Shown here: piece after piece, positions 1-64,000 of the stretch
Layout: each line of letters begins with the position of its first letter
How positions within the stretch are numbered: the stretch's first letter is position 1
Assembly: GCA_020284085.1 (NCBI GenBank)
Contig: JACEVL010000967.1
Span: forward strand, 17,501-81,500
Direction of reading: 5' to 3'
DNA: 64,000 nt
Origin: Aporrectodea caliginosa
Lineage: Eukaryota; Annelida; Clitellata; Crassiclitellata; Lumbricidae
Notes under the pieces: generated by a model
The model's input: the letters and a program-made list of their open reading frames with translations, nothing else
The model's database searches: none
Told to the model about the DNA's origin: nothing
Position numbers and translations under genes: made by a program

Positions 1-55
1 ACCCGTACTCTCAGCATTACAAGACGAGCGCTCTGACCACCTCGACTACGGTTCT
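1..55 (-). repeat. tRNA-derived SINE head or tRNA-Thr-like pseudogene, cut by window edge
   Basis: On the minus strand this reads like the first two thirds of a tRNA: a D-arm/A-box-like GGTGGTCAGAGCGCTCG, then an anticodon region CTTGTAATGC resembling tRNA-Thr(UGU), then the start of a T-arm (ACGGGT) that runs off the window. The anticodon stem pairs poorly, so a SINE head or tRNA pseudogene is more likely than a working tRNA. Confidence 0.45.
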
Positions 56-137
56 CTCTGTCTATATCTGTCTGTCTGTCCGTCTCTGTGTCTGTCTGTC
101 TCGTCTGTCTGTCTATCTGTCTCTCCTCCCTCCGTGT
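56..137. repeat. (CTGT)n-type simple repeat
   Basis: Degenerate TCTG/TCTC runs; low-complexity, no gene. Confidence 0.8.
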
Positions 138-1020
138 CTCTATATCACTATGTTCTTCTTATAGAATGACGGCCTCAACCGCGCTGTCGTCTAAACAAGC
201 ACTGTGGTCCGCATCAATTGGCAAATGGACAGCAAGACAGAAAATTGGCGGCACCTGCAAACCGTGATTAGAATAATTGGCACACACACTGAGGCATAGC
301 CTTACGGGCAGCAACAGCAGCACAGCGTCTATGCGCCAATCAACTGACTCCAACAGGGCTAATTTACTGTCTGGCTCTGTCGGTTTTTATCTCCGACCCC
401 TGTTTCAGCCGCACCTGACTATGAATACCTTGGAGCTTAAGAGGTTTCTACGGGCGATATATGAATGCTCACCTATCTACACAATGTCATTCATTCATTC
501 GAACGGAATCCTTAATGCAGATGATTTCTTCGCATGCGTGGTTTAACTTCACGAAATTCATTTGCATTGAGCGATAAAGCCAGAAGTCATGCGTTGCGTC
601 GCCAGGTTTTATTCATGTGTCTTGCGTCTGCTTCAAATGATTCTTCGGCAACACCGTTAAAACCGTAAACATTGCTGTAAGGATTGCACACTGCTTAACG
701 CAATGTCTGTTTGAATTAGACACTAGCGTGGCTAGAAGGTTCATATAGACGCCTAGTAATGACAATTTTGGACTAGACGTCGTGGCCACAAACTTAAGGT
801 GTCTGTTGTCATAGGCCTATAATTTATAATTATAGCAACATTGTGATCTGCAGCCAATAAACTCCACGGAATACCGTACGCCCATTTTAGCCACAGCAGT
901 TTTATATTATCAGATATCGCTCTACAAATCTAAGGCATAATTCTAATCGTATCTACCATCAACACTTCTAGAGTTGTAATTATAATGCACGGGCAAAATC
1001 GCATTCCAAATTCTCAGAAT
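138..1020. other. Intergenic, nothing recognised
   Basis: Read on both strands: only short ORFs without recognisable domains and no repeats of note apart from one TAGGCCTA palindrome at 812-819. Confidence 0.6.
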
Positions 1021-1232
1021 CTTTCTCTCTCACTCCCTTCCTTTTTTACTCTCTATCCCTCTCGCTGTCGTTCTCGCCCTTCCTGTCTATGTGTCTCTAT
1101 CTCTCTGTCTCTGTCTCTCTGTCTCTCTCTATCTCTGTTTGTCTGTCTGTCTGTGTCTCTGTCTCTCTCTCTCTCTGTGTCTCTTTTTCTCTTTCGTTGT
1201 CTCTCTGTCTCTGTCTCTCTGTCTCTCACTGA
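1021..1232. repeat. CT/CTGT-rich low-complexity tract
   Basis: Polypyrimidine microsatellite of CTCT and CTGT units. The serine/leucine-rich and arginine/glutamate-rich ORFs over it are translated microsatellite. Confidence 0.85.
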
Positions 1233-2380
1233 TCCCAATTAGTGCAAGTAAAAGGTGAAGGTAATGAACTTGTTTACACGCCTCTGTTACCACTCGTGTG
1301 AAGTGACGTCCAGGGTTTGGTCGATTTTTCGGCCAAAGCGCGATACAGACATCAGGAATTCAAAATCGACATCGCTTTCACCTGTTAACCAGCCTTGTTT
1401 TTTATATATTGAACTAATGGGGTGGCGGGCTGAGTTGGCATAGATAACATCGCAGACCTTTCAAGAGTAGTCTTTGTAATGCCAAGCTGCAACCCTTGAG
1501 AGTGTACCAGTTTTACAGTTGGATTCCAATCCTGAACGTTCTGCTTAGAGCTTGATCGATGGCCTGACATGTTTGAATTACTGTGAACGTCTGCAGTAGT
1601 CAGCGTCGAAGATGCTGTTTATTTCCAACCGGATGCTACAAATCAATTGACACTTGGCACACTTAGCAGCAGCCGTGTTGCTGCCGTTGTCAACGAAGCG
1701 CATTGATGCGCGTACGTCACGCGGTTAATTATCCGTTGAAAGGTTACTTCTATCACCTGGCATGACCGTTTGTGCATGATTGATTTCCAGATATATTCCG
1801 GAAATAGAGTCTGATTATTTATTTGCAGACGCTGTCGTTCGTGACGGTGGATTGAAGCGAGCGATTCTGAATGGCTGTTTGCTTGAATCTGAACGATCTG
1901 TTTTAGTCGGAAACTAAAGTCCGTGAAGACCAATATCCGTTCCCACCATTATGTGTTTCCAGCCATAGAAGGGCATATTACGAATATTAAGATTTTGTAA
2001 ATTTACGAATATTGACGAATATTAAGCTGGGAAACGAATATAAAATTTTTGGTTTTTGTAAATTCTTCAAAATCCGGAAAGAGTAGTAAAAAATTCAGTG
2101 CCAAAAATTAGGTGTTAGAGCTAGAACAAGAACAGTTACATGTCACAGTTAATCATCTTATATCAGTAACTTCACTTAGTTTATTGTTTGAAAAGAGACC
2201 AGTAAACGAACGACCAAAGATGTTTGTCGTTCGTATGACCCAGATCTTTCTATAATTCCCTATCCCACAGACTGAAGAGACCAGTAACCTGGCGTATAAT
2301 TAACGTTGCACAGCAGAGGGACTTGATATCGCATCAGAACGCGATCCGCAACCAGTTCAACATCTAGTAGGTCAGTTGGG
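1233..2380. other. Intergenic with an ACGAATATT-motif patch
   Basis: No gene seen. Around 1975-2045 the motif ACGAATATT recurs several times next to GTTTCCAGCC. A similar patch ends at about 2836, where CTATGTTTCCAGCC recurs, suggesting two remnants of one unnamed dispersed repeat. Confidence 0.45.
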
Positions 2381-2566
2381 CAATAGAGAGACAGAGAAAG
2401 ACAGACAGAGACAGAGACGGAGACAGAAAGACAGTCTATACGAGTCAATTCCCTGAAGCGGTGATGCAGAGAAATCAAAGAGAGCATAGACAGTTAAAAT
2501 TGGGTGAGGAGACGGTTATTCAACAAGAGTAGATAGATTAGAGAGAGAGAGAGAGAGAGAGAGTCA
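2381..2566. repeat. (GACA)n and (GA)n simple repeats
   Basis: GACAGA-type units at about 2390-2435 and a (GA)n run at 2539-2563. Confidence 0.8.
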
Positions 2567-2734
2567 TGGTCGGCTTTTTACAGAGTTCCTCAGAGTAGGG
2601 AACGATTTGGTTAGGCAGCCTAAGCGTACCAGCTTACGGACCACGGCTCTAAGTACAGCGCCCCAAAACGACTGCGCATATTCTTAAATTAGTACTCTTA
2701 AATTAGTTCGTTAAAAAGCGGAAACAGTAACGTC

Positions 2735-2836
2735 AGCCAACGAATATTTACGAATATTAAAAATATCCTAATATTCACGAATATTTACGAATATTAAAGC
2801 CTGAAGTCACGAATTCTCGTTCTATGTTTCCAGCCA
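2735..2836. repeat. ACGAATATT-rich dispersed repeat remnant
   Basis: Repeated CGAATATT units followed by TCTATGTTTCCAGCC, matching the patch at 1945-2045. Confidence 0.4.
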
Positions 2837-2924
2837 CGTTTCGAAGGTCGGTCTCGCTATGACTCAGACGATAGATTTTTCAACAATGCTAACGCCGCAA
2901 AGTGCAATATTTTATTGGAAGCAG

Positions 2925-3120
2925 TGGAGAGAGAGCGTTTGAGACAGAGAGACAGACAGACAGAGAGAGATAGATAGACAGAGAGACAAGCAAAGAGAGA
3001 CAAACAGACAGAGACAAAGACAAATTCAGAGACAGAGACAAACAGAGAGACGGCAGACGTCCGGAAAGATTCGTGAGGTTCTTGTAAGGCGCCATATAAA
3101 TGGCCATATACATGCATACA
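2925..3120 (+). repeat. GACA-rich tract and retroelement 3' tail
   Basis: A purine-rich GAGACAGA microsatellite (2930-3050) runs into TTCGTGAGGTTCTTGTAAGGCGCC-type tail sequence, with ATATAAATGG following at 3093-3102. The same tail ending in a CATA repeat occurs at about 23190-23235, so this is a LINE/SINE 3' end. Confidence 0.6.
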
Positions 3121-4248
3121 AACAAAGATATCGATCTTTGATATTTCTCATAATGAAGTCAGTTTCAGTCAAGAATTACGTCCACCACAAGTAATTTATT
3201 AACACAAAGAACCGGTTCTAGGATAAGTACATGTCATTTCGTGCGTAATATTCCAGGAAATCTCCAAGAACTTCAGAACTTCAATTACTCTCCAGCTGCA
3301 GAATAAAAATAGATTACCTTCCATATTTACATCGATTCTCGTGTATCTCCCTAATCGTTTATCTCTCTCCATCAATTAGGACGTTCGCGCTATATTAATA
3401 AGTAAGTGGTCTCTACTGTAGCATGCAAGGTCTGTAATCCAAAAACTTCGGTTGCGATCCTGTTGAGCGGAATTCGTGCAAAACAGCCTGGATAAGTTGT
3501 TAATGCCACTGGCCTCGTCTGTCGCTGTCCTAAATAAATAAATAAATTAATTACATCCCTCTATGAAGCAAGCGCCTCTTCTTCGAAAGAGTTTTCACCG
3601 TATTAATTTTACGTCGTCTCCGCCTACTGTTTTTGTTGAATGTACCTTGAATACAAGAGCCTTATGTACATGTCTGAGGTTCGACGCCTTGCAATCAGAA
3701 GGACATGAGACACACAAACGCTGTAATACACAAAATATCGCAATGTGACTGGGCTCAAACATAATGCATTGTCTACAGATGTGTTGCTGAAACAGGCTGA
3801 TTTTTCTCATTCGCGTCCTGCGCAAGTTCTCGTTTGTTAGTGCAAGATGATGTCAATGAATAAAACACTTATTTACAAGTTTCTTTAAGTCGAGTCAGCG
3901 GTGGCGTTGTTCCTCGGATTGACGGAATTCTGGCTGAGGCGCAAACACGACATGCAACATCGATCAAGCAACGAGACAACCTGCGTTGCATTGCTTGACA
4001 ACGAATCGTCACCGAGATTCAAATAGTAATCATAGATCTTAAACTCACATAATTCTGAAGCGTTGGTTTAAAAGTTAAACGCAGAACAGCAGCTTATTTA
4101 CGAGCGTTGCTTCAAGTCAGAGAGGTTGTCCCGAGATATCATATTAATAACAAGACCATCATTGAAACGTGAAGACGCGGCCGTCACTTAGACGAAATAG
4201 TATTCAAGTAAACAAGGTTTTTTGCACACACACTGCACTTCGTTAAGC
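3121..4248. other. Intergenic, nothing recognised
   Basis: No domain-bearing ORF, RNA gene or clear repeat seen. A short AAAT run lies at 3535-3550. Confidence 0.55.
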
Positions 4249-4312
4249 TCGAAAGTGGCTGAGTGGTCAACGCGTCGGTTTCTTACCTCTGCGAACCCGG
4301 TTCTAAATTAAA
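4249..4312 (+). repeat. tRNA-like (SINE head) remnant
   Basis: AGTGGCTGAGTGGTCAA (4254-4270) resembles an A box of Ser/Leu tRNAs and is followed about 30 bases later by CGGTTCTAAAT, a damaged B box. No intact acceptor stem; probably a degraded SINE or tRNA pseudogene. Confidence 0.35.
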
Positions 4313-4565
4313 GGTCTGTCATTTGAAATTGAAATTGACCGCAGTACGTAACAGTGAGGAGACCACCATGATAGAAGTTACGAATGGCTCCTCCTTGAGT
4401 CCATTAGGCAAACGGTGCTCATCGCTGTTGTGGAGACAGTTAGTTCAATAATCCACTGCTCACAAGGAGTGGAAATCCTATGCCTAACAGTTATACCCTT
4501 TTACGTCGAGCAGAAAGCGTCTTAACACGGTGACCACAGCGGGCGCTAGTCAGGCGCACTTGGTC

Positions 4566-5319
4566 CTAAGTGAGCGAGCTCCTACGCCGAAAGCAGGCGG
4601 ACTCCTTCCGATACTCAACGGCCTCCTGCGTCAACCGTCTCTTGCTGACCGTCAACGTGAAGCTGTAGATCGGCTGCGACGGTGAGTAGCTGTTCCGGTT
4701 ACGGCGATGGAGATGGCACTCCTGCACGATCCTCAGCAGCTGCCGACGGAACCTGCGCCCGAACAGGTAGTAGGGAACAAAGTTTATGGATGAGTTGACG
4801 ACGACCAGAAGCGATCCCACTTCGTTGAGGGCGTACAGAGTGATGCGCTTGAAGACCAGCTGTGGTTCGTCGACGAAGGCCCAGACGACCCGCGAGATGA
4901 GCGCCGGAGTCTGACAGATGAAGAAGACGACGACTACGCTGATGAGCATGACCGTCGTGTCGATTCTTCGGCGCATGATGGCGCTGATCTCCCGCGCGCG
5001 CCGACTGGACAGACGGACGGCCTGGATGAGGAACGCGTTAAGGACGGCCAGCGCTGCGAAGGGTAGACCGCAGACGAAGACCAGGTAGAGCCAGGAGTGG
5101 TAGAGCTGGCGGAACAGCTTCGTCCGACCGAAGTGGGTCAGGTCGAAGCTGACGCGAACGGTTCCGAGCATCGGGTGAACGATCCGAACCGTTCGGTACT
5201 CGAAGAACTTGGGCAGATTGAAGAGAACGCTGATAAGGTAGAGCATCAGTACGACTTTCCTCGCCCGACTGATCGTACAGAAACGCTCCGATTGAAAGGG
5301 ATGACAGATGACGATGTAT
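4566..5319 (-). CDS. FMRFamide-receptor-like GPCR, exon 2 (DRY to C-terminus)
   Basis: Second coding exon of a class A (rhodopsin-family) neuropeptide GPCR, predicted to sit in the plasma membrane and signal through G proteins. It starts after TTATCTTTCCAG and supplies one base completing the Arg of DRY. It then reads RYIVICHPF and CTISRARKVV (ICL2), TM4 with FNLPKFFEY (about 190-206 of the joined 416-residue protein), TM5 (243-267), TM6 (286-311) with CQTP in place of CWxP, TM7 (325-352) with NFVPYY in place of NPxxY, and an Arg/Ser-rich tail ending at a TGA-type stop. CTISRARKV and NLPKFFEY are characteristic of FMRFamide-receptor-like proteins. The ATG at 5246 is an internal Met, not the start. 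The phase matches exon 1 exactly. The ligand cannot be told from sequence. The first ~28 exon bases are copied in the tandem array upstream. Confidence 0.92.
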
Positions 5320-5830
5320 CTGGAAAGATAACAGATGCAAACTTAAAGGGATGACAGATGACGATGTATCTGGAAAGATAACAGATGCAAACTGAAAGGG
5401 ATGACAGATGACGATGTATCTGGAAAGATAACAGATGCAAACTGAAATGGATGACAGATGACGATTTGTCTAGAAAGATAACAGATGCAAACTGAAAGGG
5501 ATGACAGATGACGATGCATCTGGAAAGATAACAGATGCAAACTGAAAGGGATGACAGATGACTATGTGTCTGGAAAGATAACAGATGCAAACTGAAAGGG
5601 ATGACAGATGACGATGTATCTGGAAAGATAATAGATGCAAACTGAAATGGATGACAGATGACGATGTATCTGGAAAGATAACAGATGCAAACTTAAAGGG
5701 ATGACAGATGACGATGTATCCTGAAAGATAACAGATGCAAACTGAAAGGGATGACAGATGACGATGTATCTGGAAAGATAACAGATGCAAACTGAAAGGA
5801 ATGACAGATGACGATGTATCTGGAAAGATC
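5291..5830 (-). repeat. 50-bp tandem array copying the exon 2 splice acceptor and exon start
   Basis: Eleven head-to-tail units, each exactly 50 bp. On the minus strand each unit is a 3' splice-site sequence (TTATCTTTCCAG) followed by about 27 bases encoding YIVICHPF, then TTTGCATCTG leading into the next. Acceptor AGs pair with plus-strand positions 5320, 5370, 5420, 5470, 5520, 5570, 5620, 5670, 5720 (shifted one base by a variant), 5770 and 5820. The unit ending at 5291 is the real intron/exon 2 boundary of the GPCR. Few substitutions separate the units, so expansion is recent or homogenised. Because 50 is not a multiple of three, the three reading frames of the array encode one cyclic peptide and give spurious ORFs. 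Confidence 0.95.
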
Positions 5831-6382
5831 ACAGAGTCAGTCAATCAATCATTCTTTTTTAAATAATACAACAGTAAAATACATTACGATGTATATCTGC
5901 AGGCGCCTTAAAGGGAACTCTTGATAGATTAAATAACAAAGTTTATGAACGGAGAGTCATTAAGGGATGTGGCAATGTGCTAGATATGACTTATCCATAT
6001 GATCTTAGCCAACGCAAATGTTGAGGTGCAATCAATTGAATCAAATGTGATGTATGTTTGTATTGGCGTTTATTACAAAGTTTTGTTGTCAGAACGCAAC
6101 AATTGACAATAATTAAAGTATATGAGAAATGTTGCCGATAACGTCAAATTATTACGAAGTCGAAGACGGGACAGTAAACAGGTAACAGATATATCCATAC
6201 AGGAAATGCCGATAATGATTCATAATTATTATTCTGTGATTACAATAAATAATGAAGCCGATGTGTATAACTGTACAGATACCAATACATGTATCACTTA
6301 ATATAACGTCTTCAAAGTGTCTCTCACAGTGCTAGTGCTGCAGTATGCCCTAAGTGTGAATTATATATGTCAGGAAAGGTTA
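5831..6382. other. Intronic, AT-rich, nothing recognised
   Basis: AT-rich single-copy-looking sequence with no gene or repeat seen. Confidence 0.5.
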
Positions 6383-6943
6383 GGTCAGTTTTTACGTGCT
6401 CTTCACCTGGCTTCGTTCTGAGAAAACGCAAACATATCTATCTGTTGAATTTTTCATGATTTAGTTTTCCACGTCTCTTAGTAAAGCACCTACTTTCTTG
6501 TAAAGGCAGTACACGTTTAGATACACGAATCCATAAAACATAATGAGTGGTATTAAATTTTACTACATGATGTTATTATTGTCCATTTCGACTTGGTTTG
6601 CAGTGCATGAATCTCCTGAATGATTTGTCAGAAGAAGGTAATTAGTACAGAACCAATTTCACACTTAATCTAGTTGTCATTCGATGTGGTGATATTTCAG
6701 GTCAGGTCAGTTTTTGTGCCCTTCACCCCGTTCTTACGGCAATGATATTCTTTTGAAGTTTTTATGGTTTAGTTTCCCCAGGAGCACCTACTGTCTTGTA
6801 AAGGCAGTACGTTTAGACAACATAAATATAAAAAAATGAGTATTAAATTTTATTACATTATGTCATCATTGTTATTTCGACTTGGTTGCAGTGCATGAAT
6901 TCCTGAATGTTCAGAAGAAGGTAATTAGTACAAGCAATTTCGC
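6383..6943. repeat. Two-copy tandem duplication (~320-bp offset)
   Basis: 6383-6655 and 6705-6943 match throughout. Shared blocks include CACCTACTNTCTTGTAAAGG, a CATTTCGACTTGG-like block and the end AGAAGAAGGTAATTAGTACA. The second copy has many small deletions, so the duplication is old. Confidence 0.8.
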
Positions 6944-8344
6944 CGGAGGATGCACACTGCTCCGTAAATAGCCATGTCGCGAAGACTGCAAAGTGCTCTA
7001 ATGGACCCCTGTTTCTTTTCCAGTCGCTGGAGGACATATGGCTGAATAATTTAGAAGATGTTTCGTTCCATAATTATATCAACGATTTTATGGCTTCAAC
7101 CAAGGTTATCTATCAGAAGCAGTTCAAATTAATTATTTCCGACATAGATTACTCGTCACCTGCCAAGTCCGTTAAATCCGCATCGCGTCCGTTTTGTTCA
7201 GGATAGGGCAACACATGTCACTCATTTTTATATGGCTGGTCTTTCGCAGCGGATAAAGTTGTCAAAGGCGTCTTGGGTGAAATGCAAAACAGGAATTGGT
7301 CGATACAAAACCATAGCTCGAGGATTATAACACCATACCAAATTATCAGCTTGAGATAGGAGCTCGAGGTCTGCAGTCTTCTGTTATAAAGTGTATGCAT
7401 TACATTTTGTTAAATAAATGATTTTCCAAGATTACTGAACTTAGATATCGGTCCCTAATCTAATTTGACCAGATCCCATCCGTATTGTTTAAATCTATTT
7501 CAACCGAATTCCGTTCAATCCGATCTAAATCAATCCAATATATATCTCGAAATAATTTAATCTAATATAATCTAGTCTAGTATAGAAGTAAAAAGGCCAA
7601 ATTGTCTACGCGCGCTCTATATAAATTCCCGGAAATTGTAGTCTCAAGGTCGAAGGATCTATTGAGTGAAAAACTCCGCCACTGTTCGTACCATGACAGT
7701 GCCAGTCCCAATTCCTGGAAAAAGGAGGAGGTCGACGCTAATGATTTTAGTGATTACCACACATTGTCGTTAAACTGAAACTATTACTATTGACTGAGAC
7801 GCAAACACGACAGAAGAAATCCTGCTAACAGGGCGCCGTTTAAAATTCAAACCTCCACCTAAGCGATAAAGGAGCTACAAAAACAAATCGAGCATTACCC
7901 CGCATTACATCGGCGTCTATAGTCCACACAGTCCGCACAGGATTTAAGAATCAATGCGGGTGGACGAGAAACGTAAGGGGTTTGCAGTCAGATCGTGGGG
8001 TGAATTCAGATCGGATTTACGCGTATTCTGTTGGACGCATTGGAACCGGAAACCAATTTAATAAGCAACTGGCGGCGCTAGATGTCGCCAGTGCGCCACG
8101 AAAATCTCCTTCGTGTTCGGAATCGATCATCATCGGTTGTAAGAGGAGGAAGCAGGTGACGATGCATAATCCCTTCATCAATCATTGTGTCTATCCAATC
8201 ACATCCGTGTCTTCCTTCTCACATCCTCCTTCGTCATTCCTCACACGCTCACCCTCTCCCTCTTCCTGTACACTAATCACTCTCAGTCTGCTCAATGCTT
8301 TCACTCTACAATTGCTAGTATTAGCGACTTCTTCTACTTCACCA
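6944..8344. other. Intronic, nothing recognised
   Basis: No homologous ORF. ATCCAATCYRATC-like runs at 7480-7580 are AT-rich and slightly repetitive. Nothing else supported. Confidence 0.5.
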
Positions 8345-8426
8345 TTATTACCCACTTAGAGCGCTGCTGAGTTTGAGCGGCGGTATATAAATGTTCGATT
8401 GCAATTACAATTACAATTACTTCAAG
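8345..8426 (+). mobile_element. LINE/SINE 3' end with (CAATTA)n tail
   Basis: A short stem (AGCGCT ... AGCGGC) precedes GGCGGTATATAAATG (8379-8393) and then ATTGCAATTACAATTACAATTAC. This is the same 3' architecture as the LINE ending at 49706 on the opposite strand. Confidence 0.7.
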
Positions 8427-8835
8427 GGTAAAACTACTACTACGTTCTTGCATCGCTTCTTCCGAGTGTTTCTTCTCTTCTTCTCCTGTTTTTACTCCTC
8501 CGCTGCTTCACCATCTCCTCTGTCTCATTATTCTTTTGTTCTTCTACATCCTTCTCTTGCTCTGCATTTTTCGTTTCTCAACTCTCCTCCTCCTCTTCCT
8601 TTTCCCTTTTCTTCCTTTGTTCGCTTCTTCCAATTCCTTTTATCTATCTTGCTACTCCTCTGCCTTCCTCTCTTAATAGTCGTCTTCCTCACTCTTTTCC
8701 TTCCCTTTCCCTTCTGCCTACCTCTCCTCTTCCTCCTTTTCTTGATATTCCTGTCTCTCCTACTCCGCTTCCTCCTCTTCTTTCTCCTATTCTTGTCCCT
8801 ACTCCGTATCTTCCTCCTCTATCATGCATCCACTG
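8427..8835. repeat. Long polypyrimidine tract
   Basis: Degenerate CTT/CCTC-rich sequence; the 156-codon plus-strand ORF over it is Leu/Phe/Ser low-complexity without any domain and is judged spurious. Confidence 0.8.
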
Positions 8836-9290
8836 CTGCAGACTGCAACGGAGCGTGTTGACTTCATCTTCGTCTTTGGTGTTGATTGCATCCGTTATGC
8901 CATTTAATGCAAGTTCCTCTCTCTCTGTCTTTCAGTTTGCCTGCTTGACTGTGTGCTTGTCTGTCTGGCTGTCTCCTGCATAGAGCAAACACGAAATCGA
9001 CCTCTGTCACTCTATCATCGAGCTCTTATAGCCCCCACTTTTGTTACCAGACATGCAGACCCGTAATTATGAGTGGGTGTCACACGAGCCACAGAACAGG
9101 ATCGTGTAACAGAAACGTGCAGCAGGCAGATGCACCAGTCTGTTCGTATGTGTGTATCTCTGTAACCTTTTCTACTCTGTATTCTCTTCTCTGTCCGTCG
9201 TTATGCTTGTGTGTGTTATCTTCTATTTCGTCGATCCATTGGTCCACGAGTCTGTTGCTCATTTACGTTGGTCTCTATAGGTGTCCGTTG
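8836..9290. other. Intronic, nothing recognised
   Basis: CTGT-flavoured sequence with no gene seen. Confidence 0.5.
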
Positions 9291-9376
9291 GTCCATATAT
9301 TATTTTTACTTGCACGGGTCCATGAGTTTATGGGTCCATATATTATTTTTACTTGCACGGGTCCATGAGTTTATGG
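9291..9376. repeat. 43-bp direct tandem duplication
   Basis: Two identical copies beginning GTCCATATATTATTTTTACT with period 43, and the first bases of a third copy. Confidence 0.9.
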
Positions 9377-10084
9377 GTCCAATATGTCCTCTATCAGTTT
9401 GTCCATGCGTTTGTGAGTTTATTGATCAGTGGGGTTCGTTGGTCGATGAGGTCTTCTGCATTATTGGTCCGTTGATATACAATGAAGCGCTGGTCCGTTG
9501 GTGAGTCAATATGCCAATCGGTCAGTCGAGTGATTGTGGTCGATGACAGACGGCGTTTGCAAGAGGCACTCGACAGTCAACACCCGATGAACCACGGCCT
9601 GAAAATAAGCAGGCGCGTTATTGCTGCACACTCTGACCCCTTCGGACGACGGGTGAATGCAAACTGAATAGAGTCCCACATCAAATGACAGCTAGATTAT
9701 CGTAAAATTGGTTCCACTTCCAATCTCCGCTTTCCAGAGGTGCCTCGGAATTGCTGCTGCCTTGGAACTCGCTAAGCCTTTCGGCTTTTGCGAAATGGCG
9801 TAGCGAATTCTCTTCGCTGACACGAATACGATATCAACTGGACAACGATTGCAACAAACGTGGCACCGTGAATTCGACAACATTATACAGTTTTAAAGCC
9901 AGCACGTCAGCAATATAATTGTACACGCTGTAATCGCTTCATATTGCAATTGAGGCAATACAGTTATGAAAAACATTTTTTTATTAATTTTATTCATTCT
10001 GTTTTTGTCTGTTGGAATTTGTGGAGCATTCATGACGAAGACAATCATGTCTGGTTTCTCGTCTTAATTGCTTATCCACAATAG
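9377..10084. other. Intronic, nothing recognised
   Basis: Short ORFs only, without recognisable domains. Confidence 0.5.
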
Positions 10085-10216
10085 GTTACCTCTCTGTCTT
10101 ACGGACTGATCTTCTGGATATTGAACGGATAACAGCGTGATTTTGGTGCGTCATCGGTAGCTGCCTTGTGCACTACGCTCCAGCTCGATTGAAGCTACTA
10201 ATTAATAATAATAATT
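10085..10216 (+). mobile_element. LINE 3'-UTR fragment
   Basis: CTGTCTTACGGACTGATCTT and TTTTGGTGCGTCATCGGTAG match the 3' part of the LINE at 58825-59232, and the fragment ends in GAAGCTACTAATTA followed by an (AAT)n run. Only the untranslated end survives. Confidence 0.7.
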
Positions 10217-10416
10217 AACTTCAAGAGAAAGTGCTGCGATCCGACTACTCTAATCTGGACCCATCTGCTTTAGTAGGATAATTTAAGTAGGATTTCACTG
10301 TTCTCTAGGACAACTTAAGGAAGTTCATTCTTTCTCTTTCTTTATTTTAACAGTGAATGGTCATTTTGTTAAAGACGGACTTGAAGGAGGTTACTTCAAA
10401 GAATAGCCTTGTCTTA

Positions 10417-10600
10417 AGTTAACCCCGAGAGACAGCAATGGTATGAAGTGTTAGCGACTTCATCTTTCTCTGTCTCGGCTCATGGAGGCGGATGGCCAAT
10501 GATCAGTTCTCTCGCTCACCACCTGGTCTTCGGTATGATAAGGTGAAACATCTTTCTACCAAAGCGTGGATTTGACCCTCACCTTCTGGGTTGAAGGTCC
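10417..10600 (+). repeat. Dispersed repeat shared with 63175-63420
   Basis: GGTATGAAGTGTTAGCGACT and CTCGGCTCATGGAGGCGGAT align with GGTGTGAGATGTTAACGACT and CTCGGCATATGAAGGCGTTT near 63190-63245. Identity is unknown; it may belong to a LINE 3' region. Confidence 0.6.
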
Positions 10601-12200
10601 ACTACGTTAAACACTAGTCTATTGCACAGAAATTAATTGAACATTTTCATTGCAAACAGTGGAACATTATTGTAACTCATCTCTTAAAAATTTCGGTCCC
10701 AACATTCGTTTATTTGTAGGCTTCCAGGCTTTGAGCCGAGATCTACCCTTGGTAGGTTCTACATGTTTGATACAATCAGTGACTCGACCTCTTGTTTTCA
10801 AAGTGGTATCAAAACTAACCGGACTGACTTGACTAAGCCCCGGCGAATAAGCTGGTCTCCCAAAGTGGTCTTTGTGTGGCGATAAGAGACTGTGGAGAGA
10901 AACATTTATGATTACACCATAATTAAAACTCCTTCTTGTTTAACCCCGTGTGCATATCGCTATGGCAATGTATCTGGTTCCTCGAGAACAGAAATCATCG
11001 AAGGCATCCTTCATCTTCTTGATGTGTATCCGTTACAATCATTTGCTTACTACACCAGACTCCGGCTTCTTCAAGAGTTTACGTTGGTCACCATCAATTT
11101 GCAATTATTCTTTAAAAATTCCAATTTTCTTTCAAGTCTGTCTATGGATTCTGTATTTCTAGGCCATTCGCCGTATTAAATGCTAATAGATTTCTGAAGC
11201 TTCGATCTGTTTCTAGACCGGAGATTGCTATGTAGGCCATGGATACACTATGCACTTGTTTAACTACGATTGAAAAATGTCATCTTTCCTGAGACTGGGC
11301 TGTGAGTGTTATGAGTAAATACCTCTAATGGTCGCCACAATAAATTTACCGAATGAATGAACGAACGTCTAAGTTAATGAATCTTTCAAGCTCAGCCTTT
11401 GATCGTGGCTGAGCTTGAATGGCTTCAGTGTAGATATTCTGAATTAATGCTATAAAAAGAATGAATGAGCGAACGAACGAATGAACGAACGAGAGATTGA
11501 ATGAATAGATGAATTTCTTTGGGAGCTAATTCTTGAAGAGGCGCTATATAATTATGGTGAACTGCGGCCGATTGGTTTGAGCGATCTGTCTGTAATGTGT
11601 AGACTATACGGGTTCGAACATCCACAGAGACGGTCACTGTCAAAGGACCTTGATCAAGTCCGTCACGGGCAATTCCTCAGAGTCACCGACGTTTTATCGT
11701 ATGGTCGTAAGTGCACTTCTGAACTTTGGAAGGAGGGCATTATCGAATACAGTTGCGTTGTATTATTACTGCAGTGTACAGAATTTTGTTGAATGAAAGA
11801 ATTTAGTGTGAAATGCGGCAAAGGTTGTGAAATGCAGTGTAATAATTATGACATCCTCTCTGCGACACGGAAACTCCGTCGGTTGAGAGGAATCCTTTGT
11901 TACATTCGCAGACAAAGGTTCAACGTGTCGAACGCAGAGCAGAATCGTGGTACTTGTAAGCTCAAGCGCGTTTCGAGTTGCCCGCGGAACGAGGTATAGC
12001 TGTCGAGAGTTTTATCAGATGATGCTGTCGAACGATGCTTATTATCGGACGAGTCCAATCGCATCGACAATTATTATTGACGGTTCTTTGAAGTCCGTTA
12101 AAGAAGATCTTTTGTTTTGCATGAAATGAATCGCGCGTTTTGAGCGCTAGAATATATATGTCGTGTTAGACACATTTGCAAACGACTCCGACTTTATACG
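10601..12200. other. Intronic, mostly nothing recognised
   Basis: No gene seen. GAAGAGGCGCTATATAATTATG at 11535-11556 is a retroelement-tail motif, and GAATGAACGAACG-type runs occur at 11350 and 11460-11510. Confidence 0.5.
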
Positions 12201-12220
12201 ACACTAACTACACATATCAT

Positions 12221-12233
12221 AATGATGACGATA

Positions 12234-12294
<61 letters not shown>

Positions 12295-12395
12295 CGATGA
12301 CGATGACGACGATGGTGATGATGATGACGATGATAATGACGATGATGATGACGACGATGATGACTGATAATAATGTGATAATGATGATGATGACT
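12221..12395. repeat. (GAT)n trinucleotide microsatellite
   Basis: Long ATG/GAT/GAC run giving poly-Asp, poly-Met and poly-Ile/His shadow ORFs in different frames. Not a gene. Confidence 0.95.
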
Positions 12396-13000
12396 ATGCT
12401 TATGTTGACGACGATCACCATGACGATTATGACAACAGTTACATGGATGTAGAGGTGGAATCAAGGAGTGACTTCCGGTTAGAGACATTCGAGAGGTAAG
12501 AGCGAAATGCATGGGGCAAATGTAATTCTTGAGGAGTACAAAACCCGCCATCGATGTAAGCTAGGTTACTTTTCCTACCCCCACAAACCCTTCCATCCCA
12601 ACACAGCCAGGATTGCAGAATAATGGAGAGGAGCAGTTGAACACGAGATGGAAAAAGAAAAGAGCGAGAGGGGTAACAGCAAAACCAAGATCACAATAAT
12701 CGGTGTTTACACGCAGAGCGTGACCTATGACATCATCTGCAATCGTAGGCCTAATCTCAATTGTAACCTAAAATTAAAATTTTACAGAGTGCTAATGAAG
12801 TGCTAGTGTTTCTCAAGGATTTGGACTCGATCCTCCAAACTTCCTGATTGCGATTTATAATCTAAAGGTTCTCCATGCGGACAACTGACTATTTAAGTAT
12901 GCTTATGATTGTTACTTGGTTGTCCCAGCATCTGGAGTTTTTACTACCGAATTCTAACTCACTCATATTGCACTATGGTCTAAAAACTGCAACTTACGTT
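12396..13000. other. Intronic, nothing recognised
   Basis: No supported feature apart from a TAGGCCTA at 12746-12753. Confidence 0.5.
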
Positions 13001-13004
13001 TAAA

Positions 13005-13205
13005 TAGCCTACTAGTAAGTCCTGTGAAATTATTTTAACCCGTCCCCATTCCCGAACTGATGTCACAATCCCACCAATTATTGCTGCGATTAAACGTGTA
13101 ACCGAACTCAAAATCCTGGGTGTTACCCTTTCTGATAGAATCGGATTCTCCCTGCATATGAATAATAAATGCTGCAGCTCTAAACAGTCTTTTTTGCATT
13201 GGGCG
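13005..13205 (+). mobile_element. LINE reverse transcriptase fragment
   Basis: One frame reads IKRVTELKILGVTLSD, then FSLHMNN, then CCSSKQSF, matching the thumb-proximal LGVTLD...F..H segment of jockey/CR1-type reverse transcriptases. Flanking frames are broken; a dead fragment of a few dozen codons. Confidence 0.75.
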
Positions 13206-14957
13206 TTGGGGTGGCTCGTGGGCTTACCCGTAATCCTCTATTATGACTTACATGTATAGTACGCTCGAGCGTTGTTGCTGGAATGGTGCATTCCTCTCGT
13301 GTTTGGTGGGGATTCGCTAATTTGGGAGAGCGAGAGATCAAGAGGAGATTCGAGTCCTGTTGTAAGAAGAGCAGAGACAGAGAGAAGGAGACATGTTGCT
13401 GTGTGTATTCATGTATGTATTATTATCTCTATGTATATATATATATATAACCTAGCGAACATACATCTGCATCTCAGAGTGAGATTTACTGACATTGTGC
13501 GCGAAATAAGTGCATTAAATAATTAAATAAAGAAAAATATAAAAATAACAGGCAAGAGTAATCTAGTCTAATGACCAATCTGCCAATCTAATGAAGAGTA
13601 GCAGACAAGTCGAGACTTCACGTGATGAAGAAAATAAAGAATCTTTGTTTGCGTGACGTAAATACGAAGAAATCTGCGTCATCGGGCCTTTAAGTCCAGA
13701 TTTATGGCTACCTAATGTGCCTGTCAGTCTGTTTGTTTGTCCTTCTGTCTGTATATGTGTCTCGATTGGTCTGTCGATCTGTCTACAGGAAGTGATTGTA
13801 CCTTAATGCGATGACAATGACACAGGCCACGTCTGCTATGACAAGCAGTTACGGACATAATGTATGGGTGATCGCTCCACGAAAGGAGAGAATCCAGGAA
13901 AGGAACTAGAGAGGGAGGGTAGGAGTGGGATTAAACGAGGGAGGGACGGATGACACGAGGAGGGAGAGAACAAGCGGGGAGGAGAGTTGGAAAAAAGGGG
14001 AGAAGGGTTGAAGGCAGGAACGACGGAGGGAGTATCTTGCGATAAAGCATGATAGCATGGTCGTTTGTCGAAGGCGGAGGGTGATCTGTAAGATTCTAGA
14101 AAAGCAGAGCAGGTATAGCCTACTCTACCATTGTCCATGGAGCAGAGAATTTCAGTGTGGACAGAGAGAAGAGCTCTCCGTGGACTGGAATTTGCTACAG
14201 AACAGTGAGAAGTAACGATTCTAAAGACAGTTGCACATCCAGTCGACTTTAAGGAACACGTTCAAGCAATTTAGAAATAAAATTCATGTTCTAGATTTCT
14301 TTGTCGTTTGACATATTAAAGATGGCTACTTCAACGAAGACTATTGCACTTGAGACACAGTCATGATGCGAAGGATTTCTCAGCAAGCGATCGACTGATT
14401 AATGCCGAGATCGTGGTTGCAAGCACGCAAAATAAGTGAGTTGGAAAATTGCGTCTTGGAGGCATTCTTTATGAGGAGACGAGAGAAAACCGGTGACCGA
14501 ATTCACGAAGCGATCGCCCGATAAAAAAGAAAAAGACACCCTGATGAAAAGAAGAGAGACTGACAAGAACCAGCGAGGTATAGACAAACTGATAGACGGA
14601 CAAAGAAGATCTACTTATGTGAATACGAACACAGTCAGTCAAGCAAACAAACAGAGAGAAAAACAGGACGGCAGACTGACATACATACAAAGAAGATATA
14701 AGTAAGTGAATACGAAGATAGACACCCAAACAGACAGAGAGTCTAGCAGGAAGGCAGGCTGAGAGACAGACATTCAGATAGATACCAAGACAGGCAGGCA
14801 GACAGACTTACAAGCCAGCAGGCAGATGAAGAGGCAGGCAAGCGGAGTAGAAACGACAATTACCCCTGATGAAACCTGGCAAACGCAATTAATTGGAACA
14901 AAGACACGCAATTAAAGAGAATTATAGGAAGAAAGCAGTGACGGATGAATACATGAT
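13206..14957. other. Intronic, nothing but simple repeats
   Basis: A short (TA)n at 13434-13449, CTGT units near 13720-13780, purine-rich GGGAGGA sequence at 13900-14030 and GACA-rich sequence at 14560-14860. No gene. Confidence 0.55.
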
Positions 14958-15795
14958 TTGATGGATGGATGGATGGATGGATGGATGGATGGATGGATGG
15001 ATGGATGGATGGATGGATGGATGGATGGATGGATGGATGGATGGATGGATGGATGGATGGATGGATGGATGGATGGATGGATGGATGGATGGATGGATGG
15101 ATGGATGGATGGATGGATGGATGGATGGATGGATGGATGGATGGATGGATGGATGGATGGATGGATGGATGGATGGATGGATGGATAGATGGATGGATGG
15201 ATGGATGGATGGATGGGATGGATGGATGGATGGATGGATGAATATGGATGGATGGATGGATGGATGGAAGGATGGATGGATGGATGGATGGAAGAAATGG
15301 ATGGATGGATGGATGGAAAGATGGATGGATGATGGATGATGGACGGATGGATGGATGGATCGATGGATGGATGGATGGATTGATGGATGGATGGATTTGG
15401 AAAGACTGATCTTGGATGGATGGATGGATGGATGGAAGGATGGATGGAAAGATGGATGGAAGATGGATGGATAAATAAAATAGATAGATGATAGATAGAT
15501 AGATAGATGTAGGATGGATGGATGGATGATGGATGGATGGATGGATGGATGGATGGATGGATGGATAGATGGATGGATGGATGGATGGATGGATGGATGG
15601 ATATGGATGGATTGATGGATTGATGGATGGATGGATGGATGGATATGGATGGATGGATGTATATGATGGATGGATGGATGGATGGATGGATGGATGGATG
15701 GATGAATGGATGGATATTACATGGATGGATGGATGGATGGATATGGATGATGGATATGGATGGATGGATGGATGGATGGATGGATGGATGGAAGG
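14958..15795. repeat. (GGAT)n / ATGG satellite, ~840 bp
   Basis: Pure GGAT tetranucleotide from about 14959 to 15185, then a degenerate part to 15795 with GATA, GAAA and ATATGG interruptions. Translated shadows are MDGW and IHPS repeats. Confidence 0.97.
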
Positions 15796-16544
15796 ACGAG
15801 TAAATGGAACGAAAGATGGAGGAAGCGATGAATTGGAGAATAAAACGAAGGAAAAAAGAAGTGAAGAAAGTAATTAATGCACGCAAACAGGAAGGAATGG
15901 AAGGGATGAAGAAGAAGAGATGAAATCAGGAATTAAACATTTAAGTGGATAAGTTTGTAAGCAATGAAAGAAATAAAGAAGTAGCCTGCATGTATGGAAA
16001 GAAGGAAGGAATGGAGGAATGAAGAAACGAAAAAAAGAAAGAATGAACGAATGAATGACCACCTGTATGAATGAGTGGAAGGACAGAAAGAAAAAGCAAA
16101 CATATGAATAAATAGGCGATGTCGGCGTTTTTTGAGGTACTGAAAATGCGCTATATTAAGTGTCCTGATTCATGCATGCATACATACATACATACAGCTA
16201 TAAGTAACAGTGAAACATACTCTGAATGTTATGCATATGGTTTAGTTACTGATATAAAAGTGCTGGTTGCATTACACTGCCGCGACCGACCGACCGCGCG
16301 ACTGTGGTCAGAGTTTATTCGTCTTCTTTTTCTTTTCGGCGGATTATTTTATCTAAGTGCAGAATTTGTTCCACAATTCCCAACATGTTGAAGTATTCTG
16401 TTGCTAATTTACTTTGCGGAATTATTCTTTATTTCAGCTGCGGAGTTTGTACCGTTTGGTCGATACTTTCTAGTGTATCATCTTGTCCCACGTGATTTCC
16501 TGAGTAGGGATGGATTTCTTGACGCGCGGTCGAATCTAAAGGAT
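15796..16544. other. Intronic, purine-rich then nothing recognised
   Basis: GAAGGAATG-type purine sequence to about 16110, then TGCGCTATATTAAGTGTC (16147-16164), a retroelement-tail variant also seen near 62767. No gene. Confidence 0.5.
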
Positions 16545-17040
16545 CCACGGTCGTTTGAGGATAATTATCCTCTCAACAGAGGAGAATATTGGTCTTTGGA
16601 GTGACGTCGACCGTTTGTCATTGGTGACGCTTCGATGCACCGACCGACATTGGACTAATGTCTGTTCTACGTGCACGCGGTGGTTCGAGGAGAGCAGCAC
16701 GTGCTCTCTCTCTTCTACCAACGAGAGACTTCTGGACGGTGGCGTTTTCGTGTGCAGCGGATGGTACTGCGTGTCGTCACTCCGCACAATTGACGCAGGT
16801 TCGGAGACTTTAAACGGGATGCTACCTGTCAACTTTGAAAGGGAATCTGTCAGTTGGGTTCCACGTGTGTGCGTGGTCCCTCCACTGATGACTCTTCTAG
16901 TTTTCTTTATATTGTTTTGTTACTGTAGAAATTTCCTTTCTTCATGACATTTGACGTCATTTAGGCTAGCTTTGAGAGCACACCTGGTTAGTGTTTTGTA
17001 AAGTAGGTTAGCACTTTATAAATGTCTAATTACAATTTAT
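16545..17040 (+). mobile_element. Dispersed repeat R1, copy A
   Basis: Homologous along its length to the minus-strand copy at 21765-22235 and, for its 3' half, to 18555-18768. Landmarks: GACGTCGACCGTTTGTCATTGG, here split as GACGTCGACCG and TTTGTCATTGG; TTCGGAGACTTTAAAC; GGGTTCCACGTGTGTGCGTG; and the tail TAGCACTTTATAAATGTC followed by AATTACAATTTA. The 130-codon ORF over it is not supported as a host gene. Probably a non-autonomous retroelement or LINE 3' region. Confidence 0.7.
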
Positions 17041-17109
17041 TAGAGTTAAGTGACGACGGAAATGAGCTGGCTGAGAAGCATAAAGGGCAAGAGCTTTAAC
17101 GGTAGGATT

Positions 17110-17440
17110 TGAAATCAGGTGACTAAAGAGAGCTGGGACAGACGGATACATTTTCGATAGAATAAGGAAAAAAGGCTAAAGTGGCTGGGACATGTGATGA
17201 GAATGGGCAATGACAGATTACCATCGATGGCTTTACACGGATATGTGGAAAGAACTAGGAGTAGAGGAAGACAACAAAAGACATGGATGGATAATAAAGG
17301 ATCTGGAGAGAATGAAGATGAACATTGCAGAAGCAAAGGAACAAATCAAGGAGAGAGAATTCTGGAGACGACAGGTTGAGGACTCATCGTTGGCCTTGGC
17401 CTGACGGAGGAGAAACAAAGAAGAAAGAAGAAGAGTTAAG
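17110..17440 (+). mobile_element. LINE C-terminal fragment, frameshifted
   Basis: KRLKWLGHVMRM, then RTRSRGRQQKTWMD in one frame, continuing after a frameshift near 17290 as WRRQVEDSSLALA with a DGGE-like end and a GAAGAAAGAAGAAG tail. This is the C-terminal RLKWLGHV..RGR..TW.D block of a non-LTR retrotransposon polymerase, a different family from the copy at 49706-50809. Confidence 0.8.
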
Positions 17441-18035
17441 TATAATTATATTGACTTATAAAACGTGGCAATTATAAGAGAGGCCCTGCAGCATGCACCG
17501 GATGATCCCTACAAAGTTGTCTTAATGAAGGCATACCACGTTCTAACACAGATGCCTTGTAAGGCTGAAATTAATTTGGACTCAATGCCCTGTCTCATTT
17601 TCTCTTACCTGAAATACATTTGTATAATGGGTGTGCTGATACAGGTATAACGTATTGAGTGCTAGACGCAGGTATAGGGAAAGGCATGCCAAGCATACGT
17701 TATTTGACCCATCGGATTTCGATTGGGCTTTTATGATGTCGTGGTATTTGACTAAGCTCACATTTAAAGCTACACATTCACCAATGCTTCGTGTATTATC
17801 GACAACGTCAGATTAGATTAACAATAAAGAAAAAGTAAACTCAAATGTAAAGAAAGGTGTACGTAACTAATCTACTAAGTAAGGTGTGCTAAACGTAAGT
17901 TTTTTAAAGAAAGGTTTGTTAAACGAATCTGTGAAGAAAATAAATTAGGCGTAGTCGTAAACATCTAATCTGTTCTAAAGACTTATATAGCGCCGTTATC
18001 ATGATGTCCATGACCTCAGTTAGATTTGAGTAGCA
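17441..18035. other. Intronic, nothing recognised
   Basis: No gene. A reverse-oriented tail motif ACTTATATAGCGCC lies at 17981-17994. Confidence 0.5.
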
Positions 18036-18262
18036 ATCAGACTAATCTGGTCTTCACCTTAAGAGAGTAATCTTGGGCCCTTCCACGTGGAATGACCTTC
18101 CTCCCTCAATCCGTAGTACGATTTTAGTAGGGGTTCCACCCTTATCCTTTCGTTGCTTGAAGACACGGATTTCCTCGGGCTGTCACGCTGAGAGCGCCTC
18201 TGAACAGCTAGTACTGTAAGAGGCGCTTTACAAATTCTCAGATACGATACTATAATCTACGA
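18036..18262 (+). mobile_element. LINE C-terminus and 3' hairpin
   Basis: GGCCCTTCCACGTGGAATGA starts a frame reading GPSTWNDLPPSIR, the conserved C-terminal GPS.WN.LP..+R block of LINE polymerases. It is followed by an AGCGCCTC ... GAGGCGCT stem and TTTACAAATTCTCAG. Confidence 0.75.
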
Positions 18263-18554
18263 GAAATCGAAATATAAATTTAAATCGAGAGTCATAGCTT
18301 AAGCCATTGGAGAAGCTAAGCTGAACTGCGACAGATCGGATCTTCAGGGTTATGATGTCTTCTTAAAGTGAGCTTTTTAGTAGCCTAGCGTACAAATCCG
18401 TCCAACTTTAGCTCCAACTTTTGGCATTATATCTGTGTAGTTGTAGAGGCAAAGTTCTTAACGTATATGACAAGTATAATGTGTCTGTGTTCTTCTGCCA
18501 TAAAAGTTTGTACTGTTAAAAGGTATTATCAACTCTGAACATCCTTGCCATTTT

Positions 18555-18768
18555 AAGCTGTCGACGGGAATCCGTTGATTGGTTCCACGTCTGTGCGTGA
18601 ACCCGCCACTAGTGACTCAGCTTACTCTGCATTGTTTTCATACGGTAACTGATGTAATATATTCTTTCGTAATGACATTTAAATCAATTTTATACTGTAC
18701 GCTAACGCAGAGTAGATATCTTGAACGGGCGCTATATAAATGTTTAGTTACATTACATTACATGACAG
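18555..18768 (+). mobile_element. Dispersed repeat R1, copy B (3' half)
   Basis: TTGGTTCCACGTCTGTGCGT, CACTAGTGACTCAGCTTACT, TAGATATCTTGAACGG, then GGCGCTATATAAATG (18728-18742) and a TTACATTACATTACA tail. Matches copies A and C. Confidence 0.75.
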
Positions 18769-19047
18769 CTCAATATATCAGTCCAAATACATGCATTCAT
18801 GCTTACACATGATGTACCGTACTTTCATTATTCACAATTCAATCTTTCTCTTATTACTGTGGCTTGGAACCGCTTTGAACCGTTACTCTAGTGTTTGTGA
18901 CTGCAGAAGTGGACCGCTGCCGAAATGACCGGCTGGCAGTTATCACTCCATCTTTAGCAAGTATATCCCCAGTGCTAAGCGCAGATACAGAGAAGGTGTT
19001 CTAAATAAACTAAGGTATAAATAAAGATGTAATTCCGGAATTACTAC

Positions 19048-19544
19048 CTGTCCACGGTGAAAGCCAGTGTCAGCCAGATGGACGTGACCTGGAGCGTATA
19101 AGCCGCCGGATGGACGTACTGAAACAGGTAGGGATACAATCCGCCGACATCCCACATCATATCTGTCTCCGTATCGAGCTGCGGCTTCTTCAAGTCCTTT
19201 GTCGTAAGAAGAATGAAGCAGAGGAGGAACGCCGTATCGCAGACTGCCAGCGCCGACAAATAGGTGTACGTCGACGACTGCATGGCCTTTCTGGTCAGCA
19301 CGATGAGCGATAGGGTGTTGCCGACCAGTCCGAGGCAGCTGACCGTCAGACCGGCCACTCCACTGACGTAGTACGTTATGAGGTCACGCGTGTACTGCGC
19401 CAGGTCGCCATGACGACCCGACAGAAGAAGGTCGAGTACGGCCGAGCACTGCGTCCAGTTTCTATGGTTACCGACGTCATCGTGGCTGACGTTCGAGGCG
19501 CCGCTGAAGTTGAAGCGGAACAGACAGGGCTCGAATGCTTCCAT
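19048..19544 (-). CDS. FMRFamide-receptor-like GPCR, exon 1 (N-terminus to DRY)
   Basis: First coding exon, 165 codons plus two bases, starting at an ATG with a good context (A at -3, G at +4); an in-frame stop lies upstream. It encodes an extracellular N-terminus with three N-glycosylation sequons (NFS 12, NVS 18, NWT 29), TM1 (about 56-83, with the conserved GN at 75-76), TM2 (92-114, LAVCD with Asp103) and TM3 (138-165) ending LTLAFTVD. The last two bases, AG, are followed by donor GTAGTA; exon 2 begins with A and makes Arg166 of DRY. TM3 wording VTSIWLTLAFTVDRY is typical of FMRFamide-receptor-like GPCRs. Read alone this exon would stop at an in-frame TAG right after DR, so splicing is required. 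An upstream untranslated exon cannot be excluded. Confidence 0.92.
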
Positions 19545-21110
19545 TGTTACGTCACTAGCACGGGAAATTCCAGCTTGACCTAGTTATGTGAAAGTAAAAA
19601 TGTATGCGTGAATCGCCAAGATTTCTCAGCACTACAAGAAAGTTGTATCAGAGGATCAACTTAATTACCGCATCTTAGTTGAAAAAAAGTCCACGAGAAC
19701 CAGGTTGTTACACTAGTTTCAAGGTCAAATCAATTCTCACCTAATCTAATTAATTGTATAGAGCAACTGTAAGTGATCAAGGTATCAAATGGTGGGGGTT
19801 AAAGTTGAAAATTATCGTAATCCGTGAAGGAAGACCGGTGGAAATTCAAAAGGTCTGAGAAACCACAAGTCGGCCTTCGGTGGATAAACAGGAGAACTAA
19901 ATGAATGTTTGTCTTACATCTGAATTACGATAGAGAATAGACAGAGAGCAGAACAAGGCAATGAATTCAAAAACTTTGGACCAGCCGCCTGTGCTGGTTC
20001 GAGGCTCAACAAAACTGATTACAATTGACACAGAAGAACTAAGCAAGTCTCAGGTTACGATGAAAGCAAGATGATGAAAGAACTGCTGATGTAAGTGAGT
20101 AAGTAAGTATATGCACGTCTTTTAAATGATGATTAACATTACAGCTAGTCAGAGAATGATTAAAGATTTAAACGGACAGGAAAACTTAAATAGATACGTA
20201 CCAAAACCAGTACGAGGAACAGTGCGTCCGAAGTTTTCACCACACCGAATATCCGATAACTCCATCAGTGATGAAATATTGAGCGCCTATAATAATAGGG
20301 AAAAGCCACCCACGTTGGAAACCCAAACCATTTATAAAAATGTTGCCCAACGATCTAACTTAAGACAACGTAATGTGACGTGCAATCTCCAGTAAAGAAA
20401 AGATGAAACTAGGAACAAGTACAAAATCAAAACAAATGAAAACATAACAACACGAAATAGGAAAAGAACTCACACTAGAAAACGAACGATAAGTGTACAA
20501 CAAGGAGTTTAAACACTGCAAGAATAAAACGAACTTCACGATGATCAACAATTAGACGGCAACGGTGATACCAGCTAATTAATTACTCGACTATAATAAT
20601 GAAGACGACGACAGCGAGAACAACAATTGTAACAACAACGCTCACCTGAAGAGAAGCTGATGAAGCGCAAAGCACCTGATACGATACAGAAGCATATTAT
20701 GCTAGGTGGCAAATGCACTCGGCTGAGTATCTCGTCTCTATCCTCTGCAGTTATTCAACGTGACGTTACTCTCAGCTTTCACCAAATGATTCCGTCTTAG
20801 GGCAAATGTCAGAACGAACCGTAGTAATTACTTTTGACATTTCTGTCGAACTATCGATGCATTATCGAAGCGCAATCTCCCGCCGGGCAAATTCCGCCTT
20901 CGAGTCTCCCTAGGGAGAGCGTCAGAAAGCAGGCAGCGCCTATTTAGCTGCAGGGCGTTAAAGTCTGCGGCACGTCAAACATTGACGGCGTCACCTGAAC
21001 GAAAGACTCATTCGGTTGGCAAGCATCGTTGTTAGCGGCGCTGTTGCTTCGGTTGCTTGCAGAGACGCGTCAACGTCTATAGCCGCATTGGCCGAGGAAG
21101 CTGCATAGCC
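19545..21110. other. Upstream of GPCR, nothing recognised
   Basis: Would contain the GPCR promoter, but no TATA box or other element stands out. A weak tRNA-like patch near 19625 and an 89-codon ORF at 20126-20395 without recognisable features are not counted as genes. Confidence 0.45.
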
Positions 21111-21146
21111 GCAAGATGAACTGCATGCGACTGCCTTGGCAACTGG

Positions 21147-21405
21147 TTGTCTACTCCTTTCGTCTCGTCTCCTCTCGTGTCCTCTCGTCTCCTCTCGTCT
21201 TCCCTCGGCACCTCTCGTCTCGTCGCGTCTCGTCTCCTTTTCTCTTATCTCCTCTCTTGTCCTCCCTTCTCCTGTTCTGTCCTGTCCTGTCCTTTCCTCT
21301 TCTCTCCTCTTCTCTTATCTGCTCTCCTGTCCTATCTTCTCCTGTCCTGTCCTGTCCTGTCCTCTCGTCTCGTCTCGTCTCGTCTCGCCTCCCTCCCCTT
21401 TTGCA
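21147..21405. repeat. Polypyrimidine minisatellite (CTCGT/CCTGT units)
   Basis: Five-base and ten-base units of CTCGT, CCTCT and CCTGT; Ser/Leu/Val-rich ORFs in all three frames are shadows. Confidence 0.9.
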
Positions 21406-21764
21406 GGCTCTACACCAGTAAAAACTGAGGAACACAGTTTGATGCCTGCATCAGCCAATGTACTGTGCCGTTATCAGTTCTTATCCAATTTTTTCATCAG
21501 CCTTTGTCCTGTTTCCTTTTCAGCGTCTCTATGCGTGTCCAGAACCCTAAGCAATTCCAATGTCTCTCCATAGCATTCCTTGACCGTGTGCCAAGATCAG
21601 ACCTCGGTATTATGCATGCACTCATCCGTTCCTAACTCTCTCCTGATCAGATAATCGAAAGTGCGAAGGACATTTGGTCAGACACGGATATCACCTTCTT
21701 GCTCAGTTCTTTTCGTTGACTCCTCTCCTATAGGTCTACTCACATAAGTTCACTTATTCATTCT
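21406..21764. other. Nothing recognised
   Basis: No repeat or coding signal seen. Confidence 0.5.
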
Positions 21765-22235
21765 GCGAATTTATATAGCGCCACTTCAAGATATCTAATC
21801 AGCGGCTCTCTCTGCGCTAACTTATTATGATGTTAAGTGTCATTACGAACGAAAATTTTACATCAGTTAGCAAAACAATACACAGTAAGCTAAGGAAGAG
21901 TCACCACTGGTGGACCCACGCGTACAAGTGGAACCAACCAACGGATTTCTTTCGAAAACTAACAGATGACATGGATGTTCAGAGTCTCTGAGCCAAGTTG
22001 TATCGATAGAGTAGAGCGGCCACAGGTGACAGCGTTCGCAGACACGATGACGATGCCGACCAGCAGGCCTTCACTGGTAGAATATGACGCAGTCCGAATA
22101 TTCGTCGAGGCACCAGGAGTACGCAGACAAAGGCATTCGTCGTGTGTCGGTTCGGTCGGTAGATTGAAGCGCCTCCAGTGACTGAAGGTCGAGGTCAGTT
22201 CAATGGTCCGCGTCGGTCGTCCTCCGCCAAGACTA
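21765..22235 (-). mobile_element. Dispersed repeat R1, copy C
   Basis: Most complete copy. On the minus strand: GTTTTAGTCTTGGCGGAGGA, GACCTCGACCTTCAGTCACT, GCTCAGAGACTCTGAA, TGGTTGGTTCCACTTGTACG, TAGATATCTTGAAGTGGCGC and TATATAAATTC. The 5' part matches 47715-47880 and the whole matches copy A. A 108-codon ORF spans the 5' part, but with no recognisable domain. Confidence 0.75.
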
Positions 22236-22500
22236 AAACAAAAACAAAAAAAAGATGAGTATGTTGAAGAGAAGTACACTTTCATGCCTTTAAAGAGAAT
22301 GATGAAAAGGAAGAACGAAGAGCTAGGATTAGGAGCAGAAAGAGACTAGTATGGGGAAGAGAAGTTCCCCTTAACGCCTTCACAGAGAAGGAAGAGGAGG
22401 AGGAAGAGGAGATGGAGGAAGAGGAAGAGGAGAAGGAAAAAAGCAGGAGGAGGAACAGTGAGAGCAGGAATGGTAGGAGGAGGAGAAATGAAAGATCCCC
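22236..22500. repeat. GGAAGA-rich purine tract
   Basis: Densest at 22385-22490; low complexity, no gene. Confidence 0.75.
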
Positions 22501-22939
22501 TCCTCTTATCTTGTGTGCAGTAGACTTCCCCAACCTCATCGAGTGTGAAAGAGTCAAGTCTGTTGGAGTCGTCTTCTTGTTCCTTCGACTGTGGCGAGGG
22601 AATTCCGGAAGCGAAGGAACGCAGGAACGATTCCTTGAACAGTTAATACCAAGCGAGGCAGCGAACCATATAACAGTCCATATCGCAGTCTATACTTATA
22701 AATATATAACTTCGCTCGCTTTTCCCATCAGTTGGTATATCCCTCCCTCTCCCTCTGCCTCTCTTCTATGTCAGTTTTTCTGTCGTGGATTCTCTCTCAC
22801 CCTGCATAATATTATATATATATAAACAGTGCACTCAGCTATACTTCAAAACAACTAGGCCTATACGCATACACGTGGAACCTACTCTGTTTGTCCTAAA
22901 GCTATACAATGGTCTATGCGTATCTATTCAGTATATAAA
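22501..22939. other. Nothing recognised
   Basis: No feature seen apart from TAGGCCTA at 22856-22863. Confidence 0.5.
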
Positions 22940-23245
22940 TAAATACATGTCATACAGCATACATACATTGCGTACATACATACATACATACATACATGAC
23001 ATACATGCAAACACATGACATACATACATACAGTGTGACATACATACATACGGATACATACTGGTACATACGACTGGGGACATACATCCAGGAGCGAAGG
23101 AAAGCATACATGCATACATACGGTTAATACCATACGATACATACATATAAGTCGCATACATAATATACATGTACATACATACATATCGCCTTCGTGAGTT
23201 TCTTGTAGGGCGCTATATAAATGGCCATATACATACATACATATA
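22940..23245 (+). repeat. (CATA)n microsatellite with embedded retroelement tail
   Basis: Runs of ACATACATACATAC interrupted by TTCGTGAGTTTCTTGTAGG, then GGCGCTATATAAATG at 23209-23223, then CATA units again. The tail matches the one at 3069-3120, indicating a retroelement whose 3' end is a CATA repeat. Confidence 0.8.
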
Positions 23246-24895
23246 CGCATGAATAACCGCGTCTGTTTTTTTCATTTTACATAAATAAATATTGCATAGG
23301 CCTATACATATACGCGCATATAATATGCATTATATATATTATAAGCGCGTCAGTGAATAAACTTGCTCCATAGAACGGGTTTTGGGAAAAAATAGCTAGC
23401 GATATTGAAAGTGCAAGAGAAAGTATGAGTATAAATATATGATATATGGAAGTGTTTTTTCTATGTATATATATATATACATTTTAATAATAAAGGTGCA
23501 CTATATATATCGCTCATAATTCCATGCATTAAAACGCGTCAGTTCGTGTTAGCAAATATGCATCTTCCTCTTCTCTGCAGCAGGACCAGAAGATATTTCA
23601 TTTCCGAGATGCTTTCACTCGATGCTCTGTTTGTCGCTAAATGACTAAGACGGTCCACCGGACACTTCTATGTGTGCATTTATATAGCGCCTTTTAACGA
23701 ACCTCTCAGGCAGCTGCTTAAAAATGACATCGCTAACGCTTTCTGGCGGGGATTCATGTCCATTAGCAAAAATAGGAAAACTATGCATCATAAGCGCTTC
23801 TCTTCCTTATTACTACATTACTGTGTGTGCATGTATGCATTTATATATGCATTAATTGTGTATGTATTTATGTATGTATGCATATGTATGCATCACACGG
23901 TTCATATTTGTAAGTAAGTAATTATAGTGGCATGTAAGCTTAGAGTCAAAGGCGCGCATATATATAGCCTATGAAGTGAACGGATGTTCGACTGATGGAC
24001 GATGAGATAAACCGATCATCTTCAGCGAGAGGAGTTATGACTGGTTAGACCTGGTTTCAGAGCCAGCGACTTCTTGGAGGACTTCTTAAAAGGATGTCAC
24101 CTGAAGAGTATCAGATCACTCGGACAAAAGATTACTTCGAAGACTAGTTTATCTAAAGGCGCTGCGCCCGGTCCACTATGTAAAAGACCCATTTTCTTTG
24201 GAAAGAGTTATACTGTTGGATTTGCATCATGCATGATACAGAGCTTGACTTGAAAATACACAGGTTCCACCCTCTCGGGGCTTTTAATTGTCACTCTTAG
24301 GATCCGGGTGGAAGTCCTAAAGTGAACAGTCCCGTTAGGGTAAAACCTTAGCCGTGAACTACCGACGATTTGGCATGAGTAAGTCAGTATAGGTAGAGTA
24401 GGCCTACATGTAGGTAGAAATAGTTTATAGGCAGCTCAGTCTGTCGTAGACGTCAGCAGAATCAGTCTCTGCTAATGTAGTAGTCATCATATGGCTCTGC
24501 TTTTATCTCCGACAGATTTACCTGAACTTAACTCCAGACATAGGTTAGAACCGCACTCCTTACTTTGCACGTCTATTTGTCAATTATTCGGCCAACGTGT
24601 CTTGTAAAGTTGTACCATTTTTATGTATTAGGCTATTAATGTTATTATAGTCATTGGAAAGACCGAGGCTAAGTCAAAGGTCATATATAATTACATTATA
24701 CGGACTATGTAGTTATAAGATGGTAGCTGTGTGTTTCATTGGCTCGAGGAAGAGTTTATAATTTAAACTTGAAAACTGGATCAGTAGGTCTAAAATCCCT
24801 AAATTCAGCGTTCTCCTGAGATGTTATTTGCATGATCAGGTATACATTTTGGAGAGTGGGGGTATACAAGAACAACAGCGATGTAAATAATTTAT
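23246..24895. other. Mostly nothing recognised
   Basis: AT-rich. A minus-oriented tail CATTTATATAGCGCC lies at 23677-23691, short TA runs near 23470, and TATG units near 23860. No gene. Confidence 0.5.
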
Positions 24896-25258
24896 ATGTA
24901 TTTTGTGTATCTTAGAATTTGGACATGCTATGGGTTTGGAACTTGGAACCATTCAATCAAAGGCGCAGCCAACAGTGTCACATCGAATGGATTATCGCAC
25001 AGGATGCAAGCGTCTCGATCTGTTGTGATGGAGATGGATTGCTCGAAGGCATTTTGCCCAACTGATTGGCTGGCATTTGGTGCAAGTACACGACAGCATA
25101 TTATGGAGAAACAAAATTCAATCAATCTAAGATTGTTTCTATCAAAATATGCTGTACCTGTTATTTGGAATGAGTTTCCACATGAACTTCAATATGCATA
25201 TAATTCATCGATATTTAAATCAAATGTGCGTGCATTTTTAATTAACCATAGCTAACTT
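24896..25258 (+). mobile_element. LINE polymerase C-terminal fragment
   Basis: A 119-codon open frame whose C-terminal half reads VPVIWNEFPHELQ, then SSIFKSNVRAFL before the stop. This is the W-N-x-L/F-P ... F+..++.+L ending of LINE polymerases. The N-terminal half is not recognisable. It is an untranslated relic rather than a host gene. Confidence 0.65.
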
Positions 25259-26169
25259 AATATCTGGACCATTTTGTTACAATTTGATTACTAACTGACA
25301 CGATGTAATCCTTTATTAACATCTAGCTTTATCGATTTGTAATGAGACAGTTCATGTTTTTTGTTTTCTTCTTTAAGTTGTCTTGTTCCGACCTGGACCT
25401 CTTTTCTTTTCATCTTTCTGGTTTCGCCTTCAGAGGAAGGAGAAGGAGGAGGAGAAGGAGAAAGTAAGACACAAAAGTATAAGAAATTCGGAGGAGGCGG
25501 AAGAGCAGCAAAGGAAGGATGGGTGTATCGTTGACGTCTTGTCTTCTGTTAATTGCTCCTGGGTCTATTTCTTCGCTGTAATCGTTTCTGATGAGTTGCT
25601 GACGTCTGTACTTCATATTGTTTTGCCCAGAAGTAGCCGCAGAGTCTCTCCAGAAATAGCCGAACCTCTCGTTCGCCGAGAGAGTCCTTTCTGACATGAC
25701 GCTCGTGTCATCGCCTCTCAGACAACGACGACGACGACAAATGAAGGCGGCGGCTGCAGATGCTGCTGCTGCTGCTGTAGCCACCGTTGCCACTAACGAG
25801 ATCGACTGCTTAGATTCATGGTCAGATATAATGACGGACTAAGACAGAGAGATCGGAAGAGGCAGAGGAAGAGGCATCGGGAAATGAGGAAAATAAATAA
25901 GCAAAGAAAGAGGCAAAGTCATAGAGAGACGGGGGAGGAGGAAGAGGGAGACGGAGAAGACGGAGGAGAGAGATGGAGAAGGGAGAGGGAGAGGAAGAGA
26001 AGAGAAAGAAGGACAGAGTGTGGTGAAAGTAAAGGATGACCGGAGGTATCTATGGAGGAAGAGAGGAAGAGGAAAAAGAGAAGAGACAGATGTACATGCA
26101 GAGATAGTTTTGCAGTATCTTTGCCTGTCTCTTTCTTCCCTCTCTTCCCTCTCTTCAATATCTTCCCTG
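25259..26169. other. Low-complexity patches, no gene
   Basis: GGAGGAGAAGG at 25435-25470, GACGACGAC/GCTGCTGCT at 25725-25780 and GAGAGG-rich sequence at 25840-26095. The ORFs here are compositional. Confidence 0.6.
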
Positions 26170-26224
26170 CTTTCCTCCCCCCTCTCTCTCTCTGTCTCTC
26201 TCTCTCTCTCGCACTCTCTGTCTG

Positions 26225-26308
<84 letters not shown>
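26170..26308. repeat. (CT)n microsatellite
   Basis: Essentially pure CT from 26231 to 26308, with an interrupted lead-in. Confidence 0.97.
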
Positions 26309-26311
<3 letters not shown>

Positions 26312-27640
26312 ATAATATGGTCAGTTATTTTGATTCCTTGCACTGCAAATATTGCACCTTAATGTTCTTGAGTCTGGATTCCATAGATACAATATAAGCG
26401 TACGGCTGCATATCAATGCATGAGAGGAGTTCATGATAGCTATTCATCATCTGTGGAAACGTCGTGCTCATAATGAAAAAAATAAGTCAATTGGAATGGA
26501 GACATTGACTACGTAGATAAACGCAGGTTTTCGATCATATTCATATTCAAAAGAAGACTACGCCGTATAAATCATAGTCAACTTCAAAAATGACGGCGCT
26601 ATATAATGAGCATTTTTTCTCTTCGTCTGGATGCGTTGATAACAGAGGCTCTTATGATCTCTTCGCTGCTGTCCGTCGTTCTGTCTGCTTGCGTGCATGC
26701 GTGGCTGGCTGTGTGCGTTCGTTTGTGACTGTGTGTATGTCTTTTGCCCGTTTGCTGTACATGTGGATGTCTGTTTGTGTGTGCAATTAATTATTTATGG
26801 ATGTATGCATGCCTGTCTGTGTGCTCTTGTGTATATAATCCACAACGAAACTCGCACCTTTCCGCATAGAAATCAGGGTAAAGGGTAAACTGATCCATAA
26901 CCACCGGATGACATAATCGGTCATGTTAGTTCAAGAAATATTGAGAGGTCAGTCCATAAAACGCACAGCGAGAATCACAGGTGGATCATCTATTGTCTAA
27001 CGAAGACAGTCACGAAATCTTCAGCCTTATTTATGGATGTATGGATGCCTGTCTGTGTGCTCTTGTGTATATTCAGATAAATAAACTCAGCCTGGTCTAT
27101 ATATAAATGTGGATGTGTTTTTGTGTTTTAGGTTTTAATTTATAGAAGAGGAGGAACTCGATGGACGTATATCTGAAACGCAGTAAACAAGGTCAAGCGA
27201 TTTGAATAAATTAACGATAATAGTGAACTAGAGGCTGGCTTAATAAATTATACAGTCCATGCATGAATAAGTTAAGATGAGAAATGCGATACTTCCCTGA
27301 AAAAGCGCTAAATTACAGGCTAAACATAGGAGTTTTGGGATAAAATTTAAATTTTAAACGTGTTTAAATCCTAGTAAAATTCTCATTTGCTGAACAGCTT
27401 CGGATAGCCGAATAGCCGGTTGCTGCGATCCAAGTGCAGGAACTTTAAGGCGAGCACAGCCACACTGAGCTCGCAATCAGCACACTAGCACGCGTGTAGA
27501 AAAAATTGCGTCAGATAGGACTCTGACACCTTATTAAGGAGTCGCGACTCGCGGACCCTATTTTTTCGTCTATTAATATCACACCTACGACCGTTGCTTT
27601 GCTTATTGGCATTCAGATTTTTCGCAGAAGCATCTGCCTT
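26309..27640. other. No gene; one short duplication
   Basis: About 45 bp reading TTATTTATGGATGTATG then GCCTGTCTGTGTGCTCTTGT occurs at 26790-26835 and again at 27030-27072. A tail-like GGCGCTATATAATG is at 26595. Otherwise nothing recognised. Confidence 0.55.
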
Positions 27641-28075
27641 TTCTTCTCTGTCTGAAGGCCTCTCTGCATACCTGTCTGGCTGTCTCCATGGATACTCTAC
27701 CTCCCTGCCTCTCTCTGTCTTCCTCTACCTTCCTGCGTCCCACTATACCTCCCTTCTTGTCTGATTCCTTTTGCCTCTCTGCATGCCTGTCTGACCCTGT
27801 CTCTTTGACTCTCTACCCTCCGGGCTGTTTCCAGGAACTTTCGATACTCTACCTCCCTGCCTCTGCCTTCCTCTACCTTCATTCCTTTTTGGCTCTATTT
27901 TCTACCTGTCTCTATGCTTACCCTTCTCTCTGTCTTTCTCACTCTGTCTACATCTAGCTTCGCCTATCTTCGTCTCTTCATCTCAGCCTCTGCTTCTCTG
28001 CCTCAATTTTTCTCCATCTATGATTATCTCTGCCTTCCTTCCTCCCTGCATCTCTCCTTGCCTTCCTGATGTCCA
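27641..28075. repeat. CT-rich degenerate tract
   Basis: CCTCTCTG/CTGCCT units, including a partial internal duplication around the phrase GATACTCTACCTCCCTGCCT at about 27690 and 27843. Confidence 0.7.
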
Positions 28076-28409
28076 TCATTTTCTTCCATGTGGTTTATGG
28101 CCATCGGCTAATGCTCTCAGACCTCAGGCGTTCTTATATCTCGCCAGAAGCCTCTTAGGTTCTCAGCTAAGAATAGCATCACCTGAGTAAACAGATCTTA
28201 GACGTTGCAGACGATTAACAACGACGTCGACGGAACCTATTATGATGACGACGACGACGATGATAATGCTTGCGACGACAGCGTCGAAGATGACATTTAT
28301 GATGATTAAGATGATCATCATAACACAATTAGTTGTCCACCGCAGCCGCCATCATTATTATAGCAAAGAAGGATTATTCATTAATGACAACATTAGCACT
28401 GCTTTGGAA

Positions 28410-28602
28410 AGAAAAGGAGGAACAGGAAGGGAAGGAAGAGGAGGAGCAGGAAGAGAAGGAAGAGGAGGAGCAGGAAGAGAAGGAAGAGGAGGAGCAGGAA
28501 GAGAAGGAAGAGGAGGAGAAAAGGAGGAGAGGAAGAGTAGGAAGAGGAGGAGCAGGAAGAGAAGGAAGAGGAGGAGCAGGAAGAGAAGGAAGAGGTTGCG
28601 GC
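28410..28602. repeat. 24-bp purine minisatellite
   Basis: About seven units of a 24-bp GAGGAGGAGCAGGAAGAGAA-type sequence. Because 24 is divisible by three, every frame is open; the Glu-rich and Ser-rich ORFs are artefacts. Confidence 0.9.
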
Positions 28603-30095
28603 TGGAGCCGATGCTGGGCTGTTACGTGCTGTGATACAGAATAACAATCGCGTCCTAAAGTGTCTTTCTCTACCTCTCGCCAGAACTCTCTACAACTTAC
28701 GTATATAGACAGCATCCATTCGTGTTGGCAGCATTTAGAAACTTTATCCTTAGGGTACTTCTTTGTGCGGCGATCACTGACAGAGTTCTGTTACTCCTTC
28801 TCATTTATATTATATTGATTGTGCTTCGACATGTAACTGGGTGTGGTGTGCCACTCAGATTTGTCTCTTTTTAAAGATAAACGAATATATTTTAAGAATG
28901 CGACGAATTGGAAGAAGAAGAGGAAGAGAAGGAGTAGGAAAAGAAGAGGAAGTATGCGAAGAAGAAGGAAGGAGGAGCGACGAAGAATGCGTAGAGGAAG
29001 AGGAAGATGAAGATGAAGAACAAGAACAAGAAGATTAATAAATGAAAAAGAAGAATTTAAAGAGGAAGAAGAAGCACACTTCATCAATTGAATCTCAAGA
29101 GAAGAATGCGATGAAAGAATCTCCTAGTCTTAGCCTCGGAATGCGAGACAATGCTGAATGATAAGAAGAGATGATAGTGTAAGCTGAGTTCGAAGAACAA
29201 AGCGAGATTAAAAGATGAGCAGAAGAAGACTATTAAATTAGATGCAAGAAGACGATTCATTGTAACGAGAAGACCTCTGAAGAAGGCGAAGAGGCACTTC
29301 ATTAAGTTTATTCCAAGAGGCAGCCCCATAAATATGTATGATGTGTTGGTACCGGGAACTTCAAAGGCGCTCGTTCAATCCTAGCATCGGTTTATCATAG
29401 ATGACGGGTGGGCAGAGCTTTCCATGGCCGCTGATTTTCTCAATGATAGTCGAAGAGCTGCATAATGGTTATGGTCTTTGTTTTGTTTTTGCTCTTGCAC
29501 CCCAGATGATAGTGTACCCGTTATGGCTGAGTTCGAGATATGAGGAGGTCGAGATATGAGAGAAACTAGGAGGTGCAAGTTGGCAAATTTGGAACCGAAA
29601 GCTTGAAATAAATTTCTGCCTTAGCAGTGACTTGAGCGACTGACCTCAGGGCTAACCGTCCGCATATAAGTTACCGTGCACATCCGAGGGTCTCTGATAA
29701 GAAGAATGTTCTGAAGGCGTTATGTTATTTGCCAATAAGTTGCATCAGAGTCCCAGGATTAGTGGGTAATGTGTTAAAAGAATAATTCAAACGTTCACTG
29801 GTTTCGAATTGAGTTTTAATAGCATGCTATGTTGCTCTTAGTTTCTTCATATTTGACTACCTTTCGTTAAGAATAAACAGTAAGTGATGCCGGCGGGCAA
29901 ACGTACTAGTCTTCTTAGTCTTCTTCACTTGGCCATCAGGGTGAATATCAGTTCTAGATCCTCGCTTTGCTGTCGTCCTTTCATTTGTGTGCTTGGGGCC
30001 TTGGGCTAATACACGTAGCGTCCACGGATTATTTGTTTGCGGCAAATTTGTCTCTGTCACCAGGCAATTGAATTTGGTGCCGGTACAGAAGGGTG
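28603..30095. other. Purine-rich patch, otherwise nothing recognised
   Basis: GAAGAAGAGGAAGA sequence at 28905-29065; no gene or mobile element identified in the remainder. Confidence 0.5.
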
Positions 30096-30500
30096 AATAC
30101 GCACTCCCCGGAAAAAAAGACTCCGGGAGTGTTTTTATCCTAGTATATAATGACTGCAGAGTCAATCGATATCAGGACAAAATACTCCACCCTGCGAATA
30201 AACACTACGGAAGTGTTTTCGTTTGAGATGGGATGGGACCAAGAATCAACTCCCCCATTCATTTTGTCACTGGAAGAATCAACTCCGCAAGTCATTTGAT
30301 CCTAGGAAGAATCAACTCGTCATTCCATTTGTCCTAGGAAGAATCAACTCCAGTGGAGTTTCTACTCACCACCAGGAGTGTTTTAGTCCTAGTAACAATG
30401 CAGGCCTCTGGTCAATTAGTCCTGGTAAGAATTAACTTCACCAGTCAATATATCCTGGGATACATATACTTCGGAGTGTTTATAAGGGAGAGTCTACTCA
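30096..30500. repeat. Degenerate ~30-35-bp tandem repeat
   Basis: AAGAATCAACTC recurs at about 30240, 30274, 30307 and 30340 and as AAGAATTAACTTC at 30427. It is interleaved with GTCCTAGGA/ATCCTAGG and GGAGTGTTTT blocks, the latter also before 30240. Old, diverged array. Confidence 0.65.
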
Positions 30501-30965
30501 CCTTACTACACCGGCGCAAACTGGGAAGAAAACGGTAGCCTAAGTCCTATGATACTCTGTTTTCGGTACCCTTGGATTCGTTCACTGCCGGGTGAAGGGT
30601 TGAAGAGTGGGATATGAACGCCTTTTATACGTGCCACTAAGGACATGCGAACTTTAAATTTTTTTTCATATCTGGTGCAATAGGCATTGTGCAGCGCCAG
30701 CTTGAGACATGGGCTAAATAACACAGGGCACAATGTCATAGAGTAAAATTTTTAGAGTGTCTTGATACATAAATACAAAACAAGAAAGAATAGCGTTGAC
30801 AACAAAACGCATTTGTTTGTTTAATTTACAGTTACGATTGAAAGCAAAAAATTATTCAATTAGTCTAAAAAAATTCCATTTCAAGCAAAGTTCGATATCA
30901 TCAACAACAATAACATGTAGTTGTAAAAGGCACTTTGTAACAATCGAAAAACATAATAGATCAAA
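30501..30965. other. Nothing recognised
   Basis: AT-rich, no feature supported. Confidence 0.5.
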
Positions 30966-30969
30966 TTTA

Positions 30970-31017
30970 ATTTGTATAGCGCTTTTATGAGGCTCTTATA
31001 GAAAGCGCTATACAAAT
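30970..31017. repeat. 16-bp-arm inverted repeat of the LINE tail motif
   Basis: ATTTGTATAGCGCTTT at 30970-30985 is the reverse complement of AAAGCGCTATACAAAT at 31002-31017, separated by about 16 bp. Confidence 0.9.
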
Positions 31018-33215
31018 GCATAGACAGTCATTTATGCAAAGTTACATCATAATCATTGGAATCAATAATTAATCTATTCAATTTCACACGTTTACCACGA
31101 TCGTATAGTAGAACAAAAGAGAAAACAACAATATCGAAAATACACATAAAATAAATGATGTATTGGGTGACGAACACTGTCGGCCGACCAGAGAAATCGT
31201 GATGTGAGCCAACAGCGACTGGCAGCTGCTAAAATACGCGATCACTTTAATCCTTTATTTAGGTCCACAAACCAAAAGAATATTTTAGGTGGATAAGTAA
31301 ATGTGAACCAGATTAGTTAATCTAATGTAATAACTTCTATGGCGTCTTCATCATAGCGCACCATCAGTCGAGGGTCGCTTATTCTAAAATTGCAGTCAGA
31401 ATTATCTGTTTGTGAGGTCTGGTCGAAATCTGTTGGCTAAGAGAAACAAGAAATTAGATCACGGCCGTTAATTAAGCAAGTTGAAGAAATTGATTTTAAA
31501 GTCAAGCTGACTTCTCTCTCTGGTTTCTCTGCCAATCGGACTCTGGACAACCCCAGTGCTCGTGAATAAGCTGATGCCCTGCGCCTAGATTTAGAGTAGC
31601 GCTTTACAAATTTTGAGTTTACGATTACGATCAAGTTTAAATCTGAATGAGATTAAATATGAGTAGGCTAGGTTGTCTCAGTCTGTAGTACTTCCTTCAG
31701 ATAAATTATCCAGAGGTCTATGACCTCTGAGGAGACTTGCACTTGTTGCTGCCAAGATGCAACCGTTGCATGCATGCAGTTCGTTTTAGACACAATTTAA
31801 CTAAGGTCTCATGTGTTTGACAGTCACGAGACCGAATGCTGCTGAGTGGTCCTTTTAGGGCGGCGGTTAATTGTGAGGCAGGTGTGTTAATTCTTAGCGA
31901 TCATCAAATGTATATAATAGGGAGATGCTCCTCGAATTAATCAAGTGGGCGGCTTCAGAGGCTGAGTGCCAGACTTCCGCATCAACCAATTACTTCGGTG
32001 TGTCTTGTGAACAGCGCATTGTTGTCGCGGCGTCGGCGATTGTCTGTCGCTGTATCATATTCTCGCGAGATGCGGAAATACTAGGAAATGATGGATGATT
32101 GGAGAATTAGATCCCCTGCAGGAAGATACGTCGTAAACAAAGGTAATGGTAGAGGGATTGGATGAGAGGACTCGACAAAGCACGCGATCTACGATTACAC
32201 AGGCTTTTACTTAAAAGGAAATTATGAAGGGTTTATAAATTACATGTATAAAGACGAAAGTGGAGACATTGATTGTGTGGGATAATTCGCCGATATAGAT
32301 AGCCAATAATATAATACATGACGCTGAAAATAGCTAGAATTTGAGAATATGGTAAACCGGTCATAGATCCTGAAAGTCATATTATACGATCATGTTAAAA
32401 GAAAGTTACATTTTAAGACCGTATATAAGAAAGCTCTAACATCATAATTTAACAAAGTTATATTCCACGACTAAAACTGACAAATGTTATTAAACCTACA
32501 TTTTTACAAAATATAGGTACCAGCCCTCACCGAAATGCAATAAATTAACCAACAATTGTTGCCGGTGACCAGATGATCATGGTACATCAGCAAACCATCA
32601 TTAAAATATTCATTTCGCCAAGGCTATATATATTTCTTTTATGCTGACTTTAAGATGACCTTTTGGCTGCACTCCACACCTTAGAGTGCTGCATAGTGAA
32701 GCAATCTTTATGATTGAATTAAGATTAATCCGTTCTCTTCATCAGGTGCAGAAGAATGAACCCAGATGGGTACAGACCGCCTTTCTGAAGCATAAATGAG
32801 AAAATACAGACGAAGCCATGAAAAACCACGGCTAGAAATTATGAGGTGTCAGCGAAAACCCATGAGCAGAGACTACCAGAAAAACATGCTCAGCCTTATA
32901 GATTGAATTGGTACAAACAAATTTAAAAACTGAACCGATACTGATGCGAACATATTAATTTATCATTATAATAGAAAATCGCTGTTAGGCCTACATTTAG
33001 AAAGTAGGATAGCCTTTAAAAGTCATTATTGGTGGACCAAAACGAGAATGTGGACGGAGCTTTTGCTCCATATGGTATCTTGGAATATTTTTGAATCGCT
33101 GTATAATCTTTAGCGTACCAAATCACTGCTAGCGACACACGAAATAAATGCATGTGGCATAAATTCTGGCATCTCTACCAGTGGCGTTTAAGACATAAGA
33201 TGTAAAAATAATTCA
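31018..33215. other. AT-rich, one LINE tail, otherwise nothing recognised
   Basis: TAGCGCTTTACAAATTTTGA at 31594-31613 followed by TTACGATTACGATC is a retroelement 3' end. No ORF with a domain; the rest looks single-copy. Confidence 0.5.
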
Positions 33216-33219
33216 AGGA

Positions 33220-33672
33220 TATACATTCAAGTTTATAATACAGGTAAATTGATTCAACGCATGTATAAACGATCTTAAGTAATAGGCTATACACATTCGA
33301 CTTTATAAAGCACGTAAAATTCAATCAAGGTATAAAAGATCTTAAGTAATTTCTACTTTAATATAATGAGGGCCTAAACAATCAAGTTCATAAAACACCT
33401 GAAACTCAATCAAATTTATTGATTAATAATTTTAGGTAATTTCAAAAATAATATAAGCCTACCCATTCAAGTTTAATAAAACACGTAACATTCTAGCAAG
33501 GTAACCCTATTCATATTCGAAATTAAGTAACCAATAAAACATGAAAAACTCTAGCAAGTTATTCGTAAACGAACTTAAATAATGTCAACTTAAAAATACA
33601 CATTCAAAATTAATCAAATAGGCAAAATTCAATCAATGTTTCATAAACGAACTTAAGTTAAGTTCGACTTGT
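33220..33672. repeat. Diverged ~70-90-bp tandem repeat, about six copies
   Basis: Each copy has TTCAAGTTTATAAAACACGT-like, AATTCAATCAAGGT-like and CGATCTTAAGTAATTT-like blocks; copies start near 33223, 33290, 33375, 33462, 33530 and 33600. AT-rich and not coding. Confidence 0.75.
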
Positions 33673-35330
33673 AAGCTAAGCAGTTGAATCCCAAATAAAT
33701 CAACTAAGTTGACGTTTGGTGTGAAATAATATTATAACGGACTATTACAATTTCAGTGCTGTTAAAAGAAAGCTTCATCAACTAAGCCAAATGGAGTTAA
33801 ACAATCTTTCATCTATGCGGACAAAGGCACTGTGAGGTTTAGTATTCAGGGCAAAACAAGTATTCCATTATCGTAGCCTATAGCAAAACTGCTCAAGTTC
33901 TGTTCCAGACAGCTGTAGGAGTGGATGGTGTTTAGAATTGGGCTACGAGAGAGGAGAGGGGAGTAGCAGGGGACCAGAGTAGGTTTGTGGAAGAAGAGTA
34001 TTGTTAGTTTGAATGGAAACCCAACGCAAGTATTGCCAATACACCGCTTAAAATATTGCGAATATTAAAATGAATTAAATGGGAATTGGTCAGTACTGCG
34101 AACATTTTATTATGAACGCCGTCCACCCTGCTAGGCCTAATTAAAAATAATAGAAGTTTTCGTATAATTAATTAACTTCAACGTTCGTTAATATCAAAAT
34201 GGGAGTCTATTCAGGCAATTTTGAATTTAGTCCCCGGTCTTTAAACCTGTCCACTCGATCTCAAAACATGACAGCACAGCAATTTAGACTAGAGTTGTAA
34301 GTTGTAACAGCACAAGACTATGAATATAAACAATTTTGAATTAAATTTTTAGAGTTGTGTGGCAAAATTGTAAGCACGTAAAACACATGGATTATTCGGT
34401 TTTGTCATTGCACAGGAGAAGTTATCCGTGCAGATCTGCCTAACCTCATCAACATAGGCCTACATGTATAGCTTCAGAATGCAGGGCTACCTTCTTAGAA
34501 GTTTTCTCTTCATCTAATCTCTGACTGGCACTGCTGCCGAACGCAGCGGTTCAGCAAAAGACGCAGTTCTGTGGAAGTGTGCAGAGTGTCTCACTTGAGG
34601 AGGAGATCCTGAGCACTGGTGTCATGAGACTCCCTCCCATGTACTAGACACAATGGAATAATTTCACAGATTGGACCTCAGATAACAATAGCACTCGGTT
34701 TATCTCAAGTGCAGTTCGTTGACTTATAAACTGTTCATTGCTTTTCTTACCAATTAACGGTAATTACTTCGCTTTCATTGGTTTATCTCAATTGCCGTTT
34801 CATGACTTTTAAACTGTTAAGTTTAATTGCTCTTCTTATCAATCAATGGTCATTAATTCGTTTATCTTGAGTGCGGTTTCATAGCTTTCAAATGTTAATT
34901 GCTTTTCTGAACAATCCTTTTGATACGCTAGATACATTTGCTGAATGATTAAGTGAAAACTAATTGCGAGTAAAAAATTATTCGTGAATGGAGAAGACCA
35001 AAATTTATGAAGAAATTGTTCTTCCGAAGGATATGGCGTAAACCAGTTAGGAATATGTTTCCGTTCCCTACAAATCTCAAAATCAGTCCAGACTACTACG
35101 AGTTCACCGACAAAGCTGACACACACAAAAACAGTTCTACGCAGAAGAAAGTCTATTCGTAATGAAATGAACTCACAAACTCAGTGTCACTGAAACATTA
35201 ATGTGACACCAAAGTCATAATAAGCAATAAGCATGAATATTATACCCCATATTAAACATGAATAGGTCAACAATTCGAAAATTTGTTATAAATAGGAACC
35301 TACGAATATTAAGCCATTTATAAATTTAGG
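33673..35330. other. Nothing recognised
   Basis: AT-rich. The 95-codon ORF near 34839-35126 has no recognisable family. TAGGCCTA at 34132 and 34455. Confidence 0.5.
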
Positions 35331-35651
35331 CCAGAGTGTTTAATGGTGGGCCAGTGGCAATATTTTCCAGCTAGTGGCGGGCCAGGGTACCGAAGGAGCC
35401 TCAGCAACATGGGTATAAGGGTCTGGGAGGGGACACGGTGAGCCAATCCCATACAATTTTCAGAAAAAACTAAATCATAAATGGTGCATTTTAGGCATAC
35501 AAACAGTCCAATTAGGCTGATGAAAACCTTAATTTGATCTTCATTATCATTTACGACGATCACAGTAGTCTTTAAACAAGGTTTTGCGGGCCAGAAAACC
35601 ATCGTCGGTGGGCTAGAAATGGCCCGTGGGCCGGCTCTTTGACACCTCTGA
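35331..35651. mobile_element. Probable non-autonomous hAT-like element
   Basis: Right end reads CTTTGACACCTCTG, i.e. an inward terminus CAGAGGTGTCAAAG typical of hAT elements. The left end begins CAGAGTGTTTAATGG, an imperfect inverted match. The interior is rich in GGGCCAG/GGCCCG. No clean target duplication was found. Confidence 0.5.
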
Positions 35652-36316
35652 TCTGATCTAGGCCCTACGGCATGGATGCGAATATTAAAAATAGTGTGTA
35701 TTTCTCATACAAACATGCAAGCATGAATATATTCAATTCCATGTTGGCTCTAGTTTCGGACATTTGTTTGTTTGGTCTAAATATCAACAAGAATTTGCGT
35801 GTAGGCACATACGCATACATGAAGACCTTTGTTCATTCAGCACAAGTTGCTACAGTTTAGCTCCATGGTTGAAAGGTTCTTAAAGATGTTGCAAAACAGT
35901 AAACAAGACTGTTACGCTTCTTGGGCTACAAGACGCTATTTTATGCTGACATTTCGCAAAGTTGTGTACAAACTAACAACAATAATCTCTCCCCATTTAC
36001 TCTGTACCAAAGCGATTTAGCAGAAAGAAGGCACAAATTGTTGCAGCTGGTGATTGGATCGGAATTTTCCGACAATATTGAAAGTTTCCTATAGCCACAC
36101 ACATATTTTTCCATCTCGCAATAGCATACATGTAGATGTAGTCAATGGTGAAAGTAAGGACTCGATTTGAGGTTGAAGCAGTTGGAAGCAGACGGAGGAG
36201 AAATTAATTTGAAAATGCATCCATGTTTGGGTTGTTGGTCTAGACATGTGAGAAAGTAGTTTCCCCACTTAACCTAATATATCAATTCATTCCTAGAAGC
36301 AGTTAGACAATCCGGA
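35652..36316. other. Nothing recognised
   Basis: Two short ORFs (62 and 63 codons) with no recognisable family; no repeat seen. Confidence 0.5.
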
Positions 36317-36873
36317 CAGTGATGGGCACTGAATTATTTTTTAAAAAGTTAAACTTCAACTATTTTTCAACTAAAATAAAACAGTTTAACTAAAGTTGGC
36401 AACTGATTTTGTAAATAAGTTAACTAAACTAAAAGCAGTTAGTTAAACTTTTCCAACTTTTTAACAAACTTTTACAAACATTTTTCGCAATAACAGAGGT
36501 TAAGTGAACTGTAATAATGCACAGCGTCAATGACAATTATTTCGCTTTCAAACTACGCGATGTGTACTAGACTAATAGTCCGACTACAGTTCTACCAGAA
36601 AATAATGAAGACAGTTGCATGATGCATCATGAAATGCAATGCGTGTCACTTGACTTTGAGTAATACAACAAGTTACCCATAACATTCATTGCGGAAGAAC
36701 GTTGCGTAGTTGCTGATTTTTTTAAAGTTATACTTTTCAGTTAATAACTTAAAAATATTAGTCAAACTTGGTTTCAACTAAACTATTTTGTCTCCAGTAA
36801 AACTTCATCCTTAGCTAAAAAATTTAGGTTTACTAAAAGTGTTCAACTTTTTAGTTAACTTTTGCCATTACTG
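36317..36873. mobile_element. hAT MITE (family M1), copy 1, 557 bp
   Basis: Ends CAGTGATGGGCA ... GCCATTACTG. Flanks AATCCGGA (36309-36316) and AATCTGGA (36874-36881) form an 8-bp target duplication with one mismatch, the hAT signature. The interior is made of TTAACTAAACT/AGTTTAACT short repeats and codes for nothing. It lies about 60 bp past the ZIP stop codon and so probably within or beside that gene's 3' UTR. Confidence 0.85.
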
Positions 36874-36937
36874 AATCTGGATGTAGGTTATAAATGTCTA
36901 TAGGCATCAGACGTTACTTCTATGAAGTGTGTTCCTG

Positions 36938-38146
36938 TTACATAGAATAGGTTGTGAATGCAACAGTGAAATTCTGAAGGATAGTTTCGGTTGTGGTTTC
37001 AGTGGAGGTTTGTTGGGTACCGTCAGGAATTAGCGTCATAAGGGCCATGACTATAAAGCCGATGGCAGCCCCCGTGACCTTCCCGATGCTCGTGTCGTGT
37101 GGATTGATTTCCTCCTGGAGAATCTCGAAGAAGGTCACGAAGATGAAGGTTCCGCAGGCAAACGCTTGGATGATTCCGTTGGCCATGTCGAGCGCGGTGC
37201 TCGTCGCACCAACCTCGGACATGATCATCCCGACGGCCACTCCGATCGGCATGATGATGCTGCAACAGAAGGAAGTGACTATCATACGTCTGAGCGAGTA
37301 CTTACATTTGACGAACTGTAGTCCAAGACTGAAGCTGATGATCATCTCGTGGCTCATGAGGGCAATGAGGAGGGTGAAGACCCGTTGAACGGTGGTCTGC
37401 AGACCGAGTGAAAGACCTTCGAAGATGTGGTGCATAGAAAGAGCGATGATGAGGACCAAGGACCTCACATCGTGGTGACTGGCTCCGGCGGCTGCGTGTT
37501 CGTGCATGGAGTGGCTGTCGTTGGATTCCAGATCCTTGATATTCGATAAGTCGTGTTTCTGTTCTGCATCAGGCGACGAAGGCTTTTCTTCGATGGCTAG
37601 ATCGCTGCAACTGTCAGATCCAGCGTCTTCGATTTCCTTGACATGAATAGCAATTCGTGACCATGCGACGAACTCTCCGTTGTCACCCTGAAGAGCTTCG
37701 TTGACCTGCCCCCCGACACACGGCTTGCCCTCTCTACAGCATCTGCAGACATGTGCACATTGTTTACTTTGAAATGCGATGCAGTTCTGCTGAGTCTTCA
37801 ACGCCTTCTTCTGCATTCGTCTTTTGTTGATGCGCATCACGATCTTCTCCAGGTACAGAACGAAGAAGAATCCGAGTCCAATGATCAGATCAGTCACCGG
37901 ATAGAGGATCTCGTTCGGGTCGAGGAGTGTCGTGTCCAGGATGTACCTCACTTCCGGTGCCATGTGCAGGAGGAACGTTCCAAAGAAGATGCCGCCTCCA
38001 AAGCACATCAGGTAGCACATCCAGCGTTCACCTTTCGCACCTTTGCTGATGATCCACGGTGAGACCCAAAAAGGAAGAATGGTCAGGACGAACGGAATCA
38101 CCAGCGTCACGATCAGACCGATCAACTTCGCCTCCCATCTTTCCAT
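36938..38146 (-). CDS. ZIP-family zinc transporter (SLC39A1/2/3-like)
   Basis: A 402-residue uninterrupted ORF for a divalent-metal importer of the ZIP family, subfamily II, predicted in the plasma or an internal membrane and moving Zn2+ into the cytosol. Eight hydrophobic segments: about 8-28, 45-62, 83-103, 228-250, 255-278, 288-309, 322-341 and 356-373. Signatures: LSMHHIFEGLSLGLQ (236-250, HHxFEG in TM4) and LMSHEMIISFSLGLQ (263-277, HEM in TM5), which together line the metal site. The long TM3-TM4 loop has a His-rich stretch (HSMHEH...SHH, 212-225) as in other ZIPs, and an unusual cysteine cluster at 130-143 (C130, C134, C136, C137, C143). The start ATG has A at -3 and G at +4, and length fits the family. 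The absence of coding introns contrasts with the GPCR. A retrogene is possible but cannot be shown. Confidence 0.95.
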   Translation of the reverse strand: MERWEAKLIGLIVTLVIPFVLTILPFWVSPWIISKGAKGERWMCYLMCFGGGIFFGTFLLHMAPEVRYILDTTLLDPNEILYPVTDLIIGLGFFFVLYLEKIVMRINKRRMQKKALKTQQNCIAFQSKQCAHVCRCCREGKPCVGGQVNEALQGDNGEFVAWSRIAIHVKEIEDAGSDSCSDLAIEEKPSSPDAEQKHDLSNIKDLESNDSHSMHEHAAAGASHHDVRSLVLIIALSMHHIFEGLSLGLQTTVQRVFTLLIALMSHEMIISFSLGLQFVKCKYSLRRMIVTSFCCSIIMPIGVAVGMIMSEVGATSTALDMANGIIQAFACGTFIFVTFFEILQEEINPHDTSIGKVTGAAIGFIVMALMTLIPDGTQQTSTETTTETILQNFTVAFTTYSM

Positions 38147-38240
38147 TCTGACGGCGTCTGCTCTTTCCCTCCTTTGGCTTTTCGAGGCACCTGATGCTTA
38201 CAACGAACCGTCCTGAACTGTGAAAGGAATAAAGATCCAT

Positions 38241-38247
38241 ATTTATA
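38241..38247 (-). promoter_or_regulatory. Candidate TATA box for the ZIP gene
   Basis: TATAAAT (continuing as TATAAATATGG) about 95 bp upstream of the ATG, with an initiator-like CACAGTTC about 28 bp downstream of it. Alternatively, TTCCTTTCACAG just downstream could be a 3' splice site following a 5' UTR intron. The two readings are not distinguishable here. Confidence 0.35.
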
Positions 38248-38254
38248 CATGGTG

Positions 38255-39031
<777 letters not shown>

Positions 39032-39435
39032 CTGTCTATCCCTCATAAGTGTTTTCAATTATCGCTCATAGTGTAGGTCTACCTTATACATGCGATCATG
39101 CATGCATTATACTCACATATTTTGATTTTTTTCTAATGTTTTTCTTTTATTCAGATGCATATATCTGAAATAAATTAGCACAATTTATGAGTATGCCTCA
39201 AACGCCAGAGTAGGCAGAAAAAGATAAGACTTAGTCTCCAACTGTTTGCGAACTTAACGATGATAAACAGGTGGTGGTAGTGAATTCCATAGATGTTGAC
39301 CAATATGCGAAACGACAATAACATCAGAATTTTTTGGGGTAAGTTTGTAAGCTGTTTATATGTTATAATTTTTCCAGGCAGCGTCAGCAGAGCGAATTGT
39401 AGCCGTAAATAGAATATTTATCTGAGTTCATTAAC

Positions 39436-39645
39436 GCGGTACGAGCTCGTACAGCATGAGCTGATACAGCTTCAAGTACAGCATGAGCTGGTACAGCATA
39501 AGCTGGTACAGAATGAAGTAGTAGACCATAAGCTGGTACATCATGAAGTACAGCATGAGTTGGTACAGCATGAATTAGTTAAGCATGAGCTGGTACAGCA
39601 TGAGCTGGAACAGCATGAGCTGGTACAGCATGAGCTGCTTGAACA
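39436..39645 (+). repeat. 15-bp minisatellite, in-frame VQHEL repeat
   Basis: About fourteen diverged units of GTACAGCATGAGCTG. All insertions and deletions keep the frame, so the stretch from 39413 to 39667 is open for 85 codons with VQHEL, VQHKL and VKHEL units before TAA. There is no ATG in that frame, a TAG sits at 39410, and no convincing exon boundary is seen, so no gene is called. Confidence 0.8.
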
Positions 39646-39670
39646 TCGCAATAGCCGTGATGCACATTAA

Positions 39671-41340
39671 CTAGAATTTTTGCAATCAAAAGTATAACAA
39701 TTAAAACCAGATTTTTCTTTCAACTTTAACCAAAAACAAACAACCTAGCAACCAAATTCGGACTTTTATAGGTTTTAGGATTTTTTAAAGTCTAAAAGTC
39801 TAATACCTAAACACCAACTTTTTGCACTCTTTATTAGAATCAACCTAGAAGCAACAACGCCGTGAAATGATGGCAAAATGCCTTCAATAAGACCATTGGA
39901 ATCGCACATCCTGCGACTGATTCTCTGGCAATAAAGTTGCAAAAATGATCAACACCACATTATTATTTTGTGTAGACATAAAGAATTTGGTCAGCTTCAA
40001 GCAATAACAGCGAAAGACATTGCCAATGGATTAAAGGATAATGTAGCTGTACTCAAGTCTTTGCAGCCATAGAAGATCGGCTTGCCATATGACTTCATGG
40101 TGCTCGTGCCAGAACGTATAATGTTTCTAAACAGTAATCGGGGTAATTTAATCCAAAAAATTAGATTAGAAATAATCTTGACTAAAAATTTTCCACGCAA
40201 CCCTTGTCTTCACCTCGGAATCTGATTTATAATGTAACAAGACATTCAAACAACACTTTTATCCAATTTCCTCACGGAATCCTTTTCTTCCCCTCATGGA
40301 ACGCCAGGGTTTCGGGGAACAAACTTTGCGTAACGCTGATCTAGCAGACATTGCGTATAATTATGTTGCATATTAGTGTTGTTTAAACTTGATCTATGAT
40401 TTGAAATACAGCTAAATATTTCCTTTCAAAAAGCAACTCAACAATTAGTGAACACTTTGGCTCCGCATCAAAAAATGAAAGTGAACTAAAAGTGTGGAGC
40501 ATTTTGTCCATGACGTATTACAGCTAAATTATGCAGCGTCAGAACACAGACGAGGTCGGACAGAAGTGGTCCATCCGTGCTGACCGTCTAAGAGAAATCT
40601 GACATTCATCTAAGACCTGAAGTCGCTCTGTTTTCGGTATTCTGTGTACTTCGGCCTAAAGATCTAATAATTCCGACGCTTTTTCATGGTCTTGGCTAAC
40701 AAGGTCTTATGAAGTGATGAAAGCAAGCGATCGGTCTCCTCATATAAGATATATATGCATGATTTAAATTGACAAGATATATATAGGCTATATAATTATG
40801 TCTAAGTATGTGCAAATTATATATGCTTTAAACTCTGTCATTTCCGCTTTCGGATAGTACAAGTTCCAACCCTGGATAAAGAGAAAGGCGACGCTAATAC
40901 CGCTAATAATGGCTTCATTTAGCCGTAGCATCGTCAAATTACCCCTATATATCAATAGCTGTCATTACGCACTTATGAGTCTAAATATTCATAATTCATG
41001 CTCCCAATATACGTATATAATATAATGTCTGATTATATATAAATTATAAAGTCACTCGCGTGTCAGATTATTAATAAGAGCATTGTATATGTGAGATGAC
41101 ACGCCCGAAGGAGCGAGGCTCTCGTTTTCCACCTGAGAGGCTGACTTCAGATAAAGCCCCCGTCTGTGCTTATGAGGATTTCATCTAAACGGATGATGGA
41201 TGGTGACTTATGACGTATAGTACTATTCGCCGATCCTTCTTTATTCCATTCTGTCGCTCCTTGTGGGCCTGATAAGAGGATCTATAATTATTGTAGCGTG
41301 CGTGCATGAATATGAGATTTCAGTGTGAGGGTGATTGAGA
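39671..41340. other. AT-rich, nothing recognised
   Basis: No ORF with a domain and no clear repeat; local ATATATAGG-type sequence near 40750-40810. Confidence 0.5.
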
Positions 41341-41371
41341 CAGGCGTGGGCGCAGGAAAACTGAAGCAGAG

Positions 41372-41377
<6 letters not shown>

Positions 41378-41453
<76 letters not shown>

Positions 41454-41520
41454 GAGAGAGAGAGACAGACAGACAGAAACAGAGTCAGAGATAGTGACAG
41501 CGACAGACAGAGAGACAGAG
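41378..41520. repeat. (GA)n microsatellite with GACA extension
   Basis: Pure GA from about 41378 to 41450, then GACAGAGA units. Confidence 0.95.
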
Positions 41521-41845
41521 AGAATGTGCTATTGGATGGTGAATTTATCTGTGGCTGACCAAGTAAATTTGTTTTACTTTATTCTTCTTCTATCAGCTGC
41601 ATTCGACACGGGTCATGCAGTCTAAACTTTCGTTCAATGCTGCGTGAACTTCCTTCACACTTCGCTAATTTACTTCTGTAACTTCCAACATTCAGAACAT
41701 AATAAGTCCTCAACTGTGCCGCTCGAATGGTGGCAACCAAATCAAACTGCTCCCATGTTTCTGAATTTTGTTCGGTTCACGCCAATGACTGCTTTCTTTC
41801 CCTTCGCTTTCTAGCCGCGACCTTGCACTGCTCCGCAGGCATTTT

Positions 41846-42411
41846 TGAAGGGGGGCGGGTGGTGGAGGGAAGAGTGTTTTAAGGGGCAAAGCTTTGAATT
41901 GTTGGCAAGGGGACTAATGAGGGTGCCGAAAGCAACCTATCACATCACCCTCAGTACTAGCTCCCGCGATTAAGGGTCTGGCGTGGATCACAACAACCGC
42001 CAACACTTTTGGAAGTATTTGACATGATATGGAGACTGTACAGTTGGTAACGTTCTGGGATCCGTTTTCAGCTATATCTAAACGTTTATTTCAACAGAAA
42101 ACTGCCAACAGTTTCAATGTTTATATATATTTTAAATTTTTCAGGCTGTCTTGACTAGTTTGGGTTCAAATAAAACTGTGGAAAAAATCATAGCCATTCA
42201 TTGTTAAAAACTGAGATATTAGTTTTGTAAATGCCCCTTTGCCCCTCACTTCTGGAAACAAATCATAGCCATTCATTGTTAAAAACTAAGATCTTAGTTT
42301 TGCAAATGCCCCTTTGCCCCTCACTTCCGGAAAAAATCATAGCCATTCATTGTTAAAAACTAAGATCTTAGTTTTGCAAATGCCCCTTTGCCCCTCACTT
42401 CCGGACGCCCA
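41846..42411 (+). mobile_element. Repeat R2, plus copy, with 74-bp tandem triplication
   Basis: Homologous to the inverted copy at 43737-44228: GCAACCTATCACATCAC, TTCTGGGATCCGTTTTCAGC and ATAAAACTGTGGAAAAAATC are shared. The 3' end is three 74-bp units beginning ATCATAGCCATTCATTGTTA at 42188, 42262 and 42336. It ends GGACGCCCATGG, roughly inverse to the TGGGCGTCC start of the other copy, suggesting terminal inverted repeats. Confidence 0.75.
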
Positions 42412-42454
42412 TGGCTAAAGTCGAACTTATTTAGATCAGTTAGACATGCACGAA

Positions 42455-42518
42455 AAGCTTTCGAAAGGTGCTTGAGAGGCGCTATGTAAATGTTTCGTTC
42501 CATTACATTACAATGAAG
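42455..42518 (+). mobile_element. Retroelement 3' tail
   Basis: GAAAGGTGCTTGAGAGGCGC then TATGTAAATGTTTCG and TTACATTACA; same tail type as R1 copy B. Confidence 0.65.
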
Positions 42519-43246
42519 AGTTTGCAGACGTATGCCCCCAAGCACTCCTTTGAATTGGACACTGATTGCAACATCTGGTACAAGGTTGTACTGGGCTCAA
42601 ACCACTTAAAGTCTTCGGCGGTAATACCTGCTATATCTGCAGAGGCGATTGCAACTTGACCTTACAAGTATAGGTGTGCAATCTTGTCACGAGAAATAGC
42701 TGTGAATTACCCATTGTAGAGCGAATAATGAACGGCATTATTCGCTCTCAAGTGCGCATTAAGATTATTAATGGGACTAATTGTGATTGAGTGGAGTAGG
42801 CGGGAGGATTAAAACCGCGACGCTCTGATTATCTTTTTATCGCATAAGAGACCGACTTTTCACTTGCAAGGGTCGAACACCTTCAACACTCGGCAAATAC
42901 AATTCTGAGGTTACCTGAAGTATCGGTGACACGTTAGAGCTTGAAAGGACAGCGGATGAAGTTCTGGGCGGACAATTCAACACTGCGTCATGAAGTACAA
43001 AACCGTGACACCTTACACGTCAACCAAACTTTATAGACGTACCAGTCCCTAAGAATAGATTCAGATGAGTAATAGGTCACCGAAGTGATAAGATTTAATT
43101 TCTTCTGCAAATGGAGGCTTCATCTTTTCTCTTCTCTTTCAAGTAGCTTAAGACTTACATCGAGTCTGAACGAATACCTCAAGCAACGTCATTAAGGCAG
43201 AAGTTCATAACTACCGAGTCGACCATCGTGGGACACAATGATCTAT
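42519..43246. other. Nothing recognised
   Basis: No gene or repeat identified. GCGAATAATG...CATTATTCGC at 42721-42747 is a short palindrome. Confidence 0.5.
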
Positions 43247-43733
43247 TAAAGTTGGCAACTGATTTTGTAAATAAGTGAACTAAACTAAAACTAGTTACTT
43301 ACACTTTTTCAAACTTTGTAAGAAACTTTTCACAAACATTTTCACAGTGATAGAGCTTCAATAAACTGTAATAATGCAGAGCAGCAATGACAATTTTACT
43401 TTCAACCTATGTAATGCGTAGTAGACTAATAGTCCTACGGCAGTTCTACCAGAAAATAATGAAGACAGTTGCTAATGCAAACGATGATGCATCATGCAGT
43501 GCAATGCAATTCACTTGACTTGAACAATTAAACCATGCACCTATAACAATCATTGCGGAAGATAGTTGCTTAGTTGCTGTTTTTGTTAGTTAAGCTCTTT
43601 AGTTAATAATAAAAAATATTAGCTAAACTATTGTTTTAACTAAACTATTTTTTTTCTAGTTAAACTTTATCCTTAACTTTTTTTAGTTTAACTCAAAGTT
43701 TTCAACTTTTTAGTTAACCTTTGACCATCGCTG
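43247..43733. mobile_element. hAT MITE family M1, copy 2 (5'-truncated)
   Basis: Begins internally at AAAGTTGGCAACTGATTTTG and runs to a right end GACCATCGCTG. Matches copies at 36317 and 45631. The left ~70 bp and its target duplication are missing. Confidence 0.75.
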
Positions 43734-43736
43734 ACT

Positions 43737-44228
43737 GGGAGGTCTGGGGTCCGGACCCACTCATGGGCGCCGGAGGGCAAGGGGGCATTTACCCCTGGAT
43801 TTTTCACGTATTTAATCAAATTTACTGAACATCTTAGTCTTAAACAAAGAATGGCTATGATTTTTTTCCACAGTTTTATTTTTTTATCCAAACTAGTTAA
43901 GATAACCTGAAAAATTAAAAAATATATAGAAACTTTATTAAAACTTTTAACAGTTTTGTGTTTGAAGTAAACGTTCAGAAATAGCTGAAAACGGATCCCA
44001 GAACGCTAAAAACAGGCTCCATGTTATGTCAAATGCTTCCAAAAGCGCTGGCGGCTGTTGGGATCCGCGCCGGATCCCCTAATCGCGGAAGCGAGGGTTG
44101 AGAGTGACGTGATAGGTTGCTTTTGGCACCCTTGGTAGTCCTCCGTGCCAATAATTCAAAACGTTTCCCCTTAAAAACTTGTTTGCCCCCTCCCCCCCAA
44201 AAAAACATTCCTGAGGACGCCCACTGAG
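43737..44228 (-). mobile_element. Repeat R2, minus copy
   Basis: Reverse-oriented relative of 41846-42411, with single copies of the blocks triplicated there. Its ends are TGGGCGTCC and GGCGCCCATG. It abuts the end of the M1 MITE. Confidence 0.75.
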
Positions 44229-45630
44229 TCCAAGTCTTCTGATTTATGTAGATACGTAGAGACGTTTCAGTTGTGTCCCATCCCGATCGGTAAACTTTAC
44301 TATACAGACGCTTGCTCTTACGATGGATTATGAGCTTCAGCAATTAAGAATGTATATTCTACAATCTAGACTGATTTGTTGACGATGTAGCGCATGTAAT
44401 AAAAAAAGCAGTTCCAATATGTCGCCCAAATTAATAAGCACAATCTCATACTAAATGCTTCAAAGTGCGTTGGCTATTGGATATTACCAACGCTACAGCC
44501 AAACACCCGAAAAAATGATGTTTATTGTCTTATCATTATTTCAATTTATTACTATCATATTGTTACAATAATTATTAATGTTATTATTAGAATAATGTAA
44601 TGTAATGTAATGTAAATCTTCGAAAATTTCTCAGCGCCCACAAAGGCCACGTCAGATAGACCAGCTTATCACCAGCGCCATATCAATTCAAGTCCGCAAT
44701 ACCCAAACTCCTCTGTTCGTTTCGGTGCCAGGTCAAAATCCGGGGAGGTCAAGCCGAGGAGACAGCATGGTGCTACGGTGGCAATCGGTGATGATGGTGG
44801 TCGTGTGGTGGAAAAGATGTATTCTCTCCCTATTCGGTGTTATGCACTCAAATCTATGTAAAATTAGTCTGGAACTGGAATTAGTCTTGATTATATCAAT
44901 ATCCAGCAGTTGAAAGCTACCTCGAAAGGCGAAGGTAATAAAGCTTTGGATCTTTATTGCGAGGAGTTGATATAGATTAGTTGTTTCTCTCCAGTCACCG
45001 GAAATGCGGGAGAGGCAACGCTAAAAGTTCGTGAGAAATTCTCTGCCACTGTTGTTAATTGGCGTAACGAAGGCCTGTGGAACAAAATGATGTGTATGCA
45101 TCGAACAGCTGTCATTGTGTTGCGCATTTTCTAACAGCAGCTAGTTCAGCAGCTCCAACGTTCGACACAGAGGCAGGTGTGAGGTTGCCGAGATATCTAT
45201 GACCGTGAAGTCCCTCAGATCAGATTTCGGCCGATCGCCATTGAAACACATGTAAGATGAGACTTATAGAGATCTTACCATCGCTTTTGGTATGACAGGT
45301 AGCTTTAGTAGGTGGCAGCTGTTAGTAAAGAAGCCAGGCACAGAAGTGGCCCCGAAAAATGAGATCTTTCAAAGCAGCGTTGCTGGGGTATGGTTGAAGA
45401 TTAATTAAGCACTCGGCATTGCACGTGCAGAGTACGAGTTCGCTGACCGAGACATTTACTCCAGTTACTGGACGCCTGGCCACGTAAAGTTCGCTGTGCA
45501 TTGTCTGCCATTGTCAGCTGAGCAAACAATTGAAACGAAGCCAGATAGCCTACAAAGTGCACAGCTTTAACGTTATCTGATGTACAACCTTCACTACTGA
45601 GACTAATGACCCATCAATCCATCATGTTGC
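44229..45630. other. Nothing recognised
   Basis: Short ORFs only; ATGTAATGTAATGTAA at 44596-44613 resembles a retroelement tail on its own. Confidence 0.5.
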
Positions 45631-46219
45631 CAGTTATGGGCACTAACTAATTTTTTAAATTAAACTATAACTATTTTTCAACTAAAATACAAAAGTTCAA
45701 CTAAAAGTTGGCAACTGATTTTGTAAATAAGTTACGGTAACTAAACTAAAAATGTGTAGTTAAACTTTTTTCAACTTTTTAACAAACTTTTGTCACAAAC
45801 ATTTTCACAAAGACAGAGATTAAGTGAACTGTAATAATGAAGAGCGTCAATGACAATTTCACTTTAAAACTATGTAATGTGTATAGGCCTACCGTACTAG
45901 ACAAATAGATCTAGTACAGTTCTACAAGAAAATCATGAAGAAAGTTGCTAATCGTGCAATGCAATGCAGTTCACTTGACTTGAGTAATAAAACCAGTTAC
46001 TCATGACAATCATTGCGGAAGATAGTTGCTGATTTTTTGTACTCAAACTTTCTAGCTAATAACTAAAACATATTAATTAAACATTTTAGTTAATAACAAA
46101 AATAATTAGTTAAACTTTGGTTTTAACTTAATTATTTTTAGTTAAACTTCTGTCTTAATTTAAAAGTGTTAGTTAAACTAAGAGTTTGCAACGTTTTAGT
46201 TAACTTTTGCCCAGCACTG
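45631..46219. mobile_element. hAT MITE (family M1), copy 3, 589 bp
   Basis: Left end CAGTTATGGGCA, right end TTTTGCCCAGCACTG. Flanks CATGTTGC (45623-45630) and CATGTTAC (46220-46227) are an 8-bp target duplication with one mismatch. The interior matches copy 1 along its length. Confidence 0.87.
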
Positions 46220-46227
46220 CATGTTAC

Positions 46228-47074
46228 ACTTGATTATTACTTATCCACATGGTCCCTTATGAAAAGTAAAAGGGTTCCGCGTATCATTTACATGAGACCA
46301 TCCAGGATTTATTCCGGCCTGCATACATACACTGCGCAAGCATCATCTTGTACATATCTGGCACCCTGGCACATTTTTACTGGTTTCGAATCATACTTTG
46401 ATGGTCAGTGTTACTCAATATGGAAATAGGAATGAGAAATGGGCGACCCTGCCAGCGGAACAAATTGTTCCTTTTCGGTTTACCCATTGACACCCATGAA
46501 CTACTGCAGCAAGTGAACATGGACTCGCATTTGGTGATCAATAAAGCTCATGAAGTGAATTGACAAAAATTAATATATTCAATTATTCATGCATTTAATC
46601 TGGTCAGAATATGCGTCGTTAGCTGAGTTTAGTCAGGCCAAAGCAATTATAGCAGAATTGTGTCTATTTGCACATGTTGCTGCAGCGACCGTATGAGCTC
46701 GACCATGCTCATTATTCAATGAATTTATAGGGTGACATCCCTCACCATCGGATGGGTGCCACGCCAATTAGGGTTTTGTGGACCATAGTGCTAGCCTGAG
46801 ATTCAAAATCTGAAACAAGCCGCGATTGCTGTGCGAACCGGCCTCCTTTGTGACCTCACGCCCATAGGTGTCTTCAAGTAGGCTTTAACCAATGTAGATA
46901 GCCAGGACAGTTAATCATCCTTTCTCATGCAAAATTAATTACTGAAGACAGCTTTCTTCGAGCCGCTGAAAATTTAATTAATCAGGTGTACCGGCACCTT
47001 TCAATCTGAAGTATCTACAAATAACTGATAATAGGGATGTTATTAATGATGCATCAGATCTTTAATTATATTTT
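46228..47074. other. Nothing recognised
   Basis: No gene or repeat seen. Confidence 0.5.
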
Positions 47075-47255
47075 TTTCGTCACTCCATTGTTCGACGTCT
47101 CTATCTATGACGTAACGGATCTGTTGGCCTGATTATATTCTTCGTCACTCCATTGTTCGACGTCTCTATCTATGACGTAACGGATCTGTTGGCCTGATTA
47201 TATTCTTCGTCACTCCATTGTTCGACGTCTCTTTCTATGACGTAACGTATCCTTA
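47075..47255 (+). repeat. 65-bp tandem repeat carrying CRE-like sites
   Basis: Three units with CACTCCATTGTTCGACGTCT starting at 47081, 47146 and 47211. Each has TGACGTAA (47108, 47173, 47238), a CRE/ATF-like octamer. Diverged relatives lie at 48370-48665. Confidence 0.9.
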
Positions 47256-47284
47256 TTTCTATCCATTTGGGCATTCTCTCGTAC

Positions 47285-47590
47285 AACGAGCTGTTCAACA
47301 CGCAATTTGGGCGTCGTGTTTGATTCAGACCTGTCTTTCAGTGAACACATTAAGTCTATTATGCAGGTATGTCCACTACCATAGCCTTGTCATCCCCCGG
47401 ATAAGACGCCACTTTACCTTTTCCGTCCTGATTTGTTCGGCTAATGCCTTGGTTTCCAGCCGTTTCGACTATTGCAACTCGCTTCTTACTGACATTTCGA
47501 AAGCTATAATTATTGATGAAGCTTCAAAGAGTCAAAAATACTTTGGCCAGAGCTATCGCGAAAACTTCAAATAATGAACACATATCACAT
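47285..47590 (+). mobile_element. LINE reverse transcriptase fragment
   Basis: GVVFDSDLSFSEHIKSI, RRHFTF, NALVSSRFDYCNSLL and a broken L.RVQN..AR-like end are the canonical post-catalytic RT segment of CR1/jockey-type LINEs. Frame breaks and missing parts show it is dead. Confidence 0.85.
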
Positions 47591-47714
47591 ATCCTAAAGC
47601 TATATTATACTGGTTGTCCATAGAAAAGCGAATAACATTCATAAGACTGGATAATTGTACATAAGACTCTACATATGAGTCAACCTTATTATCTTCGTTT
47701 ATAATTGTAATTGT

Positions 47715-47880
47715 CGGTCAGTAGATTGAAGCACCCCCAATGATTAACGGTTGAGGTTAGGGTCGACTTCAATGACCCGGGTCGGTCGTTCTCCGCAGAG
47801 ACGAAAACACCCGGTTGTTGGTGGCTGACACGGTCCGTATATTCTCCAGACTCGACAGCATATCAGGAGGGATGGGCTTA
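47715..47880 (-). mobile_element. Dispersed repeat R1, copy D (5' part)
   Basis: The plus strand reads GTCAGTAGATTGAAGCACCC, then GACCCGGGTCGGTCGTTCTC, aligning base for base with 22157-22217 (GTCGGTAGATTGAAGCGCCT, GGTCCGCGTCGGTCGTCCTC). The 3' half seen in copies A-C is absent. Confidence 0.7.
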
Positions 47881-47924
47881 CCAGACGCAGCAGTCACGTA
47901 GGCCAAGACGACTTAAGTGTAAGT

Positions 47925-48240
47925 AAGTAAATGTATCCTTTATTATACCAATTGCTAACCGCATTTTGGTTTACAAAGCAGTCACTTTTGTGGTTTATTG
48001 AAGCCTAACATACCATAAAAGTCGAAATAAGCGTTAAACTATTGGCTACCCTATCATAAATCATCCGCATTGTGAATGTTTTCCGAGCCAAACTGTCAGC
48101 ATGCGGTATTACTCGATTGTGGGCTCTTGGACTCAGTGAGTACGGGGTCTGTTTAATCGGGGTAATAGCCCGTATAATACGTGCGCGGGGTTGTTGAGCA
48201 ACAGACCGTTTAAATGACAAAATCCTTAGCAGAAATGACG
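47925..48240 (-). mobile_element. LINE family 2, C-terminus and (ACTT)n tail
   Basis: The minus strand encodes SPRAHNRVIPHADSLARKTF and FTMRMIYDRV, matching RPRRHDRVLPKAD...KTFIVRMLF at 57180-57265. It is followed by GGTTAGCAATTGGTATAATA and a TTACTTACTTAC tail. Confidence 0.75.
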
Positions 48241-48369
48241 AATGAGTCCGCTACGCAAACTTAGCGCCAGTGAACTCCAGCATGATCGAGATTACTCAGC
48301 CAGTCCTCTGCATTTGGACAAAGTAATCGGTCGAAACTACACAAACGTTGGTCAAGAACCTCTGACATG

Positions 48370-48665
48370 CGCAGAAGTACCAATGTTTGACGTCTCTGTT
48401 TATGACGTAACACACATCTTTAAAGACTTTAATGATGCTGTCGTCGTCATTCCGTTGATTGTTGTTACTGTATTGTTTGGCTATCTTTTATGACGTACCG
48501 TAACATATCTTTAATGATGTTTGTCGCAACTGCATTGTTTCTCGTCTATCCATTGTTTGACGTCACTTTTCAGTTCGCAACACATCTTTATGATGTTTTT
48601 CGAAACGGTCGTTGCTCCATTGTTTGGCGTATCTTTTATGACGTAAGATATCTTTATGGTGTTTT
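48370..48665 (+). repeat. Diverged CRE-site repeats
   Basis: Irregular copies of the 47081 unit: CATTGTTTGACGTC at 48551, a TGACGTAA at 48403 and 48639, TGACGTAC at 48491, a full CRE palindrome TGACGTCA at 48558, and recurrent ATCTTTAATGATGTTT. Confidence 0.75.
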
Positions 48666-49322
48666 TCTTCGTTAGTTTATTGACCCACAATCGTCTTAAA
48701 GCGATGTATGTTTGTAGGCAACATCTTATTCGGTTGATGCCGTTTCCTTTTCCTGGCAGTATAGTCCTTCTTTTCTATTTGTTCTTCACTTGACTCTGAT
48801 GGCTCAGCAGGAAGGAAACGAACCAGTGTTCAGTGGACGAACATCAAAACCGATGTTGATGATGATGATGCTGCTGCTGCTGCTGATGATGATGATGATG
48901 ACGACGACGACTACGATGATGATGATAACACTATTGTGAATTAAATCTCTACTTTGAAAAGTCAGTGTGTCTGTGTGACTGTTTGACTGACTGACTGACT
49001 GTCCGTCTGTCTGTCTGTCTAATGTATGTCTGTCTCTCTACCTCTTCCTCTGAAACAGAGCCATCAGCAAAAACTGAACTTCCAATATGTTATCTCGTAT
49101 TAAACCAAAAGTCAAAATCATTCTCAGTTTTTAAAAGCAGTTTGTTCAATCATCTTGTAATCTCTTCACATTTGGTTCTTTTTTAATGCCATTGCAGTCA
49201 ATCCAGTTTAGCCATGGTCAATAATTGTTTTACCACCCACGAGACTATTAGAAGTCTGTAAATAACTCAAATCCAGTTAACAGACAGAACAGAAACTCCA
49301 GTTGTCACCATTGCTAAGTCGT

Positions 49323-49325
<3 letters not shown>
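48666..49325. repeat. Trinucleotide (GAT/GCT) and CTGT simple repeats
   Basis: GATGATGAT/GCTGCTGCT at 48852-48930 and GACTGACTGTCTGTCTGTCT at 48975-49020; nothing else recognised. Confidence 0.7.

Positions 49326-49326
<1 letters not shown>

Positions 49327-49372
<46 letters not shown>
49327..49372. repeat. (TA)n microsatellite
   Basis: About 23 uninterrupted TA units. Confidence 0.97.
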
Positions 49373-49374
<2 letters not shown>

Positions 49375-49705
49375 TCGGACTGAACACATATTATCCTCTT
49401 GTTTCTACGGCTTCAAGCAATTCGTCACGTCTGGTGACATGGAAAAAACAGCTGTCTGAATACCCTTTGTTTCTCTATTAGAGTAAGCGAATGGTACAGT
49501 ATATGATATAGGCCTATCCTCGTATGGTAGGCCTATATCATCTTCTAATCTAAAAAGTTTCAAGTGACTCAAAACTCTCTATTGTTATATTTTCTCTTTC
49601 TTCATCAAGTGCATAAGACGCCGCTGTGAATTTAACTGGCTTTCTGTGTGAGTAGGTCTATTACTCTATAACGATTAATAATGCACACCTAACCTTTTAG
49701 GCTCA

Positions 49706-50809
49706 GAATTGTAATTGTAATTGTAATTGTAATTGAACATTTGTATAGCGCCACTCAGAGATTCAGAGGCGCTCCCGACCCAGGGCTCTAACAAATAAGA
49801 TAGTCTTCAGGCGTTTCCGAAACAGAGGAAGGGAAAGGCTGAGGAGCTCAAGACGCAATTCATGCGGAAGATGGTTCCAAGTAGACGGGCCGACATAGGC
49901 AAAGCTTCTGGATTGAGCTGTTGCACCACGCATGCGGGGGACAACCAGAAGGCCTCTGGTGGCAGAGCGCAGAGCAGAGCGACCAGGAAGTGTAGAAACC
50001 GATGTGCATAAGGCCTGAAGGTATGAAGGAGCTACCCTGAGCAGAGAGTTGCGCATAAGTGTAAGAATTTTGAATTGAATGCGCTGGGGCACAGGAAGCC
50101 AGTGAAGAGTTTCCCGAATGAAGGTAGATATGTGAGAGTACTTTGGGAGACCACAGATAAGGCGGGCGCAGGCGTTAAGAATGGACTGAAGCTTGGAGAG
50201 GTTTAATGAAGAGAGACCGGCAAAGATGGAGTTGCCGAAGTCAACCCTTGTACAGATCAGTGCATGGACGAGAGTGTTGACCGCGTGAGGAGAGAGTGAG
50301 TGACGGATGGTGCGAATTTGGCGTAGATGATAAAGGCATGTTCGAGAGATGCGATTGCAATGGTCTGAAAATGAGAGAACTGGATCCAGGCTAACGCCCA
50401 GATCCCGAACTGAGACAGAGTAGTGGACGTGTGGGAAAGTAGTGCGGAGAAATTCCATGTCAATCTTGGCTAGTTGGGCTCTACCGCCAAGCCAGATGAA
50501 TTGAGTTTTGTCTGAGTTAAGGCGGAGACGGTTAGAAGACATCCAAAGGTCCAGCGTCGTGGTGGCCTCAAGGACCCTCACGACCAGTGAAGCAGCTGTG
50601 CTGGCTGGACCATGAGCAAAGGCTTGGGTGTCATCGGCGTACTGATGAGCCGAGACCCCCTTGAGAGTGAGTATGTCTGAAAGGTCGGCGGTGTAGAGAA
50701 TGTAGAGGAGTGGTGCCAGGACTGAACCTTGGGGCAAACCGTATGGAATAAAAGTCCAGGGAGAGAATGCCAGCTTTCCATCATCATAATATATGTTGCT
50801 GACATCATT
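49706..50809 (-). mobile_element. 5'-truncated non-LTR retrotransposon (LINE family 1)
   Basis: A minus-strand element whose 5' limit lies between about 50765 and the in-frame TGA just above 50809. It ends in a short 3' UTR: an AGCGCC...GGCGCT stem (about 49749-49773), TATACAAATG, then four to five CAATTA units (49706-49737). 5' truncation with an intact 3' end is the usual product of target-primed reverse transcription. Its 3' signature is repeated across the window. Confidence 0.9.
49763..50809 (-). pseudogene. LINE reverse transcriptase, C-terminal two thirds of RT domain
   Basis: Polymerase remnant that would have copied the element's RNA into DNA. The open frame reads FIPYGLPQGSVLAPLLY (motif 4), HQYADDTQAF (catalytic YADD), SSNRLRLNSDKTQFIWLG, VRDLGVSLD...FSDH, the VNTLVHALI..RVDFGNSIFAGL block, LHWLPVPQRIQFKIL, and the C-terminal YVGPSTWNHLPHELR to a stop. 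The frame is intact for about 349 codons, so the copy is young, but the endonuclease and fingers are missing. The TTG at 50737 is only internal. Closest in pattern to jockey/CR1-group pol proteins. Confidence 0.92.
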
Positions 50810-51936
50810 TCACCCTCCCAGTTTTTGCGGATAACTTGTTTTCAAGGGATGTTCTCTTCGCATTTACAACCGTCAACCACAAACTGACCTTCACTGACAA
50901 AAGGCCAGACTTGTCAACCCGCTATAGTCATTTAAATCACTCATCGTGACCAACTTTTTCTCTGGCCTCGACATGACGCCGTTTTCGCTCTTAGCGGCTC
51001 TGACTTTGCAGGCGAAATTAAGTGCTTTAAGGTAACAAATTCATGTCGTGATGCATATGCGGGCTATCGGTTGTCACCAAACTGAATCTTACCTGACCTT
51101 ATGCGATCTGATTCAACCAGTAGAGTATATGATTGCAAAGAGAGGTGTTGATTCTCTGGTTCGTCCACTTAACGGTTAACCAGTCATCGGTGACGGAAAG
51201 ACATCCTCTCAGCCGTAATGCTGCTACAGCTTTGTTGAAAGGAGACGAAACGACTCTGGTCTGGAAATAGGACGGACCAAGCATTAAACCAATAATAATA
51301 AGACGCATATCGAGATAGAAGAAAGCATGAAAAACGACGGATTAGAGAGAAGAAAGAAGAATGGGAAAACTGGTAGGAACAACGAAAAAAGATCTACAAA
51401 GAATTAAATGGAAAAGATGGAAGGAAAGAATGAAAGAAAGAAAGAAAGAAAGGATTGCGAACGAACGATTCACAGCCCTGAAGAGCGACAGAGGCATTTA
51501 GATAGTTCCAGATGTCTATCACGCTGTGTATGAAATTAATCAGCAAATGCATTATACATGAGCATTATGAATAAGATGCCTTTATCGTCGCTGTGCCATG
51601 GTAAGACATTCGATTTTATGTATATTCGGGTCATTCCCGTTCTAAGCTTAACAGATATGGGGTTAACTCTATTTAAGAAATTGGCCCGTGCTGACCATAA
51701 TTATTGCTAAAATATTGCTTTTCAGCGAAATCTTTATCCAAAGAGCTCTCTAACTGTAAAGCAAGCCATAGAAAAACTGCCGATGCTGAAATCAGGCAAA
51801 GAGTATTCATATATGAAATTGCAGCATTTTGCACATGTGCTTCTCTTTGCAATTTTGCTGCAATTGTAATGCACCACTTGCAACTAAAACGACCATAATA
51901 TCCTCAGTCAGAGCATAGCAATTGAAGGAAATACGT
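50810..51936. other. Nothing recognised
   Basis: Short ORFs only. GAAAGAAAG purine run near 51420-51455. Confidence 0.5.
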
Positions 51937-51967
51937 CTACAGACAGACAGAATAACAGGCAGGTAGG

Positions 51968-52003
<36 letters not shown>

Positions 52004-52065
52004 ATAACAGGCAGGTAGGTAGACAGACAGACAGACAGACAAAGGGACGGGCAGACAGACAGAAA
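51937..52065. repeat. (ACAG)n microsatellite, duplicated
   Basis: ACAGACAGACAG runs with the phrase GAATAACAGGCAGGTAGGTA present twice, about 50 bp apart. Confidence 0.92.
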
Positions 52066-52141
52066 AAAGCAGAAGCACACAAGGAAGGAAAAGGAAACAA
52101 CGACTGGAGAGAAAGGCACATAGTAAGCAGAAACGTTTAAT

Positions 52142-52332
52142 CAGGGATGGGCAAATTACTCGGAAAAATTTAATTGAATTACAAATTACAAATCACTTTG
52201 GGACATGAAATGTAATTTCAAATTACAAAATACATGGGAAATGTAATTGAATTACAAATTAACAAATTACAAATTGCGCAATTTCAAGTAATTTCAATTA
52301 CGTAATTTCAATTAGCCTACTGCCCATCCCTG
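52142..52332. mobile_element. hAT MITE (family M2), 191 bp
   Basis: Perfect 12-bp terminal inverted repeats, CAGGGATGGGCA and TGCCCATCCCTG. Flanks CGTTTAAT (52134-52141) and CGCGTAAT (52333-52340) match at six of eight bases. The interior is AATTACAAATTAC-like short repeats with no coding capacity. Confidence 0.88.
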
Positions 52333-52482
52333 CGCGTAATACAGTATAATAGATGCATGCTGTAGATGCATACATGTACATGTATACGTAGATTTATAAT
52401 CCATGCATAAATACATACATACTTACATACATAAGTGCATGCATACATACATACATGCACACATGTACGCATGCATACATTT
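52333..52482. repeat. (CATA)n/ATGC microsatellite
   Basis: ACATACATACATGCA-type units. Confidence 0.75.
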
Positions 52483-52774
52483 TTGTCTGGATTTAGACCG
52501 TCACATAATGCTGCTTCGGTGGTTAGGGCTATGGGTAGGACACTGACTGAGCTGGAAGCATGGGTGTCATCAAACCGCCTCGGCCTAAACCCTGCAAAGA
52601 CCAAAATCATGTGGCTGGGATCCCGGCAGCAGCTGTCTAAGCTGTCTACCCTCTCTATTGAGTTCCCTAGCTACACTTTCTCCACCTCGGTATCCTTTTG
52701 TATCAGAGACCAACGTTTGCGCCTCACCTTCACCGCCTCAGTCGCGACTGTTTCTATCAGCTGCACCAGCTTCG

Positions 52775-52850
<76 letters not shown>

Positions 52851-53282
52851 TGGCGCTGCAACCACTCTTACGTCTTTCGTCATAACTCGTCTCGATTACT
52901 GCTTATCCCTTTACGCTGGACTATCTTCTACATGGCTGACCTGCCTTGACCGTATCCTATACGCTTTGCAGCGCGCCTTATTGGCCCAATACTTAAATTC
53001 GCTCACGTGTCAAATTGCATGTTGGATGTTCTGCGCTGGCTCCCTGTCCGTCAGCGTATAGAGTATAGGATTGCCTCCTTGGTATGGCGGTGTCATCTAG
53101 GCTTTGCTCCGACTTACCTACATGACCTTTGAAGGCCTGCGTCTGGTTCACGGTGTAGCGGCTTCCTGCTCTTAACAGGGAAGAGGCTGCCTCCTTCTGC
53201 AATCGTTTGAAAACTGTTTGGAGTCGGGAGAACCTCTGAATAGTTGTCTTGAAGAGGTGCTATATAAATCCCTGAATGAATG
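52483..53282 (+). mobile_element. LINE family 1 copy, degraded, split by a (CT)n run
   Basis: RT remnant on the plus strand: LTELEAWVSSNRLGLNPAKT and IMWLGSRQQLSKL, then (another frame) RDCFYQLHQLRS. It is then interrupted by 67 bp of pure CT (52781-52847), after which SFVITRLDYCLSLYAGL and RILYALQRA resume. The 3' end is TCTTGAAGAGGTGCTATATA then AATCC and GAATGAATGAATG. Several frameshifts; inactive. Confidence 0.88.
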
Positions 53283-53399
53283 AATGAATGAAGAAATATC
53301 TTATTACATTACAGTTATTGTCCGTGAGCGTTCTTGCTACATTATAAGTGTATGCATTGCCAGACATTCAATCGACGAATTGGTCACATTGTGATGTAA

Positions 53400-53520
53400 G
53401 TGGTTTTAATCTGGATGGCGACCTGAGAACGTTTTGATTTTAGTGCGCTATGGTTTCATATCTTCTGCATTAGACAGCGGCGCTATAGATGTTGTTAATT
53501 GATTAATTAATAGTAGTAGT
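53400..53520 (+). mobile_element. LINE 3' tail fragment
   Basis: CTTCTGCATTAGACAGCGGC then GCTATAGATGTTGTTAATTG and ATTAATTAATAG. This resembles the GTGCATTAGACATCGGCGCA end at about 59190-59210. Confidence 0.55.
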
Positions 53521-53589
53521 AGTAGTAGCAGTTATGATAATGATATTAATGTTGAAGCCATGTGTGATCCTTTTTACCTCGGGGGGCAA

Positions 53590-53590
53590 A

Positions 53591-53644
<54 letters not shown>
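53590..53644. repeat. (AAT)n microsatellite
   Basis: About 18 AAT units. Confidence 0.97.
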
Positions 53645-53645
<1 letters not shown>

Positions 53646-53764
53646 GAGTAATAATAATCCATTAAATACAACGCTTCAACGCTGTTGCTTTTAGTGGTTC
53701 CTTCATTAAACCCTTAATTGACATGGATGAAGAGACTACTGATTTATAATTTCTAAATAATAAA

Positions 53765-53861
53765 GTGGTAATAATTTTAATAATAATAATAATTTTAATA
53801 ATAATAATAATAAGAACCGTGATTTTAAGAACTCATAACAATAATAATAGTGGTCGTCGTT

Positions 53862-53893
<32 letters not shown>

Positions 53894-54118
53894 CGTAATA
53901 ATCATAATAATAATAATAATAATAATAATAGTCGTCATAATCATCATCATCGTCATCGTCGTCGTCATCGTCGTCGTCGTCGTCGTCGTCATCATCATCG
54001 TCATCATCATCATCATCGTCATCATCATCGTCATCATCATCATCATCATCATCAATCATCATCATCATCATCGTCGTCGTCGTCGTTGTCGTCGTCATCG
54101 TCATCATCATCAGCAGCA
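53765..54118. repeat. Compound (AAT)n-(CAT/CGT)n microsatellite
   Basis: AAT/AATAAT runs to about 53930, then CATCATCGTCGT units to 54118. Poly-Asp/Asn/His ORFs are shadows. Confidence 0.95.
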
Positions 54119-54829
54119 CTGTATTTTGCCTGTAAATCTTTTCTAATGTTTTGCTTCTGTCGTCTACACTCTTTCATCCAATGCAGGAATATAATGAATG
54201 CAATTCAGCCGTCATTTAGTTATTATCTGCAACGTTTCTTCTTCTTCACGAAGGTCACCTGCGTCGATGGCACCTGTCTCCAATGCCAGCTCTCTTCGTG
54301 TTAGCCTTCCTATGGCGCCTAATAGGTTCTGATCCGCTGATGCTCATTTGGCTTCAGCAGCAGCAGCAGCAGCCTGCGTCTCTAATCTTGTCGTCATCAT
54401 CTTCGAACACGTTGCCAAGAAAACAGCATGAACACGCACACCACCTGCCGACGCGTACGGTCGGCAAAGTGCCTTTGATGCATCGATAATTCTAGCATTA
54501 ATCAGTCCGTCAAAACCGTCTAATAACAGGTGCCGCAATTTCTTTCGACATTTCTTTCGTAAATACCAACTCCCAGCTGCGTCTGTCGTTCGAGAAAAGT
54601 GCCTTCTAGATAGGTCGCCGCGTTTTTAAAACTGCATTATAATAATAACGACAATTTATATGGCGCCGTAACGCGGCCATACCGCTGCAAGTGCGCCTGA
54701 CATAAACCCCGTCGATGCCGTATCTGCCACATGTGGCCAATCAAAAACATCCGTAAAAATGTGATACAGATCAAAATATTATATATAAAAGACATAAAAG
54801 TCAAGGAAAATGATTGGAAGAAAGAAGAA
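54119..54829. other. No gene; CAG run and a LINE tail
   Basis: CAGCAGCAGCAGCAGCAG at 54355-54373. A minus-oriented tail ACAATTTATATGGCGCC lies at 54651-54667, preceded by an AATAATAA run. Nothing else recognised. Confidence 0.55.
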
Positions 54830-55085
54830 AAGAAAGACCACGTGTAGAGTGTAGACAGAGAGAAAGATTGAGAGACAGAGAGCGATAGTTTAGAAAGATA
54901 GAAAGAAAAAAAGGAAAGAGGAATGGAGGGAAAGAAGTACAGAAAGGAGTTGTGAAAGGAAGTGATAAGTAAGGATGGAAAGAAGGAAAAGAAGAAGTTC
55001 GAAAAGAAAGAGAGACAGACAGAAGAAATACAGACAGACAGAAAGAGAGACAGACAGCCAAACAGACAGCATAAGCAATACGAGC
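54830..55085. repeat. Purine-rich GAAAGA/GACAGA tract
   Basis: Degenerate low-complexity sequence. Confidence 0.75.
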
Positions 55086-56403
55086 AAACAAATAAATAAA
55101 GTTGTTTTTGGTGTCAAACCATATTTAATGATGATCAAACCATAATTATTTTAATGTGAGACAGTTTGTAAGCCATTTGACAGACATACGTCAACACCAA
55201 AGTCGTTATAAGTTCAATATCCAAGTATCTAAAACTAGTGAAGGCCTTATAAACAGGTTAATTATGTATAAGTTTAAACTTTAAATAGAATGCCTAAGAA
55301 GTGATCTATGCTTCTTTAAACAGAACTTGTTTTACTTCGATTGCACTTCAACATTAAAAAAACAATTAAAAAATAATAGTGTATTTTCGAATAAATTGAA
55401 TTCCATACTTAAGAGCTCAGAAATAAGTTGAAATTAACGTTGATATGCGAAAGATTCTGTTACATTAAATTGACTCGTTCTGTGCTCGATTTGCGGAATA
55501 ATATTGACTACGACCTCATAGCCAGGTGAAACTTCATGCCCCAGCATACACAAACAGGTAGACTTGTGTACAGATGTATTACAGGTATGTAGGTCATTCG
55601 ACTATACCTACATGTACAGGCTATAGGCTGATGACAGTTCTTTTTCTAATATAAATATTATTTGCTTTAGATGTTGATTATGTTGCATCTAATCCCTTGC
55701 CAAATTATGATATATAATCCCGTTATAACACTATTTAATTAAGACGACGAATCCTCACGGTTGTTGTTCGACCAGGTTGTCCACGTGTCTGTATTTGACT
55801 AGGAAATAGATATAATTATATAGGCCTACATACTGTAGAATACAAAACAATGCGAAAGAATACTGCAGAGTAGAGTAGAATACAACAGACTAGAATGCAA
55901 TGCAATGCAGAACAATACAGTTACTATCATGGTCTGTTACTGTATAAACGCGTGTATACTTCACCATTTTAAATCAGTAGAAAATGCCCACATAGGCCTA
56001 CATGTAAGTGGCACTGCTGCAATGCGGTCTGTATGGGCTCTCTTTGGGACTCATTGGACAATTTATACGCGTGCTGCGTTCATCTGTTAGGATTTTGGTG
56101 GCATTTCGAAACGTGATCATGTCTCATGTTACATGAGCAGCGTCCTCCGTTGGATAGTGATATAATTATATCTTGGCGGCGACTCGTAGGCCTACCGTTG
56201 GCTACCTTTGCGTTAGTTTTAACTTTTTTAATTTTTTTTACCTCGTTTCCTAGTTGTTATTCTTCGCAAAAACCTTGCAAGTTGGTTTGATATCGGAATG
56301 TAGGCCTACACCTGCTTGTCGAGCCGAGCGAAGCTGAGTCCAGCGGCTGGCGAAATACATCTCAGGGCAACGAATTACGCCGGTCTAATCTTGTCGTGAG
56401 CTC
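55086..56403. other. AT-rich, nothing recognised
   Basis: No coding signal. Four TAGGCCTA palindromes (55821, 55993, 56187, 56301). AGAATAC/GCAATGCAATGC short units at 55838-55920. Confidence 0.5.
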
Positions 56404-57475
56404 ATGCAGCCCCGACCAAATCCGCAGCCTTTCAAACCGACTGCATGTGCGGCCTCTAAACCCCTACTTGATAAAGCGCCTACGGAACTAATTAGTATGT
56501 ATTTAATTAATGCACATAGTTTAGTGAAAGTCGACGCCGTCCAGGAGCTCGACCTCGAGGCCTATGGTATTGATGTTGGCGCAGTAACTGAAACATGGCT
56601 CAAGAACAAGCACTTGGACGACCTAGTTAAAATTGATGGTTATCTACAGTATGCAGTATGGACCGGTTCGCACGAAGAATAGCAGTCGAGCACCCACTAT
56701 TTCCTCACACAAAAGCTCGGCCTCAGATTCAAGAGATGCGTAATAAAGTATTACAACATTGGAGTGCAACATTTTGATGATCTTATTTTCACTCAACCGT
56801 TCTTCCTGCGTTTATTGTGAAGAATTGATTGTCTCTTTACGATGGCGTCATTTGATACCCGATCTCTTGTTCCGATTTAACGTCGCGATGTGGACAACGA
56901 TGAGAAAACGGAAAGACGCCAGTCTGAGACATCAAAAAGCCATTTACCTAAATTCATTTTATGTTATGTACAACCCAGATTACTTCAGCCTATATTTGTC
57001 CTCTGTGGAGCCTGATATCGCTGGGTCATTCAGATGGAGACGTGCATGTTAGCCATAAACGTGGCGAAAAGCTAAAACTTGAACTGTATAAACTAATGAC
57101 ATTTGTATTCGGCTGTTCTTGGAACACCAGGACATGTCCTCCACGGGTTGCTCCCCCAGCGAACCCAACGGTTTACAGCCTACGCCCCAGACGCCATGAC
57201 CGGGTGCTGCCAAAAGCTGACAATCAAATGAGGAAAACATTTATAGTCAGAATGTTGTTCGCATACTAATTTGTTTTGTCTCAAAATCTCACTGGTCATA
57301 TAGATAGATAGATTTTGATGTTTATGTGAATTTATATTGCTGATGCCTGTTCACCAGAGTGCTGGCAACTGGTTATATTAAAGACTATACTCAGTTGCTT
57401 ACTTATTTAAACCAAAGTGAAGCTAGCAATTGGTCAAACAAAAGATATACTTACTTACTTACTTGCATACATACA
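56404..57475 (+). mobile_element. LINE family 2 copy: endonuclease remnant, C-terminus and (ACTT)n tail
   Basis: 56404-56682 is an open frame containing LINAHSLVKVDAV, YGIDVGAVTETWLKNK and VKIDGY, the N-terminal part of an APE-type endonuclease of LINE ORF2. After a ~400-bp unrecognised middle, YSLRPRRHDRVLPKAD and KTFIVRMLFAY (about 57170-57265) match the C-terminus at 48005-48220. The end is AGCTAGCAATTGGTCAAACA followed by ACTTACTTACTTAC. Most of the RT is missing. Whether the two ends come from one insertion is an inference. Confidence 0.75.
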
Positions 57476-57639
57476 TTGGCCTACTTACTTGTATGCTACA
57501 CTGTAGCGCGCTTGTTCTGTAAATCAACGATTGTGTGGTTCGAGCTTTCTGAACGGACTTCATGCAACGCCACTGGATAAGTTTAGATTTGCTTACCTTG
57601 AGGGCGAATACGTGGAATGAATCAACTTAAACACAGATA

Positions 57640-58075
57640 ATATTACTGTAATTGAAGGATTTTGAATACGGACGGACATTCGTCTGAACACTAAACTTTT
57701 CGCCTGCCTACACCTTGCATACTTCAACATCGTGCCTTCTCGGGTGTGGGCCCGACTATCTGGAATGGGCTTCATCTGGAGCTGCGTCTCCTACCTAGGA
57801 ACTCTTCATCTGTACCTCTGAGCCATCCCATCCTCCTCAGTTCTCACAGTCTCCCTGCATGATCCTCTGAACTCTAAGTTGAACCGAAGCTGTCCAGACC
57901 TGGCTCTTCGGGTTTCTTATGTAAATATCCGAATCTCTCAACGCCACGCAAACTCCGCGTCTGTGAGACCACCTCATTCAACGAAGCTTTTATCATATCA
58001 AGTCCGCAAAAACAAGTCTGACTAAGCGCCTGTGGCTTCCATGAATTTTCTTTGAGTGCTGAAGAAATCCGGAGA
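57640..58075 (+). mobile_element. LINE polymerase C-terminal fragment
   Basis: GTGGGCCCGACTATCTGGAA starts a frame reading VGPTIWNGLHLELRLL, the conserved GP..WN.L...LR block; downstream KTWLFGF-like and TAAGCGCCTGTGG sequence follow. Frame broken, dead copy. Confidence 0.65.
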
Positions 58076-58285
58076 TTAAGAGAAAGAAAACGAAAAAATG
58101 ACAGAGTAATTCGAAGACTTTGTCTTCTTCAAAAGCTTACCTTTTCTATAGTTTTTATGCGGTGGTGTACAACGCTGGTACACAGGTGATTCGATCGATT
58201 CGAGAGCAGATTCAAGGGATAATGAAATGCAGACCAAGTTGAACTCATCCATAATTAGACTTAGCTAAAGTATATGCAGTGTATG
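58076..58285. other. Nothing recognised
   Basis: No feature seen. Confidence 0.5.
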
Positions 58286-58395
58286 AGCTAACTATCTCTC
58301 ACTCTGTCTCTCTCTGTCTGTCTGTCTCTCTGTCTGTCTCTCTCTTTCTGTCTCTCTTTCTGTCTGTCTCTCTTTGTTTTCGTTCCTCTGCCTCT
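58286..58395. repeat. (CTGT/CTCT)n microsatellite
   Basis: TCTCTGTCTGTCTGTCTC-type units. Confidence 0.9.
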
Positions 58396-58824
58396 GGTTC
58401 TGTCTCCATCCGCCTTATTTTGTTCCACCAACGTAGCCAAATAGAAGCAATGGGTTGCCCCTCTCCTGACTCTGGCTGTCTTCGCCAAATCTCCTCTATA
58501 CATGTCGATGTTTGAATGTTTGTGTATCCGTCGGCAAATGTCTGTATGCATATCAGATTGTCTGGAATAGCAATTCTGCCGCTTGAATGTAGTCGGTGAC
58601 TGCTAATTTGCATTAGCCTTAAACAGTTATTCTCCACTGCAGTCCTTACATCAGAGCAAATTCATTAGATCCAATATCCATGATAAATTGATCGTTCATG
58701 GTGTGATTTCGTGACCATGTGGCCCTCTGGCGAATGGTCATGAAAAGTTTAGCGTAACATAAATGTTGCCTTTATGAGCGACTTCAAGATGTCCCAGTTC
58801 TTTTTAGTATATTAATAAACCTAT
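58396..58824. other. Nothing recognised
   Basis: No feature supported. Confidence 0.5.
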
Positions 58825-59232
58825 CTGCTTAAACCTTTGCATTGGCTTCCTGTTGTGCAAAGAAATACTGTCAAATTGTGGCTCAGAGTTTATAAAAACT
58901 TTGAACTCTGGGCAGCCAAAATTTTAAAATCAGTTATTATCTCCAAACTTATCATATTAAACGAGGTCATTTGATTATCTTTCTCTGGTCTTACCTAAAA
59001 CAAGAACTGATCTTGGTGATCTTTCAGTTGCGGGACCTAGTTTTTATGTTATTTTATTCTTAACTTAAAACTTACCTCTTTCAAATTGCGTATACACCAT
59101 AGGCTGCTTTTCTGTCTTACGGACTGATCTTCCAGATGTTGACCTAACTACGGCTTAGTTTTGGTGTGCCATCGGTTGATGACGTGTGCATTAGACATCG
59201 GCGCATTAGAAGTTACTAATTACAATTACAAT
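58825..59232 (+). mobile_element. LINE C-terminus and 3' UTR
   Basis: LHWLPVVQRNTVKLW, RTDLGDLSVAGPSF and KTYLFQIAYT are successive conserved C-terminal blocks, in different frames. The 3' UTR CTGTCTTACGGACTGATCTT ... TGCCATCGGTTGATGACGTG ends GAAGTTACTAATTACAATTACAAT. The same UTR survives alone at 10085-10216. Confidence 0.85.
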
Positions 59233-59504
59233 GTATATAATAGTTTGTATACATGCTTGCTGTATACGAAATGTCGTACATACATGGCTGGTACTGAAGT
59301 TGCTTGTGATGCAAATGTATTTAACTGGAGCAATAGTTGAAGCTCAAAGATGCAGACACCTCTGCTCTATTGCATGCCTCAGTTACGTGGCTGCTGACTT
59401 ACTTACTTACTTACTTACTTACTTGCGCACATGGACTAAACAGAGAGGCAGATGAGGCAGTAAATGTCAGGCCACAAGTGATAGTGCTATACTAAAGCAT
59501 TAAG
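59233..59504. repeat. (ACTT)n run and unrecognised flanks
   Basis: CTTACTTACTTACTTACTTA at 59399-59425, possibly a family 2 LINE tail. Confidence 0.6.
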
Positions 59505-59690
59505 TAAATAAGTAAGTAAGTACAATCTTTATTAACCAATTGCTAATCTCACTTTGGTGTGCAGGCATGACATAAAACAGTCTATTAGTAGAGTAACGCG
59601 TAAAACATGTTCCTAACTGGAACACAGCTGAGAAACGTGAATCCCATGTTCCTAACTGGAACACAGCTGAGACGCTCATTACCTATTGCA
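59505..59690 (-). mobile_element. LINE family 2 3' tail plus 39-bp duplication
   Basis: The minus strand reads ACACCAAAGTGAGATTAGCA, ATTGGTTAATAAAG and a (TTAC)n tail, matching 57400-57470 and 47925-47960. Upstream of it a 39-bp unit beginning CATGTTCCTAACTGGAACAC is present twice (59606 and 59645). Confidence 0.75.
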
Positions 59691-59898
59691 GATGGTTTAA
59701 ACAACTAGATTCAGGGTCACTACGCGGAGTTCATTAGCTGAAACAATTGCAGTATTTCTCAGTCACTCAGATTATTTCAACGGAGGATGAAAGACCGTTT
59801 TAGAATATATCCGAAATTTTATTACAGTAGGAATCTGTTCCGAAATAGGGGAGACTTTTTATGAGGAGATATTCTGGATACCTGTATATATATATATA

Positions 59899-59937
<39 letters not shown>

Positions 59938-60290
59938 TAGCAGTGTCACATTAGGGTCTTATTACGAAAATAAAGGCTAATGTTGGGTCTAAATGTAGAA
60001 GCAACTATATACAATATTATTATAAAAAACATATAAGGCTTTCGTTGTAAGTAAAACAGTAGGCAAGCGTGAAATGGCTATAGCGGAATGGCTCTAATTA
60101 TAGTCTATGCCGTTGGTAATGAATTGCCTCATGCTTCACTAATAATCAGCTGCACGCAGCGCATTGGCTAACTGCAGGACCACTGCAGCATCCAGCGACA
60201 GTGGCGTCTCTATTGACGTTCTAAGGCATCATTCACCGATCTTATTCAGCCCTCCTATTCAGTTGTCCATTCAAACATGTATACTGTATC
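59691..60290. other. (TA)n microsatellite and nothing else
   Basis: TA runs at 59885-59934; otherwise no feature. Confidence 0.6.
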
Positions 60291-60545
60291 ATTATACATA
60301 CAAACATGCATACATACAAACATACATGCATATATGCACAATGTGAATACATACAACATGTATTATATAGTATACACGCACATGCATGCACACAAACACA
60401 ATAGGCCTATATACATTTATGCATGCATTATAAACACATATACATGCATACGTAATATACGTACATGTATACATACCTATATATACACAGTCTATGCATG
60501 CATACATGCATACAAACATGCACACACATATACAGCCATATGAAC
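60291..60545. repeat. (CATA)n/TGCA microsatellite
   Basis: CATACATAC, CATGCATGCA and TATACA units; Tyr/Thr/His-rich ORFs are shadows. Confidence 0.85.
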
Positions 60546-61785
60546 CTCTGCGACACTAAATCAGTCCAGTTGTCTGCTCTTACCAGACACCACGTTTATA
60601 ACAGTATAAGAATGTCGGTATTTTCTGGGCGTGCGCACGACAATGCGTCTCTAATTTATATGGCGCTACTTGCGCTCGATAAGTGTGACGGAAACGAGAG
60701 ACGGCGGCGTCCTCTTTTGTTCGTATATTCAGTGAAAATGGATCCTTCCACGTGTCTTCGATTTCCAGCGGACTCCATCTGCTTTTGTATAAAGCGCTCA
60801 GATTTCATTGGGAGCTATTGTGAAGCATGTATGACCACAGAAACTGACTACACAATAATTATTATTGTAAGGAACCAAATGTCGTCTGCGATTTCATCCC
60901 TCCACCTATAGAAATGACCAGGGTGACAGACTTCCGAGTGATTTAAGTAACACCACATTCTGTATTGTAAGGGCGCGGTTAGCGTTTAGGGTTTGGAGCT
61001 AGGTCAAGTCGTTTGGCACAAAATGAGTTTTAAAACTGTATTATTGTTAATGAAGAGTTAACTAAAAGAAAAAAGATTTCGGTTAAATTAAATTTTCGTG
61101 TTGGGCTTCGGGGTTAGAGTTGGGTTGTGTAGTAGGTTTTAGGGTTCATTTTTAATAGATTGTGTGAATTAAGTTTCGCTTTAGGTCAGGATGGGTTAGT
61201 TAATGTTAAAGTATATTTAGGACTAGTCAGGGTTTAGGATTAGATTTCCGACCTAAAGGTTAGGTTTACTTTGGCATAGCGTTATTGGTTAAGATTTCGT
61301 CGTTAGATTTGTGGTTATAGTTTATGGTAGGCTAGTATGGTAGGCTAATACGGTCATGGCTATGGATATTATGGTAGGCCTACAGGTTCAAGATTCAAGA
61401 CGGTGAAGAAGTTTGGGCATTAATTTAAGTATTTGTTAATTTATCCATGTTACCCATAGGTTCTTCCGTTCATTCAGTGTTAAATCGCACCTTGAAGACA
61501 TGTGCTGCATGGTGCCTACATCTTACACGTGGCTTCTATAGCACGTACGCGCGTGCTTTCTTAATGGAGACAACTCACGCCCTGCAGTAATGAGAGACGT
61601 CTGTGAGGTTTGGAGATAATCAGAGGATGCTATTTAAAGACCGAAATAATTACATGTCGCTGGAGATTAGAGACACCGTCGTCTTTATTCCGTCTGTTCA
61701 AGTCTGACTATACAGCTAATTATAATAGAAAAAGAACGTTGCAGAAAAAGTAGACACAGACCAGATTTCGTCGTTGGCCCTATGT
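60546..61785. other. Two reverse LINE tails, otherwise nothing recognised
   Basis: CTAATTTATATGGCGCTACT (60651-60670) and TTTGTATAAAGCGCTCAGA (60784-60802) are minus-oriented 3' ends. Sequence at 61020-61400 is rich in GGTTAG/TTAGGG-like words, without a regular period. Confidence 0.5.
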
Positions 61786-61789
61786 GTTT

Positions 61790-61980
61790 ATTTATACATG
61801 CATACATATATATGCACGTATTCATGTATGTATGTATGTATGTATGTATATACGCATGTATGTATTTATGTATGTATATATATGTATGTATGAATGTATC
61901 TATAGATCTCCCTGTGGCCTGTACTTAGCGTTCAAATGGCGCAATATAAATTTGGAGCTTCCCATTACGATTACGATTCC
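61790..61980 (+). repeat. (TATG)n microsatellite and retroelement tail
   Basis: GTATGTATGTATGTATGTAT units to 61900, then GTTCAAATGGCGCAATATAA and ATTACGATTACGATT at 61930-61977, a LINE/SINE 3' end. Confidence 0.75.
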
Positions 61981-61990
61981 TCTGCTGCCA

Positions 61991-62433
61991 GTGGACACCG
62001 TGTGTATACCCTAAGGACACCATGGGTATACCCTAAGGACACCATTCGTATGTACCATAAGGACACCATGCGTGTACCATAAGGACACCATGCGTATACC
62101 ATAAGGACACCATGATATTCCCTAAGGACATCACGCGTGTACCCTTAGGACACCATGAGTATGCCCTAAGGACACCATGCGTATGCCATAAGGACACCAT
62201 GCGTATGCCCTAAGGACACCATGCGTATACCCTAAGGACACCACGCGTATACCCTAAGGACACCATGCGTATACCCTAAGGACACCATGCGTATACCCTA
62301 AGGACACCATGCGTATACCCTAAGGACACCATGCGTATGCCCTAAGGACACCATGCGTATACCTAAGGACACCATGCGTATACCCTAAGGACACCATGCG
62401 TATGCCCTAAGGACACCATGCGTATGCCCTAAG
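61991..62433. repeat. 22-bp tandem repeat, about 20 copies
   Basis: Unit GTATACCCTAAGGACACCAT plus GC; copies differ at one or two sites (CCATAAGG, ATGCCC, CACGCG) and a few are one base short. Not coding, since 22 breaks frame. Confidence 0.95.
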
Positions 62434-62803
62434 CTACAATAACCCCCATGCATCACTGTCTTACTCAACGTTCGCAATATCGTTGTACTCAACTTCCAAC
62501 GGTGAAGGTGTCAAATAGTCTGGTGCTTTCCTTACCCATGGGTGTCCGCAGAGGGATGAAGGGCAGCCTAGACATTCTGCACACCGGCTTATAGGAAATT
62601 GTATATATGCTACATATTTATTTTCGTGTGTAGGTCCATGCGATAAATGCGTTTGCCTACTGTTGCATTTGATTCTGTGCAGCAAACATTTTTCAAACTG
62701 TCTTAAACGCATCTGTTTAGATCACTTGCCAGGCGGTCAGCGTTTTCGTAAGGTATACTTAAAATGCACTGTATTAAGTGTCTCCGTATACATGCATTAT
62801 GCG
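62434..62803. other. Nothing recognised
   Basis: An 83-codon minus ORF without a family. CACTGTATTAAGTGTC at 62768-62783 resembles the tail variant near 16149. Confidence 0.5.
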
Positions 62804-63049
62804 TTAATAATAATAATAATAATAATATCTTTTCTTTAATTTAGCGCCTGACAAACGCACTGCGATGTACATTTACATGTTATGCAATTGAAACAATCTT
62901 AACTAGTTAACTACTAACAGAACAGACAGCCTGTAATACACGGCGCTAATAGCAGCCTACAAAGCAAATCCGCCCTACGGGGCTCGAACTCGGTACCTCT
63001 CGCTCTCTTCGCCAGATGTTATCCAACGCGCCACCGGACCCCCCCCCCA
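62804..63049 (-). mobile_element. tRNA-derived SINE, full length
   Basis: On the minus strand: A box GGTGGCGCGTTGG (63036-63024), B box GAGTTCGAGCC (62991-62981), a tRNA-unrelated body (GCTGCTATTAGCGCCGTGTA, GGCTGTCTGTTCTGTTAGTA), then GGCGCTAAATTAAAG and a (TTA)n tail ending at 62804. The A-to-B spacing fits a RNA polymerase III promoter. The 5' side has a run of G (63041-63049). Confidence 0.88.
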
Positions 63050-63174
63050 TTAACAGGTGGCTCGAGATTGTCACATCTGCCATAACCACTTGCATCCGAG
63101 TTTAAGGGCAGAGCCACGACGGGACCGCATCCGCCATTGTTTATTTAACTTTCAGAAATCACTTAATTAAATCC
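63050..63174. other. Nothing recognised
   Basis: Short spacer between repeats. Confidence 0.5.
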
Positions 63175-63420
63175 AGATGTGGCAGCAATGGTGTGAGATG
63201 TTAACGACTTCGTTTTCTTAGCCTCGGCATATGAAGGCGTTTGGCCAGTCCTCGAGCTTCCTCGCTGCCTAATCTTCCAACCAACAATTTGCGGTCATTG
63301 TACTCGTTTTAAGCCTACAGTCGAGTTCATTATATGGCGCAAGCGAGGCAAAAATCTCCATTGATTTTGGGTTGGAATCAGTGGTTTTCTGTGGAAAGAT
63401 CCACCCACAAACGTTAATCT
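63175..63420 (+). repeat. Dispersed repeat shared with 10417-10600
   Basis: See the entry at 10417; conserved words GTTAACGACTTCGT, CTCGGCATATGAAGGCG and, further on, TGGGTTGGAATCAG. It holds a reverse tail motif ATTATATGGCGC at 63330. Confidence 0.6.
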
Positions 63421-63569
63421 GATAAATTAGGGATGGTCACCCGCATCCACTTTTACATAGAAATCACTTACAGCGTTTACATTTGTACATAGAAATCGCT
63501 TACAAAATCTGTTGGTCTACAAAGCATACCCTGAGAGCCTACCAGAGAGAGCAAACTGCCTTAGCAAAG

Positions 63570-63779
63570 TAATAATAATATTTTCGTTTCATTGAAACAA
63601 TCCGGTTGACAAACCGCAACCGGTTACAGTGTACAATTATGCAATTGAAACAATACACATTACACAAGAACACAAATGACAGAAGACATAAATCTTAACT
63701 ACTAACAGAACAGACAGCCTGCAATACACGGCGCTAATAGCAGCCTACAAAGCATGTCCGCCCTACGGAGCTCGAACTC
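63570..63779 (-). mobile_element. tRNA-derived SINE, 5'-truncated at the B box
   Basis: Matches 62804-62991 on the same strand: GAGTTCGAGCTC (B box, 63780-63769), GGCTGCTATTAGCGCCGTGT, GGCTGTCTGTTCTGTTAGTA, GATTTATGTCTTCTG, and an ATTATTATTAC tail. The A-box part is missing. Confidence 0.82.
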
Positions 63780-64000
63780 CCCTAGTCGTTAGGGGCTTCT
63801 TGCCTTCGGCAATCGCAGCTACGCGCCTGCGGCGCTCGCAATTCCCCCCATTGCCCCCAACCAGACATTTTAGTAGGTACCCCCAACTTCTGAATCGTGG
63901 TTGCGCCCCTGGTCAGCAGATGACTTTCCCAGAAGGTACATTTTGCCGAACTAACGTGCAGAAGCTCCGCGCAGGAGAATCTAGTAGACGATAAAAACCT
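63780..64000. other. Nothing recognised; GC-richer end
   Basis: CCCCCATTGCCCCC and GTTGCGCCCCTGGTCAG at 63845-63917 look like the end of a DNA-element-type repeat, but no partner end is in the window. Confidence 0.4.

Follow-up and report, generated by a model that had tools for sequence, protein, structure and literature searches.

How is a transcript spliced when its 3' splice site, together with the start of the exon behind it, is present in eleven tandem copies? The question is raised by a receptor gene on the minus strand of the window, the whole 64,000-nucleotide stretch of Aporrectodea caliginosa DNA analyzed here. The gene is made up as follows.

19048..19544, minus strand: coding part of exon 1, from the N-terminus to the DR of the DRY motif, with the donor GTAGTA from 19047
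5320..19047, minus strand: intron of 13,728 nt at DR/Y, placed by the exon join
4566..5319, minus strand: exon 2, from TM4 to the C-terminus, with the stop codon at 4568-4566

Exon 1 ends in GACAG (donor AG/GTAGTA), and joining 19048 to 5319 across this phase 2 intron restores DRY and gives an open receptor frame of 416 aa. In Pfam, the product matches PF00001 7tm_1 with 91.3 bits (cut-off 30.5) and PF10324 Srw with 66.1 bits (cut-off 22.2), and its best match among solved structures is neuromedin-U receptor 2 (E 5.6e-15). Judged by the 7tm_1 score above the cut-off and the DRY motif at the end of TM3, the receptor is a class A (rhodopsin) GPCR. GPCR introns at the DR/Y position are described for other animals in an excerpt of PMC3151243. 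Homology is continuous across the DR/Y junction, and this, together with the reading frame, makes 5319 the presumed acceptor in use. A pyrimidine-rich stretch ending in CTAG lies 5' of the ATG (about 19579-19600, minus strand) and may be the acceptor of an exon in the 5' untranslated region, and the intron holds a GATG microsatellite of about 212 copies (14960-15796). Elsewhere on the minus strand of the window are an uninterrupted 419-aa open frame matching ZIP zinc transporters (36938-38197; PF02535, 174.1 bits) and a 348-aa open frame with a partial reverse transcriptase match (49763-50809; PF00078, 43.9 bits), which is probably a retroelement fragment.

The repeated units occupy the last part of the intron and the first part of exon 2.

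5293..5842, minus strand: array of eleven 50-bp units, from TRF and the unit register; k=0 adjoins the exon and k=10 is outermost
5293..5342, minus strand: unit k=0, the presumed true 3' splice site, with the intron end at 5320 and the exon 2 start at 5319
5693..5742, minus strand: unit k=8, in which CCAG has become CAGG, placing the AG one base upstream (TTTCAGG)
5793..5842, minus strand: unit k=10, the outermost copy, with about 43 nt in common with the other units and a different first 7 nt

Read from 5842 to 5293, the minus strand consists of exactly eleven head-to-tail units in one register, and TRF run on the window reports 5293-5835 with period 50, 10.9 copies, 94% matches and 0% indels. 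A 20-nt core with at most 3 mismatches is found 11 times in the window vs 0.00 expected (100 shuffles). An earlier note on this DNA had described eleven tandem 50-bp copies of a GPCR intron/exon boundary, and these results confirm it. Each unit comprises about 23 nt of acceptor side and 27 nt of exon-2-like sequence, namely GTTTGCATCTGTTATCTTTCCAG and then 27 nt reading ATACATCGTCATCTGTCATCCCTTTCA. Every unit contains a pyrimidine tract and an AG or near-AG, followed by 27 nt that resemble the start of exon 2, and the exon-like parts begin at 5319, 5369 and so on to 5819 in 50-nt steps. With head-to-tail, near-identical units within the range of roughly 10-100 bp (50 bp, 10.9 copies, 94%), the array is a minisatellite, and it carries a splice site per unit that is an acceptor and not a donor. 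By inspection, the consensus unit contains no GTRAG donor. The eleven copies were counted in one assembly, at one locus.

Several details of the earlier description need refinement. The AG is at the exact position in 10 of the 11 units, the exception being the shifted AG of k=8, around which the spacing of the primary AGs is 49 or 51 nt instead of 50; and the eleven AGs it counted are half of the 22 present from 5819 to 5319. YIVICHPF is encoded exactly by 7/11 units and not, as had been said, by all: k=3 reads QIVICHPF, k=4 CIVICHPF, k=5 HIVICHPF and k=10 YIVICHSF. Near-identity likewise holds for k=0 to k=9, which differ by a mean of 2.44 of 50 positions in pairwise comparison, but not for the outermost unit, where about 43 of the 50 nt are shared.

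The outermost unit is informative about how the array arose. Unit k=10 matches the others, with one mismatch on each side of the AG, over the 16 nt that lead up to it and the 27 nt that follow, and its first 7 nt are GACTGAC where 10/10 of the units k=0 to k=9 have GTTTGCA. This linker is absent from k=10 and, on the same strand, from the non-array sequence within 3 kb of the junction in both directions. Because it is the same in all ten units and absent from k=10 and the flanks, one founding event is indicated. The arrangement suggests that a 43-nt piece (16 nt of acceptor and 27 nt of exon) and a 7-nt linker formed a single founding duplication that was then amplified in register. Alternatively, the linker and the k=10 flank could have diverged from one another, as 3/7 of their letters agree. 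The two halves of the unit, acceptor and exon, are similar in sequence (score reached by 113/5000 shuffles), which perhaps weakly hints at a templated linker. Within the scope of these tests, a viral, mobile or satellite origin was rejected: the exon-like part is the gene's own exon, and one genome search gave a single true locus. Further minisatellites are found by TRF in the same window at 30241-30351, 42180-42405 (74 bp x 3.0, 96%), 47069-47251 (65 bp x 2.8, 96%) and 61993-62433 (22 bp x 20, 90%). With minisatellites this common, some will fall on junctions.

The array was compared with its own genome (1,097,852,775 bases, 4544 contigs) and gave two matches, namely itself and a 67% match on contig C850; the latter was rejected as a second array, since it is a CTGTCAT simple repeat. 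Hence, no other such array appears in one search of the 1.098-Gb genome, a search that skips very common words, so that uniqueness is unproved. A protein search for paralogues in the same genome returned at least 106 matches, and 100 of 664 candidates were scored. Among the matches listed, four loci have a clear acceptor at DR/Y. C330 also has an exon 1, at the far side of a 5439-nt intron, and the exon 1 of C784 lies about 0.6 kb upstream. C397a and C397b are a near-identical pair with no exon 1 within roughly 9 kb upstream; here we infer an intron because an acceptor is present and the frame is lost. TRF finds no tandem repeat at the junction of any of the four: at C397a/b the nearest entries, simple AAT/TTA repeats, stop about 50-70 nt short of the junction on its upstream side, and those at C330 and C784 are further off. 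Since C330, C397a, C397b and C784 have a single acceptor without an array, the array was gained in the window gene. Two other paralogues, C1052 and C192, are single open frames without an intron at this place. The C397 pair (also labeled L028 and L029) comprises near-identical copies of a GPCR exon 2 on one contig, about 280 kb apart, each with an AAT repeat just upstream of its acceptor, and a cluster of related GPCR genes with at least 8 receptor-like matches lies on C654 at 10985-112315.

What would follow from the use of each AG can be read from the frames. The 22 AGs from 5819 to 5319 comprise eleven primary ones, ten second ones that follow the exon-like part (TTTCAG in 8, TTTAAG in 2) and a single one at 5561. 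The whole 416-aa receptor results from 5319 only. The other 21 of 22 give truncations of 172-306 aa, with stops at 5695, 5564, 5472, 5345, 5248 or 5040. As the in-frame choices k=3, 6 and 9 are stopped too, the present array yields no longer receptor isoform, just post-TM3 truncations. The proposal that the most exon-proximal unit is the actual acceptor thus gains from 5319 being the sole AG that gives a whole receptor, in addition to the homology across the junction; both point to its probable use.

Acceptor strength was scored with a simple matrix of base frequencies and ranked among the 782 AGs of the intron. By this measure k=0, 1, 2, 4, 5, 7 and 9 all score 4.97 (ranks 11-17), in agreement with the idea of near-equal candidate acceptors. 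The shifted AG of k=8 has the top score of the array (6.0, rank 6), k=10 scores 3.40 (rank 30), and some AGs elsewhere in the intron outscore k=0. The predicted branch points are distributed less evenly.

5836..5848, minus strand: three overlapping yTnAy branch-point-like motifs (A at 5845, 5841 and 5837), predicted by motif scan

These three predicted branch points adjoin the copied piece on its upstream side, and the motif scan finds 0 yTnAy inside the array, where there are rTnAy motifs only. At the four paralogue junctions (C330, C784, C397a/b), the exon is preceded by a yTnAy at 29-42 nt; in the window gene, k=0 has none within 80 nt and k=10 has three at 18-26 nt. This pattern is not significant because yTnAy is so common in the intron: such a motif is present in 39.7% of intron windows of 32 nt, and 42.5% of 50-nt units would lack it. 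By the rule described in PMC1431707, splicing takes the first AG that lies no less than 12-15 nt beyond the branch point. The first AG downstream of the motifs at 5845, 5841 and 5837 is that of k=10, 17-25 nt away, and under this rule k=10 would therefore be chosen, giving a 207-aa product. The full receptor would then need a branch point within the array. A candidate is the rTnAy motif GTCAT, located 32 nt before the next CCAG with an intervening AG at 10 nt. Given that distance, and if the AG at 10 nt is bypassed, each unit may serve its neighbor and the true acceptor may be used well. Taken together, the upstream motifs that would choose k=10 and the need of the full receptor for an in-array branch point lead us to expect mixed acceptor use and a lowered yield of full receptor. 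RNA folding was considered as well. The 550-nt array is predicted to fold more stably than its shuffled versions (z -4.58). Every AG is covered by a 5-bp hairpin, computed at -3.5 kcal/mol for one 30-mer; in k=3 it is weaker (-2.2), as in k=5 (-2.1), and in k=4 it is stronger (-5.9). A special RNA structure of the array was set aside, as this small hairpin repeated eleven times explains the z value.

We favor, with a probability of roughly 0.6, the reading in which a young minisatellite of neutral origin spans the junction and acts as an accidental, length-dependent attenuator of receptor output. The GPCR gene, which looks functional, would have undergone one tandem duplication spanning its intron/exon junction, followed by in-register amplification, presumably through slippage or unequal exchange. 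The eleven near-equal acceptors would then compete, with the consensus-like branch points left behind at the far end. Because the last acceptor alone gives a whole receptor, part of the transcripts would end as truncated TM1-TM3 proteins. Thus, the array probably splits the acceptor choice and lowers receptor output, and any effect on splicing would be a by-product. The sequence itself shows the anatomy, the single hit in the genome, the lack of an array in four paralogues and the coding outcome of each AG; which acceptors are used and how array length matters are predicted from it.

The same origin might have left a silent passenger, in which the exon-proximal acceptor is nearly always used, for instance through exon definition and in-array branch points. 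This is possible, if tentative. The GTCAT motifs lie at a workable distance from each acceptor, the receptor is intact, and minisatellites abound in the window. Against it, seven units have equal scores and the consensus-like branch points lie at a distance of 500 nt, so that something further would be required for the last acceptor to be used exclusively.

With each added unit, the distance between the productive acceptor and the consensus-like branch points would grow by 50 nt and one more dead-end AG would be gained, so a self-expanding ladder of acceptors could be a hypervariable heritable dial, the amount of full receptor relative to TM1-TM3 fragment being set by how long the array is. 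We regard this as rather unlikely. That the array is a selected switch or rheostat, kept to set receptor dose or to make interfering TM1-TM3 fragments, is quite unlikely. It could draw on the truncations that follow from all AGs besides 5319 and on the consensus unit, which is free of stops in three frames. Moreover, the truncated transcripts might escape nonsense-mediated decay if the 3' UTR is intronless, because their stops fall either within the array or within exon 2, which is the final coding exon. However, stop-free units are not rare, as 531/2000 shuffles and 14.6% of random intron 50-mers are also stop-free. Nor do the splice-site letters show excess conservation: among k=1-9, substitutions do not avoid the splice-site part (4/207 acceptor-side vs 9/243 exon-side cells, p=0.40), and this comparison reveals no selection on AG or coding letters. 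The Y of DRY is altered in 3/10 extra copies (Q, C and H in k=3, 4 and 5), and one AG has moved. The array was found in one gene only by the genome search, and four paralogues do without it. The decoy, rheostat or switch that had been proposed in the earlier note is thus favored by none of these tests.

It is very unlikely that nearly all splicing is diverted and that the receptor is becoming a pseudogene, tolerated thanks to its paralogues. The first-AG rule with far branch points does predict k=10, and close intact paralogues exist (C1052, C192 and C330, about 51-55% identity). But the 416-aa frame is open and 0/18 of the columns invariant in 17 paralogues are broken, a weak test because 12/18 sequences break none, and the roughly 5% mean divergence among copies would, as a rough estimate, have left time for decay had the gene been unused. 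Finally, tandem repeats are frequently mis-sized in assemblies, but a false array or a wrong copy number is scarcely credible here, where individual units can be told apart by their variants and the contig, 336 kb long, has unique sequence on both sides of the array.

The nearest published case, by our comparison, is the VNTR in intron 18 of ABCA7, for which an excerpt of PMC5954066 gives a 25-bp unit and 23.7 copies in the human reference. The first two bases of that unit are the exon 18 donor, retention of one unit leads to an out-of-frame transcript, and array length correlates with exon 19 skipping and expression (PMC5954066). Both arrays consist of short tandem units at an exon edge with a splice signal in each, but ABCA7 multiplies the donor GT and the window array the acceptor, and the ABCA7 unit starts at the intron edge whereas the window unit includes 27 nt of coding exon. 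The minisatellite of IFI6 (6-16), with multiple splice donors (Turri 1995, as cited in excerpts of PMC4526556 and PMC3618361), likewise supplies several alternative splice sites in one gene, again on the donor side and not the acceptor side. Unlike both, the window array multiplies a 3' splice site. In FAM20C, a tandem repeat across an intron-exon junction is said to affect alternative splicing. NAGNAG tandem acceptors also compete as neighbors (PMC3250501, excerpt), but they are spaced by 3 nt, compared to 50 nt and eleven copies here, and the array is not one of them. Intron gain in potato RdRp (PMC4974935, excerpt) shares the tandem duplication touching splice signals; there a new intron was made, whereas in the window none is evident and the unit is without a GTRAG donor. 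The prawn lectin family combines coding tandem repeats with alternative acceptors, but the acceptors are not multiplied (PMC7536079). In open-licence PMC papers queried with fixed terms, no array multiplying an acceptor and the start of its exon was found. The statement that no such case is described should be narrowed, since VNTRs that multiply a donor (ABCA7, IFI6) or cross an intron-exon junction (FAM20C) have been published. As read from the unit, what is new here is a splice-site repeat on the acceptor side instead of the donor side, with coding sequence within the unit.

The locus thus offers an acceptor-side counterpart to the donor-side ABCA7 VNTR. It amounts to a natural experiment on splice choice: the acceptors are identical, they recur every 50 nt, motifs resembling branch points stand at one end, and a single outcome is productive. 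From junction reads one could learn how the spliceosome chooses among equal acceptors at rising distance, a question for which minigenes are usually built. For the receptor family, the array indicates that a conserved GPCR intron position can carry a length-variable risk to receptor output. If array length does act as a heritable dial, receptor dose could evolve fast with promoter and protein untouched.
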